Program-made: the position numbers and the translations under genes
IMG/VR virus record: IMGVR_UViG_3300034061_004858
Span: 1-43,195 of that record
Length of the DNA stretch: 43,195 bases
Source of the DNA: a virus
Strand: one strand, 5' to 3'
In this document: in pieces, positions 1 to 43,195 of the stretch
Layout: every line of letters starts with the position of its first letter
How positions within the stretch are numbered: position 1 is the stretch's first letter
The notes under the pieces: generated by a model
What the model was told of the DNA's origin: nothing
The model's input: only the letters and a program-made list of their open reading frames with translations
Database searches by the model: none

Positions 1-23
1 TGGGGCGCGTGCCGTCCGCCTTC
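1..23 (+). repeat. 3' end of DGR variable repeat with IMH-like core
   Basis: Positions 1-23 match TR 565-587 at 22 of 23 bases. The one difference is A583 in TR and C19 here. The first 18 bases (TGGGGCGCGTGCCGTCCG) contain no adenine and are GC-rich, as expected for the initiation-of-mutagenic-homing site. From position 24 the two sequences diverge. The single difference could be an A-targeted change or a fixed IMH/IMH* difference. Confidence 0.75.
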
Positions 24-34
24 TGGCTGCGTGA
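1..34 (+). CDS. DGR target protein, C-terminal end (partial; continues from 43195)
   Basis: This is the last stretch of the diversified receptor-binding protein whose first 470 codons are at 41786-43195. Reading in the TR frame gives GARAVRLLAA and then TGA at 32-34. Positions 1-18 are identical to TR 565-582. The G-A-R-A segment after the Asn-rich mutable stretch is the usual ending of DGR C-type-lectin variable proteins. The stop overlaps the GTG start of avd (GTGA at 31-34), so the two are probably translationally coupled. The call assumes that the window ends join through a missing VR segment of about 89 nt. Confidence 0.75.
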   Translation, partial: GARAVRLLAA

Positions 35-465
35 GCAGCCATGTGGGGCCCGCGGCAGCGGGCCTTCCCTCTGACGCCACCCCGCCGGAAGAACAGGCCC
101 TGGGCCTCGACCGCCGGCGGGAGCGTTATTGGCTCATTGAGCGGCGCTGCAAAGACCTCTGCCTCTACCTGGATGTTCTCACCAGGAACATGCCGAGGTA
201 TGAGAAGTACGTCCTCAGTGCCAAGATGCGTGAGATCGGGTATCTCTGTCTGGAGTTGGCCATTGCCGCCAACAAGAAACAGCACAAGAAGACCGATCTC
301 ACACGCTTCAATGTGCAGCACGAGTTCCTCCGCCAGCTGCTCAACCTGGCAGTGGAGGCTAAGTTCATCGAGCCCAGGCGACACCGCGTTGCCTGCGAAA
401 AGCTCGACGAAGTAGGCAAGCTCCTGGGGGGATGGCTACGCTCTGAACTCAGGGCGGACTCCTGA
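31..465 (+). CDS. avd: DGR accessory variability determinant (Avd)
   Basis: This is a 144-aa basic, helical protein matching the Avd pattern: an RYWLIERRCKDLCLYL helix, a TRNMPRYEKYVLSAKMR segment, then helices rich in Lys/Arg and Leu. Avd forms a pentameric barrel that binds the DGR reverse transcriptase and template RNA and is needed for mutagenic retrohoming. GTG at 31 overlaps the target gene stop. The first ~28 residues look like a non-conserved extension, and there is no in-frame ATG, so the true start is uncertain. It lies between the VR and TR, the same order as in Bordetella phage BPP-1. Confidence 0.85.
   Translation: MSSHVGPAAAGLPSDATPPEEQALGLDRRRERYWLIERRCKDLCLYLDVLTRNMPRYEKYVLSAKMREIGYLCLELAIAANKKQHKKTDLTRFNVQHEFLRQLLNLAVEAKFIEPRRHRVACEKLDEVGKLLGGWLRSELRADS
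47..64 (+). promoter_or_regulatory. DGR hairpin/cruciform just downstream of VR
   Basis: GGCCCGC (47-53) and GCGGGCC (58-64) form a perfect 7-bp inverted repeat around the tetraloop GGCA. In the Bordetella phage DGR a similar stem with a 4-nt loop just 3' of VR is needed for efficient target recognition. Here it lies 24 nt past the VR match, inside the start of avd. Position and shape support the role; function is inferred. Confidence 0.6.
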
Positions 466-467
466 CA

Positions 468-587
468 TGCTGCCGAATGTTGGGGGCAACTGGGACAACA
501 CGGCCAATGCCGGTGTGTTCAACGTGAATCTCAACAACACATCCAGCAACGCGAACAACAACAATGGGGCGCGTGCCGTCCGACTTC
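468..587 (+). repeat. DGR template repeat (TR)
   Basis: The TR is bounded by 8 nt that match the window's 3' end (468-475 vs 43188-43195) and 23 nt that match its 5' end (565-587 vs 1-23). Between them, 476-564 holds 31 adenines in 89 nt. Read in the target frame it carries 13 Asn codons (AAC/AAT), plus Asp, Ser and Thr codons, in a pattern of the type GGNWDNTANAGVF and SSNANNNNGARAV. AAC codons at exposed lectin positions are the hallmark of DGR templates, because adenine mutagenesis of AAC reaches many residues without creating stops. TR lies just after the avd stop. Confidence 0.92.
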
Positions 588-722
588 GACACAATCACGC
601 CCAGCGTCGGGCCTCACGTGGGACCGGCCGTGTCGTGTTGAAGGGAGGGAGTTCGTCCTTGAGCCCACTGGGCTCTCAATAGCCGGGGAAGGCGATTCCA
701 GTAGCTCTGCGACCGTCTCGCC
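588..722 (+). ncRNA. TR-RT spacer, likely part of the DGR template RNA
   Basis: These 135 nt between TR and the RT start hold no convincing gene. A hairpin GAGCCC-ACT-GGGCTC lies at 661-675. In studied DGRs the RNA 3' of TR folds and is needed for priming and for RT-Avd binding, so this spacer is expected to be structural. The open frame through TR (467-682) is a by-product of the repeat rather than a gene. Confidence 0.45.
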
Positions 723-1760
723 ATGCCCCACAAACTCGGCAATCTGTGGCCCCAGATCGCCAGCTACGACGCGCTGCTGGACGCCTGGAAGGAAGTCAGA
801 AGCGGCAAGGGCGACAAGCGGTTGATCCTCCAGTACGAGAGCAACCTGGCGGTCAACCTGTCGCACCTGGAAGCCAAGCTGCTGGACGGCAGGTATAAGC
901 CACGGCCGCACTATGAGTTCTGGATCAAGGACCCAAAGCCCCGGCTGATCCAAGCGCCGTTCCTTGAGGATCGCATCGTGCAGCACGCCGTCTGCAACGT
1001 GCTGCGTGTGCCCCTGCAGCAGCGGTTAATCGCTCACACCTACAGCTGCCTGATTGGCCGCGGCACCCATCGCTGCAGCCAGCAGTTTCATGCCTATCTG
1101 AAGAACAGGCGGTTCAAGTATTACCTCAGCCTGGACATCAGCAAGTTCTTTTACAGCATTAACCACGAAGCGCTCTATGCCGAGATGTGCCGTCACATCA
1201 AGTGCAAGCCCACGCTTGCTTTGTTGTGGCGCTACATCACGGTGAACGGCGGCGACTGCGGCATCCCCATCGGCGCGAGCACCAGCCAGATCATGGCCAA
1301 CATGGCGCTCAACCCCCTCGATCACTTCGCCCGGCGCGAGCTGAAGCTCAACACCTACCTGCGCTACTGCGACGACATGATCGCCCTGTTCGAGGCCGCG
1401 GAGGCCGCCCACGCTGCTCACCAGGCGATGGCGCAGAAGGTGGAGGAGCTGGGCATGAGGCTCAACAACAAGAGCGGTGTGGGCTGGGTGGATGACGGCG
1501 TGGACTGGGTTGGCTACCGCCACTGGCGCACCTACAAGCTGATCCGCAAGCGCTCGCTCAAACGCCTGAAGCGCAAGGCCGCGGCGGGCTGCAGCCTGGA
1601 GACGACCATGGCCTACCTCAGCCACGCCAAGGACACGGCAAGCCTGCGGTATGTGAGGCAGCTGCTTTGGCGCTGCAATCCTGAACACCGCCCAGAGATC
1701 TACGCCTGGATTTGCCGGCACAGGTCAGCTCGTTACTGTGCAGGGGTGAAGACGTCTTAG
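723..1760 (+). CDS. DGR reverse transcriptase
   Basis: This 345-aa RT has the motifs of the group II intron/DGR clade: LSLDIS with catalytic Asp138, the DGR signature I-G-A-S-T-S-Q at 183-189 (in place of the QG motif of other RTs), and YCDD at 215-218 with the catalytic Asp pair. A basic thumb follows (KLIRKRSLKRLKRK near 270). There is no maturase or endonuclease domain and the length is typical of DGR RTs. It makes adenine-mutagenised cDNA from TR RNA together with Avd. YCDD instead of the commoner YADD/YMDD is mildly unusual. Confidence 0.95.
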   Translation: MPHKLGNLWPQIASYDALLDAWKEVRSGKGDKRLILQYESNLAVNLSHLEAKLLDGRYKPRPHYEFWIKDPKPRLIQAPFLEDRIVQHAVCNVLRVPLQQRLIAHTYSCLIGRGTHRCSQQFHAYLKNRRFKYYLSLDISKFFYSINHEALYAEMCRHIKCKPTLALLWRYITVNGGDCGIPIGASTSQIMANMALNPLDHFARRELKLNTYLRYCDDMIALFEAAEAAHAAHQAMAQKVEELGMRLNNKSGVGWVDDGVDWVGYRHWRTYKLIRKRSLKRLKRKAAAGCSLETTMAYLSHAKDTASLRYVRQLLWRCNPEHRPEIYAWICRHRSARYCAGVKTS

Positions 1761-1761
1761 C

Positions 1762-1938
1762 GTGGACCCAGCGAGCATCCTTGCCCTCATCGGACTTGGC
1801 GGCTCGGGCGTCGCCGCGCTCTGGAAGATCGCCAACGGCCTGGGGCGATTTGAATCACGCACCACAACAATTCTCGAGGGCGTTCAGACGATGCTGCAGG
1901 ACCACGAGACCAGGCTCCGCGATCTTGAGCGACCCTGA
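1762..1938 (+). CDS. Small membrane protein, holin/spanin-like candidate
   Basis: The GTG at 1762 opens a 58-aa frame directly after the RT stop. Residues ~5-20 (SILALIGLGGSGVAAL) are hydrophobic enough for one membrane segment. The rest is a charged amphipathic helix (TILEGVQTMLQDHETRLRDLE). A short membrane anchor plus a coiled-coil tail resembles XhlA-like lysis accessory proteins. Its stop overlaps the next ATG (TGATG). No family is recognised with certainty; the lysis role is inferred from size and the neighbouring endolysin. Confidence 0.55.
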   Translation: MDPASILALIGLGGSGVAALWKIANGLGRFESRTTTILEGVQTMLQDHETRLRDLERP

Positions 1939-2123
1939 TGAACCACTTCTCTGATTACGTCGCCCTGGCCATCGCCATCCACGGCGTCGCCCTGGTGGTG
2001 GTCAACATGACCCCCACGCCCAAGGACAACAAGGCCCTCAACGATTACACCCGGCTCCTCGTCAAGTTCTACCGGGTCATCGAAGTGGCAGCCGGCATCA
2101 TCAGCCCCAGAGTGAAGCGCTAG
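1938..2123 (+). CDS. Small membrane protein, possible holin
   Basis: This is a 61-aa product. Residues 6-23 (DYVALAIAIHGVALVVVN) form one clear hydrophobic helix, followed by PTPKDNK and a second amphipathic helix ending PRVKR. Its start overlaps the upstream stop, so the pair is coupled. It converges on the minus-strand lysis end, and the two stop codons share one CTAG (2120-2123). A basic C-terminus and small size fit a holin or pinholin, but no family was recognised. Confidence 0.55.
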   Translation: MNHFSDYVALAIAIHGVALVVVNMTPTPKDNKALNDYTRLLVKFYRVIEVAAGIISPRVKR

Positions 2124-2413
2124 ATCACCGTCCTGGTCTGGTGGTTCGGGTCGCTCTCATCGAGCGCGGAACTCCTAATTTGCTCCAAATTTGGCGATGG
2201 CTTGGTGTCGGCCGCTTCCAGAGACGCGATCCAGCTGTCGTACGACTCGCGCATCGGGATCTTGGCCGGCAGCTTCAGCCACTTCCTGACCGCAGTCGGA
2301 CAACGCAAGAACACGCTTGCGTTCTTGTCGTAAGCGATGAAGAATCGTCCGTTCCAATCCTTTCCTGTCTCCACGGTGGTGGATTGGCTGAGATGCAGTC
2401 GTTCGCGTTTCAT
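2120..2413 (-). CDS. Hypothetical protein after endolysin
   Basis: The 97-aa product starts MKRERLHLSQ and contains GKDWNGRFFIAYDKNASVF. The ATG (2413-2411) overlaps the endolysin TGA (ATGA), which fixes the start. A longer frame open to 2644 is only the shadow of the endolysin gene. No signal peptide or membrane helix is evident, and I do not recognise a family. As the last gene of the minus-strand block it may have a lysis or accessory role. Confidence 0.6.
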   Translation of the reverse strand: MKRERLHLSQSTTVETGKDWNGRFFIAYDKNASVFLRCPTAVRKWLKLPAKIPMRESYDSWIASLEAADTKPSPNLEQIRSSALDESDPNHQTRTVI

Positions 2414-3552
2414 GGCTTGCAGGTGAGATACCAGCCGCCGCTGCCGCCCGGCATCCAGCGCGGATTCCAGTTCTTGCGGCTGTAAACCACGCCGCCGCCC
2501 TTGGTGTTGTTGGCGTAGCCGCCGCCAACGAGCACGGCCTCGCCATTCGGATCGTTCTGGATCCAGGCGGCATCGGTGTAGCCGATGATCACGGACCAAT
2601 GCCCGCCGCCGCTGGGGGCCGTCACAGGACCTTTGTGCAGCCAACCCACGGCAACGGGCCGGCCTGCGTTGATCTCTTCCTCCAGCACTTTTGGGTTGCC
2701 GTTGGTGTGGAAGTCAGCTCGCAATCCCAAGGATCGCAACGCTGCCAACTGGGCCTCGGCTGATGTGGTGTCGCCAAACTTCTGGCGGATGGCGTTGTAG
2801 GCGTCGTCGCCCACCACCTTCCCCCAGAACATGGCGAGCATGGCGCAGCTGGAGGAGAAGCACTCGCGGTAGCCGCTGCCGCTCTTGTTGTCGTTCTGGC
2901 TCTGCCAGCGCACGTTCAGTGGGTTGCGTGGCAGGGCCTCCCCCTGGCCGGGCCGCTGCTTGCGCATCAGCTCAATCAAGAGATCGGCGTAACGGGGGTT
3001 GGTGGCGTACCCCTGGCGCTGGAGCTCACGCGCGGCCGCTTCGGCACTGCTGCTGTTGTTGACGCCGCGGTAGGTCTTGCCGTTGGCCGTGAAGTCCCGA
3101 TACCAACGGTCCACCAGGTACGCGACGCACTCATCAAGACTGCGGAAATCAAGGAACTCATCGGTGATGGTGATGGTCTTGCCATTCACCACCTCAGTTG
3201 TTTTGTGCGATGAGCCAGGGCCTTTGAGCCCGAAGTAGTTGTGGCGGCCGCTGGTGTGCTTACCCCAGCCAGACTCAAGCGCCCACTGCGCGGCGACAAG
3301 GGAACACCACTTGGCCCCAGCTGTTTTGGCCGCGGCTTCCACCCCTGCCCAGGTGTTGGGTGCAGGGCTGACCAACACCGGCTCTCGCCAAACATCTACC
3401 CATTCAGATGATTCAGTGAGCAGCCCGGGGTCGGCTTGTTTGATCTGCCGCCCCAGCTTGACGATCGCGTTGATTTGGTGCTCGAGGCCTTTGTAGTTCT
3501 GCCAGAACTGCAGCCACCGTTCATCGGTGAACTGGACTTGTTCGATCGGCAT
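2410..3552 (-). CDS. Two-domain endolysin: glucosaminidase plus C39-type peptidase
   Basis: The product has 380 aa. Residues ~60-200 match the FlgJ/LytG glucosaminidase fold: AAQWALESGWGKH with probable catalytic Glu93, then HNYFGLKG and the later YATNPRYADLL segment. Residues ~215-380 look like a papain-type C39 peptidase: Cys231 seven residues before Met238 (the C-x6-M spacing), GHWSVIIGY with His318, and Asp334. Together these would cut peptidoglycan glycan strands and peptides. No signal peptide is seen, so export would need a holin. It follows int by 30 nt. An endolysin in a lysogeny-type operon rather than with the virion genes is unusual for a T7-like phage. Confidence 0.85.
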   Translation of the reverse strand: MPIEQVQFTDERWLQFWQNYKGLEHQINAIVKLGRQIKQADPGLLTESSEWVDVWREPVLVSPAPNTWAGVEAAAKTAGAKWCSLVAAQWALESGWGKHTSGRHNYFGLKGPGSSHKTTEVVNGKTITITDEFLDFRSLDECVAYLVDRWYRDFTANGKTYRGVNNSSSAEAAARELQRQGYATNPRYADLLIELMRKQRPGQGEALPRNPLNVRWQSQNDNKSGSGYRECFSSSCAMLAMFWGKVVGDDAYNAIRQKFGDTTSAEAQLAALRSLGLRADFHTNGNPKVLEEEINAGRPVAVGWLHKGPVTAPSGGGHWSVIIGYTDAAWIQNDPNGEAVLVGGGYANNTKGGGVVYSRKNWNPRWMPGGSGGWYLTCKP

Positions 3553-3582
3553 CTGCTGCAGGTCTCTGCACCATCAAACCGT

Positions 3583-4572
3583 TCATCCCTCGAGCGCTGC
3601 CACACACGCTGCAAGAGCATCGGTCTGCAGGTGCAGGTAGCGCTGCACAGAGGCCAGCGACGTCCACCCGCCGAAGCTCATCAACTGGTGCAGGGGGATG
3701 CCGCGGGCAGCCAGCTTGCTGGCGCAGGTGTGGCGCGTGGTGTGCACCGACAGTGCCTCATCCTCACCGCAGCCGATCGCTTCCTTGGCCTTCTGGAACA
3801 GGCGCTGAAACTCCCAGTAGCGGTAGGAGAACACGGTCTGCCGGCGAACAGCAGGGATGTGGGGCTCGAGAGCTTGCACGGCTCGGGCCGTGAGTGGGAC
3901 CGATCGGGTCCGGTTGGCTTTGGTTTCGGAGAACGTGACCTTTCTGTTCACCAGGTCCACGTCCTCGCCACGCAGGCGCTCGACCTCGCCCCAGCGGGCG
4001 CAGGACTCGAGCAGAAACACCAGGCAGTCGGCCGCGGCGGCATGGCCGATGCTCACCAGGTAGTGGCACATGCCATCGCGTTCTTCATCGCTGATCACCC
4101 GGTCCTTGGTGTTCTTGAGCTTCAGCTGTTTCGGGAACTGGGGTGTGGTGGTGATGTGCCCGCGCAGCTGGGCATCGGAGAACATGGCCCGCAGCGCTGA
4201 CACCTTCTTGTTGACGGTGGCTGGGCGGTTGCCCGAAGCCAGCAGATGGCGCCGCCAGGCGTCGATCTGAGGGGTGCTGATGTCGGTCAGCAGGGTGTTG
4301 GCGCCGAAGTAGTCGACAGCGGCCTGGCTGTAGAGGCCGGCGGTGCGTTCAGAGCTGCAGCCACGCCAGCGAACATCCATCGACAGGCGGCGTGCATCCT
4401 GCAGCGAGAACAGGGGCAGCGGGCTGGCTTCCTTGTGCAGCAGCAGCTCGAGCAGCTCACGCTTGCGGCCCAGGGCCTCCTGTTTGGTCTTGCAGAGAGC
4501 GGTCTTGCGTTGGCCAGCAACGGTCACATCAGCGACCCAGCCGGTGGGTGTGCGGCGAACAGAGCCAGACAT
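3583..4572 (-). CDS. int: Tyrosine-recombinase integrase
   Basis: This is a 329-aa phage integrase. The N-terminal ~60 residues look like an arm-binding domain, and ~75-150 like a core-binding SAM-like domain (QIDAWRRHLLASGNRPATVNKKVSALRAMF). The catalytic set is complete: Arg193 (CARWGEVERL), Lys218, His277 and Arg280 (HTTRH), Trp303 (GGW) and nucleophile Tyr312 (YLHL). It is preceded by the shared CA-rich leader (4591-4573) and lies 26 nt downstream of the MarR-type gene, so the two probably form one transcript. The likely attachment site is the tRNA-Leu fragment at 13475, about 9 kb away. Confidence 0.95.
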   Translation of the reverse strand: MSGSVRRTPTGWVADVTVAGQRKTALCKTKQEALGRKRELLELLLHKEASPLPLFSLQDARRLSMDVRWRGCSSERTAGLYSQAAVDYFGANTLLTDISTPQIDAWRRHLLASGNRPATVNKKVSALRAMFSDAQLRGHITTTPQFPKQLKLKNTKDRVISDEERDGMCHYLVSIGHAAAADCLVFLLESCARWGEVERLRGEDVDLVNRKVTFSETKANRTRSVPLTARAVQALEPHIPAVRRQTVFSYRYWEFQRLFQKAKEAIGCGEDEALSVHTTRHTCASKLAARGIPLHQLMSFGGWTSLASVQRYLHLQTDALAACVAALEG

Positions 4573-4591
4573 GGTGCAGGTGGTTGTTGGG
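4573..4591 (-). promoter_or_regulatory. CA-rich translation leader of int
   Basis: On the minus strand CCCAACAACCACCTGCACC ends at the int ATG. It shares CCCAACAACCACC with the leaders at 8020, 8788 and 10179 and has no Shine-Dalgarno sequence. Confidence 0.6.
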
Positions 4592-4598
4592 TGTGCGG

Positions 4599-4916
4599 TC
4601 AGAGCTCAAGCAGCTGTCGTTTCAGCGCTTTGCCCTTGGGGGTGAGGAAGGCGATGAACCGTCTGCCTTCCTCTGGGTCTTTCTCGGTTGTGACCAGATC
4701 AAAGCCTGGCCTGCCCTTTCTGTGTTGATCACCCAGAGCGTGAACGGTCCGGGATACGGCAGAGGGCGAGAGGTTCAGCTTGTCCTCGACGAACTTGAGG
4801 GTGCATGGCTCGTTTTCGGCGATGACCAGGAAGACTTGGGCGAAGTGGGCATAGAAGTGAGTGGGTTCCAGGACAGCAAACAGGCCCAGAGCCCGGTCCA
4901 GTTGACGAAGATCCAT
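4599..4916 (-). CDS. MarR-type winged-helix regulator
   Basis: The 105-aa protein has a compact MarR-like winged helix: helix-turn-helix around residues 38-62 (LKFVEDKLNLSPSAVSRTVHAL), a wing at ~70-88, and LTPKGKALKRQL at the end, which is typical of the last MarR helix. It is shorter than the ~140-aa family norm and lacks most of the dimerisation helices. It lies directly upstream of int, so it may control integration. The perfect palindrome ACTCCTAGGAGT sits 18 bp upstream of the start and is a candidate operator. Confidence 0.75.
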   Translation of the reverse strand: MDLRQLDRALGLFAVLEPTHFYAHFAQVFLVIAENEPCTLKFVEDKLNLSPSAVSRTVHALGDQHRKGRPGFDLVTTEKDPEEGRRFIAFLTPKGKALKRQLLEL

Positions 4917-4933
4917 GGCCCAAAGCGAGCGCG

Positions 4934-4945
4934 ACTCCTAGGAGT
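4934..4945. promoter_or_regulatory. Palindrome ACTCCTAGGAGT, candidate MarR operator
   Basis: A perfect 12-bp palindrome lies upstream of the MarR-type gene start (4916). A near copy (CTACCTAGGAGT) is at 9746-9757 in the divergent control region. Regulators of this family usually bind palindromes in their own promoter. Binding is inferred. Confidence 0.45.
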
Positions 4946-5101
4946 GTGGCACTTGCGCACTGCAAGCTGAGCAGGCGTCGTTGCAGGGGTAAACCACAGC
5001 TCGAACCCAGCCCAGGACTGGCGCCATGGCACTTCCAGCGATAGGAGGAGGGCGTAGTGCATCTGCATTGTATTTGTCGCAGGTGAGAAGCATTGCACCT
5101 A

Positions 5102-5125
5102 GGCGGCCAGTTGGTGCTGGCCGCC
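5102..5125 (-). terminator. Strong hairpin after the KilA-N gene
   Basis: GGCGGCCAG and CTGGCCGCC form a perfect 9-bp stem around a 6-nt loop, 20 nt past the KilA-N stop on the minus strand. No T-run follows, so it may be a weak terminator or an mRNA-stabilising stem. The rest of 4917-5145 holds no gene. Around 5070 on the minus strand TACAAT could be a -10 element for the MarR-int transcript. Confidence 0.4.
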
Positions 5126-5145
5126 AGGGATCCTCTGCAGCGTTA

Positions 5146-5733
5146 TCAGGCGGCCACCCTGCGCTTCACGTCCACCGCCGGGATGGTCCGCATCAGCCGG
5201 TCCACCATCGCCAGCAGCCTCTTTGAGTCCTCCATGCACTCCACCGCCAGCGACACCACCTCTCGCGTGGTGGTGGCAGGGCTTCCCATCAGTCCGGCCA
5301 CACGATTGAGGTTGTCTCCGATCTGCGAGCAGGCCAGGCCGATCACGGCCGCGGCGTCATCGGGTGTCACCGCCAGGTCGAGCTGAACGGGCTTGGCCTT
5401 GGCCTCAAGCTCCTCAAGGATCCAGCCATCCATCCAGACAGCGAACTCGGGTGAGATCCAGCGGGCCAGGTCCACGGCCAGGCGCGGATGCACCCAGGTG
5501 CCACGACCGGCGTTGGGCCCGGTCACCACGGTCTGGGCCAGGAGGTCGGCCGGAATTCCGGTCGACCCCTGCAGCGCCTGCATGTACTCAGTGGCTCGCA
5601 GGTTGACTGCGTAGTGGTGCCAGCGGCGCCCAGCCACTTGGCACATGGCCGTGGCGTTGACGTAGCCATCGGCGCGGCGGCGCTGAATGGCGTGCCCGTT
5701 CCATGAACGGGTCACGAGCGCAGAGCTCTTCAT
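5146..5733 (-). CDS. KilA-N domain protein, antirepressor-like
   Basis: The product has 195 aa. Residues ~10-110 carry the KilA-N pattern: RRADGYVNATAMCQVAGRRWHHY, then GTWVHPRLAVDLARWISPEFAVWMDGWILEEL. KilA-N is a DNA-binding domain common in temperate-phage antirepressors and regulators. The C-terminal ~85 residues form a helical region with no recognised family. It lies between an HTH gene and the MarR-int pair. A role in the lysis-lysogeny decision is inferred from domain and place. Confidence 0.85.
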   Translation of the reverse strand: MKSSALVTRSWNGHAIQRRRADGYVNATAMCQVAGRRWHHYAVNLRATEYMQALQGSTGIPADLLAQTVVTGPNAGRGTWVHPRLAVDLARWISPEFAVWMDGWILEELEAKAKPVQLDLAVTPDDAAAVIGLACSQIGDNLNRVAGLMGSPATTTREVVSLAVECMEDSKRLLAMVDRLMRTIPAVDVKRRVAA

Positions 5734-5769
5734 GAGTTTTCAGATCATCGGAGGCCTGCTGCTGCCAGC

Positions 5770-5792
5770 AGGTGTGTGCAGCATAAGCACAC
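5770..5792. promoter_or_regulatory. Dyad upstream of the KilA-N gene
   Basis: GGTGTG (5770-5775) pairs with CACACC (5787-5792), and an overlapping register GTGTGC/GCACAC also pairs. It lies ~40 bp upstream of the KilA-N start in the 188-bp gap 5734-5921, which has no gene. The position suits an operator. Confidence 0.35.
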
Positions 5793-5921
5793 CGGCCCTG
5801 CTGCGGTCAAGGGGTGCCGGGCCTCCAGTGGGGTTTCAGGGCAGCCCCGATGAAGCCACCCACCCCTGCGCTTCTTCCCTCTCGGAGGTGTTGTATCCGC
5901 GCCGACCCGGCGTGATCGAGC

Positions 5922-6269
5922 CTAGGAGAGGCGCTGCAGCGGCTTCCCTTCGATGCCATACAGCGTGATGAGCTGCCGAGCGCTCTCCCCCAGCAGCAGC
6001 TGATTCCCGAGTCGGTGCGGGTGAGGCCGTGTGCGCAGCCAGCTGACCGGGCAGCCACTGCAGCGGCCTTTGCCTCTCAGCCGGCTGGCCAGTTGGGTAG
6101 CGGTCGACTGGCTCACGCCCATCACCGCCATGAAATCGGACACGTGATCAGCCTGGCCAGCGGCCACGCGCACCAGGGCCTCGAGTTGCTGCACCGTCAG
6201 GTCCGGGTCTGCGGTTCTGGCCGCGGCGAGAAAGGCCGCCAGATCGGCGGCCGTGTTCAGGTTCGGCAT
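5922..6269 (-). CDS. Small HTH regulator
   Basis: The ATG at 6269 gives 115 aa, starting 4 nt after the stop of the RlpA-like gene. Residues ~43-66 (VSDFMAVMGVSQSTATQLASRL) form a helix-turn-helix of the MarR/winged-helix kind. A short Cys-containing loop (GRCSGCPVSW) follows, and the end (ARQLITLYGIEG) resembles the final MarR helix. A frame open further upstream overlaps the previous gene and is less likely. This is a second regulator in the lysogeny block; its target is unknown. Confidence 0.65.
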   Translation of the reverse strand: MPNLNTAADLAAFLAAARTADPDLTVQQLEALVRVAAGQADHVSDFMAVMGVSQSTATQLASRLRGKGRCSGCPVSWLRTRPHPHRLGNQLLLGESARQLITLYGIEGKPLQRLS

Positions 6270-6273
6270 GGCG

Positions 6274-6600
6274 TCAGGGGTGGGTGATCTGAACCGTTGC
6301 GGTGCCATCGAGCGGCACGCCAAGGCGCTGGGCAGCGCCGGCGCTCAGGTCGATCGAGTCGCAGTCGCAACGGTCTGTCACAGGCACGGTGAGCACGCGG
6401 CCTTGGTGGCTGACCCGAACACGGGTGCCGCATGGCAACCACGGGTGAGCAGCACTGATTCCCCAGTGCTGATAGGTGTGGCCGCAGGCGGTCTGCCGGC
6501 CGTGATACCAGCCGTCGTAGACGGTGGCGGTGACGTGTCGGCCGCCGGCGATCGCAGGCGTGATCGGCTGCAGCAGCAGCAGTAGCAATGGGATGCGCAT
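6274..6600 (-). CDS. Secreted RlpA-like double-psi beta-barrel protein
   Basis: This is a 108-aa protein. Residues 1-18 (MRIPLLLLLLQPITPAIA) are a signal peptide with an AIA cleavage site. The mature part has the RlpA-type barrel pattern: TATVYDGWYHGRQTACGHTY, PCGTRVRV, VTDRCDCDSIDLSAGAAQRLG. RlpA domains act on or bind peptidoglycan. Four Cys residues could form disulphides outside the cytoplasm. The start at 6600 is chosen because the signal peptide begins there and the CA-rich leader ends there. A second barrel of this type is fused to the gp15-like virion protein. Confidence 0.75.
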   Translation of the reverse strand: MRIPLLLLLLQPITPAIAGGRHVTATVYDGWYHGRQTACGHTYQHWGISAAHPWLPCGTRVRVSHQGRVLTVPVTDRCDCDSIDLSAGAAQRLGVPLDGTATVQITHP

Positions 6601-6619
6601 CGGCTGGTGGTTGTTGGTG
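6601..6619 (-). promoter_or_regulatory. CA-rich translation leader of the RlpA-like gene
   Basis: The minus-strand sequence CACCAACAACCACCAGCCG ends at the ATG. It shares CCAACAACCACC with the other leaders. A CACATGTGC core lies just upstream (6640-6632). Confidence 0.5.
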
Positions 6620-6658
6620 AGGGAAGGGCAGCACATGTGACGCGCTGCCCGTTTGCCA

Positions 6659-6838
6659 TCAGTCCGTGGCAGGCATCCCAACCTCAAGCACGTGAGCGCA
6701 GAGGTTCGAGATGCTGCGGCCTTGATCGAGTGCTGTTGTGATCAGCCTCTGGTGCAGGGCGTAACTGATGGTGATGGTGATTCGAGCGGGCTTTCGTTTG
6801 GCGATGGCCAGCCGATCACGTAGCGAGACAGGTTCCAT
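6659..6838 (-). CDS. Ribbon-helix-helix DNA-binding protein
   Basis: The ATG at 6838 gives 59 aa. After a basic N-terminus, PARITITISYALHQRLITTALDQGRSISNLCAHVLEVG fits a CopG/Arc-type ribbon-helix-helix: a beta strand of alternating residues, helix A, turn, helix B. Such proteins bind DNA as dimers and often repress their own operon. A frame extending to 7003 overlaps the hairpin and the small membrane gene and is rejected. Confidence 0.7.
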   Translation of the reverse strand: MEPVSLRDRLAIAKRKPARITITISYALHQRLITTALDQGRSISNLCAHVLEVGMPATD

Positions 6839-6871
6839 AGGACCCCTCTGGTGACACAGGGCAGGTGAGCC

Positions 6872-6903
6872 CTGCAGAGAGGGCCCGCAGGCCCTCAGTG
6901 CAG
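6872..6903 (-). terminator. Intercistronic hairpin, copy 1
   Basis: The stem CTGCA..GAGGGC / GCCCTC..TGCAG has a 6-nt loop and a GA/AG internal mismatch. The same element recurs at 8057-8086. It sits just past the small membrane gene and has no T-run, so it may be a processing or stability element rather than a terminator. Confidence 0.5.
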
Positions 6904-6906
6904 AGA

Positions 6907-7035
6907 TCAGGGCCCGGTGTGCTGACCGGTGGCCGGTTGGGCCGTGAGGGCCCCTTGTGGCGGCTGCTGTGCAGTGGTGAACAGGATGCCCAGGCAAAAC
7001 CAAATTGCGAACAGGGCGAGGCGGTTATGGGTCAC
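6907..7035 (-). CDS. Small membrane peptide
   Basis: The GTG at 7035, 3 nt after the ArdC stop, opens a 42-aa frame: MTHNRLALFAIWFCLGILFTTA and then a Pro/Gln/Gly-rich tail. Residues ~5-22 make one membrane helix or signal anchor. The tight spacing and hydrophobic start support a real gene, but no family is recognised. Confidence 0.4.
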   Translation of the reverse strand: MTHNRLALFAIWFCLGILFTTAQQPPQGALTAQPATGQHTGP

Positions 7036-7038
7036 TGA

Positions 7039-8019
7039 TCAGGCCTCCTCGATCACTTCAGGGCCGCAAATCATGTTTGCCGCCTTGGTGGCATCGCTCA
7101 GCACCTTGAACAGGACCTTTGGCCCTTCTTTGAGCACCTTTGCCCAGCTGTCCAGATAGGCGGCATGGTTCTCAGTGCTGCTGGGGATGGCCAGCCGGTT
7201 GCAGATCAAGAAGGCGCCGAGTTCGGCTACCAGTTCTTCGCGGGCGTAGTCATCAGAGCCAAACGGGTTGCCCAGCTTGCGAGCCAACCTGCTGCTGTGG
7301 CCGGTGCTGTGCACCTGCTCGTGAGCCCAGGTTGCATAGAGCCCAGCACCGCTCGAGAACTGCGCTCGAGTTGGCATGGTGATCGCATCCGTAGCGCTGC
7401 TGTAGAAGGCGCGATCACCGCCCCACGTGGTGGCCACCTGCCATCCACCTAGGACCTGTTCAGCATCAGCCAGCCGCTCAGGTTCAGGCTTGACGATGAC
7501 AGCACCGGTGGCCGCGGCGATCGCAGCATCCAGCGACTGCTGAGCCTCTTCGTCACGACCCACCAAGTCCGCGACATTGAACACACACGCCGGCTTGTAA
7601 CTGACCCATGCCGCAATCAGCGGCTGGCCATCAGGGCCCAGCACCGGTTTGCCGTTCTCATCCTCCTGGGCCCGTTTGTTCAGCTGAGGCCTGAGCACGT
7701 AGCAGCCCTGCGAACCCTTGCGGGGATACCAGCCCTTGCCCTTGGCTTGAGCACAGCCCAGCCACAGCGGCAGGTTGTACCCACGGCAGGCGGCCCACAT
7801 TTCGAGCACTGCAGGGTTGCTGCCCCGATAGGCGGCACCGGTCAGCAGGTTGCGGTGCTGGCCCTGCAGCCCCAGCTGTGCCCACTCTCGCCGCCAGGGG
7901 TTTACCCCTCGCTCAAGCACCTCAATCAGTGCTGTGCACAGCTTCTCTTCAGCGCTGGGGCCGTCATACGTGCGGCGTTTCTTTGCAGTCGCCTTCTTTG
8001 TCTTGGTGGTGGTTGTCAT
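7039..8019 (-). CDS. ardC: ArdC-like antirestriction protein
   Basis: The product has 326 aa. Residues ~20-150 match the ssDNA-binding N-terminal domain of ArdC (NPWRREWAQLGLQGQHRNLLTGAAYRGSN, then GWYPRKGSQGCYV). Residues ~180-310 are the metallopeptidase-like domain with the zincin motif HEQVH (233-237), STGH, and a downstream EELVAELGA helix supplying the third ligand. ArdC proteins protect incoming DNA from host restriction. The start follows a 21-nt CA-rich leader identical to that of the clamp gene. Confidence 0.85.
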   Translation of the reverse strand: MTTTTKTKKATAKKRRTYDGPSAEEKLCTALIEVLERGVNPWRREWAQLGLQGQHRNLLTGAAYRGSNPAVLEMWAACRGYNLPLWLGCAQAKGKGWYPRKGSQGCYVLRPQLNKRAQEDENGKPVLGPDGQPLIAAWVSYKPACVFNVADLVGRDEEAQQSLDAAIAAATGAVIVKPEPERLADAEQVLGGWQVATTWGGDRAFYSSATDAITMPTRAQFSSGAGLYATWAHEQVHSTGHSSRLARKLGNPFGSDDYAREELVAELGAFLICNRLAIPSSTENHAAYLDSWAKVLKEGPKVLFKVLSDATKAANMICGPEVIEEA

Positions 8020-8040
8020 CAGTCGGTGGTGGTTGTTGGG
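8020..8040 (-). promoter_or_regulatory. CA-rich translation leader of ardC
   Basis: On the minus strand CCCAACAACCACCACC followed by GACTG abuts the ATG. All 21 nt are identical to the clamp-gene leader at 8788-8808, and the identity runs on into ATGACAAC. There is no purine-rich ribosome site. Confidence 0.7.
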
Positions 8041-8056
8041 TTACAGGCGATGAGGC

Positions 8057-8086
8057 CTGCAGAGAGGGCCGAAGCCCTCAGTGCAG
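8057..8086 (-). terminator. Intercistronic hairpin, copy 2
   Basis: CTGCA..GAGGGC-CGAA-GCCCTC..TGCAG has a 6-bp GC stem with a CGAA tetraloop and a second 5-bp stem. It lies between the clamp-like gene and the ardC leader and is the same element as 6872-6903. Confidence 0.55.
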
Positions 8087-8097
8087 ACGTCAGCCCC

Positions 8098-8787
8098 TCA
8101 CTTGCGGATTTGAACCGGCATCAGCAGGTACTCGAGCTCACAGCCCTCGAGCGCCGGCAGCTCGCAGCTGCTGCTGAACACCAGTGGTGTGGTGGGTGAG
8201 TTGCATTCCATGCGAACCACACCGTTGTGGCTGTAGCGACTCACCTCAGCCAAGAACTGGCCGAGATAGCTCGCATTCCATGCGATCGCGCCACCTGCTG
8301 CGTTCTTGAACTTGTCAGGCCACAGCTGATCGAGCTGCGGATACGCGTAGCAATCGGCGGCATGTTTCCAGGGCCTGGCCTCGATCAGATCAGCAGGCGG
8401 GAACTTGCCTCCCTTGCTGATGCGACCGCCAAGCACCTCCGCCACACCGCGGTCGCTCACCAGGGCCCAGTGGCCATGCGCAATCCGCTTGCGGAAGCTC
8501 GCAGCATTCAGCAACAGCTGCTCACGCTCGAGATACCAGTGCTCACCAGCAGACAGGCGGAACCTGAATGCACGGTGCCCATCGGTCGACTCGATCGTGA
8601 TCTGTTCGCCCGTCCGCCGCACGCTGATCAGCTGCAGCGCCTGTTTGGTCTCATCACGGCTGGCGAACTGCGCGGCCACATACAGCACCTGCGCAGGTAG
8701 GCAGGCGATCGTGCCCTCGCTACCGGCTAGCTGCATCAGCTGCAGCTCGCCAGCGCTTTTGTTCATCAGCTCAGTGGCAGTTGTCAT
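8098..8787 (-). CDS. Sliding-clamp-like protein (DnaN-related)
   Basis: This is a 229-aa protein. The C-terminal SSSCELPALEGCELEYLLMPVQIRK closely follows the end of bacterial beta clamps (Y-L-L-M-P-V/M). Internal segments such as ITIESTDGHRAFRFRLSA and NASYLGQFLAEVSRYSHNGVVRME match clamp-domain strands. At ~230 aa it is about two clamp domains, not three, so the ring may be a trimer or the protein may be a clamp mimic. The start at 8787 follows the CA-rich leader. It is the only replication-accessory gene in the minus-strand block and matters because no DNA polymerase gene is seen. Confidence 0.7.
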   Translation of the reverse strand: MTTATELMNKSAGELQLMQLAGSEGTIACLPAQVLYVAAQFASRDETKQALQLISVRRTGEQITIESTDGHRAFRFRLSAGEHWYLEREQLLLNAASFRKRIAHGHWALVSDRGVAEVLGGRISKGGKFPPADLIEARPWKHAADCYAYPQLDQLWPDKFKNAAGGAIAWNASYLGQFLAEVSRYSHNGVVRMECNSPTTPLVFSSSCELPALEGCELEYLLMPVQIRK

Positions 8788-8808
8788 CAGTCGGTGGTGG
8801 TTGTTGGG
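8788..8808 (-). promoter_or_regulatory. CA-rich translation leader of the clamp-like gene
   Basis: It is identical over 21 nt to the ardC leader at 8020-8040 and abuts the ATG at 8787. A GTGCA dyad lies just upstream at 8821-8840. Confidence 0.7.
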
Positions 8809-8820
8809 CAGGCAAGGCGC

Positions 8821-8840
8821 AGTGCATCTCACCTGTGCAC
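8821..8840 (+). promoter_or_regulatory. GTGCA dyad site 1
   Basis: AGTGCATCTCACCTGTGCAC differs at one base from the site at 10667-10686. It begins 34 bp from the clamp-gene start, at the left edge of the divergent control region. Confidence 0.5.
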
Positions 8841-8909
8841 CGTTCTAACACCACCTGCCACAAGTGCGTCAACTAGCGGGCCGGGCGCGCGCGTCGTCTT
8901 GGTTAGGAA

Positions 8910-8924
8910 TGGGAATCATTCTCA
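8910..8924. promoter_or_regulatory. Fur-box-like inverted repeat
   Basis: TGGGAAT-C-ATTCTCA fits the 7-1-7 Fur-box architecture (TGATAAT-N-ATTATCA). Its two arms are complementary except at one position. It is an AT-rich island in a GC-rich control region. Binding by host Fur is inferred from the match only. Confidence 0.35.
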
Positions 8925-9437
8925 GGTCGTTTCGACGGCCGATGCCACCTGCAGCCCTGCCCTCAGCGCGACGCCAGCCGGGCTCAGCCGGTGCTCACCC
9001 AGGCATCAAGCGACCCCAGCAGCTGACCCGCAGGGCTCACCCGCCTGCAGGCCAGGCCCAGCAGCTGTCAGCGCCTGTTCAATCCGCAAACAACCCAGGC
9101 CAGCGCTGGCCCCGGGCCCTCAGCTCTGCCGATCGCTGCGCAGTCGGGCCAGCAGGGCCCCGGCGGCCACCACCAGGGGCGGGCCGGCAGGGCCACGCCA
9201 GCGGCCACCAGCTGCCCCGGCAGGGCCCCGCAGGGGCAGCGCCTGCCCTCCTCTGCCACGGCCTGGCCTCAGCGGGCCGCAGGGTGCAAGCAGGGGGGCA
9301 TGGGGGGAACCCGGACCGCACGCGCTTCAGCCCCGCTACCAGATCACGCGAGGCAAAACGGGGTGAGATGAGAAGGCATGAGGGGTGATTGGTGGGGCGA
9401 AAGGTGAAGGGGGTCGGTGAGATGGGAGGGGTTAGAT

Positions 9438-9454
9438 CAGTGCAGAGGTGCAAC
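9438..9454 (-). promoter_or_regulatory. GTGCA dyad site 2
   Basis: The minus strand reads GTTGCACCTCTGCACTG, a divergent version of the GTGCACCTGTGCAC core, inside the control region. Confidence 0.3.
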
Positions 9455-9630
9455 CCAGTGGGGCGATGAGCCGTGGTGCGGGGGAGGCAGGGGCGTGTTG
9501 GGGAGGGGACGGGCGGCGAATTGCCACAGTGGGTTGGGATTCCGCGTTCCTGTTCCGAGGGTTTCCTCTGCCCGCGGAATAGAGATCCAGAGGGATCGGA
9601 GTAGGTGCCTAGGGGCGCAAGGGCTGGTTA

Positions 9631-9645
9631 GTGTGCACCTGTGCA
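9631..9645 (+). promoter_or_regulatory. GTGCA dyad site 3
   Basis: GTGTGCACCTGTGCA lies ~160 bp upstream of the winged-helix gene at 9805. The core GCACCTGTGCA is also found at 13530-13540. Confidence 0.45.
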
Positions 9646-9737
9646 TCGACGCACATACTCCACCCGGCAGATCCCTTGGTATGACAGGGCTGTTTTCCAA
9701 TACCAGTCAGGGACTGGGTTCTCAGCGTCTAGTACCA

Positions 9738-9782
9738 CCTAGGTACTACCTAGGAGTGAACTGCCGGTCTATGGGGCCTAGG
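9738..9782. promoter_or_regulatory. CCTAGG cluster before the 9805 operon
   Basis: CCTAGG occurs at 9738, 9749 and 9777, with a fourth copy at 9608. The first two are 11 bp apart, about one helical turn. The copy at 9749 sits in CTACCTAGGAGT, close to the palindrome before the MarR-type gene. This is a possible operator for that regulator. Confidence 0.35.
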
Positions 9783-9804
9783 GGCTAGGTCCCAGCAACC
9801 CCCA

Positions 9805-10170
9805 ATGACCACCACCAGCAAACCGTCGTTCGTCATGGTTCAACTCACGGACATCGACCGGCTCATGGAGCTCTTTGCCTCCAGAGAGCTCATGCACCGC
9901 GATGCGTCGGTGATCTTTGCTCTGATCTCCGGCACCGACACCTACAGCGGCAAGGTGCGGCTCACAGCCAATGCCCTGGCCAATCAGCTGCAGATCACAC
10001 CCAACGAAGCGCGGGCCGCCATCGCCCGTCTGAAGAAGCAGCACCTGGTCCGCCACATCAAGGACCCGAAGACCGGCGAGACCTACTACCGCCTCAATCC
10101 ATGGATGGTGCGATCCACCGGCAGCGTCGCCCTGCAAACCATGGCCATGCGTGAGTTCGAGGAAGCCTGA
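9805..10170 (+). CDS. Winged-helix protein, RepL/replication-regulator-like
   Basis: The product has 121 aa. Residues ~28-90 form a winged helix: SVIFALISGTDTYSGKVRLTANALANQLQITPNEARAAIARLKKQHLVRH, then a wing (KDPKTGETYYRLNPWMV). This is the pattern of plasmid RepL-type and similar replication or transcription regulators. It is the first plus-strand gene after the control region and is preceded by CCCAGCAACCCCCA, a degenerate form of the CA-rich leader. The role is inferred: the first regulator of the lytic side, or a replication factor. Confidence 0.7.
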   Translation: MTTTSKPSFVMVQLTDIDRLMELFASRELMHRDASVIFALISGTDTYSGKVRLTANALANQLQITPNEARAAIARLKKQHLVRHIKDPKTGETYYRLNPWMVRSTGSVALQTMAMREFEEA

Positions 10171-10178
10171 GCGCACAC

Positions 10179-10195
10179 CCCAACAACCACCACCG
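10179..10195 (+). promoter_or_regulatory. CA-rich translation leader (plus-strand copy)
   Basis: CCCAACAACCACCACCG directly abuts the ATG at 10196. It is the same leader as on the minus-strand genes and decides the start of the following gene. Confidence 0.65.
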
Positions 10196-10531
10196 ATGAA
10201 ACCGATCCGCATCAGCCAGCTCAATGCCGCCCAGGTGGCGGCCGTCTTCAAAAGCGAGCGCTTCTGTCAGCTCACCGATAGCCAGCTGGCGGCGCTGCAC
10301 CACCGCTCACAACAGCTCGAGGTGCAGCAGCAGTCCACGCTGCAACGCAAGCGTCGCCGGCACTGGATGATCGCCGCGGCCGTAGCGGTCCTGGTGGCCA
10401 TCGCACCCTTCTGGCAGATCGCGCTTGCGTTGTCCGCTGTCATCGCCATCTGGGCGTTGCTGCTCAGCGCTGCCTGGGGCGTTGTGCAGCGCCTGCGAAC
10501 CGCGCTGTCAGGGAAGAAGCCAGTGCCCTAA
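10196..10531 (+). CDS. Two-helix membrane protein
   Basis: The ATG at 10196 gives 111 aa. The N-terminal ~55 residues are soluble (SQLNAAQVAAVFKSERFCQLTDSQLAALHHRSQQLE). After a basic stretch (KRRRH) come two hydrophobic helices (WMIAAAVAVLVAIAPFWQIALALSAVIAIWALLLSAAW). The tail is basic. This resembles small inner-membrane phage proteins of unknown role, for example superinfection exclusion. A start upstream at 10151 would overlap the previous gene and ignore the leader. Confidence 0.65.
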   Translation: MKPIRISQLNAAQVAAVFKSERFCQLTDSQLAALHHRSQQLEVQQQSTLQRKRRRHWMIAAAVAVLVAIAPFWQIALALSAVIAIWALLLSAAWGVVQRLRTALSGKKPVP

Positions 10532-10597
10532 CCTGGCTCCAGCAGTAACAGGTGGTGCTGACTGCGACTGCAGCTATGGGGTGCTGTCCCCGCAGTT

Positions 10598-10647
10598 GTG
10601 GTTGTTGGGGGAAGCCCTCATCGTTCTTCGGAATGGTGAGGGCTTCC
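10598..10647 (+). ncRNA. Candidate regulatory RNA: anti-leader seed plus 17-bp UUCG hairpin
   Basis: GTGGTTGTTGGGG (10598-10610) is the exact reverse complement of the CCCCAACAACCAC part of the shared leaders. It runs straight into a stem at 10610-10626/10631-10647 capped by C(UUCG)G: 17 pairs in a row, two of them G-U. No gene covers 10532-10688. A plus-strand transcript would carry a seed able to pair with leaders of at least five genes. Alternatively it is an inverted copy of the hairpin-plus-leader element found between minus-strand genes. Confidence 0.4.
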
Positions 10648-10666
10648 TTGCATCTGCAGCACAATG

Positions 10667-10686
10667 AGTGCAACTCACCTGTGCAC
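10667..10686 (+). promoter_or_regulatory. GTGCA dyad site 4
   Basis: AGTGCAACTCACCTGTGCAC is 19/20 identical to the site at 8821-8840. It ends 3 bp before the ATG at 10689, so a bound protein or promoter here would act at the very start of that gene. Confidence 0.5.
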
Positions 10687-10688
10687 AA

Positions 10689-10898
10689 ATGCCCTACCTG
10701 ACCAACACCGAGCGATTGGCCCTTGGACTGGTGGGCAGCAGTGCGCCGGAGGAGGCCGTTGTGGCCGCGGCCCAGGGCGAGCCCGAGCAAGAGCAGTGCG
10801 AGCTCAGGTCTGCCAAGCGTGCTCGCAACCGGAAGGGCGAGTTCAAGGGCGACGACCCGGTCACCCCTGAGGTGAACGAGGCCTTTGAGGCTGAGTGA
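10689..10898 (+). CDS. Small acidic protein
   Basis: The 69-aa product is rich in Glu and Ala, with a basic patch (SAKRARNRKGEFKGDD) in the middle and an acidic end (TPEVNEAFEAE). A GTG at 10668 is possible, but that region is the GTGCA dyad, so the ATG at 10689 is chosen. Its stop overlaps the next ATG (TGATG). The family is not recognised; the position before terL is all that hints at a packaging link. Confidence 0.55.
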   Translation: MPYLTNTERLALGLVGSSAPEEAVVAAAQGEPEQEQCELRSAKRARNRKGEFKGDDPVTPEVNEAFEAE

Positions 10899-11068
10899 TG
10901 GAACCGTGCATGACGGTGCAAGCGCTTGAAGACGGCTGCTGCCGGGTGCGTTTGCAGCAAGGCCCCTATTCAGTGAGCTGCACCGTGTCATCCATGCACC
11001 TGGTGGAAGACAAGCGCTCGCAGTTGCTGCGGGCCTTGCAGGCAATGCAACAGGAACAGCAGGAATGA
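10898..11068 (+). CDS. Small hypothetical protein before terL
   Basis: This 56-aa frame starts MEPCMTVQALEDGCCRVRLQQGPYSVSC and ends in a Gln/Glu-rich helix. It overlaps its neighbours at both ends (ATG within TGATG; its TGA overlaps the terL ATG as ATGA), which supports a real coupled gene. The four Cys residues have no obvious metal-site spacing. Function unknown. Confidence 0.5.
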   Translation: MEPCMTVQALEDGCCRVRLQQGPYSVSCTVSSMHLVEDKRSQLLRALQAMQQEQQE

Positions 11069-12843
11069 ACTGGGAGCCACTTCCTGAGCAGCTCGAGCCG
11101 TTGGCTCATTTCGCCTGCTACATCCTCCGTGAGTTGAACCTGGCGGATACGCCAACCAAGCAACAACTAGGCATCCTGCGTTATCTCGAGGGTGGCCCGG
11201 ACCGCCAGATCATCACGGCCTACCGGGGTTGCGGGAAGTCCACCCTCACCGGCATCTATGCGCTGTGGCGGCTGCGGCGTGACCCCTTCAGGGAGAAGAT
11301 CCTGCTGGTGGGTGCCACGGCTGACAAGGCGGTGGAGATCAGCAACTGGATGCTGCGCCTGGTGCGCGACATCGACATCCTCCAATGCCTGCAGCCGGAG
11401 ACCGATGGCCGCAGCTCGGTGCAGGCATGGGACGTGGGGCCGGCGATCGTTGATCAGAGCCCGAGTGTCCGCGCTGTGGGAATCCTGTCCCCATCGCTCA
11501 CCGGCAAGCGGTGTACCTGCGCGATCGCAGACGACATTGAGACGTTGGCCAACTCGATCACACCCCTGAAGCAGGAGCGGCTGGCCGCGGCCATCACCGA
11601 ACTGGAGGCGATCAGGAAGCCGGAGGTTGAGGGGGAACTGCCAAAGCAGACGATCTTCCTGGGCACCCCGCACCTGGAGTCAAGCCTCTACCTGCGAATG
11701 AGGAGGGAGAGGAACTATCAGCAGCGGTTCTGGCCGGCGCGGTATCCCAACCCGGGGCAGGAGGACGAGTGGGATTGCTACGAGGGCTGCCTTGATCCGC
11801 TGATCGCTGCCGAGGTGGAAGAAGACGGCAGCCGCTCGGGAGAGCCGACCGACCCTGAGCGCTTCGGCCACGACGAGCTGCTGCGCCGCGAGATGTCCAT
11901 GACCCGGGCATCTGTGCAGCTGCAGTTCCAGCTGAACTGCCGTCTGTCGACCCTCGATCGCTACCCCATCCGACTCGGTGATCTGATCGTGATGGATCTC
12001 GACGGCAAGGCCCTGCCCGAGGTGGTGAGCTGGGCATCAGGGCCCGATCAGCGCATCCAGGACCTGGTGTGCGTCGGCCTGGGCGCTGATCGCTACTACC
12101 ACCGGCCGATGCTCACCCAGGGCTGGGTATCGCAGCAGGAGACGTGGCGCTGCGTGTTGTCGATCGACCCATCAGGCCGCGGCGCCGATGAACTGGCTTG
12201 GGCGGTGGTGGCCGAGCTCAACGGCAACCTGTTTGTGCTGGAGAGCGGCGGCACCACCCAGGGCTACGCGGAGGAGGTGTTGCGGCTGCTGGCCGAACGG
12301 GCTCGCCGCTGGGGCGTCAACCAGACCGTGGTGGAGAGCAACTTCGGCGACGGCATGTTCGAGGCGCTGCTGGCACCGGTGATGAACCGCGTGCACCCCA
12401 ACCCGATCGAACCGATCAAGGTGTCGATGCAGAAGGAGAGGCGCATCGTGGATGTGATCGCCCCGATCGTGCAGCAACACCGGCTGGTGATCAGCAGCGA
12501 GCTGATCAGAAAGGACTACCGAGAGGCCGAGCGCAACGCCGACAATGGCCACCAGCGTTCACTGATGTACCAGCTGAGCCGCATCACGACGGAACGTGGG
12601 GCCCTGGTCCACGACGACCGGATAGACGCGCTGGCGCTGGCGCTGCAGTTCTTCACTGAGGCCGCTGCCCAGGATCAGCGCAAGGCCCAGGCCACCCGTC
12701 AGGAAGAGCTCGAGGAGATGGCGCGGCAAGCGTTCTTGGATGAAGCAGGGGCCAGTATCGACCAGCTGGCCCTTGGGCTTAGGCCGACTGCTCGCGGTCG
12801 GGCGTGGGGCGGGGTGAAGCGTCCAGCTGTTGGGGCGGTCTGA
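11065..12843 (+). CDS. terL: Terminase large subunit, T7 gp19-like
   Basis: The product has 592 aa. The ATPase half has a Walker A motif AYRGCGKST (52-60) and a Walker B-like AIADDIE (153-159). The nuclease half opens with SIDPSGRGADE (Asp368), continues with VVESNFGDG, and ends with DDRIDALALAL. Motif spelling follows T7-type terminases, which package concatemers through the portal. Its place before the RNA polymerase gene is unusual, because T7 puts it at the end of the genome. The last 65 bp overlap the antisense small terminase gene. Confidence 0.92.
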   Translation: MNWEPLPEQLEPLAHFACYILRELNLADTPTKQQLGILRYLEGGPDRQIITAYRGCGKSTLTGIYALWRLRRDPFREKILLVGATADKAVEISNWMLRLVRDIDILQCLQPETDGRSSVQAWDVGPAIVDQSPSVRAVGILSPSLTGKRCTCAIADDIETLANSITPLKQERLAAAITELEAIRKPEVEGELPKQTIFLGTPHLESSLYLRMRRERNYQQRFWPARYPNPGQEDEWDCYEGCLDPLIAAEVEEDGSRSGEPTDPERFGHDELLRREMSMTRASVQLQFQLNCRLSTLDRYPIRLGDLIVMDLDGKALPEVVSWASGPDQRIQDLVCVGLGADRYYHRPMLTQGWVSQQETWRCVLSIDPSGRGADELAWAVVAELNGNLFVLESGGTTQGYAEEVLRLLAERARRWGVNQTVVESNFGDGMFEALLAPVMNRVHPNPIEPIKVSMQKERRIVDVIAPIVQQHRLVISSELIRKDYREAERNADNGHQRSLMYQLSRITTERGALVHDDRIDALALALQFFTEAAAQDQRKAQATRQEELEEMARQAFLDEAGASIDQLALGLRPTARGRAWGGVKRPAVGAV

Positions 12844-13069
12844 TCGGCACCACCTTTTCTTGCAGGGTGGAGAAATCGAGCTTGCCAGCCATTCGGCTCT
12901 TCAAGGCCTGCGTATCAGCTTCCGCAAGGCTGGCGGTGATGGAGTTCTGCTTGAGCAGCTGCAGGGCCAGCCGCAGATCTTCCGGTTCGCCGCCGAGCTC
13001 GACACGGTTCTTGATCGTGCGAACAACGGACTCGTGTAGCTCTTGAAGGTCCTGCGCAATGTCGGCCAT
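12779..13069 (-). CDS. terS: Putative terminase small subunit
   Basis: The ATG at 13069 gives 96 aa: MADIAQDLQELHESVVRTIKNRVELGGEPEDLRLALQLLKQNSITASLAEAD, a helical pattern like small terminases of T7-like and cyanopodovirus types (T7 gp18), which bind phage DNA and regulate TerL. It reads antisense to terL and overlaps its 3' end by 65 bp. The tail (PPQQLDASPRPTPDREQSA) is low-complexity. The call is by pattern and position. If the two are co-expressed they must come from convergent transcripts. Confidence 0.6.
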   Translation of the reverse strand: MADIAQDLQELHESVVRTIKNRVELGGEPEDLRLALQLLKQNSITASLAEADTQALKSRMAGKLDFSTLQEKVVPIRPPQQLDASPRPTPDREQSA

Positions 13070-13150
13070 GGCTCGCAATGGCGGTGTCTGGCTTCAGTAT
13101 CGCGCCAGATCAAATCACACCGACCCGATGCCTTTTTGTTGGCTGCGGCG

Positions 13151-13161
13151 CACATGTGCAC
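13151..13161 (+). promoter_or_regulatory. GTGCA dyad site 5
   Basis: CACATGTGCAC shares its core with the site before SSB (CACATGTGCAT). It lies 65 bp upstream of the gene at 13226, in an otherwise gene-free stretch with a local AT-rich run. Confidence 0.4.
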
Positions 13162-13225
13162 AGATGGTATTTACTGCAACTGCAACGGATAGTTACAGTC
13201 TGCGCAGATGTTCGTGGAGGTCATC

Positions 13226-13396
13226 ATGACCACCGCACAGAGGGAGGTTCGACAACTCAAACGTGAGCTGGCGGAGTCCGGCGCTGATCCGTTCGAGGTC
13301 GCGGCCCAAGCCTTGGCCGCCGCCCGGCGCTACCGGCTGCTGCTCGAGCAGCTGCAGGGCCGCACTGCTTGTAATGTGCCTGCGTCCACCGGATGA
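13226..13396 (+). CDS. Small helical protein
   Basis: The product has 56 aa: MTTAQREVRQLKRELAESGADPFEVAAQALAAARRYRLLLEQLQGRT, mostly two amphipathic helices with high charge. GGAGG lies 5 nt before the ATG at 13226, which decides the start against 13208. It is the only gene in the early part of this transcription unit before the polymerase. Family not recognised. Confidence 0.55.
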   Translation: MTTAQREVRQLKRELAESGADPFEVAAQALAAARRYRLLLEQLQGRTACNVPASTG

Positions 13397-13474
13397 GTTT
13401 TTCTGCGGGCAAAATCCGCAGTCTGCCGACGGTGGCTCTGCTTGGAATCCTTGAGATCCCTTGCGGCGCAACGG

Positions 13475-13513
13475 GGGAGCATGGCGGAATTGGCATACGC
13501 AGCGGACTTAAAA
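13475..13513 (+). other. tRNA-Leu(UAA) 5' half, putative attP
   Basis: The 39 nt contain GGCGGAATTGGCATACGC and CGGACTTAAAA, which fit the acceptor strand, D-arm and anticodon loop (CTTAAAA, anticodon TAA) of a bacterial tRNA-Leu. The 3' half is absent: the sequence after the loop does not complete the anticodon stem or T-arm, and instead forms a different hairpin (CGCAGCG/CGCTGCG, 13498-13522). Temperate cyanopodoviruses such as P-SSP7 carry a tRNA-Leu segment as attP. It lies just before the RNA polymerase gene but ~9 kb from int. Confidence 0.55.
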
Positions 13514-13529
13514 AGCGCTGCGCACACAT

Positions 13530-13540
13530 GCACCTGTGCA
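13530..13540 (+). promoter_or_regulatory. GTGCA dyad site 6
   Basis: GCACCTGTGCA lies between the tRNA-Leu fragment and the polymerase gene. A perfect 6-bp hairpin (CCAGCC/GGCTGG, 13556-13572) follows. Confidence 0.4.
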
Positions 13541-13593
13541 GAGCACTCGAAAAATCCAGCCCCAGAGGCTGGTCCACTCCCCCTGGAAATGCA

Positions 13594-13606
13594 GTGCACA
13601 GGTGAG
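13594..13606 (-). promoter_or_regulatory. GTGCA dyad site 7
   Basis: The minus strand reads CTCACCTGTGCAC, identical to the right part of sites 1 and 4 but inverted. It lies 36 bp before the polymerase start. Confidence 0.4.
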
Positions 13607-13641
13607 GTGGAATTGCTGCTGAAAGCACCAGTCTCTGCACG

Positions 13642-15948
13642 TTGGACACCCAAAAAAGCGCATCCACACCTGTGGAATTGCTGCATCGGCAGAGGCTGAA
13701 AAGGGAGGATGCCCGCGCCATTGAGCGGACTGGGGCCTACCACAGGCAGCTGATTGGTCAGGGTCGGGAGAGCGCTACGAGTTACGGGGCGGCCCTGTTC
13801 CGTCTCTATGGCGAGACGGTGAACATGGCGCTGGACGCGATGCTCACCCGGCTGCTGCAGAACCCCCACATGGGGGGCAAGCACCTGGGGGCATGGCCGC
13901 TTCTGTTGCACTTCTGCGATCGAGGCCCGCGCTCGATTGCGGCAATCGCCTTGGGCGTTGTGATCGATGGGATCAGCCGGCGGCCGCGGCGCAGTGATCT
14001 GGCGAAAAGCATCGGCCGGGCGCTGCAAGACGAGCACAAGGCCACCCGGCTTTACCAGCAGAAGGGTGTGGTGCTGCTCAACACCCTCAAGCGGAAGTTC
14101 GGTCGCAAGGCGATTGACCACCGCATCCTCAACGAGCTCTACGTGGACCCCAGCGGCTGGACGCAAAAAGAGCGCCGCGAGCTGGGCCAGCTGTTGCTGG
14201 AGGTCATTGCTGCCAACACCACGCTGATCCGGTTCACCAACGATCGGGTGCCCCTGGTTGAGCCAACAGAAGACGCGCTGGAGGTGGTCGGGCTCAACCC
14301 GCCCCGGCCGCTACCAGTGCGGATGATTCCATCCCTTCTGCCACCTGAGCCCTGGACGGATGTTGTTCGCGGCACGAAGGCGCTTGTGACCAGTCGCAAG
14401 CCGATGGATCTGAGCCACATCACGGCGAAGTCGGTGCAGACCGCGCTTCAGGTGGTGAACGCCGTTGAGCAGCAGCAGCTTCAGATCGACCCATGGATGG
14501 TTGAGCAGCAGCGGCAGGCGTGGGACGCGAACCTGCCTGACCTGTTCCCGGTGCAGCGCGACCCGTCCAGGGCGTCCGATGCCCACGCAGGTGCTGCGAT
14601 GCGTCAGCGAATTGAGGAGTCGATCCGCCAGGCCGAGGAGGTGGGCGCCTACCCGATCTGGCTTGAGCACGACTTCGACTTCCGGGGGCGTCTCTATTGC
14701 TCCAGCCGAATCGCTGGCCATCAAGGGCCAGACCACCAGAAGGCGCTGATCTCCTTTGCCCATCAGGAGCTGGTGGACGACGACGCCTTCAGGGAGATGC
14801 TGATGGCCGCGGCCGGGCACTACGGGCTGGGCCGGGGCAGCTGGGAAGAGAGAGAGGCCTGGGGCCGGGCCAACCTGCAGCTGATCCAGGCCGTTGCGGC
14901 CGAACCGCTCGACCGACTCGACCTGTGGAAGGGCGCCAAGGACCCTTGGCAGTTCCTGCAGCTGGCCCGGGCCATTGCCCTCTACCTCGATGGGGCGAAG
15001 TCCAGCGGCGTGCCGATCCGCTATGACCAGACCTGCAGCGGGCTGGGGATCATCGCGGCCCTGGCGCGCGACCGCCAGCTGGCCCGGCTGACCAACGTCA
15101 TCGGCGACAGCCGCGCGGACGTCTACTCCCACGTCGCCGAGCGGCTGCTGCAGCTGCTGCGTGCGGACCTCGACAGCCTGGATCTGCGGGATCGCCAGCA
15201 GGCCGAGCTGTGGCTGAAGCACAGCATCGACCGCTCGCTGGTCAAGGGGCCCGTGATGACGACGGTTTATGGGGCGCAGCGCTACGGGTTGGTCGAGCAG
15301 CTGGTCGCCTACCTCCAGGAGAAGAACCCGGATGTGCGCGTTAGCTACTGGCAGCGGGAGTACACCAAGCCAGCGCAGTACCTGGCCAGGAAGCTGCAGC
15401 TGGTGATCGGCGCTGAGCTCGGCAGCTGCATCGCCATGGAGGCGTGGCTCAGGGACGTGAGCCGCCGCTGCATGAAGCAGCAACAGCCGATCCGCTGGCT
15501 CAGCCCCATGGGCTTCCCCGTGTCCCTGGGGCGCCACGTGGAGGAGACGCAGACGGTCAGCACGGCGATCAATGGCAGCCGGCGCTGGCGCCGATTCGAC
15601 GCGGTTTACGAGGAGGCAGAGCTAAGCGCCAGGGCCACGAGCCGGGGCATCACGGCCAACACCATCCACACGTTCGACGCGGCCTTCTGCCACGGCCTGG
15701 TTCTCAGATGTGCATCTATCGGAACCCCGGTGCTGACGAACCATGACTGCTTCGCAACACTGCCGGCCCGGGCGGACTGGTTGCATCACACCTTGCATGG
15801 CGAGCTGCGAGCGCTGTATGCCACTGATTGGCTTGCTGAGATCCGGGTTGAGATTGGCAGAAATGCAGGTGTAGCCCTAGGGCACCCGCCTCTTGTTGGC
15901 GATCTTTGCGAGGGCGAGATTGGGCAGAACCCTTACTGCTTCAGCTGA
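13642..15948 (+). CDS. Single-subunit T7-like RNA polymerase
   Basis: The product has 768 aa. Catalytic elements are in place: DFRGR (346-350), motif A YDQTCSGLG with Asp462, motif B RSLVKGPVMTTVYG with Arg531, Lys535 and Tyr543 (the same spacing as T7 R627, K631 and Y639), and motif C HD at 701-702. The C-terminus ends CFS where T7 has FAFA. It would transcribe the phage's own late promoters. The start is uncertain: TTG at 13642, or GTG at 13672 (ten codons shorter). No clear ribosome site separates them. It is about 115 aa shorter than T7 RNAP, mainly in the N-terminal part. Confidence 0.93.
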   Translation: MDTQKSASTPVELLHRQRLKREDARAIERTGAYHRQLIGQGRESATSYGAALFRLYGETVNMALDAMLTRLLQNPHMGGKHLGAWPLLLHFCDRGPRSIAAIALGVVIDGISRRPRRSDLAKSIGRALQDEHKATRLYQQKGVVLLNTLKRKFGRKAIDHRILNELYVDPSGWTQKERRELGQLLLEVIAANTTLIRFTNDRVPLVEPTEDALEVVGLNPPRPLPVRMIPSLLPPEPWTDVVRGTKALVTSRKPMDLSHITAKSVQTALQVVNAVEQQQLQIDPWMVEQQRQAWDANLPDLFPVQRDPSRASDAHAGAAMRQRIEESIRQAEEVGAYPIWLEHDFDFRGRLYCSSRIAGHQGPDHQKALISFAHQELVDDDAFREMLMAAAGHYGLGRGSWEEREAWGRANLQLIQAVAAEPLDRLDLWKGAKDPWQFLQLARAIALYLDGAKSSGVPIRYDQTCSGLGIIAALARDRQLARLTNVIGDSRADVYSHVAERLLQLLRADLDSLDLRDRQQAELWLKHSIDRSLVKGPVMTTVYGAQRYGLVEQLVAYLQEKNPDVRVSYWQREYTKPAQYLARKLQLVIGAELGSCIAMEAWLRDVSRRCMKQQQPIRWLSPMGFPVSLGRHVEETQTVSTAINGSRRWRRFDAVYEEAELSARATSRGITANTIHTFDAAFCHGLVLRCASIGTPVLTNHDCFATLPARADWLHHTLHGELRALYATDWLAEIRVEIGRNAGVALGHPPLVGDLCEGEIGQNPYCFS

Positions 15949-16072
15949 TCTCGCACTGAGGCTAAAGGGACTCGCCCTAGGGGTCTTGCGGTAGCAGACC
16001 TAGGCCACTACGTTCCCAGTGCATCCCACATGTGCATCACAAATGCCACGCGAGTTGATCGTCAGCCCTAGG
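15876..16072. promoter_or_regulatory. CCTAGG cluster between RNA polymerase and SSB
   Basis: CCTAGG occurs at 15876, 15976, 15999 and 16067, spanning the polymerase 3' end, the 94-bp gap and the SSB start. It is the second of two such clusters; the other is at 9608-9782. I saw none in the virion half of the window. Confidence 0.3.
16018..16037 (+). promoter_or_regulatory. GTGCA dyad site 8
   Basis: AGTGCATCCCACATGTGCAT matches site 1 at 17 of 20 positions and ends 5 bp before the SSB ATG. Confidence 0.5.
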
Positions 16073-16714
16073 GGCGAGGCGCTCTGGGCCAAGGTCCTGG
16101 GCGAGCCCACTGCCTTCGAGGACAACCCCAAGGCTTGGTCCGTGTCCCTGGTGCTCGACCCCAGCGACCCAGCCACCATCGCCTTCACCGAGCGCCTTGA
16201 GAAGTGCTTTGAGGAGTTCCATGGCCCCAAGGCGAAGGTGTCTCGCCATGGCTGGCCCTTCGCCGAGCAGACCGTGCGGGATGAGAAGGGCCGGGAGGCG
16301 CCGACCGGGAAAGTCGAGTTCCGCTTCAAGCGCAAGGAGCTGACCGCCAAGGGGCAGATCAAAAGCCCGCCGCTGGTCGTCGACAGCAAGAAGAACCTGT
16401 GGCCGCCTGAAACCCTGATCGGCAACGGCAGCAAGATCAAGGTGGCCTTCAGCCCCTGGGGCTGGGACATGGCCGGCGCCAAGGGCATGAGCCTGGAGCT
16501 TGAGCAGATCCAGGTGCTCGAGCTGGTCGAATACGCCGGCCGTGATGTCGATCCCTTCGAGGAAGAGGACGGCTACGTGGTGTCGACACCGGGCGCTCAG
16601 TCCGCGTTCGAGAAGGAAGAAGAGCCTCAGAGCTTCGCCGCCCAGCTGCGGGCCCGTGCCGCCGAGGTGCAGGCAGAGGCCACTGCTGTTTTGGCAGAGG
16701 ACATCCCCTTCTGA
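16043..16714 (+). CDS. Single-stranded DNA-binding protein, gp2.5-like with a DIPF tip
   Basis: The ATG at 16043 gives 223 aa. The body has the OB-fold pattern of phage gp2.5-type SSBs: RGEALWAKVLGEP, WSVSLVLDPSDP, KIKVAFSPWGWDMAGAKGMSLELEQIQVLEL. The C-terminal ~60 residues are acidic and end AEDIPF, the same last four residues as bacterial SSB. In bacteria this tip recruits replication and repair proteins; T7 gp2.5 also ends in an acidic tail with a final Phe. It heads a coupled operon with rusA (overlap at 16714) and the zinc-ribbon gene. Confidence 0.8.
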   Translation: MPRELIVSPRGEALWAKVLGEPTAFEDNPKAWSVSLVLDPSDPATIAFTERLEKCFEEFHGPKAKVSRHGWPFAEQTVRDEKGREAPTGKVEFRFKRKELTAKGQIKSPPLVVDSKKNLWPPETLIGNGSKIKVAFSPWGWDMAGAKGMSLELEQIQVLELVEYAGRDVDPFEEEDGYVVSTPGAQSAFEKEEEPQSFAAQLRARAAEVQAEATAVLAEDIPF

Positions 16715-17103
16715 TGGGCCGCATGGACGTGCTGCTGCCGGTGCCTCTGCAGCCCAAAGCCAGACCTCGCTTCCTGACCAAGGGCAAGCCCTACACCGAC
16801 ACCAAGTACCGCGAGTGGACGCGCAACGTCCGCTCAATCCTGGCCGAATGGTGGACACGTCCGCCGCTCCAGAAGGGCGAGCTGGTGTGCCTGCAAATGA
16901 AGTTCATGGGGCCAGGCCGCAGCGATCTCGACAACCTCAGCGGTGCGCTGATGGATGCGGGATTGCCAGACCCAGATGCCACGCCGCCCTGGGCCGGCTG
17001 CTGGGTGGATGACCGCGTGACTGTCCTTCACCGCATGGAACTCGAGTGGGAGCAGAAGCCAACCAACGAGCAATCGATTCTTCTGACTGTGATCTTCAAA
17101 TGA
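16714..17103 (+). CDS. rusA: RusA-like Holliday junction resolvase
   Basis: The product has 129 aa. KARPRF near the N-terminus and GRSDLDNLSGALMDAG (Asp71, Asp73) followed by WVDDRV (Asp99/Asp100) fit the RusA fold and its catalytic aspartates. It would resolve branched replication or packaging intermediates, the task of endonuclease I (gp3) in T7. The start overlaps the SSB stop by one base, and the stop overlaps the next ATG. Confidence 0.85.
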   Translation: MGRMDVLLPVPLQPKARPRFLTKGKPYTDTKYREWTRNVRSILAEWWTRPPLQKGELVCLQMKFMGPGRSDLDNLSGALMDAGLPDPDATPPWAGCWVDDRVTVLHRMELEWEQKPTNEQSILLTVIFK

Positions 17104-17651
17104 ATTGCCCGCACTGCGATCACCCCGATTCGCGGGTGACTGAGACGCGATCGTCTCCCGAATACGACCGCCGCATCCGGCTCTGCCGTGGATGCGGCAA
17201 GACCTTCCAGACCCTTGAGCGTGTTGCCGTCTTCGCCGGCAGGGCCGCCGGCTACATCGAGGCGGTGCAGGCACCGGTGGTTGAGCTTGCCGACGAGCGG
17301 CCGCGCAAGCGTCCCAACCGCTACGTAGCCAGCCTGAATGATGACCGCCTGGTGAATGTCTGCTCTGAGGCACAGCCACTATTGGTGGAGTGGTGGAACG
17401 TGAGTCGGCACAGCAAGCACGGCAGCAAAGCTGTGTGGACACAGCGGGCCTGGCTGCAGAACGTCGACCGAGTGGCATCACTTCCTAAGTGGAAGCAGGT
17501 GCTGCTGGCCAAGGCCGGTGTTGAGTCCGGTTGGCAAGCTCTTAGCCCCGATTACATGCGCGATGTCGCGCCTCCAGCGGAGGAGGGCCTGGCGCCTAAG
17601 AGCGGTGCAATGCAGGAGGCGATTGCGGCATGGAACAGCAGAGCTGCCTGA
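17100..17651 (+). CDS. Zinc-ribbon protein, NrdR-like N-terminus
   Basis: The ATG at 17100 overlaps the rusA stop (ATGA) and gives 183 aa. Residues 1-42 form a zinc ribbon: Cys3, Cys6, Cys29 and Cys32 with CRGCGKTFQTLERV, as in NrdR and Ogr-type phage activators. The remaining ~140 residues are not recognised; WWNVSRHSKHGSKAVWTQRAW hints at nucleic-acid binding. It could be a transcription factor or a replication accessory. A frame from 17046 overlaps rusA and is not used. Confidence 0.65.
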   Translation: MNCPHCDHPDSRVTETRSSPEYDRRIRLCRGCGKTFQTLERVAVFAGRAAGYIEAVQAPVVELADERPRKRPNRYVASLNDDRLVNVCSEAQPLLVEWWNVSRHSKHGSKAVWTQRAWLQNVDRVASLPKWKQVLLAKAGVESGWQALSPDYMRDVAPPAEEGLAPKSGAMQEAIAAWNSRAA

Positions 17652-18265
17652 GCATCGAAACCTTCTTGGCCGTTGCCGAGATGGTTGCGGCGCAGCTGCG
17701 AATCAAGGAGTCCGATCGCTGGTCCCCTCACATTTGTCAGCTGAAGTACGTCTCCTTCACCTCTGAGTTTCCTGAGGTCACAGATCGGCAGTTTCTTTGG
17801 GCTGCTGAGCAGTGGCTCCAGGGCACAGGCGGCCAGGACTTCCTGCGCTACCCGACATGGAAGGAGTTGATGGTGCCTCTCTATCGGTCCGAGAACGGCC
17901 TGGCGAATCGCAGCTGGGGGTTCCGTTCTGATCTTCCTGCGATGTGTCGCCCAACTGGCGAACAACTGCGCCTGCTGCCGAGCGCACCTCAATCGGTAGC
18001 GGCCCCACCCGACCCACAAAACGGAGACGCTTACGTGCCTTTCATGACCGAAGAGTTGCCCTGCCTGCCACCACCGGCGGATGAGGGGCCCGGCCTAACA
18101 CCAAAGAAATGGGCCGACTACTTGATGTTTCTTGCCGAGCTAGACGCCAATGGAGCCACTGATCAACAAAGCACAGTTGCGCTCGATCCTGGAGAGGGGT
18201 CTTCTCACGGGGAAATGGTCAGTGATGCAGTTCAACATCAATGCACGCGAGCCGATTCTCCCTAG
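17630..18265 (+). CDS. Hypothetical protein
   Basis: The 211-aa product overlaps the previous gene by 22 bp. Residues 1-95 look globular and helical (FLAVAEMVAAQLRIKESDRW, QFLWAAEQWLQGTGGQDFLRYPTWKELMVPLYR). The rest is Pro-rich and probably disordered. I recognise no family. The first half, with its W-x-x-L-x-x-P-L-Y-R pattern, looks like hypothetical proteins in other phages that sit with replication genes. Confidence 0.6.
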   Translation: MEQQSCLSIETFLAVAEMVAAQLRIKESDRWSPHICQLKYVSFTSEFPEVTDRQFLWAAEQWLQGTGGQDFLRYPTWKELMVPLYRSENGLANRSWGFRSDLPAMCRPTGEQLRLLPSAPQSVAAPPDPQNGDAYVPFMTEELPCLPPPADEGPGLTPKKWADYLMFLAELDANGATDQQSTVALDPGEGSSHGEMVSDAVQHQCTRADSP

Positions 18266-18359
18266 CCGCGACTTCCTTGAAGAGCACTCTGAGTTTATGG
18301 AAATGAACTACAGGGACATGGAGGCGTATCACCGCACGCATCATCGGAAGCCGCTGTGA
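18150..18359 (+). CDS. Small hypothetical protein
   Basis: The product has 69 aa and overlaps the previous gene by 116 bp in another frame. It contains KAQLRSILERGLLTGKWSVMQFNINAREPILPSRDFLEEHSEF, then an acidic helix and a His-rich end (YHRTHHRKPL). The large overlap weakens the call, but its stop overlaps the next GTG (GTGA), as across this cluster. Function unknown. Confidence 0.5.
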   Translation: MEPLINKAQLRSILERGLLTGKWSVMQFNINAREPILPSRDFLEEHSEFMEMNYRDMEAYHRTHHRKPL

Positions 18360-18532
18360 AATGGTCTGAACTAAAGAAAGGGCAGCGGGTCAGGTTCTAC
18401 ACCGCGGCTGGCTGGAAAGAGGGAACGATCACCACGATTTACGACAACAGCTGCAGCGTGCTCTGGCACAGCGGCAGCACTCCAAAAACCACGAGGATTT
18501 ATGACACCAGAAACATACGAGCCAGCCAATGA
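18356..18532 (+). CDS. Small beta-rich protein
   Basis: The GTG at 18356 overlaps the upstream stop and gives 58 aa. KWSELKKGQRVRFYTAAGWKEGTITTIYDNSCSVLWHSGSTPKTTRIYDTRNI has the alternating pattern of a small SH3-like or Tudor-like barrel. Its end overlaps the next gene by 32 bp. Function unknown. Confidence 0.5.
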   Translation: MKWSELKKGQRVRFYTAAGWKEGTITTIYDNSCSVLWHSGSTPKTTRIYDTRNIRASQ

Positions 18533-18695
18533 TGGCGGCAAAATCGATGCAACAGTCGGCACAGCAAAGCGATTGCTGGTGATGGCTTATGGCCAATACA
18601 ACGAAGCAGCAAAGGACGGCGCTCATCATCGCGTCAGCTATTGGGACGGCTACATCCGTGCAATTCAGCACATCCTGGAGGCCCAGCATGAGTAA
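18501..18695 (+). CDS. Small hypothetical protein
   Basis: The product has 64 aa, with an acidic start and then DATVGTAKRLLVMAYGQYNEAAKDGAHHRVSYWDGYIRAIQHILEAQ, two helices. It belongs to the run of coupled small genes upstream of the exonuclease. Not recognised. Confidence 0.5.
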   Translation: MTPETYEPANDGGKIDATVGTAKRLLVMAYGQYNEAAKDGAHHRVSYWDGYIRAIQHILEAQHE

Positions 18696-18930
18696 CCGCG
18701 ACCGCATTAAGACAGCTCTGGAGGCGCTTTTCCCCGCGGAGGAAGAGCCAAACCTGGGTGATGGCATCAGCCGCCCCCAGCCCAACGCAAGAACCAGGGA
18801 GTATCGGCTGTTGATCTATTTCCAGAAGGCAAAGCCCATGAAGGTCAGCCTGATGGCCGAGACGCAGAAACATGCTCTCAAGTACGCCGGCAACCGTTGG
18901 CCAACGGCCACTGTGGAGATTCTGAAATGA
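18688..18930 (+). CDS. Small hypothetical protein
   Basis: The ATG at 18688 overlaps the previous stop by 8 bp and gives 80 aa: RDRIKTALEALFPAEEEPN, then TREYRLLIYFQKAKPMKVSLMAETQKHALKYAGNRWPTATVEIL. The second half has a beta-alpha-beta look. The start at 18589 is rejected because it lies inside the preceding gene. Not recognised. Confidence 0.5.
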   Translation: MSNRDRIKTALEALFPAEEEPNLGDGISRPQPNARTREYRLLIYFQKAKPMKVSLMAETQKHALKYAGNRWPTATVEILK

Positions 18931-19127
18931 CCCTTCTCAATGAACTGACAGAGCTCTACTGGAGCCTGGGTGAATACAGCATCGATGACCGCCGGCGCAT
19001 GAAGGCGGTAGTGCATGAGATTAGCCAACGCATTCGCACCTGGGCGCCTGACGAGGGGCAGGCCCGCATCTGCTTCCTGGCCATCAACGAGGTGGCCGAT
19101 CGACTCATCAGGGAGACAGAAGGGTGA
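18927..19127 (+). CDS. Small helical protein
   Basis: The ATG at 18927 (ATGA overlap) gives 66 aa: LNELTELYWSLGEYSIDDRRRMKAVVHEISQRIRTWAPDEGQARICFLAINEVADRLI. It is all-helical, and its stop overlaps the following GTG. No family recognised. Confidence 0.5.
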   Translation: MTLLNELTELYWSLGEYSIDDRRRMKAVVHEISQRIRTWAPDEGQARICFLAINEVADRLIRETEG

Positions 19128-19333
19128 CCCATCGACCCACGTTTATGGCCGTCACCAGCACCGGTGGCTACATCGGCCGCATCTTCTGGCAAAACAGCGG
19201 CGTCCACCCAGATTTCCCCCGATGGGGCGAGATTCACTTCATCCCAAAACCCGTGCTGCACTGCCCCTTTGGCGTATGGGCTGGCACGTTTCCTGTCATT
19301 CGACAGATCATCAATTGGAGGTTCCATGACTGA
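19124..19333 (+). CDS. Small hypothetical protein
   Basis: The GTG at 19124 overlaps the previous stop (GTGA) and gives 69 aa, with VTSTGGYIGRIFWQNSG and aromatic-rich strands (CPFGVWAGTFPVIRQIINWRF). It is probably beta-rich. Its end overlaps the next gene by 8 bp. Function unknown. Confidence 0.45.
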   Translation: MTHRPTFMAVTSTGGYIGRIFWQNSGVHPDFPRWGEIHFIPKPVLHCPFGVWAGTFPVIRQIINWRFHD

Positions 19334-19505
19334 ACGCAAGATTGTTCAGATCGCCAGCAGCTCCTGCTACTCAGTGCAGCGAGATGAGATGGGCTTGCCG
19401 CCCATCGTGGACACGGTGTACGCCCTCTGCAGCGACGGCACGCTTTGGTATCTCAAAGACGATGACGACTGGACGCAACTGCCTGCGGTCCCCGCTGCTT
19501 GGTGA
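19326..19505 (+). CDS. Small hypothetical protein
   Basis: The ATG at 19326 gives 59 aa: KIVQIASSSCYSVQRDEMGLPPIVDTVYALCSDGTLWYLKDDDDWTQLPAVP. GTLWYLKDDDDWTQLP resembles one blade of a beta-propeller or a short beta meander. GGAGG lies 5 nt upstream (19317-19321). It ends directly at a strong hairpin. Not recognised. Confidence 0.5.
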   Translation: MTERKIVQIASSSCYSVQRDEMGLPPIVDTVYALCSDGTLWYLKDDDDWTQLPAVPAAW

Positions 19506-19533
19506 CCATTTTGTTGGTATCACCAAAATGGTC
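19504..19533 (+). terminator. Hairpin after the small-gene cluster
   Basis: GACCATTTTG (19504-19513) and CAAAATGGTC (19524-19533) form a perfect 10-bp stem around a 10-nt loop, overlapping the stop of the previous gene. The AT-rich stem stands out in this GC-rich genome. There is no T-run after it, so it is a terminator, a processing site or an operator. Confidence 0.45.
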
Positions 19534-19589
19534 GAACCTTCCGGGTTTTCCAGATAGCTCAGCCAAGCCCACAAGCCGCTTCCACTTCT

Positions 19590-19802
19590 ATGTCTGAACT
19601 TTCACCTGCCGCACAAACCGTACTGGATGCGTACTACTGCGAAAAACCGTTGGTTGGATCCAAGCGAGTTGCCGCCGCCCTGCGAGCTGCTGCAGAGCAG
19701 ATTGAAAACCTGTACTGCGATGGCGATGTGGAAGACAGTCCTGGCATCGTGTTCGCCTTGCGTCAATTAATGCTTATTGCCAACGAGCTTGAAGCCCAGT
19801 AG
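19590..19802 (+). CDS. Small helical protein
   Basis: The product has 70 aa: SPAAQTVLDAYYCEKPLVGSKRVAAALRAAAEQIENLYCDGDVEDSPGIVFALRQLMLIANELE. This 'A-A-L-R-A-A-A-E-Q' type of short protein is common in cyanobacteria and their phages, without a known role. It starts after the hairpin at 19504-19533, so it may open a new transcript. Confidence 0.55.
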   Translation: MSELSPAAQTVLDAYYCEKPLVGSKRVAAALRAAAEQIENLYCDGDVEDSPGIVFALRQLMLIANELEAQ

Positions 19803-19820
19803 TCACCTTCACTAATCACA

Positions 19821-19970
19821 ATGACTGACCCCAAGATTGAACAGCGCCGCCAGGACTACCTCGAGTGGCTGTATCAGCAATCAGGCCGCACCTGCAGCAC
19901 CTACACCGGGCTCTACCAGGAGCGGTTGAAAGAGCTGGTTGAGCGGGACATGCAGGAGGCAGGGCTGTGA
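19821..19970 (+). CDS. Small charged protein before the exonuclease
   Basis: The 49-aa frame reads IEQRRQDYLEWLYQQSGRTCSTYTGLYQERLKELVERDMQEAGL, helical and charged. Its TGA overlaps the GTG start of the exonuclease (GTGA), supporting coupling. Not recognised. Confidence 0.45.
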   Translation: MTDPKIEQRRQDYLEWLYQQSGRTCSTYTGLYQERLKELVERDMQEAGL

Positions 19971-20707
19971 AGGCTCTAATCGACACCGAGTACTTCCTCT
20001 ACCGATGCGCTGCAGGTTCTGAACAGGAGGCCGACTGGGGCAACGACTGCTGGACCTATGTCTGTCGTCATGACGACGCCAGAGCTGCCTTTGAGGACCG
20101 CATGGCTGAGTTCATGTCCACGCTGATGGGCTACCAGCCGGTGCTGGTCTTCGGTGACCGCACCACCTTCCGCAAAGGCCTGTGGCCCCAATACAAGGAG
20201 AACCGCCGCAAGCTGCGCCGACCGGCCGGCTACAGCGCCCTGATCGACTGGGTGATGACGACAGCCGCGGCCAGGGGCTGGGACATCGCGCGGTTTCCTG
20301 AGGTGGAAGGCGATGACGCCCTGGGCATCAGCTACGAGCCCGGGGATGTAATCGTCAGCGAGGACAAGGACATGCTCACCATCCCGGGCGAGCATTTGCG
20401 TTCTGGCGAGCTGATCGTGGTGACCGATTCGGACGCTGATCGCGCTTTCTTTGCTCAGGCTCTGACCGGTGACGCCAGTGACAACTATCCAGGCTGTCCT
20501 AAATACGGACCGGTGACAGCCCAGAAACTTCTCGCGCAGTGCCACTCACCAGTGCAGATGTGGGAGAAGGTCCTCGAGGCCTACAGGAAAGCTGAACTGA
20601 CTGAGCACTATGCCCTCGTTCAGGCCAGATGCGCTCGGATACTGCGCAGAGGTGAATACGACTTCGAGAGGGGTATTCCGATCCTGTGGACCCCGCCGGT
20701 AGCCTGA
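19967..20707 (+). CDS. 5'-3' exonuclease, T7 gp6-like (FEN family)
   Basis: The product has 246 aa. Metal-binding acidic residues are in the family positions: Asp6, EGDDALG (114-120), SEDKD (131-135) and TGDASDN (167-173). A helix-2-turn-helix follows (CPKYGPVTAQKLLAQ). Such enzymes remove RNA primers and resect ends during replication and recombination. GTG at 19967 overlaps the previous stop. It is the last replication-type gene before the virion genes, as in T7. Confidence 0.9.
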   Translation: MKALIDTEYFLYRCAAGSEQEADWGNDCWTYVCRHDDARAAFEDRMAEFMSTLMGYQPVLVFGDRTTFRKGLWPQYKENRRKLRRPAGYSALIDWVMTTAAARGWDIARFPEVEGDDALGISYEPGDVIVSEDKDMLTIPGEHLRSGELIVVTDSDADRAFFAQALTGDASDNYPGCPKYGPVTAQKLLAQCHSPVQMWEKVLEAYRKAELTEHYALVQARCARILRRGEYDFERGIPILWTPPVA

Positions 20708-20726
20708 CCATAGATGACCTCTAGCT

Positions 20727-20915
20727 GTGCAAAAGCCCAGACTCACGCCTGAGCTGCTGACGTGGCTGGAGGCCCATTTCCCTGATCGGATGGTGGACCC
20801 AGATGCCACCGACCGCCAGGTCTGGCTGAAGTGCGGACAGGTTTCTGTCGTGCGCTTTCTCAGAAACGCTTACGAGGAACAGGAGGCTGACTGCCTCGAC
20901 ATGGAGGGATTCTGA
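20727..20915 (+). CDS. Small hypothetical protein
   Basis: The GTG at 20727 gives 62 aa: LTPELLTWLEAHFPDRMVDPDATDRQVWLKCGQVSVVRFLRNAYEEQEADCLDMEGF. The stop overlaps the next ATG (TGATG). An N-terminal helix and an acidic end are visible. T7-like phages carry small proteins at this junction, but I do not recognise this one. Confidence 0.55.
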   Translation: MQKPRLTPELLTWLEAHFPDRMVDPDATDRQVWLKCGQVSVVRFLRNAYEEQEADCLDMEGF

Positions 20916-21340
20916 TGTGTGGCGGTGCTCCCAAGGCTCCTGATCCGAAGCCAGCGAAGATCAAGCAGCCAAAGCTGGCTGCCGCAAAAGCGGCGCAGCG
21001 GATGATGACTCAGGCGGTAATGCAGATGCAGTCGCCCAATGCGCCGCTGGCATTGGCGCAGATGAATCTGCAGCAGAGCGACAAGGACTTGGCCAATGCC
21101 GTTCAGCAAGTCCGTGATCTCAAGCTCGAGATGGCGAGCAATCAGTCAGCGCTTTCTGAGCAGGCCATGCGGATGTCAGCGCTCATGGGGCCGCCTCCGC
21201 CGGAAGAATCGGCTAAGCCCCCCACCGTTGGTCGAGATCGTGAGGACACCAGTGCCCGCCGCCGTGGGCGCGGGGCATTGCGTGTCGACCGTGTAACGGC
21301 CAGCGGTTCGGCAGCTGGCGCCGGCCTTTCTATTACCTGA
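20915..21340 (+). CDS. gp7.3-like virion assembly protein A
   Basis: This 141-aa protein begins MCGGAPKAPDPKPAKIKQPK, an N-terminus common among small phage virion proteins, has a helical Met/Gln/Ala-rich middle, and ends GALRVDRVTASGSAAGAGLSIT. T7 gp7.3, a tail-assembly and host-range protein, ends in a similar basic R-x-G...GINI motif. It lies just upstream of a second protein with the same kind of ending and of the portal gene, where T7 has gene 7.3. Confidence 0.6.
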   Translation: MCGGAPKAPDPKPAKIKQPKLAAAKAAQRMMTQAVMQMQSPNAPLALAQMNLQQSDKDLANAVQQVRDLKLEMASNQSALSEQAMRMSALMGPPPPEESAKPPTVGRDREDTSARRRGRGALRVDRVTASGSAAGAGLSIT

Positions 21341-21351
21341 GGACAACACCA

Positions 21352-22080
21352 ATGGCAGCCAAGAAGAACAACAAGAAGGCCCCTGCGCCAACGCCTCAGC
21401 AGCAACGCCAGGCCGTGAAACAGGCCGTCGCCGCGGCTGGCCCCAAGGTCAATCAAAGGGAGTACAACCAGATCCTCAAGATCGCTGGCGACGCGACCGC
21501 TGCGGCCAAGGCGATCACCAACAGCGGCGCGGCTGTCGGTGGGCGGGTCCAGAACGTCTTTGATCAGGCTGCCGCCAGCTATGACCCTGCCTCCAGGGGT
21601 GGCGCTGGGCTGGGTATGCAGGATGCCAAATACCTGCAAAGCGTTGGTGTAAGCGACGCAGCGATCAAGCAAGCTGCTGCAAGCGCTCCATGGGTGAGCT
21701 CTGGCTTTTATAACAACTACAAGGCCGGGACAACCGGCGAGATGCTGCAAATTCAGCAGTGGATTGATTCAGTCAATGCACAGAACCAGACGTTGATTGA
21801 CTCGATCAATCAACAGACGGTCACAAATCAGACTGACACCAGCGGCTTCTTGGATGAGATCAACGCTCTAACGACTGCGATCTCAGACTTGCAGCAGCAG
21901 CAGCAGGCACTGCAGGGCCCGCAAGGTGCTTATGCGGTGGTCACGTCTCAGAACGCACCAGCAGCTGGTGCCAAGACCACCAGCGCAATCGCCCCCCGTC
22001 GCAAGCCCAACCGCAACGCACTGACCATCAGCCCCGCTGCGGCTTCGTCTGCTGGCGCTGGTCTCAACATTGCCGCTTGA
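21352..22080 (+). CDS. gp7.3-like virion protein B
   Basis: The product has 242 aa: a basic start (MAAKKNNKKAPAPTPQQQRQ), an Ala-rich helical body, a Gln/Asn-rich coiled region (around residues 130-185 including QQQQQALQGPQG), and an ending RRKPNRNALTISPAAASSAGAGLNIAA. The C-terminus parallels the upstream gene (R-x-A-L-x-I ... AGAGL-x-I), so the two may share a docking signal. The call is by ending and position. Confidence 0.55.
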   Translation: MAAKKNNKKAPAPTPQQQRQAVKQAVAAAGPKVNQREYNQILKIAGDATAAAKAITNSGAAVGGRVQNVFDQAAASYDPASRGGAGLGMQDAKYLQSVGVSDAAIKQAAASAPWVSSGFYNNYKAGTTGEMLQIQQWIDSVNAQNQTLIDSINQQTVTNQTDTSGFLDEINALTTAISDLQQQQQALQGPQGAYAVVTSQNAPAAGAKTTSAIAPRRKPNRNALTISPAAASSAGAGLNIAA

Positions 22081-22084
22081 TGCC

Positions 22085-23731
22085 ATGAACGCCGAACAGA
22101 CCTATCGCCGCCTGGTCGGCAATGGCAGGGATTGGTACCTGGACCGGGCACGGCAGGCCAGCCGGTTGACCGTGCCCTACCTCATCCCCAATACGTCAGA
22201 GCCCACCGCTCACCATCAAGAGGCGTTCCCTTTGCCTTGGAACGGCGTTGGCGCTAGGGGCGTTCACAACCTCGCCAGTCGCCTTCTCCTTGCAATCCTG
22301 CCCCCTACGCAGAGCTTCTTTCGCTTCACGATCGACGACGTGGAGATGCAGAAGCAGGAAGAGCAGATGATGCAGATGGGGCTAACGCGCGATCAGATTG
22401 CCAAGGCAAAAAGCGACATTGAGCTTGGCTTAGCTCGACTTGAACGATCGGTGCTGCGCAGCATCGAAGCATCTAACGATCGTGTGGCGATGCACGAAGC
22501 GTTGATGCACTTGCTTGTTGCAGGCAACGTCCTTCTGTACATCTCCGAAGACGGCCTGAAGTGCTACCACCTCAACCGTTTTGCGGTGTCACGGGACCCG
22601 ATGGGCAACCCGCAGGAGGCTGCGGTCTGTGAAGAGCTCGCTGTGGAGAGCCTGCCGCCTGATTTGAAGGCTGAGCTCGAGGACGATGAAGACCAGGAAC
22701 TGAAGGGGATTGTCGAGGCCAGTCCGCTGTCAGAGGTCCAGAAGACCGTGAAGGTCTACACATGGATCCGGTGGGAGGACGGGCGCGTTGAGTGGCACCA
22801 GGAGATCAAGGGCAAGGAGGTGCCCGGCACCAGGGGAAGCGCTCGCGCTAGCGCCTCCCCCTGGCTGCCGTTGCGCATGATCCGGGTGGATGGGGCTGAC
22901 TATGGCCCGGGCTATGTGGAGTCGGCCTGCATCGCCGATCTGCAGACGGCCGAAGCGCTGAACCAGGCGATTGCAGAGGGTTCGCTGGTGTCAGCGCAGG
23001 TGCGCCACTTGGTGAAGCCATCGGCGGTGGTGAATGCAAAGCAGCTTGCAGAGGCTCCCAACGGCGCTTACCTGCCGGGCAACCCTGACGACGTGTTCAC
23101 CGTTCAGGTGCAAAAAGGCAATGACCTGAATGTTGCCCTGACCGGGCTGCAACGCATTGAGATGCGACTGGCACAGGCCTTCATGCTCGCCGACATGCGC
23201 GATGCAGAAAGAGTGACTGCGGAAGAGGTCCGCTTGCAGGCACTTCAGCTCGAGCAGTCCCTTGGATCTATTTACGCCCAGCTGACAGTTGAGCTGCAGG
23301 CTCCCTACATCGCTCGCAAGCTGGATCTCTTTATGAGGAAGGGAGGGATGAAGCAGTTGCCAGAAGGCCTTGTCCAGCCTGTGGTCTCGGTGGGCCTGGC
23401 TGCAGTTGGCCGAGGGAATGATTTAGAGCAAACCGCACGGTTCATGACCATCCTGCAGCAGACACTGGGGCCCGAGGGTATTACCACCTACGTGAATAGC
23501 TCTGAGCTGATTAAGCGCTTGGCGGCGGCTATGGGCCTCGACATCATTGGCTTGGTCAAGACAGAGGAAGAGCTTGCTGCTGAACAGCAGCAGGCACAGC
23601 AGATGGCCATGGCGCAGCAGGCGATTGCGGCGGGCATGGCTGATCCACAAAAACTGGCCAACGCTGCTGCGATCGAGCAGGAGATGGCCAGCGCCCAACA
23701 AGCACCATCTGAACAACTCGCTCAAGCATGA
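22085..23731 (+). CDS. Portal (head-tail connector), gp8-like
   Basis: The ATG at 22085 gives 548 aa. It matches T7-type connectors throughout: NTSEPTAHHQEAFPLPWNGVGARGVHNLASRLLLAILPPTQSFFRF, YGPGYVESACIADLQTAEALNQAIAEGS, and LADMRDAERVTAEEVRLQALQLEQSLGSIYAQL. Twelve copies would form the portal ring at the packaging vertex. The C-terminal ~60 residues are Gln/Ala-rich. A TTG 15 nt upstream is possible but adds only five residues. Its stop overlaps the scaffold start (ATGA). Confidence 0.92.
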   Translation: MNAEQTYRRLVGNGRDWYLDRARQASRLTVPYLIPNTSEPTAHHQEAFPLPWNGVGARGVHNLASRLLLAILPPTQSFFRFTIDDVEMQKQEEQMMQMGLTRDQIAKAKSDIELGLARLERSVLRSIEASNDRVAMHEALMHLLVAGNVLLYISEDGLKCYHLNRFAVSRDPMGNPQEAAVCEELAVESLPPDLKAELEDDEDQELKGIVEASPLSEVQKTVKVYTWIRWEDGRVEWHQEIKGKEVPGTRGSARASASPWLPLRMIRVDGADYGPGYVESACIADLQTAEALNQAIAEGSLVSAQVRHLVKPSAVVNAKQLAEAPNGAYLPGNPDDVFTVQVQKGNDLNVALTGLQRIEMRLAQAFMLADMRDAERVTAEEVRLQALQLEQSLGSIYAQLTVELQAPYIARKLDLFMRKGGMKQLPEGLVQPVVSVGLAAVGRGNDLEQTARFMTILQQTLGPEGITTYVNSSELIKRLAAAMGLDIIGLVKTEEELAAEQQQAQQMAMAQQAIAAGMADPQKLANAAAIEQEMASAQQAPSEQLAQA

Positions 23732-24630
23732 CCGACTCCATTTACAGCCCCGCCCCGGTAATGGACATCCGCAGTGATGTTTCGCCGGAAGGCTTGGTGG
23801 CACCAGGCCAGGAAGAACTGGCGCAGCAGTTCCTGCTTGAGCAGGAGGAGGGAGACGAGCTAGAGCCAACCGGTGAGACCGGTGCGCAGCAGGAAGAGCA
23901 AGAGCTGCTGTTGGGCAAGTTCCGCTCGCAGGAAGAGCTGCTGAAGGCGTACCAGCAGCTTGAACGGAAGCTGGGCCAGGGCCAGGGCACAGACGAGGAT
24001 GCGCCGCAGATCCCGGAGTATTCCAGGGACGAATCGATCGAGCAGTACGGAGAGCTGCTCACCGACAAGTTCGAGGAGGCCGGCATCAATCCGTTCGAGA
24101 TGGCGGCACGGTTTGAGGCTGGTGAGGATCTCAGCGGGTATGTGGACAAGCTGGCCGGCGCCGGCATCCCCAAGCCGGTGATCGAGCAGTATCTGAGCAA
24201 CGCCAGAGCCGAAGCCGAGCCTGCGGTTCAGGGGCTCAGTGAAGAGGAGGTTCAGCAGTTCAAGAGCATCGTCGGTGGCGAAGAGGCGTTTGAAGAGCTC
24301 ACCGGTTGGGCCAAGCAGAACCTCACTGAGACGGAACTGGCGTCCTACAACCAGGTCGTCGATAGCGGCAACCGGCAGGCCATCTTCTGGGCTCTGAGAG
24401 CGATGAAGCTGCAGTCAGCCATCAGCACGAAGGCCACGAAGCCGGTCCAGAGCCGCGAGCCGAAGCTCATCGGTGGCAGCACCCCCAGCGACGGGCTGTC
24501 CTTTGAAAGCATGGGCCAAGTGCTGGAAGCAATGCAGAAGCGCAACAGTCTTGGACAGGTGCTCTACGAGACTGATGACGCCTACCGATCGAAGGTGGAC
24601 GCGATGGTCGCAAGGAGCGAATTCTTCTAG
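23728..24630 (+). CDS. Capsid scaffolding protein, gp9-like
   Basis: The 300-aa protein is very acidic in its N-terminal half (QEELAQQFLLEQEEGDELEPTGETGAQQEEQELLLGKF), then helical (EQYGELLTDKFEEAGINPFEMAARF), with a basic C-terminal region for capsid binding. Composition and its place between portal and capsid fit T7 gp9. The ATG at 23728 overlaps the portal stop. Confidence 0.85.
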   Translation: MTDSIYSPAPVMDIRSDVSPEGLVAPGQEELAQQFLLEQEEGDELEPTGETGAQQEEQELLLGKFRSQEELLKAYQQLERKLGQGQGTDEDAPQIPEYSRDESIEQYGELLTDKFEEAGINPFEMAARFEAGEDLSGYVDKLAGAGIPKPVIEQYLSNARAEAEPAVQGLSEEEVQQFKSIVGGEEAFEELTGWAKQNLTETELASYNQVVDSGNRQAIFWALRAMKLQSAISTKATKPVQSREPKLIGGSTPSDGLSFESMGQVLEAMQKRNSLGQVLYETDDAYRSKVDAMVARSEFF

Positions 24631-24723
24631 TACTTTCATTGCAGGACTAGAGAGATGTGACCGCCAAGGAATGGCCCCTGCGGGGACAACCGGACTGCCG
24701 CCGTCATTGATCGAGGTTCGCAA

Positions 24724-24819
24724 ATGAAACTGCTATGGCACCCGCCACCCCCCCAACCGCAACACTTCAGCGCCTTGGCCAGATCAAAGGCACAGGCGAC
24801 GACCGCGCCCTGTTTCTGA
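24724..24819 (+). CDS. Possible upstream ORF overlapping the capsid start
   Basis: In the 104-bp gap before the capsid gene, GAGG (24713-24716) is well spaced from an ATG at 24724, not from the capsid ATG at 24735, which is 18 nt away. The ATG at 24724 opens a 31-codon out-of-frame peptide (MKLLWHPPPPQPQH...) ending inside the capsid gene. It may be a translation-tuning leader peptide or chance. Confidence 0.25.
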   Translation: MKLLWHPPPPQPQHFSALARSKAQATTAPCF

Positions 24820-25751
24820 AACTCGGGATTGCGGAAGTTATTGGCGCGATGGAGACCAACTGCGTCTTCCGCGGCAAGCTCAAAGAGCGCAACATCAAAG
24901 GCGGCAAAAGCGCTGCCTTCCCTATCGCGGGCAAGATGTCTGCGCGCTACCACACACCTGGCGAGCCCATTCTGGGCCAGGGCAACGAGCCCAGCGATCT
25001 GAACGAGGTGATCATCAACCTCGATGGACTGCTGATCGCCGACACCGTGGTGTATGAGCTCGATGAGCTCATGTCTTACTGGCCCGTTCGTCAGGAGTAC
25101 ACCAAGCAGCTGGGTCTGGCTCTCGCTTACGAGTGGGACCGCCGTGCTGCCCGTGTGATCTATGCCGCAGCCAAAAGCGCCACTGAGCCTCTGGCTCTTT
25201 CCAAGAACCAGCCCCGCACTGGTGCTGGCCTGACCCTCAGCGCTGGCTATGCCGCCGCTACGGCTCAAGCCAAAGGTGATGAGCTCGTTTCCAAGATCTT
25301 CGATGCCCGCGTGGCACTGGAGAAGAAGAACGTGCCCATCAACGGGATGTATGGCATCTTCTCCCCTGAGGAGTATTTCTACATCTCGCAGTCCAGCCGT
25401 GCGATCAACGCCGATTTCAACGGTGGTGGAGGCAGCAACGGCACCATCGCCGAAGGCCGCACCATGAGTGTTGCCGGCATCCCGCTGTTCATGAGCAATC
25501 ATGTGACGCAGGCTGCCTACACCAACGTCACCGGCGACAAGAACACTGCTTATCAGCAGGATCTGTCCAAGTGCGTCGGCATGATCTTCTCCCGTGATTG
25601 CGCCGGTGTGCTCACCCTGAAGCAGCCCAAGCTGCAGCTGACCTCTTCCGATTTCAACATCCAGTACCAGGGCACCCTGATGCTGGCAAGTATGAGCATC
25701 GGCATGGGCCCCCTGCGCCAGGAGTCTGCTGTTGTGATCGAGAAGCCGTAG
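24735..25751 (+). CDS. Major capsid protein, gp10-like
   Basis: The product has 338 aa. It starts with LQRLGQIKGTGDDRALFLKLGIAEVIGAMETNCVF, then GGKSAAFPIAGKMSARYHTPGEPILGQ, the pattern of T7-like and cyanopodovirus HK97-fold capsids. Later YGIFSPEEYFYISQSSRAINADFN and AGIPLFMSNHV also match. It would be the most abundant virion protein. It has no evident frameshift extension and is followed directly by a classic terminator. Confidence 0.93.
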   Translation: MAPATPPTATLQRLGQIKGTGDDRALFLKLGIAEVIGAMETNCVFRGKLKERNIKGGKSAAFPIAGKMSARYHTPGEPILGQGNEPSDLNEVIINLDGLLIADTVVYELDELMSYWPVRQEYTKQLGLALAYEWDRRAARVIYAAAKSATEPLALSKNQPRTGAGLTLSAGYAAATAQAKGDELVSKIFDARVALEKKNVPINGMYGIFSPEEYFYISQSSRAINADFNGGGGSNGTIAEGRTMSVAGIPLFMSNHVTQAAYTNVTGDKNTAYQQDLSKCVGMIFSRDCAGVLTLKQPKLQLTSSDFNIQYQGTLMLASMSIGMGPLRQESAVVIEKP

Positions 25752-25794
25752 GATTCTGGCCGAGAGGCTTCGTCTTCCAAGGGGATCGCAAACG

Positions 25795-25818
25795 GGAGGG
25801 CCCATGGCCCTCCTTTTT
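25795..25818 (+). terminator. Rho-independent terminator after the capsid gene
   Basis: GGAGGGCC-CAT-GGCCCTCC makes a perfect 8-bp GC stem followed by five Ts (25814-25818). In T7 a terminator also follows the capsid gene. This is the clearest intrinsic terminator in the window. Confidence 0.85.
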
Positions 25819-25837
25819 CATGCCCCGTACCATGAAC

Positions 25838-25855
25838 AGTGCACCAGTGCATGTG
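25838..25855 (+). promoter_or_regulatory. GTGCA dyad site 9
   Basis: AGTGCACCAGTGCATGTG lies between the capsid terminator and the tail-tube A start at 25858. Its place right after a terminator suggests restart of transcription or control of the tail genes. Confidence 0.4.
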
Positions 25856-25857
25856 TC

Positions 25858-26523
25858 ATGGGCCTGCAAATCCAGGGTGTCACGCCAGGCAGGACCACCC
25901 TGCTCGAGGCCGTGAACATCGCGCTGGCTTGTATCGGTGAGCAGCCAGTTAATAGCCTTGATGGTCAGCAGGTGGGCGAGGTCTGGATGGCCGAGCGCAC
26001 GCTGCTTGAGTTCCACAAAGAGGGGCAGACCCGTGGCTGGAGCTGGAACATGGAGTACGAATACCCGTTTTCCAGGGACGAGACGAGTAAAGAGATCACG
26101 GTCCCCGAGAGCGTGATCTCATTCAGCCTGGATCCCTACCGCTGGAACGGACGATTCCAGCTGCGCGGGCAACGGGTTTACGACCGGCTGAAGCGGACCT
26201 ACCAGATCGAGGACGGGATCAGCCCGCTGGCAGCGGATGTGACGTGGCTGCTCTCGTGGGATGAATCGCCGGAAGCCTTCAACCGTTGGGTGACGATCCG
26301 GGCGGCCCGGGTGTTCTCCGACCGCGTGCTGGGTTCCGAGCAGGTGTTCAAGTTCACGGCGCTGGATGAGCAGCAGGCCCTGGTGGAGCTCAACCGGGTG
26401 GAGTTCGATCAGCACCAGCCCAATAGCTTGACTGGCGGCCGCGGCCTTCAGCCCTTCCCCACCTACCAGGCTGGTTTTGGTCTGGTGGGCCGGCGCATGG
26501 GTGGAGGCCACTACCTTGGCTGA
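25858..26523 (+). CDS. Tail tubular protein A, gp11-like
   Basis: The ATG at 25858 gives 221 aa. TTLLEAVNIALACIGEQPVNSLDGQQVGEV and the later ALDEQQALVELNRVEFDQHQPNSL match gp11-type adaptors that sit under the portal. A frame open back to 25804 would include the terminator and the dyad, so the shorter start is used. Its stop lies just inside the start of the tail-tube B gene. Confidence 0.88.
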   Translation: MGLQIQGVTPGRTTLLEAVNIALACIGEQPVNSLDGQQVGEVWMAERTLLEFHKEGQTRGWSWNMEYEYPFSRDETSKEITVPESVISFSLDPYRWNGRFQLRGQRVYDRLKRTYQIEDGISPLAADVTWLLSWDESPEAFNRWVTIRAARVFSDRVLGSEQVFKFTALDEQQALVELNRVEFDQHQPNSLTGGRGLQPFPTYQAGFGLVGRRMGGGHYLG

Positions 26524-29020
26524 GCTCTACAGCTATTCGATCCCCAACCTGATTCAGGGGATCAGTCAGCAGCCGGACTCGCAGCGTGATCCATCGCAGG
26601 GCGAGATTCAGGTCAACGGCATGTCGAGCATTGCCGAGGGTCTGCGCAAGCGCGACGGCACCAACACCCTGGCGAAGGTGAGCGATGCCGCGTTTGGCGA
26701 TGCCTACTTCCACTCGGTCCTGCGGGACGAAAACGAGGAGTACCTGGCCGTCATCACCAAGACATCGATCAAGGTTTTCGATCTGGCCGGCAACCAGAAG
26801 ACCGTGAGTGCCCCAGATGGCTATGGCTACCTCTCCACGATCACTGACGCCCGGAATCAGATCCGTGCATCGACGATCGCCGACTACACCTGGGTGCTGA
26901 ACACCCTGAAGTCGCCGGAGATGGACTCGGCGCTCAGTCCGGTGACAGCGAGGCCCGCCACCCATGAAGCTCTCATCTGGGTCAAGGCTGCCAACTACGG
27001 CCAGAAGTACACCGTCACCCTGAACGGCACGACGGTGACGGTGACCACGGCCACGGCCGCAGTGATTGTGGCTGGCACCACGGTGACGGAGGTGAAAATC
27101 AGTGCCGCTGAGATCGCCGATGCGATCAAGACCGGCCTAGCCGGCGTGACCGGGGTGACGATCGATCAGTCCGGCTCGGTGCTGCATCTCAAGAGTTCGA
27201 GCGCGATGACGCTTAAGGCCACGGATGCCCGGGCCAATGCGGACATCACGGCCATCACCAACTCGGTGCAGTCCTTCACCGAGCTGCCGACGATCGGCCC
27301 GCGGGGGTATCAGATCGAGATCGACGGCGATCCCGGCAACAAATGGGATGGCTACTACGTGGAGTTCCGCCCGCGTGAAGGCCTGGGTAATTTCGGCGAG
27401 GGCTCCTGGGTGGAGACGGTCGCCCCTGGGACCCAGTACAAGCTGAAGCCCAGCACGATGCCTCATGCCCTGGTGAGGCTGCCGGACGGCACCTTCTACT
27501 TCGGCCCCGTGGATGGCAGAACCGTGGGGACGGTGAAGCTGCCGAAGTGGGGAGAGCGGACCTGTGGCGACTACGACACGGTTCCAGACCCCAGCTTCGT
27601 GGGTAAGTCGATCAACGACATGTTCGTCTACCGCAACCGCCTGGGGCTGTTGTCGGATGAGGCGGTGGTGCTCAGCCGCTCGGGTGAGTTCTTTGAGTTC
27701 TTCCCGGAGACGGCGACCACGATCCTGGATTCGGATCCGATCGACATCTCCTCGAGCAACAACCGGATCTCGGTGTTGCGCTACGCGGTGCCGTACCAGG
27801 ACGAGCTGGTCATCTTTAGCCCCCAGAGCCAGTTCCGGTTGAGCAGCGGCGACCAGCCGCTGACATCGCAGACCGCGCGGCTGACGGTGCTGACGCAGTA
27901 CGAGGCCGACATGGGGTTGCGCCCCAGCCAAGTGGGCAGCGGCGTGTTCTTCGCCCAGCAGAACGACGTCTGGAGTCGCTTCCGGGAGTTTGCGCTGCTT
28001 GGCAGCGGCAGCGGCGTGGTGGCCAACGCGGTGGACATTAGCGATCACGTCAGCGCCTACCTGCCATCGGACATGTTCAAGATGGCCGCCAACGACACCG
28101 GGAACGTGCTGTTCTTCGTGTCGGCCCGCAGCGGCTACGAGAACCGGATCTACGTCTACAAGTTCTTCAACCGCAGCGATGGTCAGAGCGCTCAGCGGGT
28201 CCAGGCCAGCTGGAGCTACTGGGACTTCGCTGGGTGCGACAAGGTGCTCTCGATCCTGTGTGTGCGCGAGTCGCTCTACTGCCTGATGCAGTACGGCACC
28301 AAGGTCTACCTAGAGGTGATTTCGGTAATGGATCGCCTGGCGGAGGAAACCGGAACGCCCTACCCGATGTTGCTGGACCGTCGGGTGAGCAACACCACGG
28401 TGACCAGTGTGGCCATGCGCATGGCCAATGGTGTCTACAACGCCGCCACGGAGACCACCACTTGGACGCTGCCCTACACAGCAAATACGACCACTCAGCT
28501 GTGGTCTGGTTACAGCCTCACGCCGGGTCGAAAGATCGGCGGGGTGCTGTTGGCCACGATCAGCAGCGGCACCACCTTCACCTGTCGCGGCGACTGGAGC
28601 AATGCGGACGTGTTTGCTGGTGTGCCGTATCAGTTCCGGTATCGCTTCAGCAGGTTCAAGACGATGAAGGATGTGGGCATTGGCAAGGCCGCGAGCAACA
28701 CGATCCGCACGCAGGTGCGTAACGCAAAGTTGCGTTACCACGAGACCGGCTATTTCGAGGTGACGGTCAGCCCTGAGCACCGGCCGACGGCCACCTACAA
28801 GTTCGACGGCACCATCCTTGCCACCCGAGGGTCGGCGATCAGCGCCGCACCGAACGAGCCAGCTGATGCCGGCCGCTACTACGAGGGCGTGTTCAGTATC
28901 CCCATTGCAAGCCGCGGTGAGCAGTGCATCGTTGAAGTGGTCAATTCGACCCCATTGCCGTGCAAGTTCTCTACGTGTGAGTGGACTGCACTACTGACCG
29001 CCAAGAGCAAGTCGCTATGA
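26516..29020 (+). CDS. Tail tubular protein B, gp12-like
   Basis: The TTG at 26516 gives 834 aa starting (M)AELYSYSIPNLIQGISQQPDSQRDPSQGEIQVNG, the conserved N-terminus of gp12 nozzle proteins. GGTGGAGG lies 7 nt upstream and decides for TTG over the GTG codons further upstream. The internal NRLGLLSDEAVVLSRSGEFFEFF and C-terminal features match the family. It forms the tail nozzle with gp11. Its stop overlaps the next ATG. Confidence 0.9.
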   Translation: MAELYSYSIPNLIQGISQQPDSQRDPSQGEIQVNGMSSIAEGLRKRDGTNTLAKVSDAAFGDAYFHSVLRDENEEYLAVITKTSIKVFDLAGNQKTVSAPDGYGYLSTITDARNQIRASTIADYTWVLNTLKSPEMDSALSPVTARPATHEALIWVKAANYGQKYTVTLNGTTVTVTTATAAVIVAGTTVTEVKISAAEIADAIKTGLAGVTGVTIDQSGSVLHLKSSSAMTLKATDARANADITAITNSVQSFTELPTIGPRGYQIEIDGDPGNKWDGYYVEFRPREGLGNFGEGSWVETVAPGTQYKLKPSTMPHALVRLPDGTFYFGPVDGRTVGTVKLPKWGERTCGDYDTVPDPSFVGKSINDMFVYRNRLGLLSDEAVVLSRSGEFFEFFPETATTILDSDPIDISSSNNRISVLRYAVPYQDELVIFSPQSQFRLSSGDQPLTSQTARLTVLTQYEADMGLRPSQVGSGVFFAQQNDVWSRFREFALLGSGSGVVANAVDISDHVSAYLPSDMFKMAANDTGNVLFFVSARSGYENRIYVYKFFNRSDGQSAQRVQASWSYWDFAGCDKVLSILCVRESLYCLMQYGTKVYLEVISVMDRLAEETGTPYPMLLDRRVSNTTVTSVAMRMANGVYNAATETTTWTLPYTANTTTQLWSGYSLTPGRKIGGVLLATISSGTTFTCRGDWSNADVFAGVPYQFRYRFSRFKTMKDVGIGKAASNTIRTQVRNAKLRYHETGYFEVTVSPEHRPTATYKFDGTILATRGSAISAAPNEPADAGRYYEGVFSIPIASRGEQCIVEVVNSTPLPCKFSTCEWTALLTAKSKSL

Positions 29021-29463
29021 GATGGGCCCCGGCTACTGAGGAGAGGGTGAAGTACGTGGCCAAGCGGCTACGGGCTTCAGATCAGACCGAAGTCAGGCTC
29101 AGCCATGGCATTGATCCTTATCTGGTGGCGGTCGAAAGCTGGGCCAGCAGCACGGTCTGTCAAGCGATCGTGGCGGAGGATGGCACGCCTCTTGGTATCA
29201 CCGGCCTGGACGAAGACCTCATCTGGCTGCTGGGGACAGACGATCTGACGAGCACGAGGATGAGACGTATGCAGCTGTGCAGAGAAGCGGAAGAATGGGT
29301 GCAGCATTGCCTTAAGCGAGTGGACGGCCCGATCGGCAACTACGTCTATGCGAAGAACGGTGAGTCGATCCGGTGGCTGAGCAAGCTGGGTTTCACCGTC
29401 TTCCCGGCTGAGCCCTATGGCCCGAGCGGCGCACTGTTTCATCCGTTCTGGAGGATGAGCTAA
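29017..29463 (+). CDS. Internal virion protein A, gp13-like (GNAT fold)
   Basis: The ATG at 29017 overlaps the upstream stop (ATGA) and gives 148 aa: MRWAPATEERVKYVAKRLRASDQTEVRLSHGIDPYLVAVESWASSTVCQAIVAEDGTPLGITGLDEDLIWLLGTDDLTSTR, with YAKNGESIRWLSKLGFTVF near the end. This is the acetyltransferase-like pattern of T7 gp13 homologues, which help virion assembly. An acetyl-CoA-binding loop is not obvious, so enzymatic activity is doubtful. Confidence 0.75.
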   Translation: MRWAPATEERVKYVAKRLRASDQTEVRLSHGIDPYLVAVESWASSTVCQAIVAEDGTPLGITGLDEDLIWLLGTDDLTSTRMRRMQLCREAEEWVQHCLKRVDGPIGNYVYAKNGESIRWLSKLGFTVFPAEPYGPSGALFHPFWRMS

Positions 29464-30338
29464 TGGATCCCTTAACGATTGGCCTGATCACTGGCGGCCT
29501 CAATGCCGGCATGGGCATCTTTGGCGGGATGCAGCAGGACGCTGCAGAACAAGCCCGCTACAAGCAAGAGCTGCAGAACTATAAGGATGCCAAGCGCTTC
29601 CAGCGGGCCAATGACAGGTTTGCGAACTGGCAGGCCAGGTTCAACGCGAAGCTGAGCAATACCAATTCCAAGTATCAGTATTGGGCCGAGACTGTTAATT
29701 ACAATCAGCAGAAGTCCTACGTCAATTCCCTTAGGAATTACGAAACCATCAGGGCAATTCGCCAGGCGGAGACGGTTGCTGAAACAAGGGCCAACGCAAT
29801 GGCGGCCTACATCGGCGACAGCCAGGCTATCTCAAACGCCTATCAAGAAGCCGACATCCAGGATTCTGTTGGGCGGATGCAATACCGCTGGCGTGCACTG
29901 CAAGCGCGGGCTTCTGTGCAGGCTCTTGAGCAGGAGGGCAACTCGGTGGACCGCATCATTAACGACTACTCACGCCAGCTTGGTGATTATGAAACGCTGC
30001 AGAACATCAACGCTGGGCTGAGGCAGCGCCAGTACACGCGAGAGCAAGCCGCACAGATCGCGCAATACATCAGTCGATACAACAGCCAGAAGTTTTATGA
30101 CGAGCAGCCCTACATGGACCCGCTGCCGCCGTTGGCGCCGTTGCCCACGCTGGTAATGCCGCAGCCGCCCTCGATGACGGGCGCAGCGCCCACCAGGCCG
30201 ACGGGCAATCTCGGCCTAAACATCGCCACCGGTGTGCTCAACGGCGTGCAGGCTGGCCTTGGTGCTTACTCGACGGTCAAAGGGCTGAGCACGCCATCCG
30301 CGCCCAGGGGCTCGGGCACCCCCACAGGAGGTGGCTGA
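29463..30338 (+). CDS. Internal virion protein B, gp14-like
   Basis: The product has 291 aa. It has a hydrophobic Gly-rich N-terminus (LTIGLITGGLNAGMGIFGGM), then a long helical Gln/Arg/Ala region (~30-215) and a Pro-rich end with GNLGLNIATGVLNGVQAGLGAY. T7 gp14 is similar: an N-terminal membrane-inserting segment plus coiled coil. It is ejected and forms the outer-membrane part of the DNA channel. The start overlaps the previous TAA by one base. Confidence 0.78.
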   Translation: MDPLTIGLITGGLNAGMGIFGGMQQDAAEQARYKQELQNYKDAKRFQRANDRFANWQARFNAKLSNTNSKYQYWAETVNYNQQKSYVNSLRNYETIRAIRQAETVAETRANAMAAYIGDSQAISNAYQEADIQDSVGRMQYRWRALQARASVQALEQEGNSVDRIINDYSRQLGDYETLQNINAGLRQRQYTREQAAQIAQYISRYNSQKFYDEQPYMDPLPPLAPLPTLVMPQPPSMTGAAPTRPTGNLGLNIATGVLNGVQAGLGAYSTVKGLSTPSAPRGSGTPTGGG

Positions 30339-30339
30339 C

Positions 30340-33300
30340 ATGGCTGAGCGTCTTCCCTTTGGCCAGGTCACGCCTGTCGCCAAGCCTCTCGACACCTACA
30401 TCCAGCCATCGGCGCAGGAGAGCCTGGCCCGCCCCGCGCAGCCCTCTGAGGTTCGGGCAAGCGGCGGCCTGAGAGCGATCAACACCGGCGGAGGCGGAGT
30501 TATTCGCAGCCAGGCCGACCCAGGTCGAAACCTGCAGGCGACGGCTGAGGCCCTGGCTCCGTTCAATCGAGCCCTGACTCAGACGCTGACTGTTGGTGTT
30601 GGCATGGTTAAGGCCCAGCAGATCGATGCGGGCTACATCGAGGCACAGAACGAATACGCCCGTGCCCAGCTGGTGATGCAGCAGCAGGCGGAAGTGTCGG
30701 CCACCAATGCCGCCAGCCAAATCACGCAGCTGGAGAAGGTGGACCCGGTGGCGGCAATCCTGCTGAAGGACGCCAATCCGTGGAAGCAGATCGGCCGCCG
30801 GCGTGCGATCGCGCAGATCGCTGGTGGCGAGGTGGACAGCGCTTTGTCCTCGACGTTGGCCCAGGACTTTGGCCGGCTAGCCGGGCTGCCCCCTGGCAGC
30901 GGCGAGCTGATGAAGGCCCGGGTGCAGGTCACCAATCAGGTGATGCAGCGCTACGGGTTGACGGAAGACATGCCGGAAGTGGCGCAGTATTTCACGCCGG
31001 CAATGAGCCGTGCGTGGGACAAGTTCGCCACCAAGCACGAGCAGGCCTACAACGACCAGCTGGAAGCGAGCACCACCGCGTCGGGGATTGCGGCGATGGG
31101 TGCTGGTCTGCAGTCGATGTATCAGAGCGGCATTCCCTTCAACGGGGCCCAGGTGATGCCTGGTGACCCGATGTGGCCGCAGCTGGCTGGGCTGATGTTG
31201 ACCCAGGAGATGGACAAGCAGCTGCAGATGATTGGCGGCTCCAGCCGGGTGCGTGCAGCGAAGGAGATGCGTGAGCAGCTGATGGGCAGCTACGGCCAGG
31301 TGCCGGGTATGTCCGAGGCGCTCACCTTCGTGCGTGGCGGCGACCCATCAGTGCCGATGGAGAAGCGCCCGACTTGGGGGGCTAGCAATCCGCTGGACAT
31401 GATCGAGCTCAAGAACCGCGGCAACGAGGCGCGGATCAAGGACTACGAGCTTGGGCAGCAGGGGATCGAGCAGAAGCTGGATTCGCTCTGGTACCAGCAG
31501 GGATCGCCCGGGGCGATGTTGCCGACAGACCCCGGCTACCCGGCGGCGTTGATCACGTTCCGCAATCAGGCGGCGGCGTTGGGCTACAGGGATGTCGACA
31601 CCTACATGAACGGGCGGATGAGCTCGACCTCATCGGTGTTGGCTGAGGCCTACCGGCCGGACCCGCTTGCCAGCCAGGATTTCCTCAGCGCAATCGAGGA
31701 CACTCCGCCTTCCGCCTTCTCATCCCCCGAGGGGCTGAAGCAGCTGCGCCAGCAGGCTCGGGATGCGGCCAGAGCCGAACCCACCCCTGCACTGCAGGCC
31801 GAGCGCTACCGCGAATACAACGAGGCGATCGAGCGCAAGCGCCGGCAGGCAGAAGACGCCACGCCTGGAGTGCAGCAGCAGATCGACCAGGCCCTGCTGC
31901 AGGATCTGGCCCTGCCCGAGGTGAAGAAGCTGCTCGACCAGGGCAAGCCCGGCGGCAGCAGCATGATGCAGTCGCTGATCCAGCAGGGCACCAGCGCGGC
32001 TGCAGCGGCCGCCAGTGCCTTCGGGCAAAGCAATGCCGTGGCCTTCACCAACGGCGTGCAGAACCTCTATCTGCGGGCGGCTGAGGATGCGCTCAACCAG
32101 TGGCGCGAGGACAACCCAGGCCGCGCGATGAGCCCGGCGGCCAAGAACCGGATCGTCAGCCAGGCCGTGGCCGATGCCCGCAAGAGCAAGGCCTACGAGG
32201 ACCTCTACTCCACGCTGACGGGCAAGAAGCCTGGGCAGGTCGGCCCTGGCTCTGTCGGTACTGGCCCCAGCCAGGGCACCCAGCCTGGCCCGCAGGCTCG
32301 GGGTGTGCCCAAGGCACAGGCCGCTGCGTTGCCCGACAGCACGGTGAAGGGCTATGCAGCCCGGCCGGTGATGGCGGGGAACTGGCTGCACAGCGAACTG
32401 GACAGCATCAACAAGGGCAAGCCGGTGAGCACCGAGCTCTACCAGCTGGCCAAGCGAGCTGGCACCAGCGTGAACCGCTACCTGCTCGAGCAGTTGCGCT
32501 TCTACCCCCAGCTGGACCCGGATGGATCGGCATCGCGCTTTCTCCAGGACCAGGTGCGCAAACAGCGCCAGGGGCAGCAAGTGTCGAGCGCCAACTACCG
32601 CGGGGCGACAGGTGGCTTGGCCATGGTGCCCGCCGGGTACAACCCGATGGCGCCCGGCAGCTGGTTGATGAACCTGCTGATGCCGCCGGCGGCAGCGGCG
32701 ACGCTGCCCCCGATGGGAGGTGGCGGCCGCCCTTTTGGGGGTAGCGGAGGCAGCTTTGAAAGGCCTGCCTCCGTCGTCTACGAGCGCCCCGACGGCCAGC
32801 CTGGTGTTGACCTCTACTTCCCCAGCAAGCGCTTCCCTGCGGTGCTGGAGGGTGTGGTGAAAGACGTGAGCCGAGAGGGCGGCTACGGCAACTACATCGT
32901 TGTCGAGTCGGTTGACCCTCTGACCAACCGCAAGGTGGATGTGCTCTATGGCCACCTGGCGGATGGCAGCGTGCGCGTTCGCCCGGGGCAGCGGGTGTCT
33001 GCTGGGCAGGTGATCGGCCAGCAGGGCGGCACAGGCAACGTCCGCTCGGCTGACGGCACGATCGCCAGCATCGACTTTCTGGCCCCACGAGGCGCAGGCA
33101 GTAGGGACATGACCCCTTATGCCGGGTTCGACCAGCTGCGGCGGCATGTGGTGAGCAGTCTTCAAAGCGGTGCGAGCCGCCCTGCGACGCGACGTGGTGG
33201 CGGCATGACGGGCCTGGCCACCTACTACACCGGCAGCGGTGGCAGTGATGGTGTCGCCGGTGGACCCACTGCAAACGGTGAGCGCTACAACCCCAACGCC

Positions 33301-33543
33301 ATGACGGCTGCTGTGCAGTGGAGTCTGCGCGGCAAGTATCTCAACAAGTGGGTCACCGTTGAGGACCTGGACACCGGCAAGACGGTGAAGGTCTGGGTCA
33401 ACGATGTTGGCCAGATGGGTGGCAATGAACGAACGATCAATCGCTCTGATCCAAGAGTGATTGATTTGTCTCCTGCCGCCTTCAGAAAACTATTCGGCAG
33501 CACCAGCAGGGGTGTGGGCCGTATCCGCATTGTGGAGGGCTGA
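30340..33543 (+). CDS. gp15-like internal core protein fused to M23-like and RlpA-like domains
   Basis: AGGAGGTG upstream selects the ATG at 30340 (1067 aa) over the GTG at 30331. Residues ~1-750 are a helical core/ejection protein in the gp15 position. Residues ~814-915 look like an M23 peptidase fold (LYGHL with His872, a G-V-D at 822-824), but the first zinc His is Gln820 and the HxH is replaced by S-I-D, so it is probably inactive. Residues ~956-1067 are an RlpA-like double-psi barrel (TANGERYNPNAMTAA, VWVNDVGQ, VIDLSPAAFRKLFG). It probably acts on the cell wall during DNA ejection, a job done by gp16 in T7. Confidence 0.82.
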   Translation: MAERLPFGQVTPVAKPLDTYIQPSAQESLARPAQPSEVRASGGLRAINTGGGGVIRSQADPGRNLQATAEALAPFNRALTQTLTVGVGMVKAQQIDAGYIEAQNEYARAQLVMQQQAEVSATNAASQITQLEKVDPVAAILLKDANPWKQIGRRRAIAQIAGGEVDSALSSTLAQDFGRLAGLPPGSGELMKARVQVTNQVMQRYGLTEDMPEVAQYFTPAMSRAWDKFATKHEQAYNDQLEASTTASGIAAMGAGLQSMYQSGIPFNGAQVMPGDPMWPQLAGLMLTQEMDKQLQMIGGSSRVRAAKEMREQLMGSYGQVPGMSEALTFVRGGDPSVPMEKRPTWGASNPLDMIELKNRGNEARIKDYELGQQGIEQKLDSLWYQQGSPGAMLPTDPGYPAALITFRNQAAALGYRDVDTYMNGRMSSTSSVLAEAYRPDPLASQDFLSAIEDTPPSAFSSPEGLKQLRQQARDAARAEPTPALQAERYREYNEAIERKRRQAEDATPGVQQQIDQALLQDLALPEVKKLLDQGKPGGSSMMQSLIQQGTSAAAAAASAFGQSNAVAFTNGVQNLYLRAAEDALNQWREDNPGRAMSPAAKNRIVSQAVADARKSKAYEDLYSTLTGKKPGQVGPGSVGTGPSQGTQPGPQARGVPKAQAAALPDSTVKGYAARPVMAGNWLHSELDSINKGKPVSTELYQLAKRAGTSVNRYLLEQLRFYPQLDPDGSASRFLQDQVRKQRQGQQVSSANYRGATGGLAMVPAGYNPMAPGSWLMNLLMPPAAAATLPPMGGGGRPFGGSGGSFERPASVVYERPDGQPGVDLYFPSKRFPAVLEGVVKDVSREGGYGNYIVVESVDPLTNRKVDVLYGHLADGSVRVRPGQRVSAGQVIGQQGGTGNVRSADGTIASIDFLAPRGAGSRDMTPYAGFDQLRRHVVSSLQSGASRPATRRGGGMTGLATYYTGSGGSDGVAGGPTANGERYNPNAMTAAVQWSLRGKYLNKWVTVEDLDTGKTVKVWVNDVGQMGGNERTINRSDPRVIDLSPAAFRKLFGSTSRGVGRIRIVEG

Positions 33544-33546
33544 TCC

Positions 33547-36411
33547 ATGCCGAAGTTCAACCTTGCGCCGCTACCCCAGGACCTAGACCCGGCCTGGCCA
33601 CCGGCGCCACAGGGCCGCCCCAGCGCTGGCCAAGCCAGAGAGATTGGCAACCGTCGCATTGAGCAGGCTGCGGCTTCGGTCCCCGTTATTGGTGGATTGC
33701 TGAAACCGATCGCTCAATTCGGCAATGCGCTGGCTTCGCCTGACACCAAGATCGGCATCTTTACCGGCCCGGTGAATGGCATCAGCAAGCTCGGCAATGC
33801 GGTCGGTGATCTGATCCAGCGCAAGCCGATCGATGTCAGCGACGCGTGGACGATTAGCGACAAGACGGCGCGACAACTCAACCCATTTCGGCTTGGCTCT
33901 GGCGGCCAGTACGTGGGGCCATCGGATCAGGCTGGCTTGGAGATTGGTGAAGCCATCGGGGCTGAGCTGGTGGGCGGCGCCGCGATCCGCGGCATCCAGG
34001 CGGTTGGCCTTGTGAAGGCTGCGGCCGATGCGCTCAAGGCCACCCGGCAGGTAAAGCGGCTGGCGGTTGCAGCCAAGGTCAGCGCCCCAGTAAGGGCCGG
34101 TGTCACGGTGGCCGGCAACGTGGCGGAAGCCACGGCCAGCACAGCTGCTGCTGCGCTGTTCCTGGATGCCGAGGACGGCAACCTGGCCAACCTTGGCGAT
34201 GCCATCGGGCTGAACCTCCCGGGACGGGTGGACGGCAACGACAACTACCTGCAGGCCCTGGGCAAGAGCCTGTTTGTGGAAGGTCTCGCTGCCCCCCTGG
34301 CCCTGATGGGGGCCGGCGCTTTGATTCCCCCGATCAGGAAGGGCCTCGCTGAGGGCGGCTCTGCCTGGCTCGACGAACTGGCTGAGGCAGAGCTGGCCCC
34401 CTACATGGCCGGGATGCGTTCCAATCTGGGAACACAGCCGCCGGGGCAGGTTGTCCCGATGCCTCCCACTGAGGCTGCCCCCACAAGACCGCGTGGAGGC
34501 GATCTCGCCCCCTACGTTCCGCCGAGCTCACGGGCACTCCCAGCCGCGGGTGAAACGAGCGGGACGTTTCTTGAGTTCGACTCGGCGATCAGCCGAGCCG
34601 TTCAAGAGCAGAAGCAGATCCAGCAGGTGGTCGAACAGCGCCAGCGCCTGCAGGACATGGGCCTGGTGCAGCAGGGCGAAGCCGGCCAGCTCGAGCTGAG
34701 CCTGGGCGGTGCGGTTGACCCTGAGATCCGCTTGCAGATCCGCCAGCTGCAGACGCAGCGCGGCCAGCTGATCAAGCAGGGCATGGACTCCGGCGAGGAC
34801 ATGACACAGCAGTTGGGTGAGATCGATCAGCAGATCGCCGACCTGGTGCAGGCCGGCAATGGCCAGGACTTCATGCCGGGTGAGCGGGCCTATCAGCCTG
34901 AGCTGGACATGCCGGACCCCAGGCCTGAGCTCGACACCTACCTGGCCAACCTGGACGAGCTGAGCGACGCCGAGCTGCGGCAGATCCACAGCCGGGTGTA
35001 CCAGCAGCAGAACGCTGAGCGTGCGGCGCAGGAGCTGGCGGCCACGCAGGCCCGGTTGGAGGAGCTGAACCAGCGGGCAGCCGAGATCCAGGCCAGGGCT
35101 GAAGCCGGAGAGATCACACCGACCGGCGCCAAGCGGATGACCACCAAGGCGCAGAAGGAGATCGAGCAGGTGCAGATGCAGCTGCGTGCGATCGAAGGTC
35201 GGCAGCGGGTGCCTGAGTCCCTGGTGGGTGATCAGCTGCAGCTGCGCATCGAGCAGCAGGGCCAGCTGGATCTGAACGCACCGGTGCAGATGCCGCCCTT
35301 CGAGGCTGTGACCCGCACCGCCAGCGAGTACGGGTACAACTCGCCCGATGAGTACCGCGCTGCGCTGCAGGGCTGGAACCGCGATCAGCTGCGGCGCCTC
35401 TCGATGCCGGACTCCAGCCCGGAGGTGGCGGCCCTGGTAAAGGCCCGCACTGGCCGCCGGGTGTGGCAGGCCAAGAAGAGCGACATCATCGATGCCTTGG
35501 TGGAGATCAGCACCCGCCGCGGCCGCTACCTCCCGCCGGAGGCTGAGCAGCTGGCGATGGAGCTGAAGGCCAATCAGTTTGGGGATGCGGCGCCCCTGTT
35601 TGACCGGCCGGCTGAGCTGGACGTCCCTGGGATGGGAACCGTTCTCGATGCCGATGGCAATGAGGTGCCCGTCCCGCTGACGGATTACAGCGGCCGCGGC
35701 ATGGACTCTCAGACCCGCGAGCGGTTGAAGGGCGAGATTCTGCAGCGTGCGATCGACAACGGTGAGGTGCAGCCTCCGTTCAGCCCACTGCCTGAGCGGC
35801 CGCGCACCACCTTTCAGCAGAGCTCGATGGTGGATGAGATGTTCGCCGACCCCACCGGCCAGCTACCGCTGCTTTATGCGAACGACCAGCTGCCGACCTA
35901 CAAGGCCGGATCGAAGAACGCCGACGCGTTGATTGAAGAGCTGCGGCTGCGATTCGAGTACAAGGCCCTTGACGATGCAGCGCAGCAGGCACAGCGCGAT
36001 GCGTACCTGGCAGAGAAGGGATGGGACACGATGCCCTGGGAAGAGAAGAAGAAGCTCGGCATCTTGAGTGAGGGCTTCTACAGCCTCGATCCCTACAGCG
36101 AGCGCTTCCAGGACCCAACACCTGCAGCGCGATCTGATCTGGGGATGCAGCAGCCGGTGGCACCACGCAAGCCGAATCAGTACCGACTGACCTTCGATGA
36201 GAAGGGCAACTCGCAGGTGATTGCTGAACCCAAGGCGCAGGCAAAACCCAAGCCAGAGGAGGTGAAAGCACAGCAGCGGGAGGCGGCCGCGGCCAAGCGG
36301 CAGGCCAAGAATGAAGCGACCAAGGCAACCACAGCCCTGGACAAGCAGGAGGCTGCGATTAAGAAAAGGCTGGACGAACTGGCCCGTCAATCCAAAGGAG
36401 CGAGCTGCTAA
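33547..36411 (+). CDS. Large internal virion (ejection) protein
   Basis: The product has 954 aa. The N-terminal ~280 residues include Ala/Gly-rich hydrophobic stretches (EIGEAIGAELVGGAAIRGIQAVGLV, LFVEGLAAPLALMGAGALI). The middle (~350-560) is Gln/Glu-rich coiled coil and the end is Lys/Ala-rich. By order it corresponds to part of the gp15/gp16 core that forms the inner-membrane channel in T7-like phages. I see no lysozyme-like motif. Its TAA overlaps the next ATG. Confidence 0.7.
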   Translation: MPKFNLAPLPQDLDPAWPPAPQGRPSAGQAREIGNRRIEQAAASVPVIGGLLKPIAQFGNALASPDTKIGIFTGPVNGISKLGNAVGDLIQRKPIDVSDAWTISDKTARQLNPFRLGSGGQYVGPSDQAGLEIGEAIGAELVGGAAIRGIQAVGLVKAAADALKATRQVKRLAVAAKVSAPVRAGVTVAGNVAEATASTAAAALFLDAEDGNLANLGDAIGLNLPGRVDGNDNYLQALGKSLFVEGLAAPLALMGAGALIPPIRKGLAEGGSAWLDELAEAELAPYMAGMRSNLGTQPPGQVVPMPPTEAAPTRPRGGDLAPYVPPSSRALPAAGETSGTFLEFDSAISRAVQEQKQIQQVVEQRQRLQDMGLVQQGEAGQLELSLGGAVDPEIRLQIRQLQTQRGQLIKQGMDSGEDMTQQLGEIDQQIADLVQAGNGQDFMPGERAYQPELDMPDPRPELDTYLANLDELSDAELRQIHSRVYQQQNAERAAQELAATQARLEELNQRAAEIQARAEAGEITPTGAKRMTTKAQKEIEQVQMQLRAIEGRQRVPESLVGDQLQLRIEQQGQLDLNAPVQMPPFEAVTRTASEYGYNSPDEYRAALQGWNRDQLRRLSMPDSSPEVAALVKARTGRRVWQAKKSDIIDALVEISTRRGRYLPPEAEQLAMELKANQFGDAAPLFDRPAELDVPGMGTVLDADGNEVPVPLTDYSGRGMDSQTRERLKGEILQRAIDNGEVQPPFSPLPERPRTTFQQSSMVDEMFADPTGQLPLLYANDQLPTYKAGSKNADALIEELRLRFEYKALDDAAQQAQRDAYLAEKGWDTMPWEEKKKLGILSEGFYSLDPYSERFQDPTPAARSDLGMQQPVAPRKPNQYRLTFDEKGNSQVIAEPKAQAKPKPEEVKAQQREAAAAKRQAKNEATKATTALDKQEAAIKKRLDELARQSKGASC

Positions 36412-39400
36412 TGACCAGCTGCAATGACATCAACTCTGAGATCAAAGAGCTCGAGGCGCAGCTGGAGGCCATCGCTTCCGTGCGCCGGGGGCTGCAGGCG
36501 CAGACCGAACTGCTCGATGGGCAGCCGCCGCGGAAGCCCCGGGTGCTGCGCACCTACACCGGTGATGCGGTGACGGTGGAGCCGGGCGAGTGGATCACCC
36601 AGGCCGAACTGGATGCAGCCCGGATGGGCGATGAAACCATCCGGCAAATGGTGGAGGCCGGGTTTGACGGGAAGCGTGGCCCCCGCGGCCGCACCGGGCG
36701 GATGGTGAACTACGCCCAGATCGCACCCGACGATCAGAACATCGCGGCCCTGTTGGAGATCATGGGCCTCAAGCGTGCCAACACGCCCAAGGGTGTTGAG
36801 CTGCGTCGGCCGTTCACCAATCAGATTGCGTCGCGTGCGCTGCTGGCCATGGCGCAGAAGGCGGGGGCGGATCCAAGGGAGGTGGCTAAGATGCTCAAGG
36901 GCCGTGTGGCCGGCATCGACAACCTGCCCAGCGCTGTCTATTCGGTGGCCAAGGCCCGCTGGGATTCGGCGGTTCAGTACAGCGATGCCCTCGATGAGCT
37001 GGCCGATGCAATCGATGGCGGCTACCTCTCTGACGACATCAAGACCCAGGCTGGCAATGCTGCCAAGTGGGCCCACTTCTACGAGAACCTCGACGCCCAG
37101 GTGCGGCGCCGTGTGGGTCAGGCCCTGAAGTCGCTGCAGTTCAAGGCCGACGACGACATCCCCTTCATCGATGTGAAGAAGGAGGCAGCCCAGCTCACGA
37201 TCGATGACGTGGAGGGCAACAGCCTGGTGGCTGACATGCTCAAGCTCACGGCTGAAGGCAACGCCAAAGAGCTGCGCCGGCGTGCTGCAGCGAAGCGGCT
37301 GGTGACGATGCAGGGCGGCGAGGTGAACCGCAAGGGGTTCATGGCCGAGTTGGAGATCCTCAACACGCTGCGCCGAGCCAACCTCCTCTCATCGCTGTCC
37401 ACCTGGGTGGTGCGCAACCCGGTCAGTGGTGCCCTGGTGCAGGGCACCTACATGGCAGAGGACGTGGTGTCTGGAGTGGTGAGGGGCATCGCCAAGAACG
37501 GCCTGAAGCCTGGCGTGGCCGATGGCCTGCAGGCTGCGGGCTATGCGGCGCGTGCATGGAACACGGCCTGGGGCATGGCCTGGGGCAATGCCTCTGAATC
37601 CCTGCTGAAAGGCAAGGGAACGATGGGTGACGACAACCTGAAGTACGTCACCAAGGGGATTTACGAATCACCCAAGGAGTACGTCAACGGCATCCTCACC
37701 ACCAAGTGGGATGAGCTGTTCTCCGGGCAATCGCTCAACCCGTTGAACGCTGGGGAGACGGCGCTGAAGATGCTCAACATCCTCAACGCGGGCGCATGGA
37801 AGGTGCTCGGCGAAGGGATGGAGAAGCTGACGGGCAGCGACTTCGGTTACCTCGCGCCCTTCCGCCTGCTCAACGGTGGTGACGAGTTCATGCGCACCCA
37901 GGCCTACGTGTGGAAGGCGAACCATGAGGCCTTCATGCGAGCCGCTGAGGAGGGCCGGGCCCAGGGGATGGATGCCCGCTGGATCGAAAGCCGTGCGGAT
38001 GAGCTGGCGAAGAACACGATCTTTGATGGAGTGTTCACTGACGATCAGCTGATCGAGTTCCGCCGCACCAGGAACGAGCAATACGGCATCCCTGCCGGTG
38101 ATGAGATCGGCAACGATGAGTTGCGGGCCATGCTGTACAACATGTACAAGAACGCCCCGAACTTGGCCGATGACATTGGCCAGGTTGCCTACAACCGCGG
38201 GGCAGACATTGCCTTCACCAATGATCTGAAAGATCCGCTCAGCCAGGGCGTTCAGCTGATGCGGCAGAACCCGATCGCCGGCTGGCTCATCCCCTTCTGG
38301 AAGGTGCCGATCAACGGCATCGGCTGGGTGCTGAACCGCGACATCCTGGTGCGGATGCCGGCACAGCTGGTGATGGAGGTGCAGCAGGCCGGCTCGCGCC
38401 GTGCTGGTGATGCCCTGCGCTACACCCCTGAGCAGATGGCGGATGCCAGGGCCCGCACCGTGGTGGCCGTGGCTCTCGCGGCCGGCACTCACATGCTCTG
38501 GGAGAGCGGCATCTTCACCGATGGCGGCCCGGCCGACCCCAGGCAGAACGAGCGCTGGTCACGCAACAACAGCCCCTACAGCTTCAGCCTGGTGAACACA
38601 ATCGCCGCTGGCATCAAGGTGCGTGCCAACGGCATCGATCCGATCGATTTGATGGGCCTTCATGCCGACACGCTCAGGGCCTGGGACGAGGGCTACATCC
38701 AGGAGGGGGATGCCGCCAAGGCCCTGGAGAAGATCATTTATGCCTGGGGCAACCTGCTGAAGAACAAGGCTGCGCTGAAGAACATCACGACGATCCTCAA
38801 CGTGATGCAGGACCCTGAGCGCTACGACTTCGCCGATGTTCTGGCCGATCAGATGGGGGGCACGCTGCCGATCTCAGGCCTGATGGGCCATGTGGGCCGG
38901 GTGATGGAGGACCCGAGCGAGCGCATGGTGAAGATGCGCTTCCCCTCGAAGGAGGAGATGGCCGCCTTGGGTAAGGACCCTTTGTTCGGCGTGTTGCAGC
39001 CGGTGGTGGACATGCTGCAAAAGGCCACGGCCCGTGCGTTCTCCAGCTACCCGGGGCTCAGTGGTTTGCAGCCCCGGCAGAAAGACTGGCTAGGCAGCAA
39101 GATTCAACGGCCTCTGGGCTTGCCCCTTGATCTGGCCATTCCATTCATGCCGGTGATCAGGCCACAGGATCCCCTCTATGACTGGCTGGACCGTCACGGT
39201 TTCGGGGCGAAGCCTCACCCAGAAGGGAAGCTCTCGGTTGTGGCCGGCGGCCCTGAGATCGTCATGACCCACGAGGAGGAGGATTTCTACCGGGAGACCA
39301 TGCGCACCATCCGTGGTGGAGTTCATCCAGAGCAGCTGGGAATGGGCGCCAACCCTGTGATGGACATCTGGCCGGTGGTGCAGGGCAAGACGTTGCAGCA

Positions 39401-39710
39401 GGCACTGCGGGTGCTGATGCGTGACCCCAACTACAACCAGCTGCTCAACATTCCTCAGGGCCAGATCAGCCCGAGCCTGATGGCTCAGCCAGGCAGGACA
39501 TTGAGCGAGCGGCAGAAGGGGCCCGGCGGTGAGCTTTACAAGCCGATCGACCAGGTGATCGAGTACTACGACAAGCTGGCCCAGCTTGAGCTGGTGAAGA
39601 ACAGCCAGTTCACGGTGCGCGATCGCATCCTTGGGATGGCGAAGCAGAAGCAGGACGCACTGCAACAGTTCGCTGAAAGCGCAAGCGCATTAGGCATGGT
39701 TAGGCAATAG
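36411..39710 (+). CDS. Large internal virion protein, gp16 C-terminal-like
   Basis: The product has 1099 aa. After an N-terminal coiled coil (EIKELEAQLEAIASVRRGLQ), the segments ANLLSSLSTWVVRNPVSGALVQGTYMAEDVV, DEFMRTQAYVWKANHEAFMRA and GWLIPFWKVPINGIGWVLNRD are typical of gp16-type ejection proteins in T7-like and cyano podoviruses. It would join the trans-envelope DNA channel. No transglycosylase domain is seen at the N-terminus, where T7 gp16 has one. A cell-wall domain sits on the gp15-like protein instead. Confidence 0.78.
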   Translation: MTSCNDINSEIKELEAQLEAIASVRRGLQAQTELLDGQPPRKPRVLRTYTGDAVTVEPGEWITQAELDAARMGDETIRQMVEAGFDGKRGPRGRTGRMVNYAQIAPDDQNIAALLEIMGLKRANTPKGVELRRPFTNQIASRALLAMAQKAGADPREVAKMLKGRVAGIDNLPSAVYSVAKARWDSAVQYSDALDELADAIDGGYLSDDIKTQAGNAAKWAHFYENLDAQVRRRVGQALKSLQFKADDDIPFIDVKKEAAQLTIDDVEGNSLVADMLKLTAEGNAKELRRRAAAKRLVTMQGGEVNRKGFMAELEILNTLRRANLLSSLSTWVVRNPVSGALVQGTYMAEDVVSGVVRGIAKNGLKPGVADGLQAAGYAARAWNTAWGMAWGNASESLLKGKGTMGDDNLKYVTKGIYESPKEYVNGILTTKWDELFSGQSLNPLNAGETALKMLNILNAGAWKVLGEGMEKLTGSDFGYLAPFRLLNGGDEFMRTQAYVWKANHEAFMRAAEEGRAQGMDARWIESRADELAKNTIFDGVFTDDQLIEFRRTRNEQYGIPAGDEIGNDELRAMLYNMYKNAPNLADDIGQVAYNRGADIAFTNDLKDPLSQGVQLMRQNPIAGWLIPFWKVPINGIGWVLNRDILVRMPAQLVMEVQQAGSRRAGDALRYTPEQMADARARTVVAVALAAGTHMLWESGIFTDGGPADPRQNERWSRNNSPYSFSLVNTIAAGIKVRANGIDPIDLMGLHADTLRAWDEGYIQEGDAAKALEKIIYAWGNLLKNKAALKNITTILNVMQDPERYDFADVLADQMGGTLPISGLMGHVGRVMEDPSERMVKMRFPSKEEMAALGKDPLFGVLQPVVDMLQKATARAFSSYPGLSGLQPRQKDWLGSKIQRPLGLPLDLAIPFMPVIRPQDPLYDWLDRHGFGAKPHPEGKLSVVAGGPEIVMTHEEEDFYRETMRTIRGGVHPEQLGMGANPVMDIWPVVQGKTLQQALRVLMRDPNYNQLLNIPQGQISPSLMAQPGRTLSERQKGPGGELYKPIDQVIEYYDKLAQLELVKNSQFTVRDRILGMAKQKQDALQQFAESASALGMVRQ

Positions 39711-39730
39711 GCATCCCGATAGCCTGAGAA

Positions 39731-39744
39731 GTGCACAGGTGCAC
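39731..39744. promoter_or_regulatory. GTGCA dyad site 10
   Basis: GTGCACAGGTGCAC is two GTGCAC palindromes 2 bp apart, the same core as the other sites. It lies in the 48-bp gap before the tail-fibre gene, 14 bp before its ATG. Confidence 0.5.
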
Positions 39745-39758
39745 AGCTGCAGGCGGCG

Positions 39759-40493
39759 ATGGCCACTCCTTTCTCCTATCGCCAGTACGCAGGGAACGGG
39801 GCAACGGCGACATTTTCTGTCCCGTTCCCCTACCTGCTCAAGGCGCACGTTCACCTTTACCTGGGATACGACATTCTTGATGGCACCTTCACCAGTGAAC
39901 TGGCTGAAGGCGTTGGCTTCAGCTGGACCAGTGGCACGCAGGTGCAGTGTGTGGCGGCTCCAGCCGCTGGGCAGACGCTGACCGTTATTCGCTTGACCCC
40001 GAGCGGAACACGCCTGGTCGATTGGCAGGACGGCAGCAACCTGATCGCCGACGATCTCGATACCGCCGACCTGCAGAACCTGTACGTGGTGCAGGAACAG
40101 CAGGACCGGAACGACGCGGCGATCGCCGCCGGGGCGTCGGCCGCCACTGCATCGGCAGCGGCAGCAGCCGCGGCAGCAGCGTCATCCAGCGCTGCAATCA
40201 CCACGGCAAACCAGGCACTGGCCGCGGCAAGCGGCGTGGCCGGCAGCGCGGCGAGCGCGGCGCAGGCAGCGCAACTGGCCATCCAGTACGCCTTCGGGAC
40301 AAGCCCGGCCGTTATCCGGCCGATCGCGGGGCTGGAGATGCTGCTGATCCCAGAAAACGCTGCCTTCAGCGTTGGCAAGCCAGGCCAGATCCCGTTTGGG
40401 GTTGGCCCAGTCCTTCCGCCTGGCGCCGCGTTCTCCGGCATCAACCGGAGTGACTACTTCCCCATTCATCACGCATCCGGGAGCTTCGTCTGA
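39759..40493 (+). CDS. Tail fibre N-terminal (gp17-like) adaptor protein
   Basis: The product has 244 aa. Residues ~1-130 are the T7 gp17 N-terminal tail-attachment domain (FSYRQYAGNGATATFSVPFPYLLKAHVHLYLGYD, LTVIRLTPSGTRLVDWQDGSNLIADDLDTADLQNLYVVQEQQDRND). An Ala-rich coiled coil follows (~125-180). Residues 203-244 form a Pro/Gly-rich end that recurs in the protein at 40938. There is no receptor-binding tip, so this is a short adaptor to which other fibre proteins dock. Confidence 0.88.
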   Translation: MATPFSYRQYAGNGATATFSVPFPYLLKAHVHLYLGYDILDGTFTSELAEGVGFSWTSGTQVQCVAAPAAGQTLTVIRLTPSGTRLVDWQDGSNLIADDLDTADLQNLYVVQEQQDRNDAAIAAGASAATASAAAAAAAAASSSAAITTANQALAAASGVAGSAASAAQAAQLAIQYAFGTSPAVIRPIAGLEMLLIPENAAFSVGKPGQIPFGVGPVLPPGAAFSGINRSDYFPIHHASGSFV

Positions 40494-40687
40494 TGCCTTC
40501 TCAGCTTTACGGGCCAACCATTCCAGGCCTCGCCATTCCTGAACACGATCACGTCTCAATGACCTACAGCGGCGGCAATCTCACCGGCGTTGTCTATCGG
40601 CAGGGCGGATCCAATGGCGGTGTCGTCGCAGCACTCACGCTGGCTTACGACGGCAGCGGCAATCTCCTCACCGTCACCAAGTCGTAG
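40493..40687 (+). CDS. Small fibre-region protein
   Basis: The product has 64 aa: MPSQLYGPTIPGLAIPEHDHVSMTYSGGNLTGVVYRQGGSNGGVVAALTLAYDGSGNLLTVTKS. The second half (S-G-G-N-L-T-G-V-x-Y...L-A-Y-D-G-S-G-N-L-L-T-V-T) is a beta-strand pattern found in small phage tail-region proteins. The start overlaps the previous stop (TGATG). Confidence 0.6.
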   Translation: MPSQLYGPTIPGLAIPEHDHVSMTYSGGNLTGVVYRQGGSNGGVVAALTLAYDGSGNLLTVTKS

Positions 40688-40689
40688 CC

Positions 40690-40941
40690 ATGCCCAACTT
40701 CGCATTTAACCCATTCAACGGTCAGCTGATTCCTGCCCTTCAAGGGCCGCCTGGGCCGCAGGGCCCTCCCGGCGACACGTCAGGAGTTGTTGGTCCCCAA
40801 GGGCCACCAGGAGATCCATGGGCTGGCTTGCTTGACCTCGGATCTCCATCCACAAACAACGGCTGGATTTTCGATTTCGGAGGCCCTTCCAATGCAACAA
40901 GCGGTGTTCTCATCTTCGACTGCGGAGGCGTAGTCCAATGA
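40690..40941 (+). CDS. Collagen-like fibre protein
   Basis: The 83-aa protein carries short Gly-X-Y runs (GPPGPQGPPGD at ~19-29 and GPQGPPGDP at ~35-43) that would form a collagen-like triple helix, with a beta-rich C-terminal cap (NNGWIFDFGGPSNATSGVLIFDCGGVVQ). Such trimeric segments act as stalks in phage fibres. The ATG of the next gene overlaps its stop (ATGA). Confidence 0.7.
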   Translation: MPNFAFNPFNGQLIPALQGPPGPQGPPGDTSGVVGPQGPPGDPWAGLLDLGSPSTNNGWIFDFGGPSNATSGVLIFDCGGVVQ

Positions 40942-41333
40942 CAGTTCGAGCTCAATTCCGGCGCGGTACTGCTGGCGAATGGTCGGCAGTGAATCCGGTT
41001 CTTGCTATTGGCGAGCCTGGGTATGAAACCGACACCGGCAAGTTCAAGGTTGGCAATGGTTCCTCGGGTTGGAACGCACTGCCTTATGCGTCCGGCCTGA
41101 CCGGACCTCAAGGGAACCCTGGCCCTCAGGGTCCCCAGGGCGCACCGGGTAGCACCGGTTCGCTGCTGCTGGATGAGCTGACTGCGATCTATCGCAACGG
41201 CTCGTTCTCGGTTGGCACGCCTGGCCAGGTGCCCTTTGGCGTTGGCCCTGTCACGCCTCCCGGCACGGCGTTTCACTCCATCAGTGCAGACGCCTACAAC
41301 CCCGTCCACCTTCCGTCAGGGAGCTTCTGCTGA
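40938..41333 (+). CDS. Fibre-tip adaptor with Mtd-like N-terminus and collagen-like stalk
   Basis: The product has 131 aa. Residues 1-55 (RAQFRRGTAGEWSAVNPVLAIGEPGYETDTGKFKVGNGSSGWNAL) match the small beta-prism N-terminal domain seen in the Bordetella phage major tropism determinant and many fibre proteins. A Gly-X-Y stalk follows (GPQGNPGPQGPQGAPGSTG). Residues 90-131 repeat the C-terminal motif of the gp17-like protein. An Mtd-type domain close to a DGR target fits a receptor-binding complex. Confidence 0.72.
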   Translation: MTVRAQFRRGTAGEWSAVNPVLAIGEPGYETDTGKFKVGNGSSGWNALPYASGLTGPQGNPGPQGPQGAPGSTGSLLLDELTAIYRNGSFSVGTPGQVPFGVGPVTPPGTAFHSISADAYNPVHLPSGSFC

Positions 41334-41506
41334 TGGCTGTCCTTCCGTCCACTGGGTTCCCTGCTACGGCATACCCAATCCTTCCTTCTCACAGCAACAC
41401 ACGACTCAAGCAGTTCGATCTGCACACGCTGCCCATCGGTCGCCCCGGTGATCGCAGCTATGGCGGTCGCTCTGTTGTCGATCCCACCTCCGCTTCTCAC
41501 ATGTAA
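41333..41506 (+). CDS. Small hypothetical protein in the fibre cluster
   Basis: The ATG at 41333 overlaps the previous TGA (TGATG) and gives 57 aa: LPSTGFPATAYPILPSHSNTRLKQFDLHTLPIGRPGDRSYGGRSVVDPTSASHM. It is Pro/Ser-rich, probably extended or a short beta piece. It starts 177 nt before the next gene. Possibly a linker between fibre proteins; not recognised. Confidence 0.45.
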   Translation: MAVLPSTGFPATAYPILPSHSNTRLKQFDLHTLPIGRPGDRSYGGRSVVDPTSASHM

Positions 41507-41509
41507 GCC

Positions 41510-41782
41510 ATGGACATTCGTTTCTTTAAGGCTGCACCTGACGCCAACGTGCAGTTCCCCTCCATGCCCAATGACGGGTCCGAACCCGACTTCGTGGTGG
41601 TGGCGCTGGAGAACACTCTGGACCCCGACGCTAACAACCACACCGGCTTCGATTTCTTCGGAGCTTATGGCGATGGCGACGCCATCGACAGCTGGGCAAC
41701 AGACCAGGGCATCACGGCGGTTAGCCAAGGTGACCTGCCCAACCCGATCACCTTCTACCCCGCTCCTTTCAACGAGGCCTGA
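41510..41782 (+). CDS. Small protein upstream of the DGR target
   Basis: The 90-aa product contains FFKAAPDANVQFPSMPNDGSEPDFVVVALENTLDPDANNHTGFDFFGAYGDGDAIDSW. It is acidic and aromatic-rich, with beta-strand patterning. It sits 3 nt before the target gene and after the fibre proteins, so it is probably a virion adaptor or chaperone for the receptor-binding protein. Not recognised. Confidence 0.5.
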   Translation: MDIRFFKAAPDANVQFPSMPNDGSEPDFVVVALENTLDPDANNHTGFDFFGAYGDGDAIDSWATDQGITAVSQGDLPNPITFYPAPFNEA

Positions 41783-41785
41783 GTC

Positions 41786-43195
41786 ATGACTGTCATCACA
41801 CCATTGCTCCGCGTCAAGGAGCGCATCGTTGGCCCTTCGGGGTTCTTCGGTATCGAGAACGAGTGGTACGGCTACCGCGATCAGTGGCGCTTCACTGTTG
41901 GCCTGGCCGGCATGAGCGGCTTCGGCATCGGCTGCTGCCCGCCTGAACTGCTGCCCGCTGACTTTGCACCCCTAAGCAGCGGCACCTATGACCCGCTGCG
42001 CGAGCACCCCCACTTCGGGAACTACATCCACATCCCGAGTGCCTCGATCGTGTGCTTTATCCCAGCGCACTACATCGAGGTGAGCGCACCGGGTAACACC
42101 AACGCGCCCACCTACGGCACCAAGATCACGATCAGCGACACGCAGACCGGCAACGCCCGCCTGCCTCAGGCCTTCACCGACTCCGGCTCCAGCCTAATCG
42201 GTGTGTTCGTGGACAAGTACCAGATCTCCAACGGCAAGCCCGATGGCTCTGGCTCCCCGAACCACACCAGCGGCCCCGGCGGCACCCCGCTCACCGGCGG
42301 CATTGCTGTGTCGCGCCCCCTGCACTGGCCCGTCAGCCCCACCACCAAGGACGACGGCGGCACCGACTGGAACAGCCCCTTCAGCCTGGTGAACAGCACT
42401 GCGCTGAACACCGCGGCCACCACCCCTGCCAACAACCTCGGCGGCGTGTGGGCCCTGGTGAAGACCCGCGGCGCCGACTTCGCCCCCTGCCCGATCTGGA
42501 TCCGCAGCCAGATCGCCTTCCTGTCGCTGGCCCATGCCCAGGCCCTGCTCGACAGCAGCGGTGCTGCCATCTCCGGCGCCACCCAGAAGGCGGCCTGGAT
42601 GGACGTGGCTCCCTTTGCCCCCAAGGGGAACAACAACAACGGCAGCGACGTCAACAAGTCGAGCCTGCAGTTCGCCCGCACTGATCTAACCGGCCACAAC
42701 GGCTCTGGCTTTGCTGGTCGCAGCAGCCGCGCCTTCACCGGTGCTGCGCAGATCAGCGGTGCGCCAGCTGTTGAGCACACCACCCACAACGGCCAGCTCA
42801 GCGGCATCGTGGACATCCAGGGCAACCAGTGGGAGATCGCCGCTGGTCTGACCAACTCGGATGGCACCGACGCGGGCTACAAGCTGTTCCCCAGCTCTGG
42901 CGATTGGACCGCCACCACCGGCAACGCCTCGATCACAAGCGCCACCGGCGTGCTGTCCTTGGCCGCCGAGAGCGCAGGCGACGACGGGATCTGGTGGGGT
43001 GCCGACGGATGGGCCTACCTGGTGCCCCACACCGGTGGCACCTTCCACCCCTCCAGCGGCTTCTCCAACGCCACCAAGCGGGCGATGACGGAGTGCCTGC
43101 TGCCTCGGGAGCTGGGCACCAGCGCAACGCAGACGAGCACCAACCACTTCGGTGGGGATGGCTTCTACCGGGCGAACGCCAACGGCCTGCTGCCG
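41786..43195 (+). CDS. DGR target: C-type-lectin-like receptor-binding protein (partial, 3' end missing)
   Basis: The 470 codons run in frame to the window end; GAGG lies 8 nt before the ATG. The C-terminal part has the FGE/C-type-lectin pattern of DGR targets: WGADGWAYLVPHTGG and NHFGGDGFYRANANGLLP, leading directly into VR. Adding the 30 codons supplied by TR and the 10 at the window start would give about 510 aa. The N-terminal half (IENEWYGYRDQWRFTVGLAGMSGFGIGCCPPELLPAD) is beta-rich and not recognised. As last gene of the fibre cluster it is probably displayed on the virion tip, where variability changes host range. Confidence 0.85.
   Translation, partial: MTVITPLLRVKERIVGPSGFFGIENEWYGYRDQWRFTVGLAGMSGFGIGCCPPELLPADFAPLSSGTYDPLREHPHFGNYIHIPSASIVCFIPAHYIEVSAPGNTNAPTYGTKITISDTQTGNARLPQAFTDSGSSLIGVFVDKYQISNGKPDGSGSPNHTSGPGGTPLTGGIAVSRPLHWPVSPTTKDDGGTDWNSPFSLVNSTALNTAATTPANNLGGVWALVKTRGADFAPCPIWIRSQIAFLSLAHAQALLDSSGAAISGATQKAAWMDVAPFAPKGNNNNGSDVNKSSLQFARTDLTGHNGSGFAGRSSRAFTGAAQISGAPAVEHTTHNGQLSGIVDIQGNQWEIAAGLTNSDGTDAGYKLFPSSGDWTATTGNASITSATGVLSLAAESAGDDGIWWGADGWAYLVPHTGGTFHPSSGFSNATKRAMTECLLPRELGTSATQTSTNHFGGDGFYRANANGLLP
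43188..43195 (+). repeat. 5' edge of the DGR variable repeat
   Basis: TGCTGCCG at the very end of the window equals TR 468-475. The 89 bases of TR that follow (476-564) are absent from both window ends, so VR is cut here. Confidence 0.6.

Follow-up and report, generated by a model that had tools for sequence, protein, structure and literature searches.

A tRNA-Leu(UAA) half beside the RNA polymerase gene of a T7-like virus as a probable phage attachment site remote from its integrase gene

The 5' half of a tRNA-Leu(UAA) gene lies at positions 13475-13513 (+ strand) of the virus record IMGVR_UViG_3300034061_004858, whose whole stretch of 43,195 nucleotides is referred to here as the window. 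This segment is best read, with a probability of roughly 85%, as the phage attachment site (attP) of a tyrosine integrase encoded 8.9 kb away on the opposite strand. The complete attP would cover about 300 bp (13382-13676), with the tRNA half as its identity segment, and this extended assignment is regarded as equally probable. Such an attP is not a new element in itself; it is probably real and functional, and represents a known kind of element in a new layout. An earlier note on this DNA had proposed the site from the letters alone, and the proposal is now backed by known homologues (PMC8776855), by conservation in relatives, by the rigid spacing of arm-like sites and by an intact integrase gene.

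The 39-mer GGGAGCATGGCGGAATTGGCATACGCAGCGGACTTAAAA runs from the acceptor 5' strand through the D-arm and the anticodon 5' stem to the end of the anticodon loop, CTTAAAA, which is present in full, and stops 128 bp upstream of the gene for a T7-like RNA polymerase (RNAP). Both the extent and the position of the half agree exactly with the earlier description. No complete tRNA was found in the window by ARAGORN, and no whole tRNA or other Rfam family was detected there, so that a complete or intron-bearing tRNA gene is ruled out. The Rfam tRNA model gave a match starting at 13475 that reached only 14 bits, against a gathering score of 29, which is what half of a tRNA should give. When the 61 bases around the half were compared with phage records by BLAST, they were 85-87% identical to full tRNA-Leu genes of the cyanomyoviruses S-SSM4 and S-SSM6b, and equally to the att regions of P-SSP7, P-SSP2, P-SSP3 and S-SRP02. 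The pattern read backwards, which served as a control of the same composition, returned zero matches, and the half is therefore not a product of chance.

The setting of the half is that of a T7-like cyanophage of freshwater type. The window (62.6% G+C) encodes a single-subunit RNAP at 13642-15948 (+; PF00940, E = 6e-53), whose TTG start was assigned mechanically, so that the true start may lie later, and a T7-like terminase large subunit at 11065-12843 (+; PF22530, identified by profile and synteny). These features place it in the Autographiviridae, in the neighbourhood of S-SRP02 and Stopalavirus. The freshwater phage S-SRP02 (MW822601; PMC8790148) was the nearest named isolate found, with an RNAP 48% identical to that of the window, and the RNAP of the uncultured phage MedDCM-OCT-S38-C3 (AP013548, a Stopalavirus; group G9 of PMC3861242) is 52% identical.

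In the T7-like cyanophages P-SSP7 and S-TIP37, the 39-bp first half of tRNA-Leu serves as attP downstream of the integrase gene (int), and both phages integrate there during lytic infection, although no stable lysogens were obtained (PMC8776855). Deletions in S-TIP37 demonstrated that int and attP are both required for integration (PMC8776855). A tRNA-Leu match of 39 or 42 bp had already been described in metagenomic contigs of cyanophages (PMC3861242). The window resembles P-SSP7 and S-TIP37 in the 39-bp first half before RNAP, in the tyrosine integrase and in a MarR-like gene beside int. It differs from them in that their int is directly upstream and collinear, as is typical of tRNA-Leu attP sites in T7-like cyanophages, while that of the window is remote and inverted, and also in its 3' core and in having terminase as the left neighbour of the site. 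S-SRP02 shares the same attP architecture, including a first right-arm site 17 bp past the half, but its int is collinear and 1.35 kb upstream with a KilA-N gene between, so a position directly downstream of int is typical rather than defining; its arm spacing (51 bp) and core (ACCG) also differ. The paper describing S-SRP02 names no attP (PMC8790148).

Conservation among relatives provides the broadest support for the attP reading. About 50 related phage contigs were compared, and the half is kept beside RNAP. A scan of IMG/VR for an exact 31-base match gave 29 loci, which comprised 8 whole tRNA-Leu genes and 21 halves with a common break point; a relative of the RNAP was present on all 21 half-bearing contigs. 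A second scan required only GGACTTAAAA-N17-CACCNNTGCAGARCA and not the tRNA half. It yielded 36 loci (15 already seen), with RNAP on the right in 36/36 and the half present in all 34 whose left side was long enough to judge. Moreover, the half can be identical at 39/39 positions between phages whose RNAPs are only 60-75% identical. The positions that do vary are those of the D-loop and acceptor that vary among tRNA-Leu genes, as would be expected if the half and a host 3' half must form a working tRNA. In one pair of loci, L073 (G012) and L071 (G030), the right flanks are identical while the half differs by three substitutions, with further changes just to its left, a pattern that would fit an exchange of the left half or the tracking of another host tRNA allele.

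The alignment of relatives supports a complete site in which flanking sites at rigid distances would accompany a core dyad with the anticodon loop at its centre. The dyad (13498-13522, +) consists of C, CGCAGCGGA, at 13498-13506, the loop at 13507-13513, which would be the overlap region, and C', AGCGCTGCG, at 13514-13522. To the left are a conserved block GCGTCCACCGG (13382-13392, +), which is a possible P-arm site, and a block GAATCCTTGAGATCCCTTGC (13445-13464, +) immediately before the half, conserved around GAATCC-TGAGATCCCTTGC. To the right is P'1, CACCTGTGCAGAGCA (13531-13545, +), whose conserved motif is CACCNNTGCAGARCA; it starts 17 bp past the half in all tested relatives except G021 (18 bp) and the distant P-SSP7. 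P'2 (13593-13611, -) is an inverted copy of P'1 at a spacing of 62 bp, and a third block, GCATCCACACCTGTGGA (13660-13676, +), aligns as GCGTCCAC-CCTGTGGA. We infer that the integrase binds at the core and at these arm blocks. A short dyad, CCTTGC-N3-GCAAGG (13455-13475), just left of the half, occurs in several inverted-layout phages and is partly degenerate in the window; it is a possible binding site for a phage regulator.

Beyond the loop the tRNA sequence ends, and a different hairpin takes over, as previously noticed: CGCAGCG (13498-13504) pairs with CGCTGCG (13516-13522) around the same centre and is formed in the predicted fold. Since phages do carry tRNA-Leu genes and a hairpin follows the loop, the segment could be what remains of a phage-borne tRNA-Leu gene, or could act in transcribed form as a regulatory hairpin ahead of RNAP, rather than being an att site. 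This is considered highly improbable. All relatives break at a common base and none of them holds a whole tRNA, P-SSP7 and S-TIP37 use the homologous site as attP (PMC8776855), and the fold as a whole is unexceptional (z = -1.74). A conserved RNA hairpin after the loop was rejected, as its 3' arm is not kept in the alignment of relatives.

The right arm of the putative attP has a second aspect, which counts against the attP reading. It is built from the palindrome TCTGCACNNGTGCAGA, which recurs in the window at 13531, 20547, 35279 and other positions. This motif is intergenic in 12 of its 15 matches in S-SRP02, where 11% of the genome is intergenic, and in 15 of 30 matches in S38-C3, where the intergenic share is 7% (enrichment binomial P ~1e-9). 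Because the motif is spread genome-wide, it may not be an integrase site, and some of the sequence conserved to the right of the core may have a regulatory role; the view of the palindromes as sites for the integrase only is weakened as well. A doubtful but conceivable extension is that a single protein of the phage, such as the MarR-like product of the gene beside int, binds both the attP arm and the scattered palindromes and so couples integration to genome-wide transcription in a stoperator-like manner, or that the palindromes act as promoters for the phage RNAP, with the att site embedded in an array of them. The element CACNNGTG resembles the CAC...+1G of T7-family promoters, with an operator as the alternative.

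Two gene layouts were distinguished when marker proteins were mapped on all contigs. The collinear layout reads lysin(-) terminase(-) ... MarR(+) int(+) attP RNAP(+), and the inverted layout reads lysin(-) int(-) MarR(-) ... terminase(+) attP RNAP(+). Among the related contigs or genomes with a readable left neighbour, 26 have int upstream of attP and on its strand, whereas in 17, including the window, the block from terminase to int is inverted and attP still lies beside the polymerase gene. The separation of about 9 kb is thus unusual, in accordance with the earlier note. That note had also placed the polymerase gene at one prophage end, which is true but ordinary, since P-SSP7 and S-SRP02 likewise have attP between int and RNAP. 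In the window, the endolysin gene (2410-3552, -; profile and synteny) marks one breakpoint of the inverted block. An ArdC-like antirestriction protein with ArdcN and zincin-like metallopeptidase domains is encoded inside it (7039-8019), and the position of KilA-N relative to int also differs between the window and S-SRP02.

The possibility that an assembly artefact created the separation deserves mention, since the window is a metagenomic contig and, in one relative (G016), the same end is present in two strain versions. It is barely credible, however, as several separate contigs run unbroken from int to attP. The distance is 8.1-10.1 kb in the window and in G010, G017, G023 and G024, and about 6.5 kb in G038 and G041. 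In addition, S38-C3 shows the same gene order, and contig G034 matches the order lysin-int-...-terminase at 100%.

One branch of the RNAP tree (support 1.000) separates the two layouts and places P-SSP7 with the collinear phages; the simplest history is therefore one inversion from the collinear state, and this direction is what the sequences suggest. Core and arm follow the same division. The C' side is mostly TCNG in the collinear group, continuing the tRNA (ACCG in S-SRP02, GCTG in L127), and AGCGC in every inverted-layout relative that keeps the half. P'1 and P'2 are 51 bp apart in collinear phages and 62 bp apart in inverted ones (61 bp in G022-G024), so that the right arm of the latter is longer by about one turn of the helix. 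At the scan loci, the type of core goes together with the position of P'2 (+68 or +79) and with the gene to the left (int or KilA-N versus terminase) wherever these could be read. Given a single inversion, this perfect association of layout and core type weighs as one observation and not as dozens. No second att-like site that could drive an integrase-mediated inversion was found near int, the best 25-mer match elsewhere in the window being 17/25. A 22-nt imperfect direct repeat (95%), CTGCTTGAGCAGCTGCAGGGCC, at 12947-12970 and 13340-13363, lies on both sides of the intergenic region between terminase and attP, close to a breakpoint of the inversion.

The integrase gene (3583-4572, -; 329 aa; PF00589, E = 9e-21; phrog_1) keeps all catalytic motifs (ARWGE, TK, HTTRH, GGW and RYLHL). 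Among the remote-int phages (the window, G010 and G017) its dN/dS is 0.14-0.19; int is intact and under purifying selection. A conserved N-terminal stretch of about 45 residues, unnamed by Pfam and missing in P-SSP7 and S38-C3, might bind the arm sites. The MarR-like regulator beside int (4599-4916, -) was recognized from synteny and a weak match below the cutoff.

The selection on int bears on whether the site could be a relic, out of use since int moved away. Sister lineages of the same layout, namely S38-C3, G025, G026 and G032, lack a recognisable tRNA-Leu half, which indicates that the site can be lost. S38-C3 has the inverted order of the window, but its best match before RNAP is 23/39 and its integrase is shorter, without the N-terminal extension. 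Other tRNA halves were sought near int or RNAP in S38-C3 and near int in G025, and only chance Rfam matches appeared. These sisters, together with the lack of any observed integrated copy, speak for a relic and against attP. A relic is nevertheless improbable, as the half stays identical between divergent phages, the flanking sites stay in phase, int is selected and several lineages carry it at a distance.

Evidence from the host side also counts against the attP reading. The 40-mer and the GGGRGCA 39-mer were both absent from 84,980 species genomes in an exact search, in contrast to the perfect matches reported for marine phages, and with 0 exact matches the half did not help to name the host, as had been hoped. 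A search of plasmids gave one unrelated Collinsella match only. No attL or attR junction was found among the 36 loci with core and P'1, where the left flank was phage and never host wherever it was long enough. Integration in the window's own host is suggested by the sequence, and by analogy with P-SSP7 and S-TIP37, which integrate without forming lysogens (PMC8776855), it need not imply stable lysogeny.

If the site is attP, the tyrosine integrase would act in trans on the phage genome, so genomic distance would be no obstacle. It would pair the phage core with the tRNA-Leu(UAA) gene of the host, and strand exchange would likely occur within the dyad-flanked heptamer of the anticodon loop. 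After insertion, the phage 5' half and the host 3' half would rebuild a tRNA-Leu gene, and the displaced host 5' half would end up before the polymerase gene. One may speculate that a tRNA promoter then drives RNAP. In the inversion of the terminase-to-int block, int would have been carried about 9 kb away and turned around, with attP remaining beside the polymerase gene.

In a survey of integration among cyanophages, an att site was retained only if it directly followed int (PMC8776855); under that filter, lineages like that of the window would score as int without attP. The signature of core and P'1 at 17 bp, with an arm spacing of 51 or 62 bp, finds attP without the position of int or a host tRNA. 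Moreover, the two layouts, set apart by a single inversion, an altered C' half-site and roughly one turn of the helix, form a natural comparison for testing how much uncoupling of int and attP is tolerated by phages that integrate without stable lysogens.

The ends of the window were clarified by contig G034, which is 100% identical to positions 34991-43195 and 1-13013 and bridges the two ends over 89 bp; the map accordingly closes at about 43.3 kb. A diversity-generating retroelement is located at this junction. Its template repeat (447-600) lies beside a reverse transcriptase gene (723-1760; PF00078, phrog_1423), and its variable repeat spans the join (43187-43195/1-30), as seen in G034 from position 8197. 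The window ends therefore probably reflect an assembly break at this hypervariable repeat. Template and variable repeat differ at 24 of 118 bases, and all 24 differences fall at template adenines.
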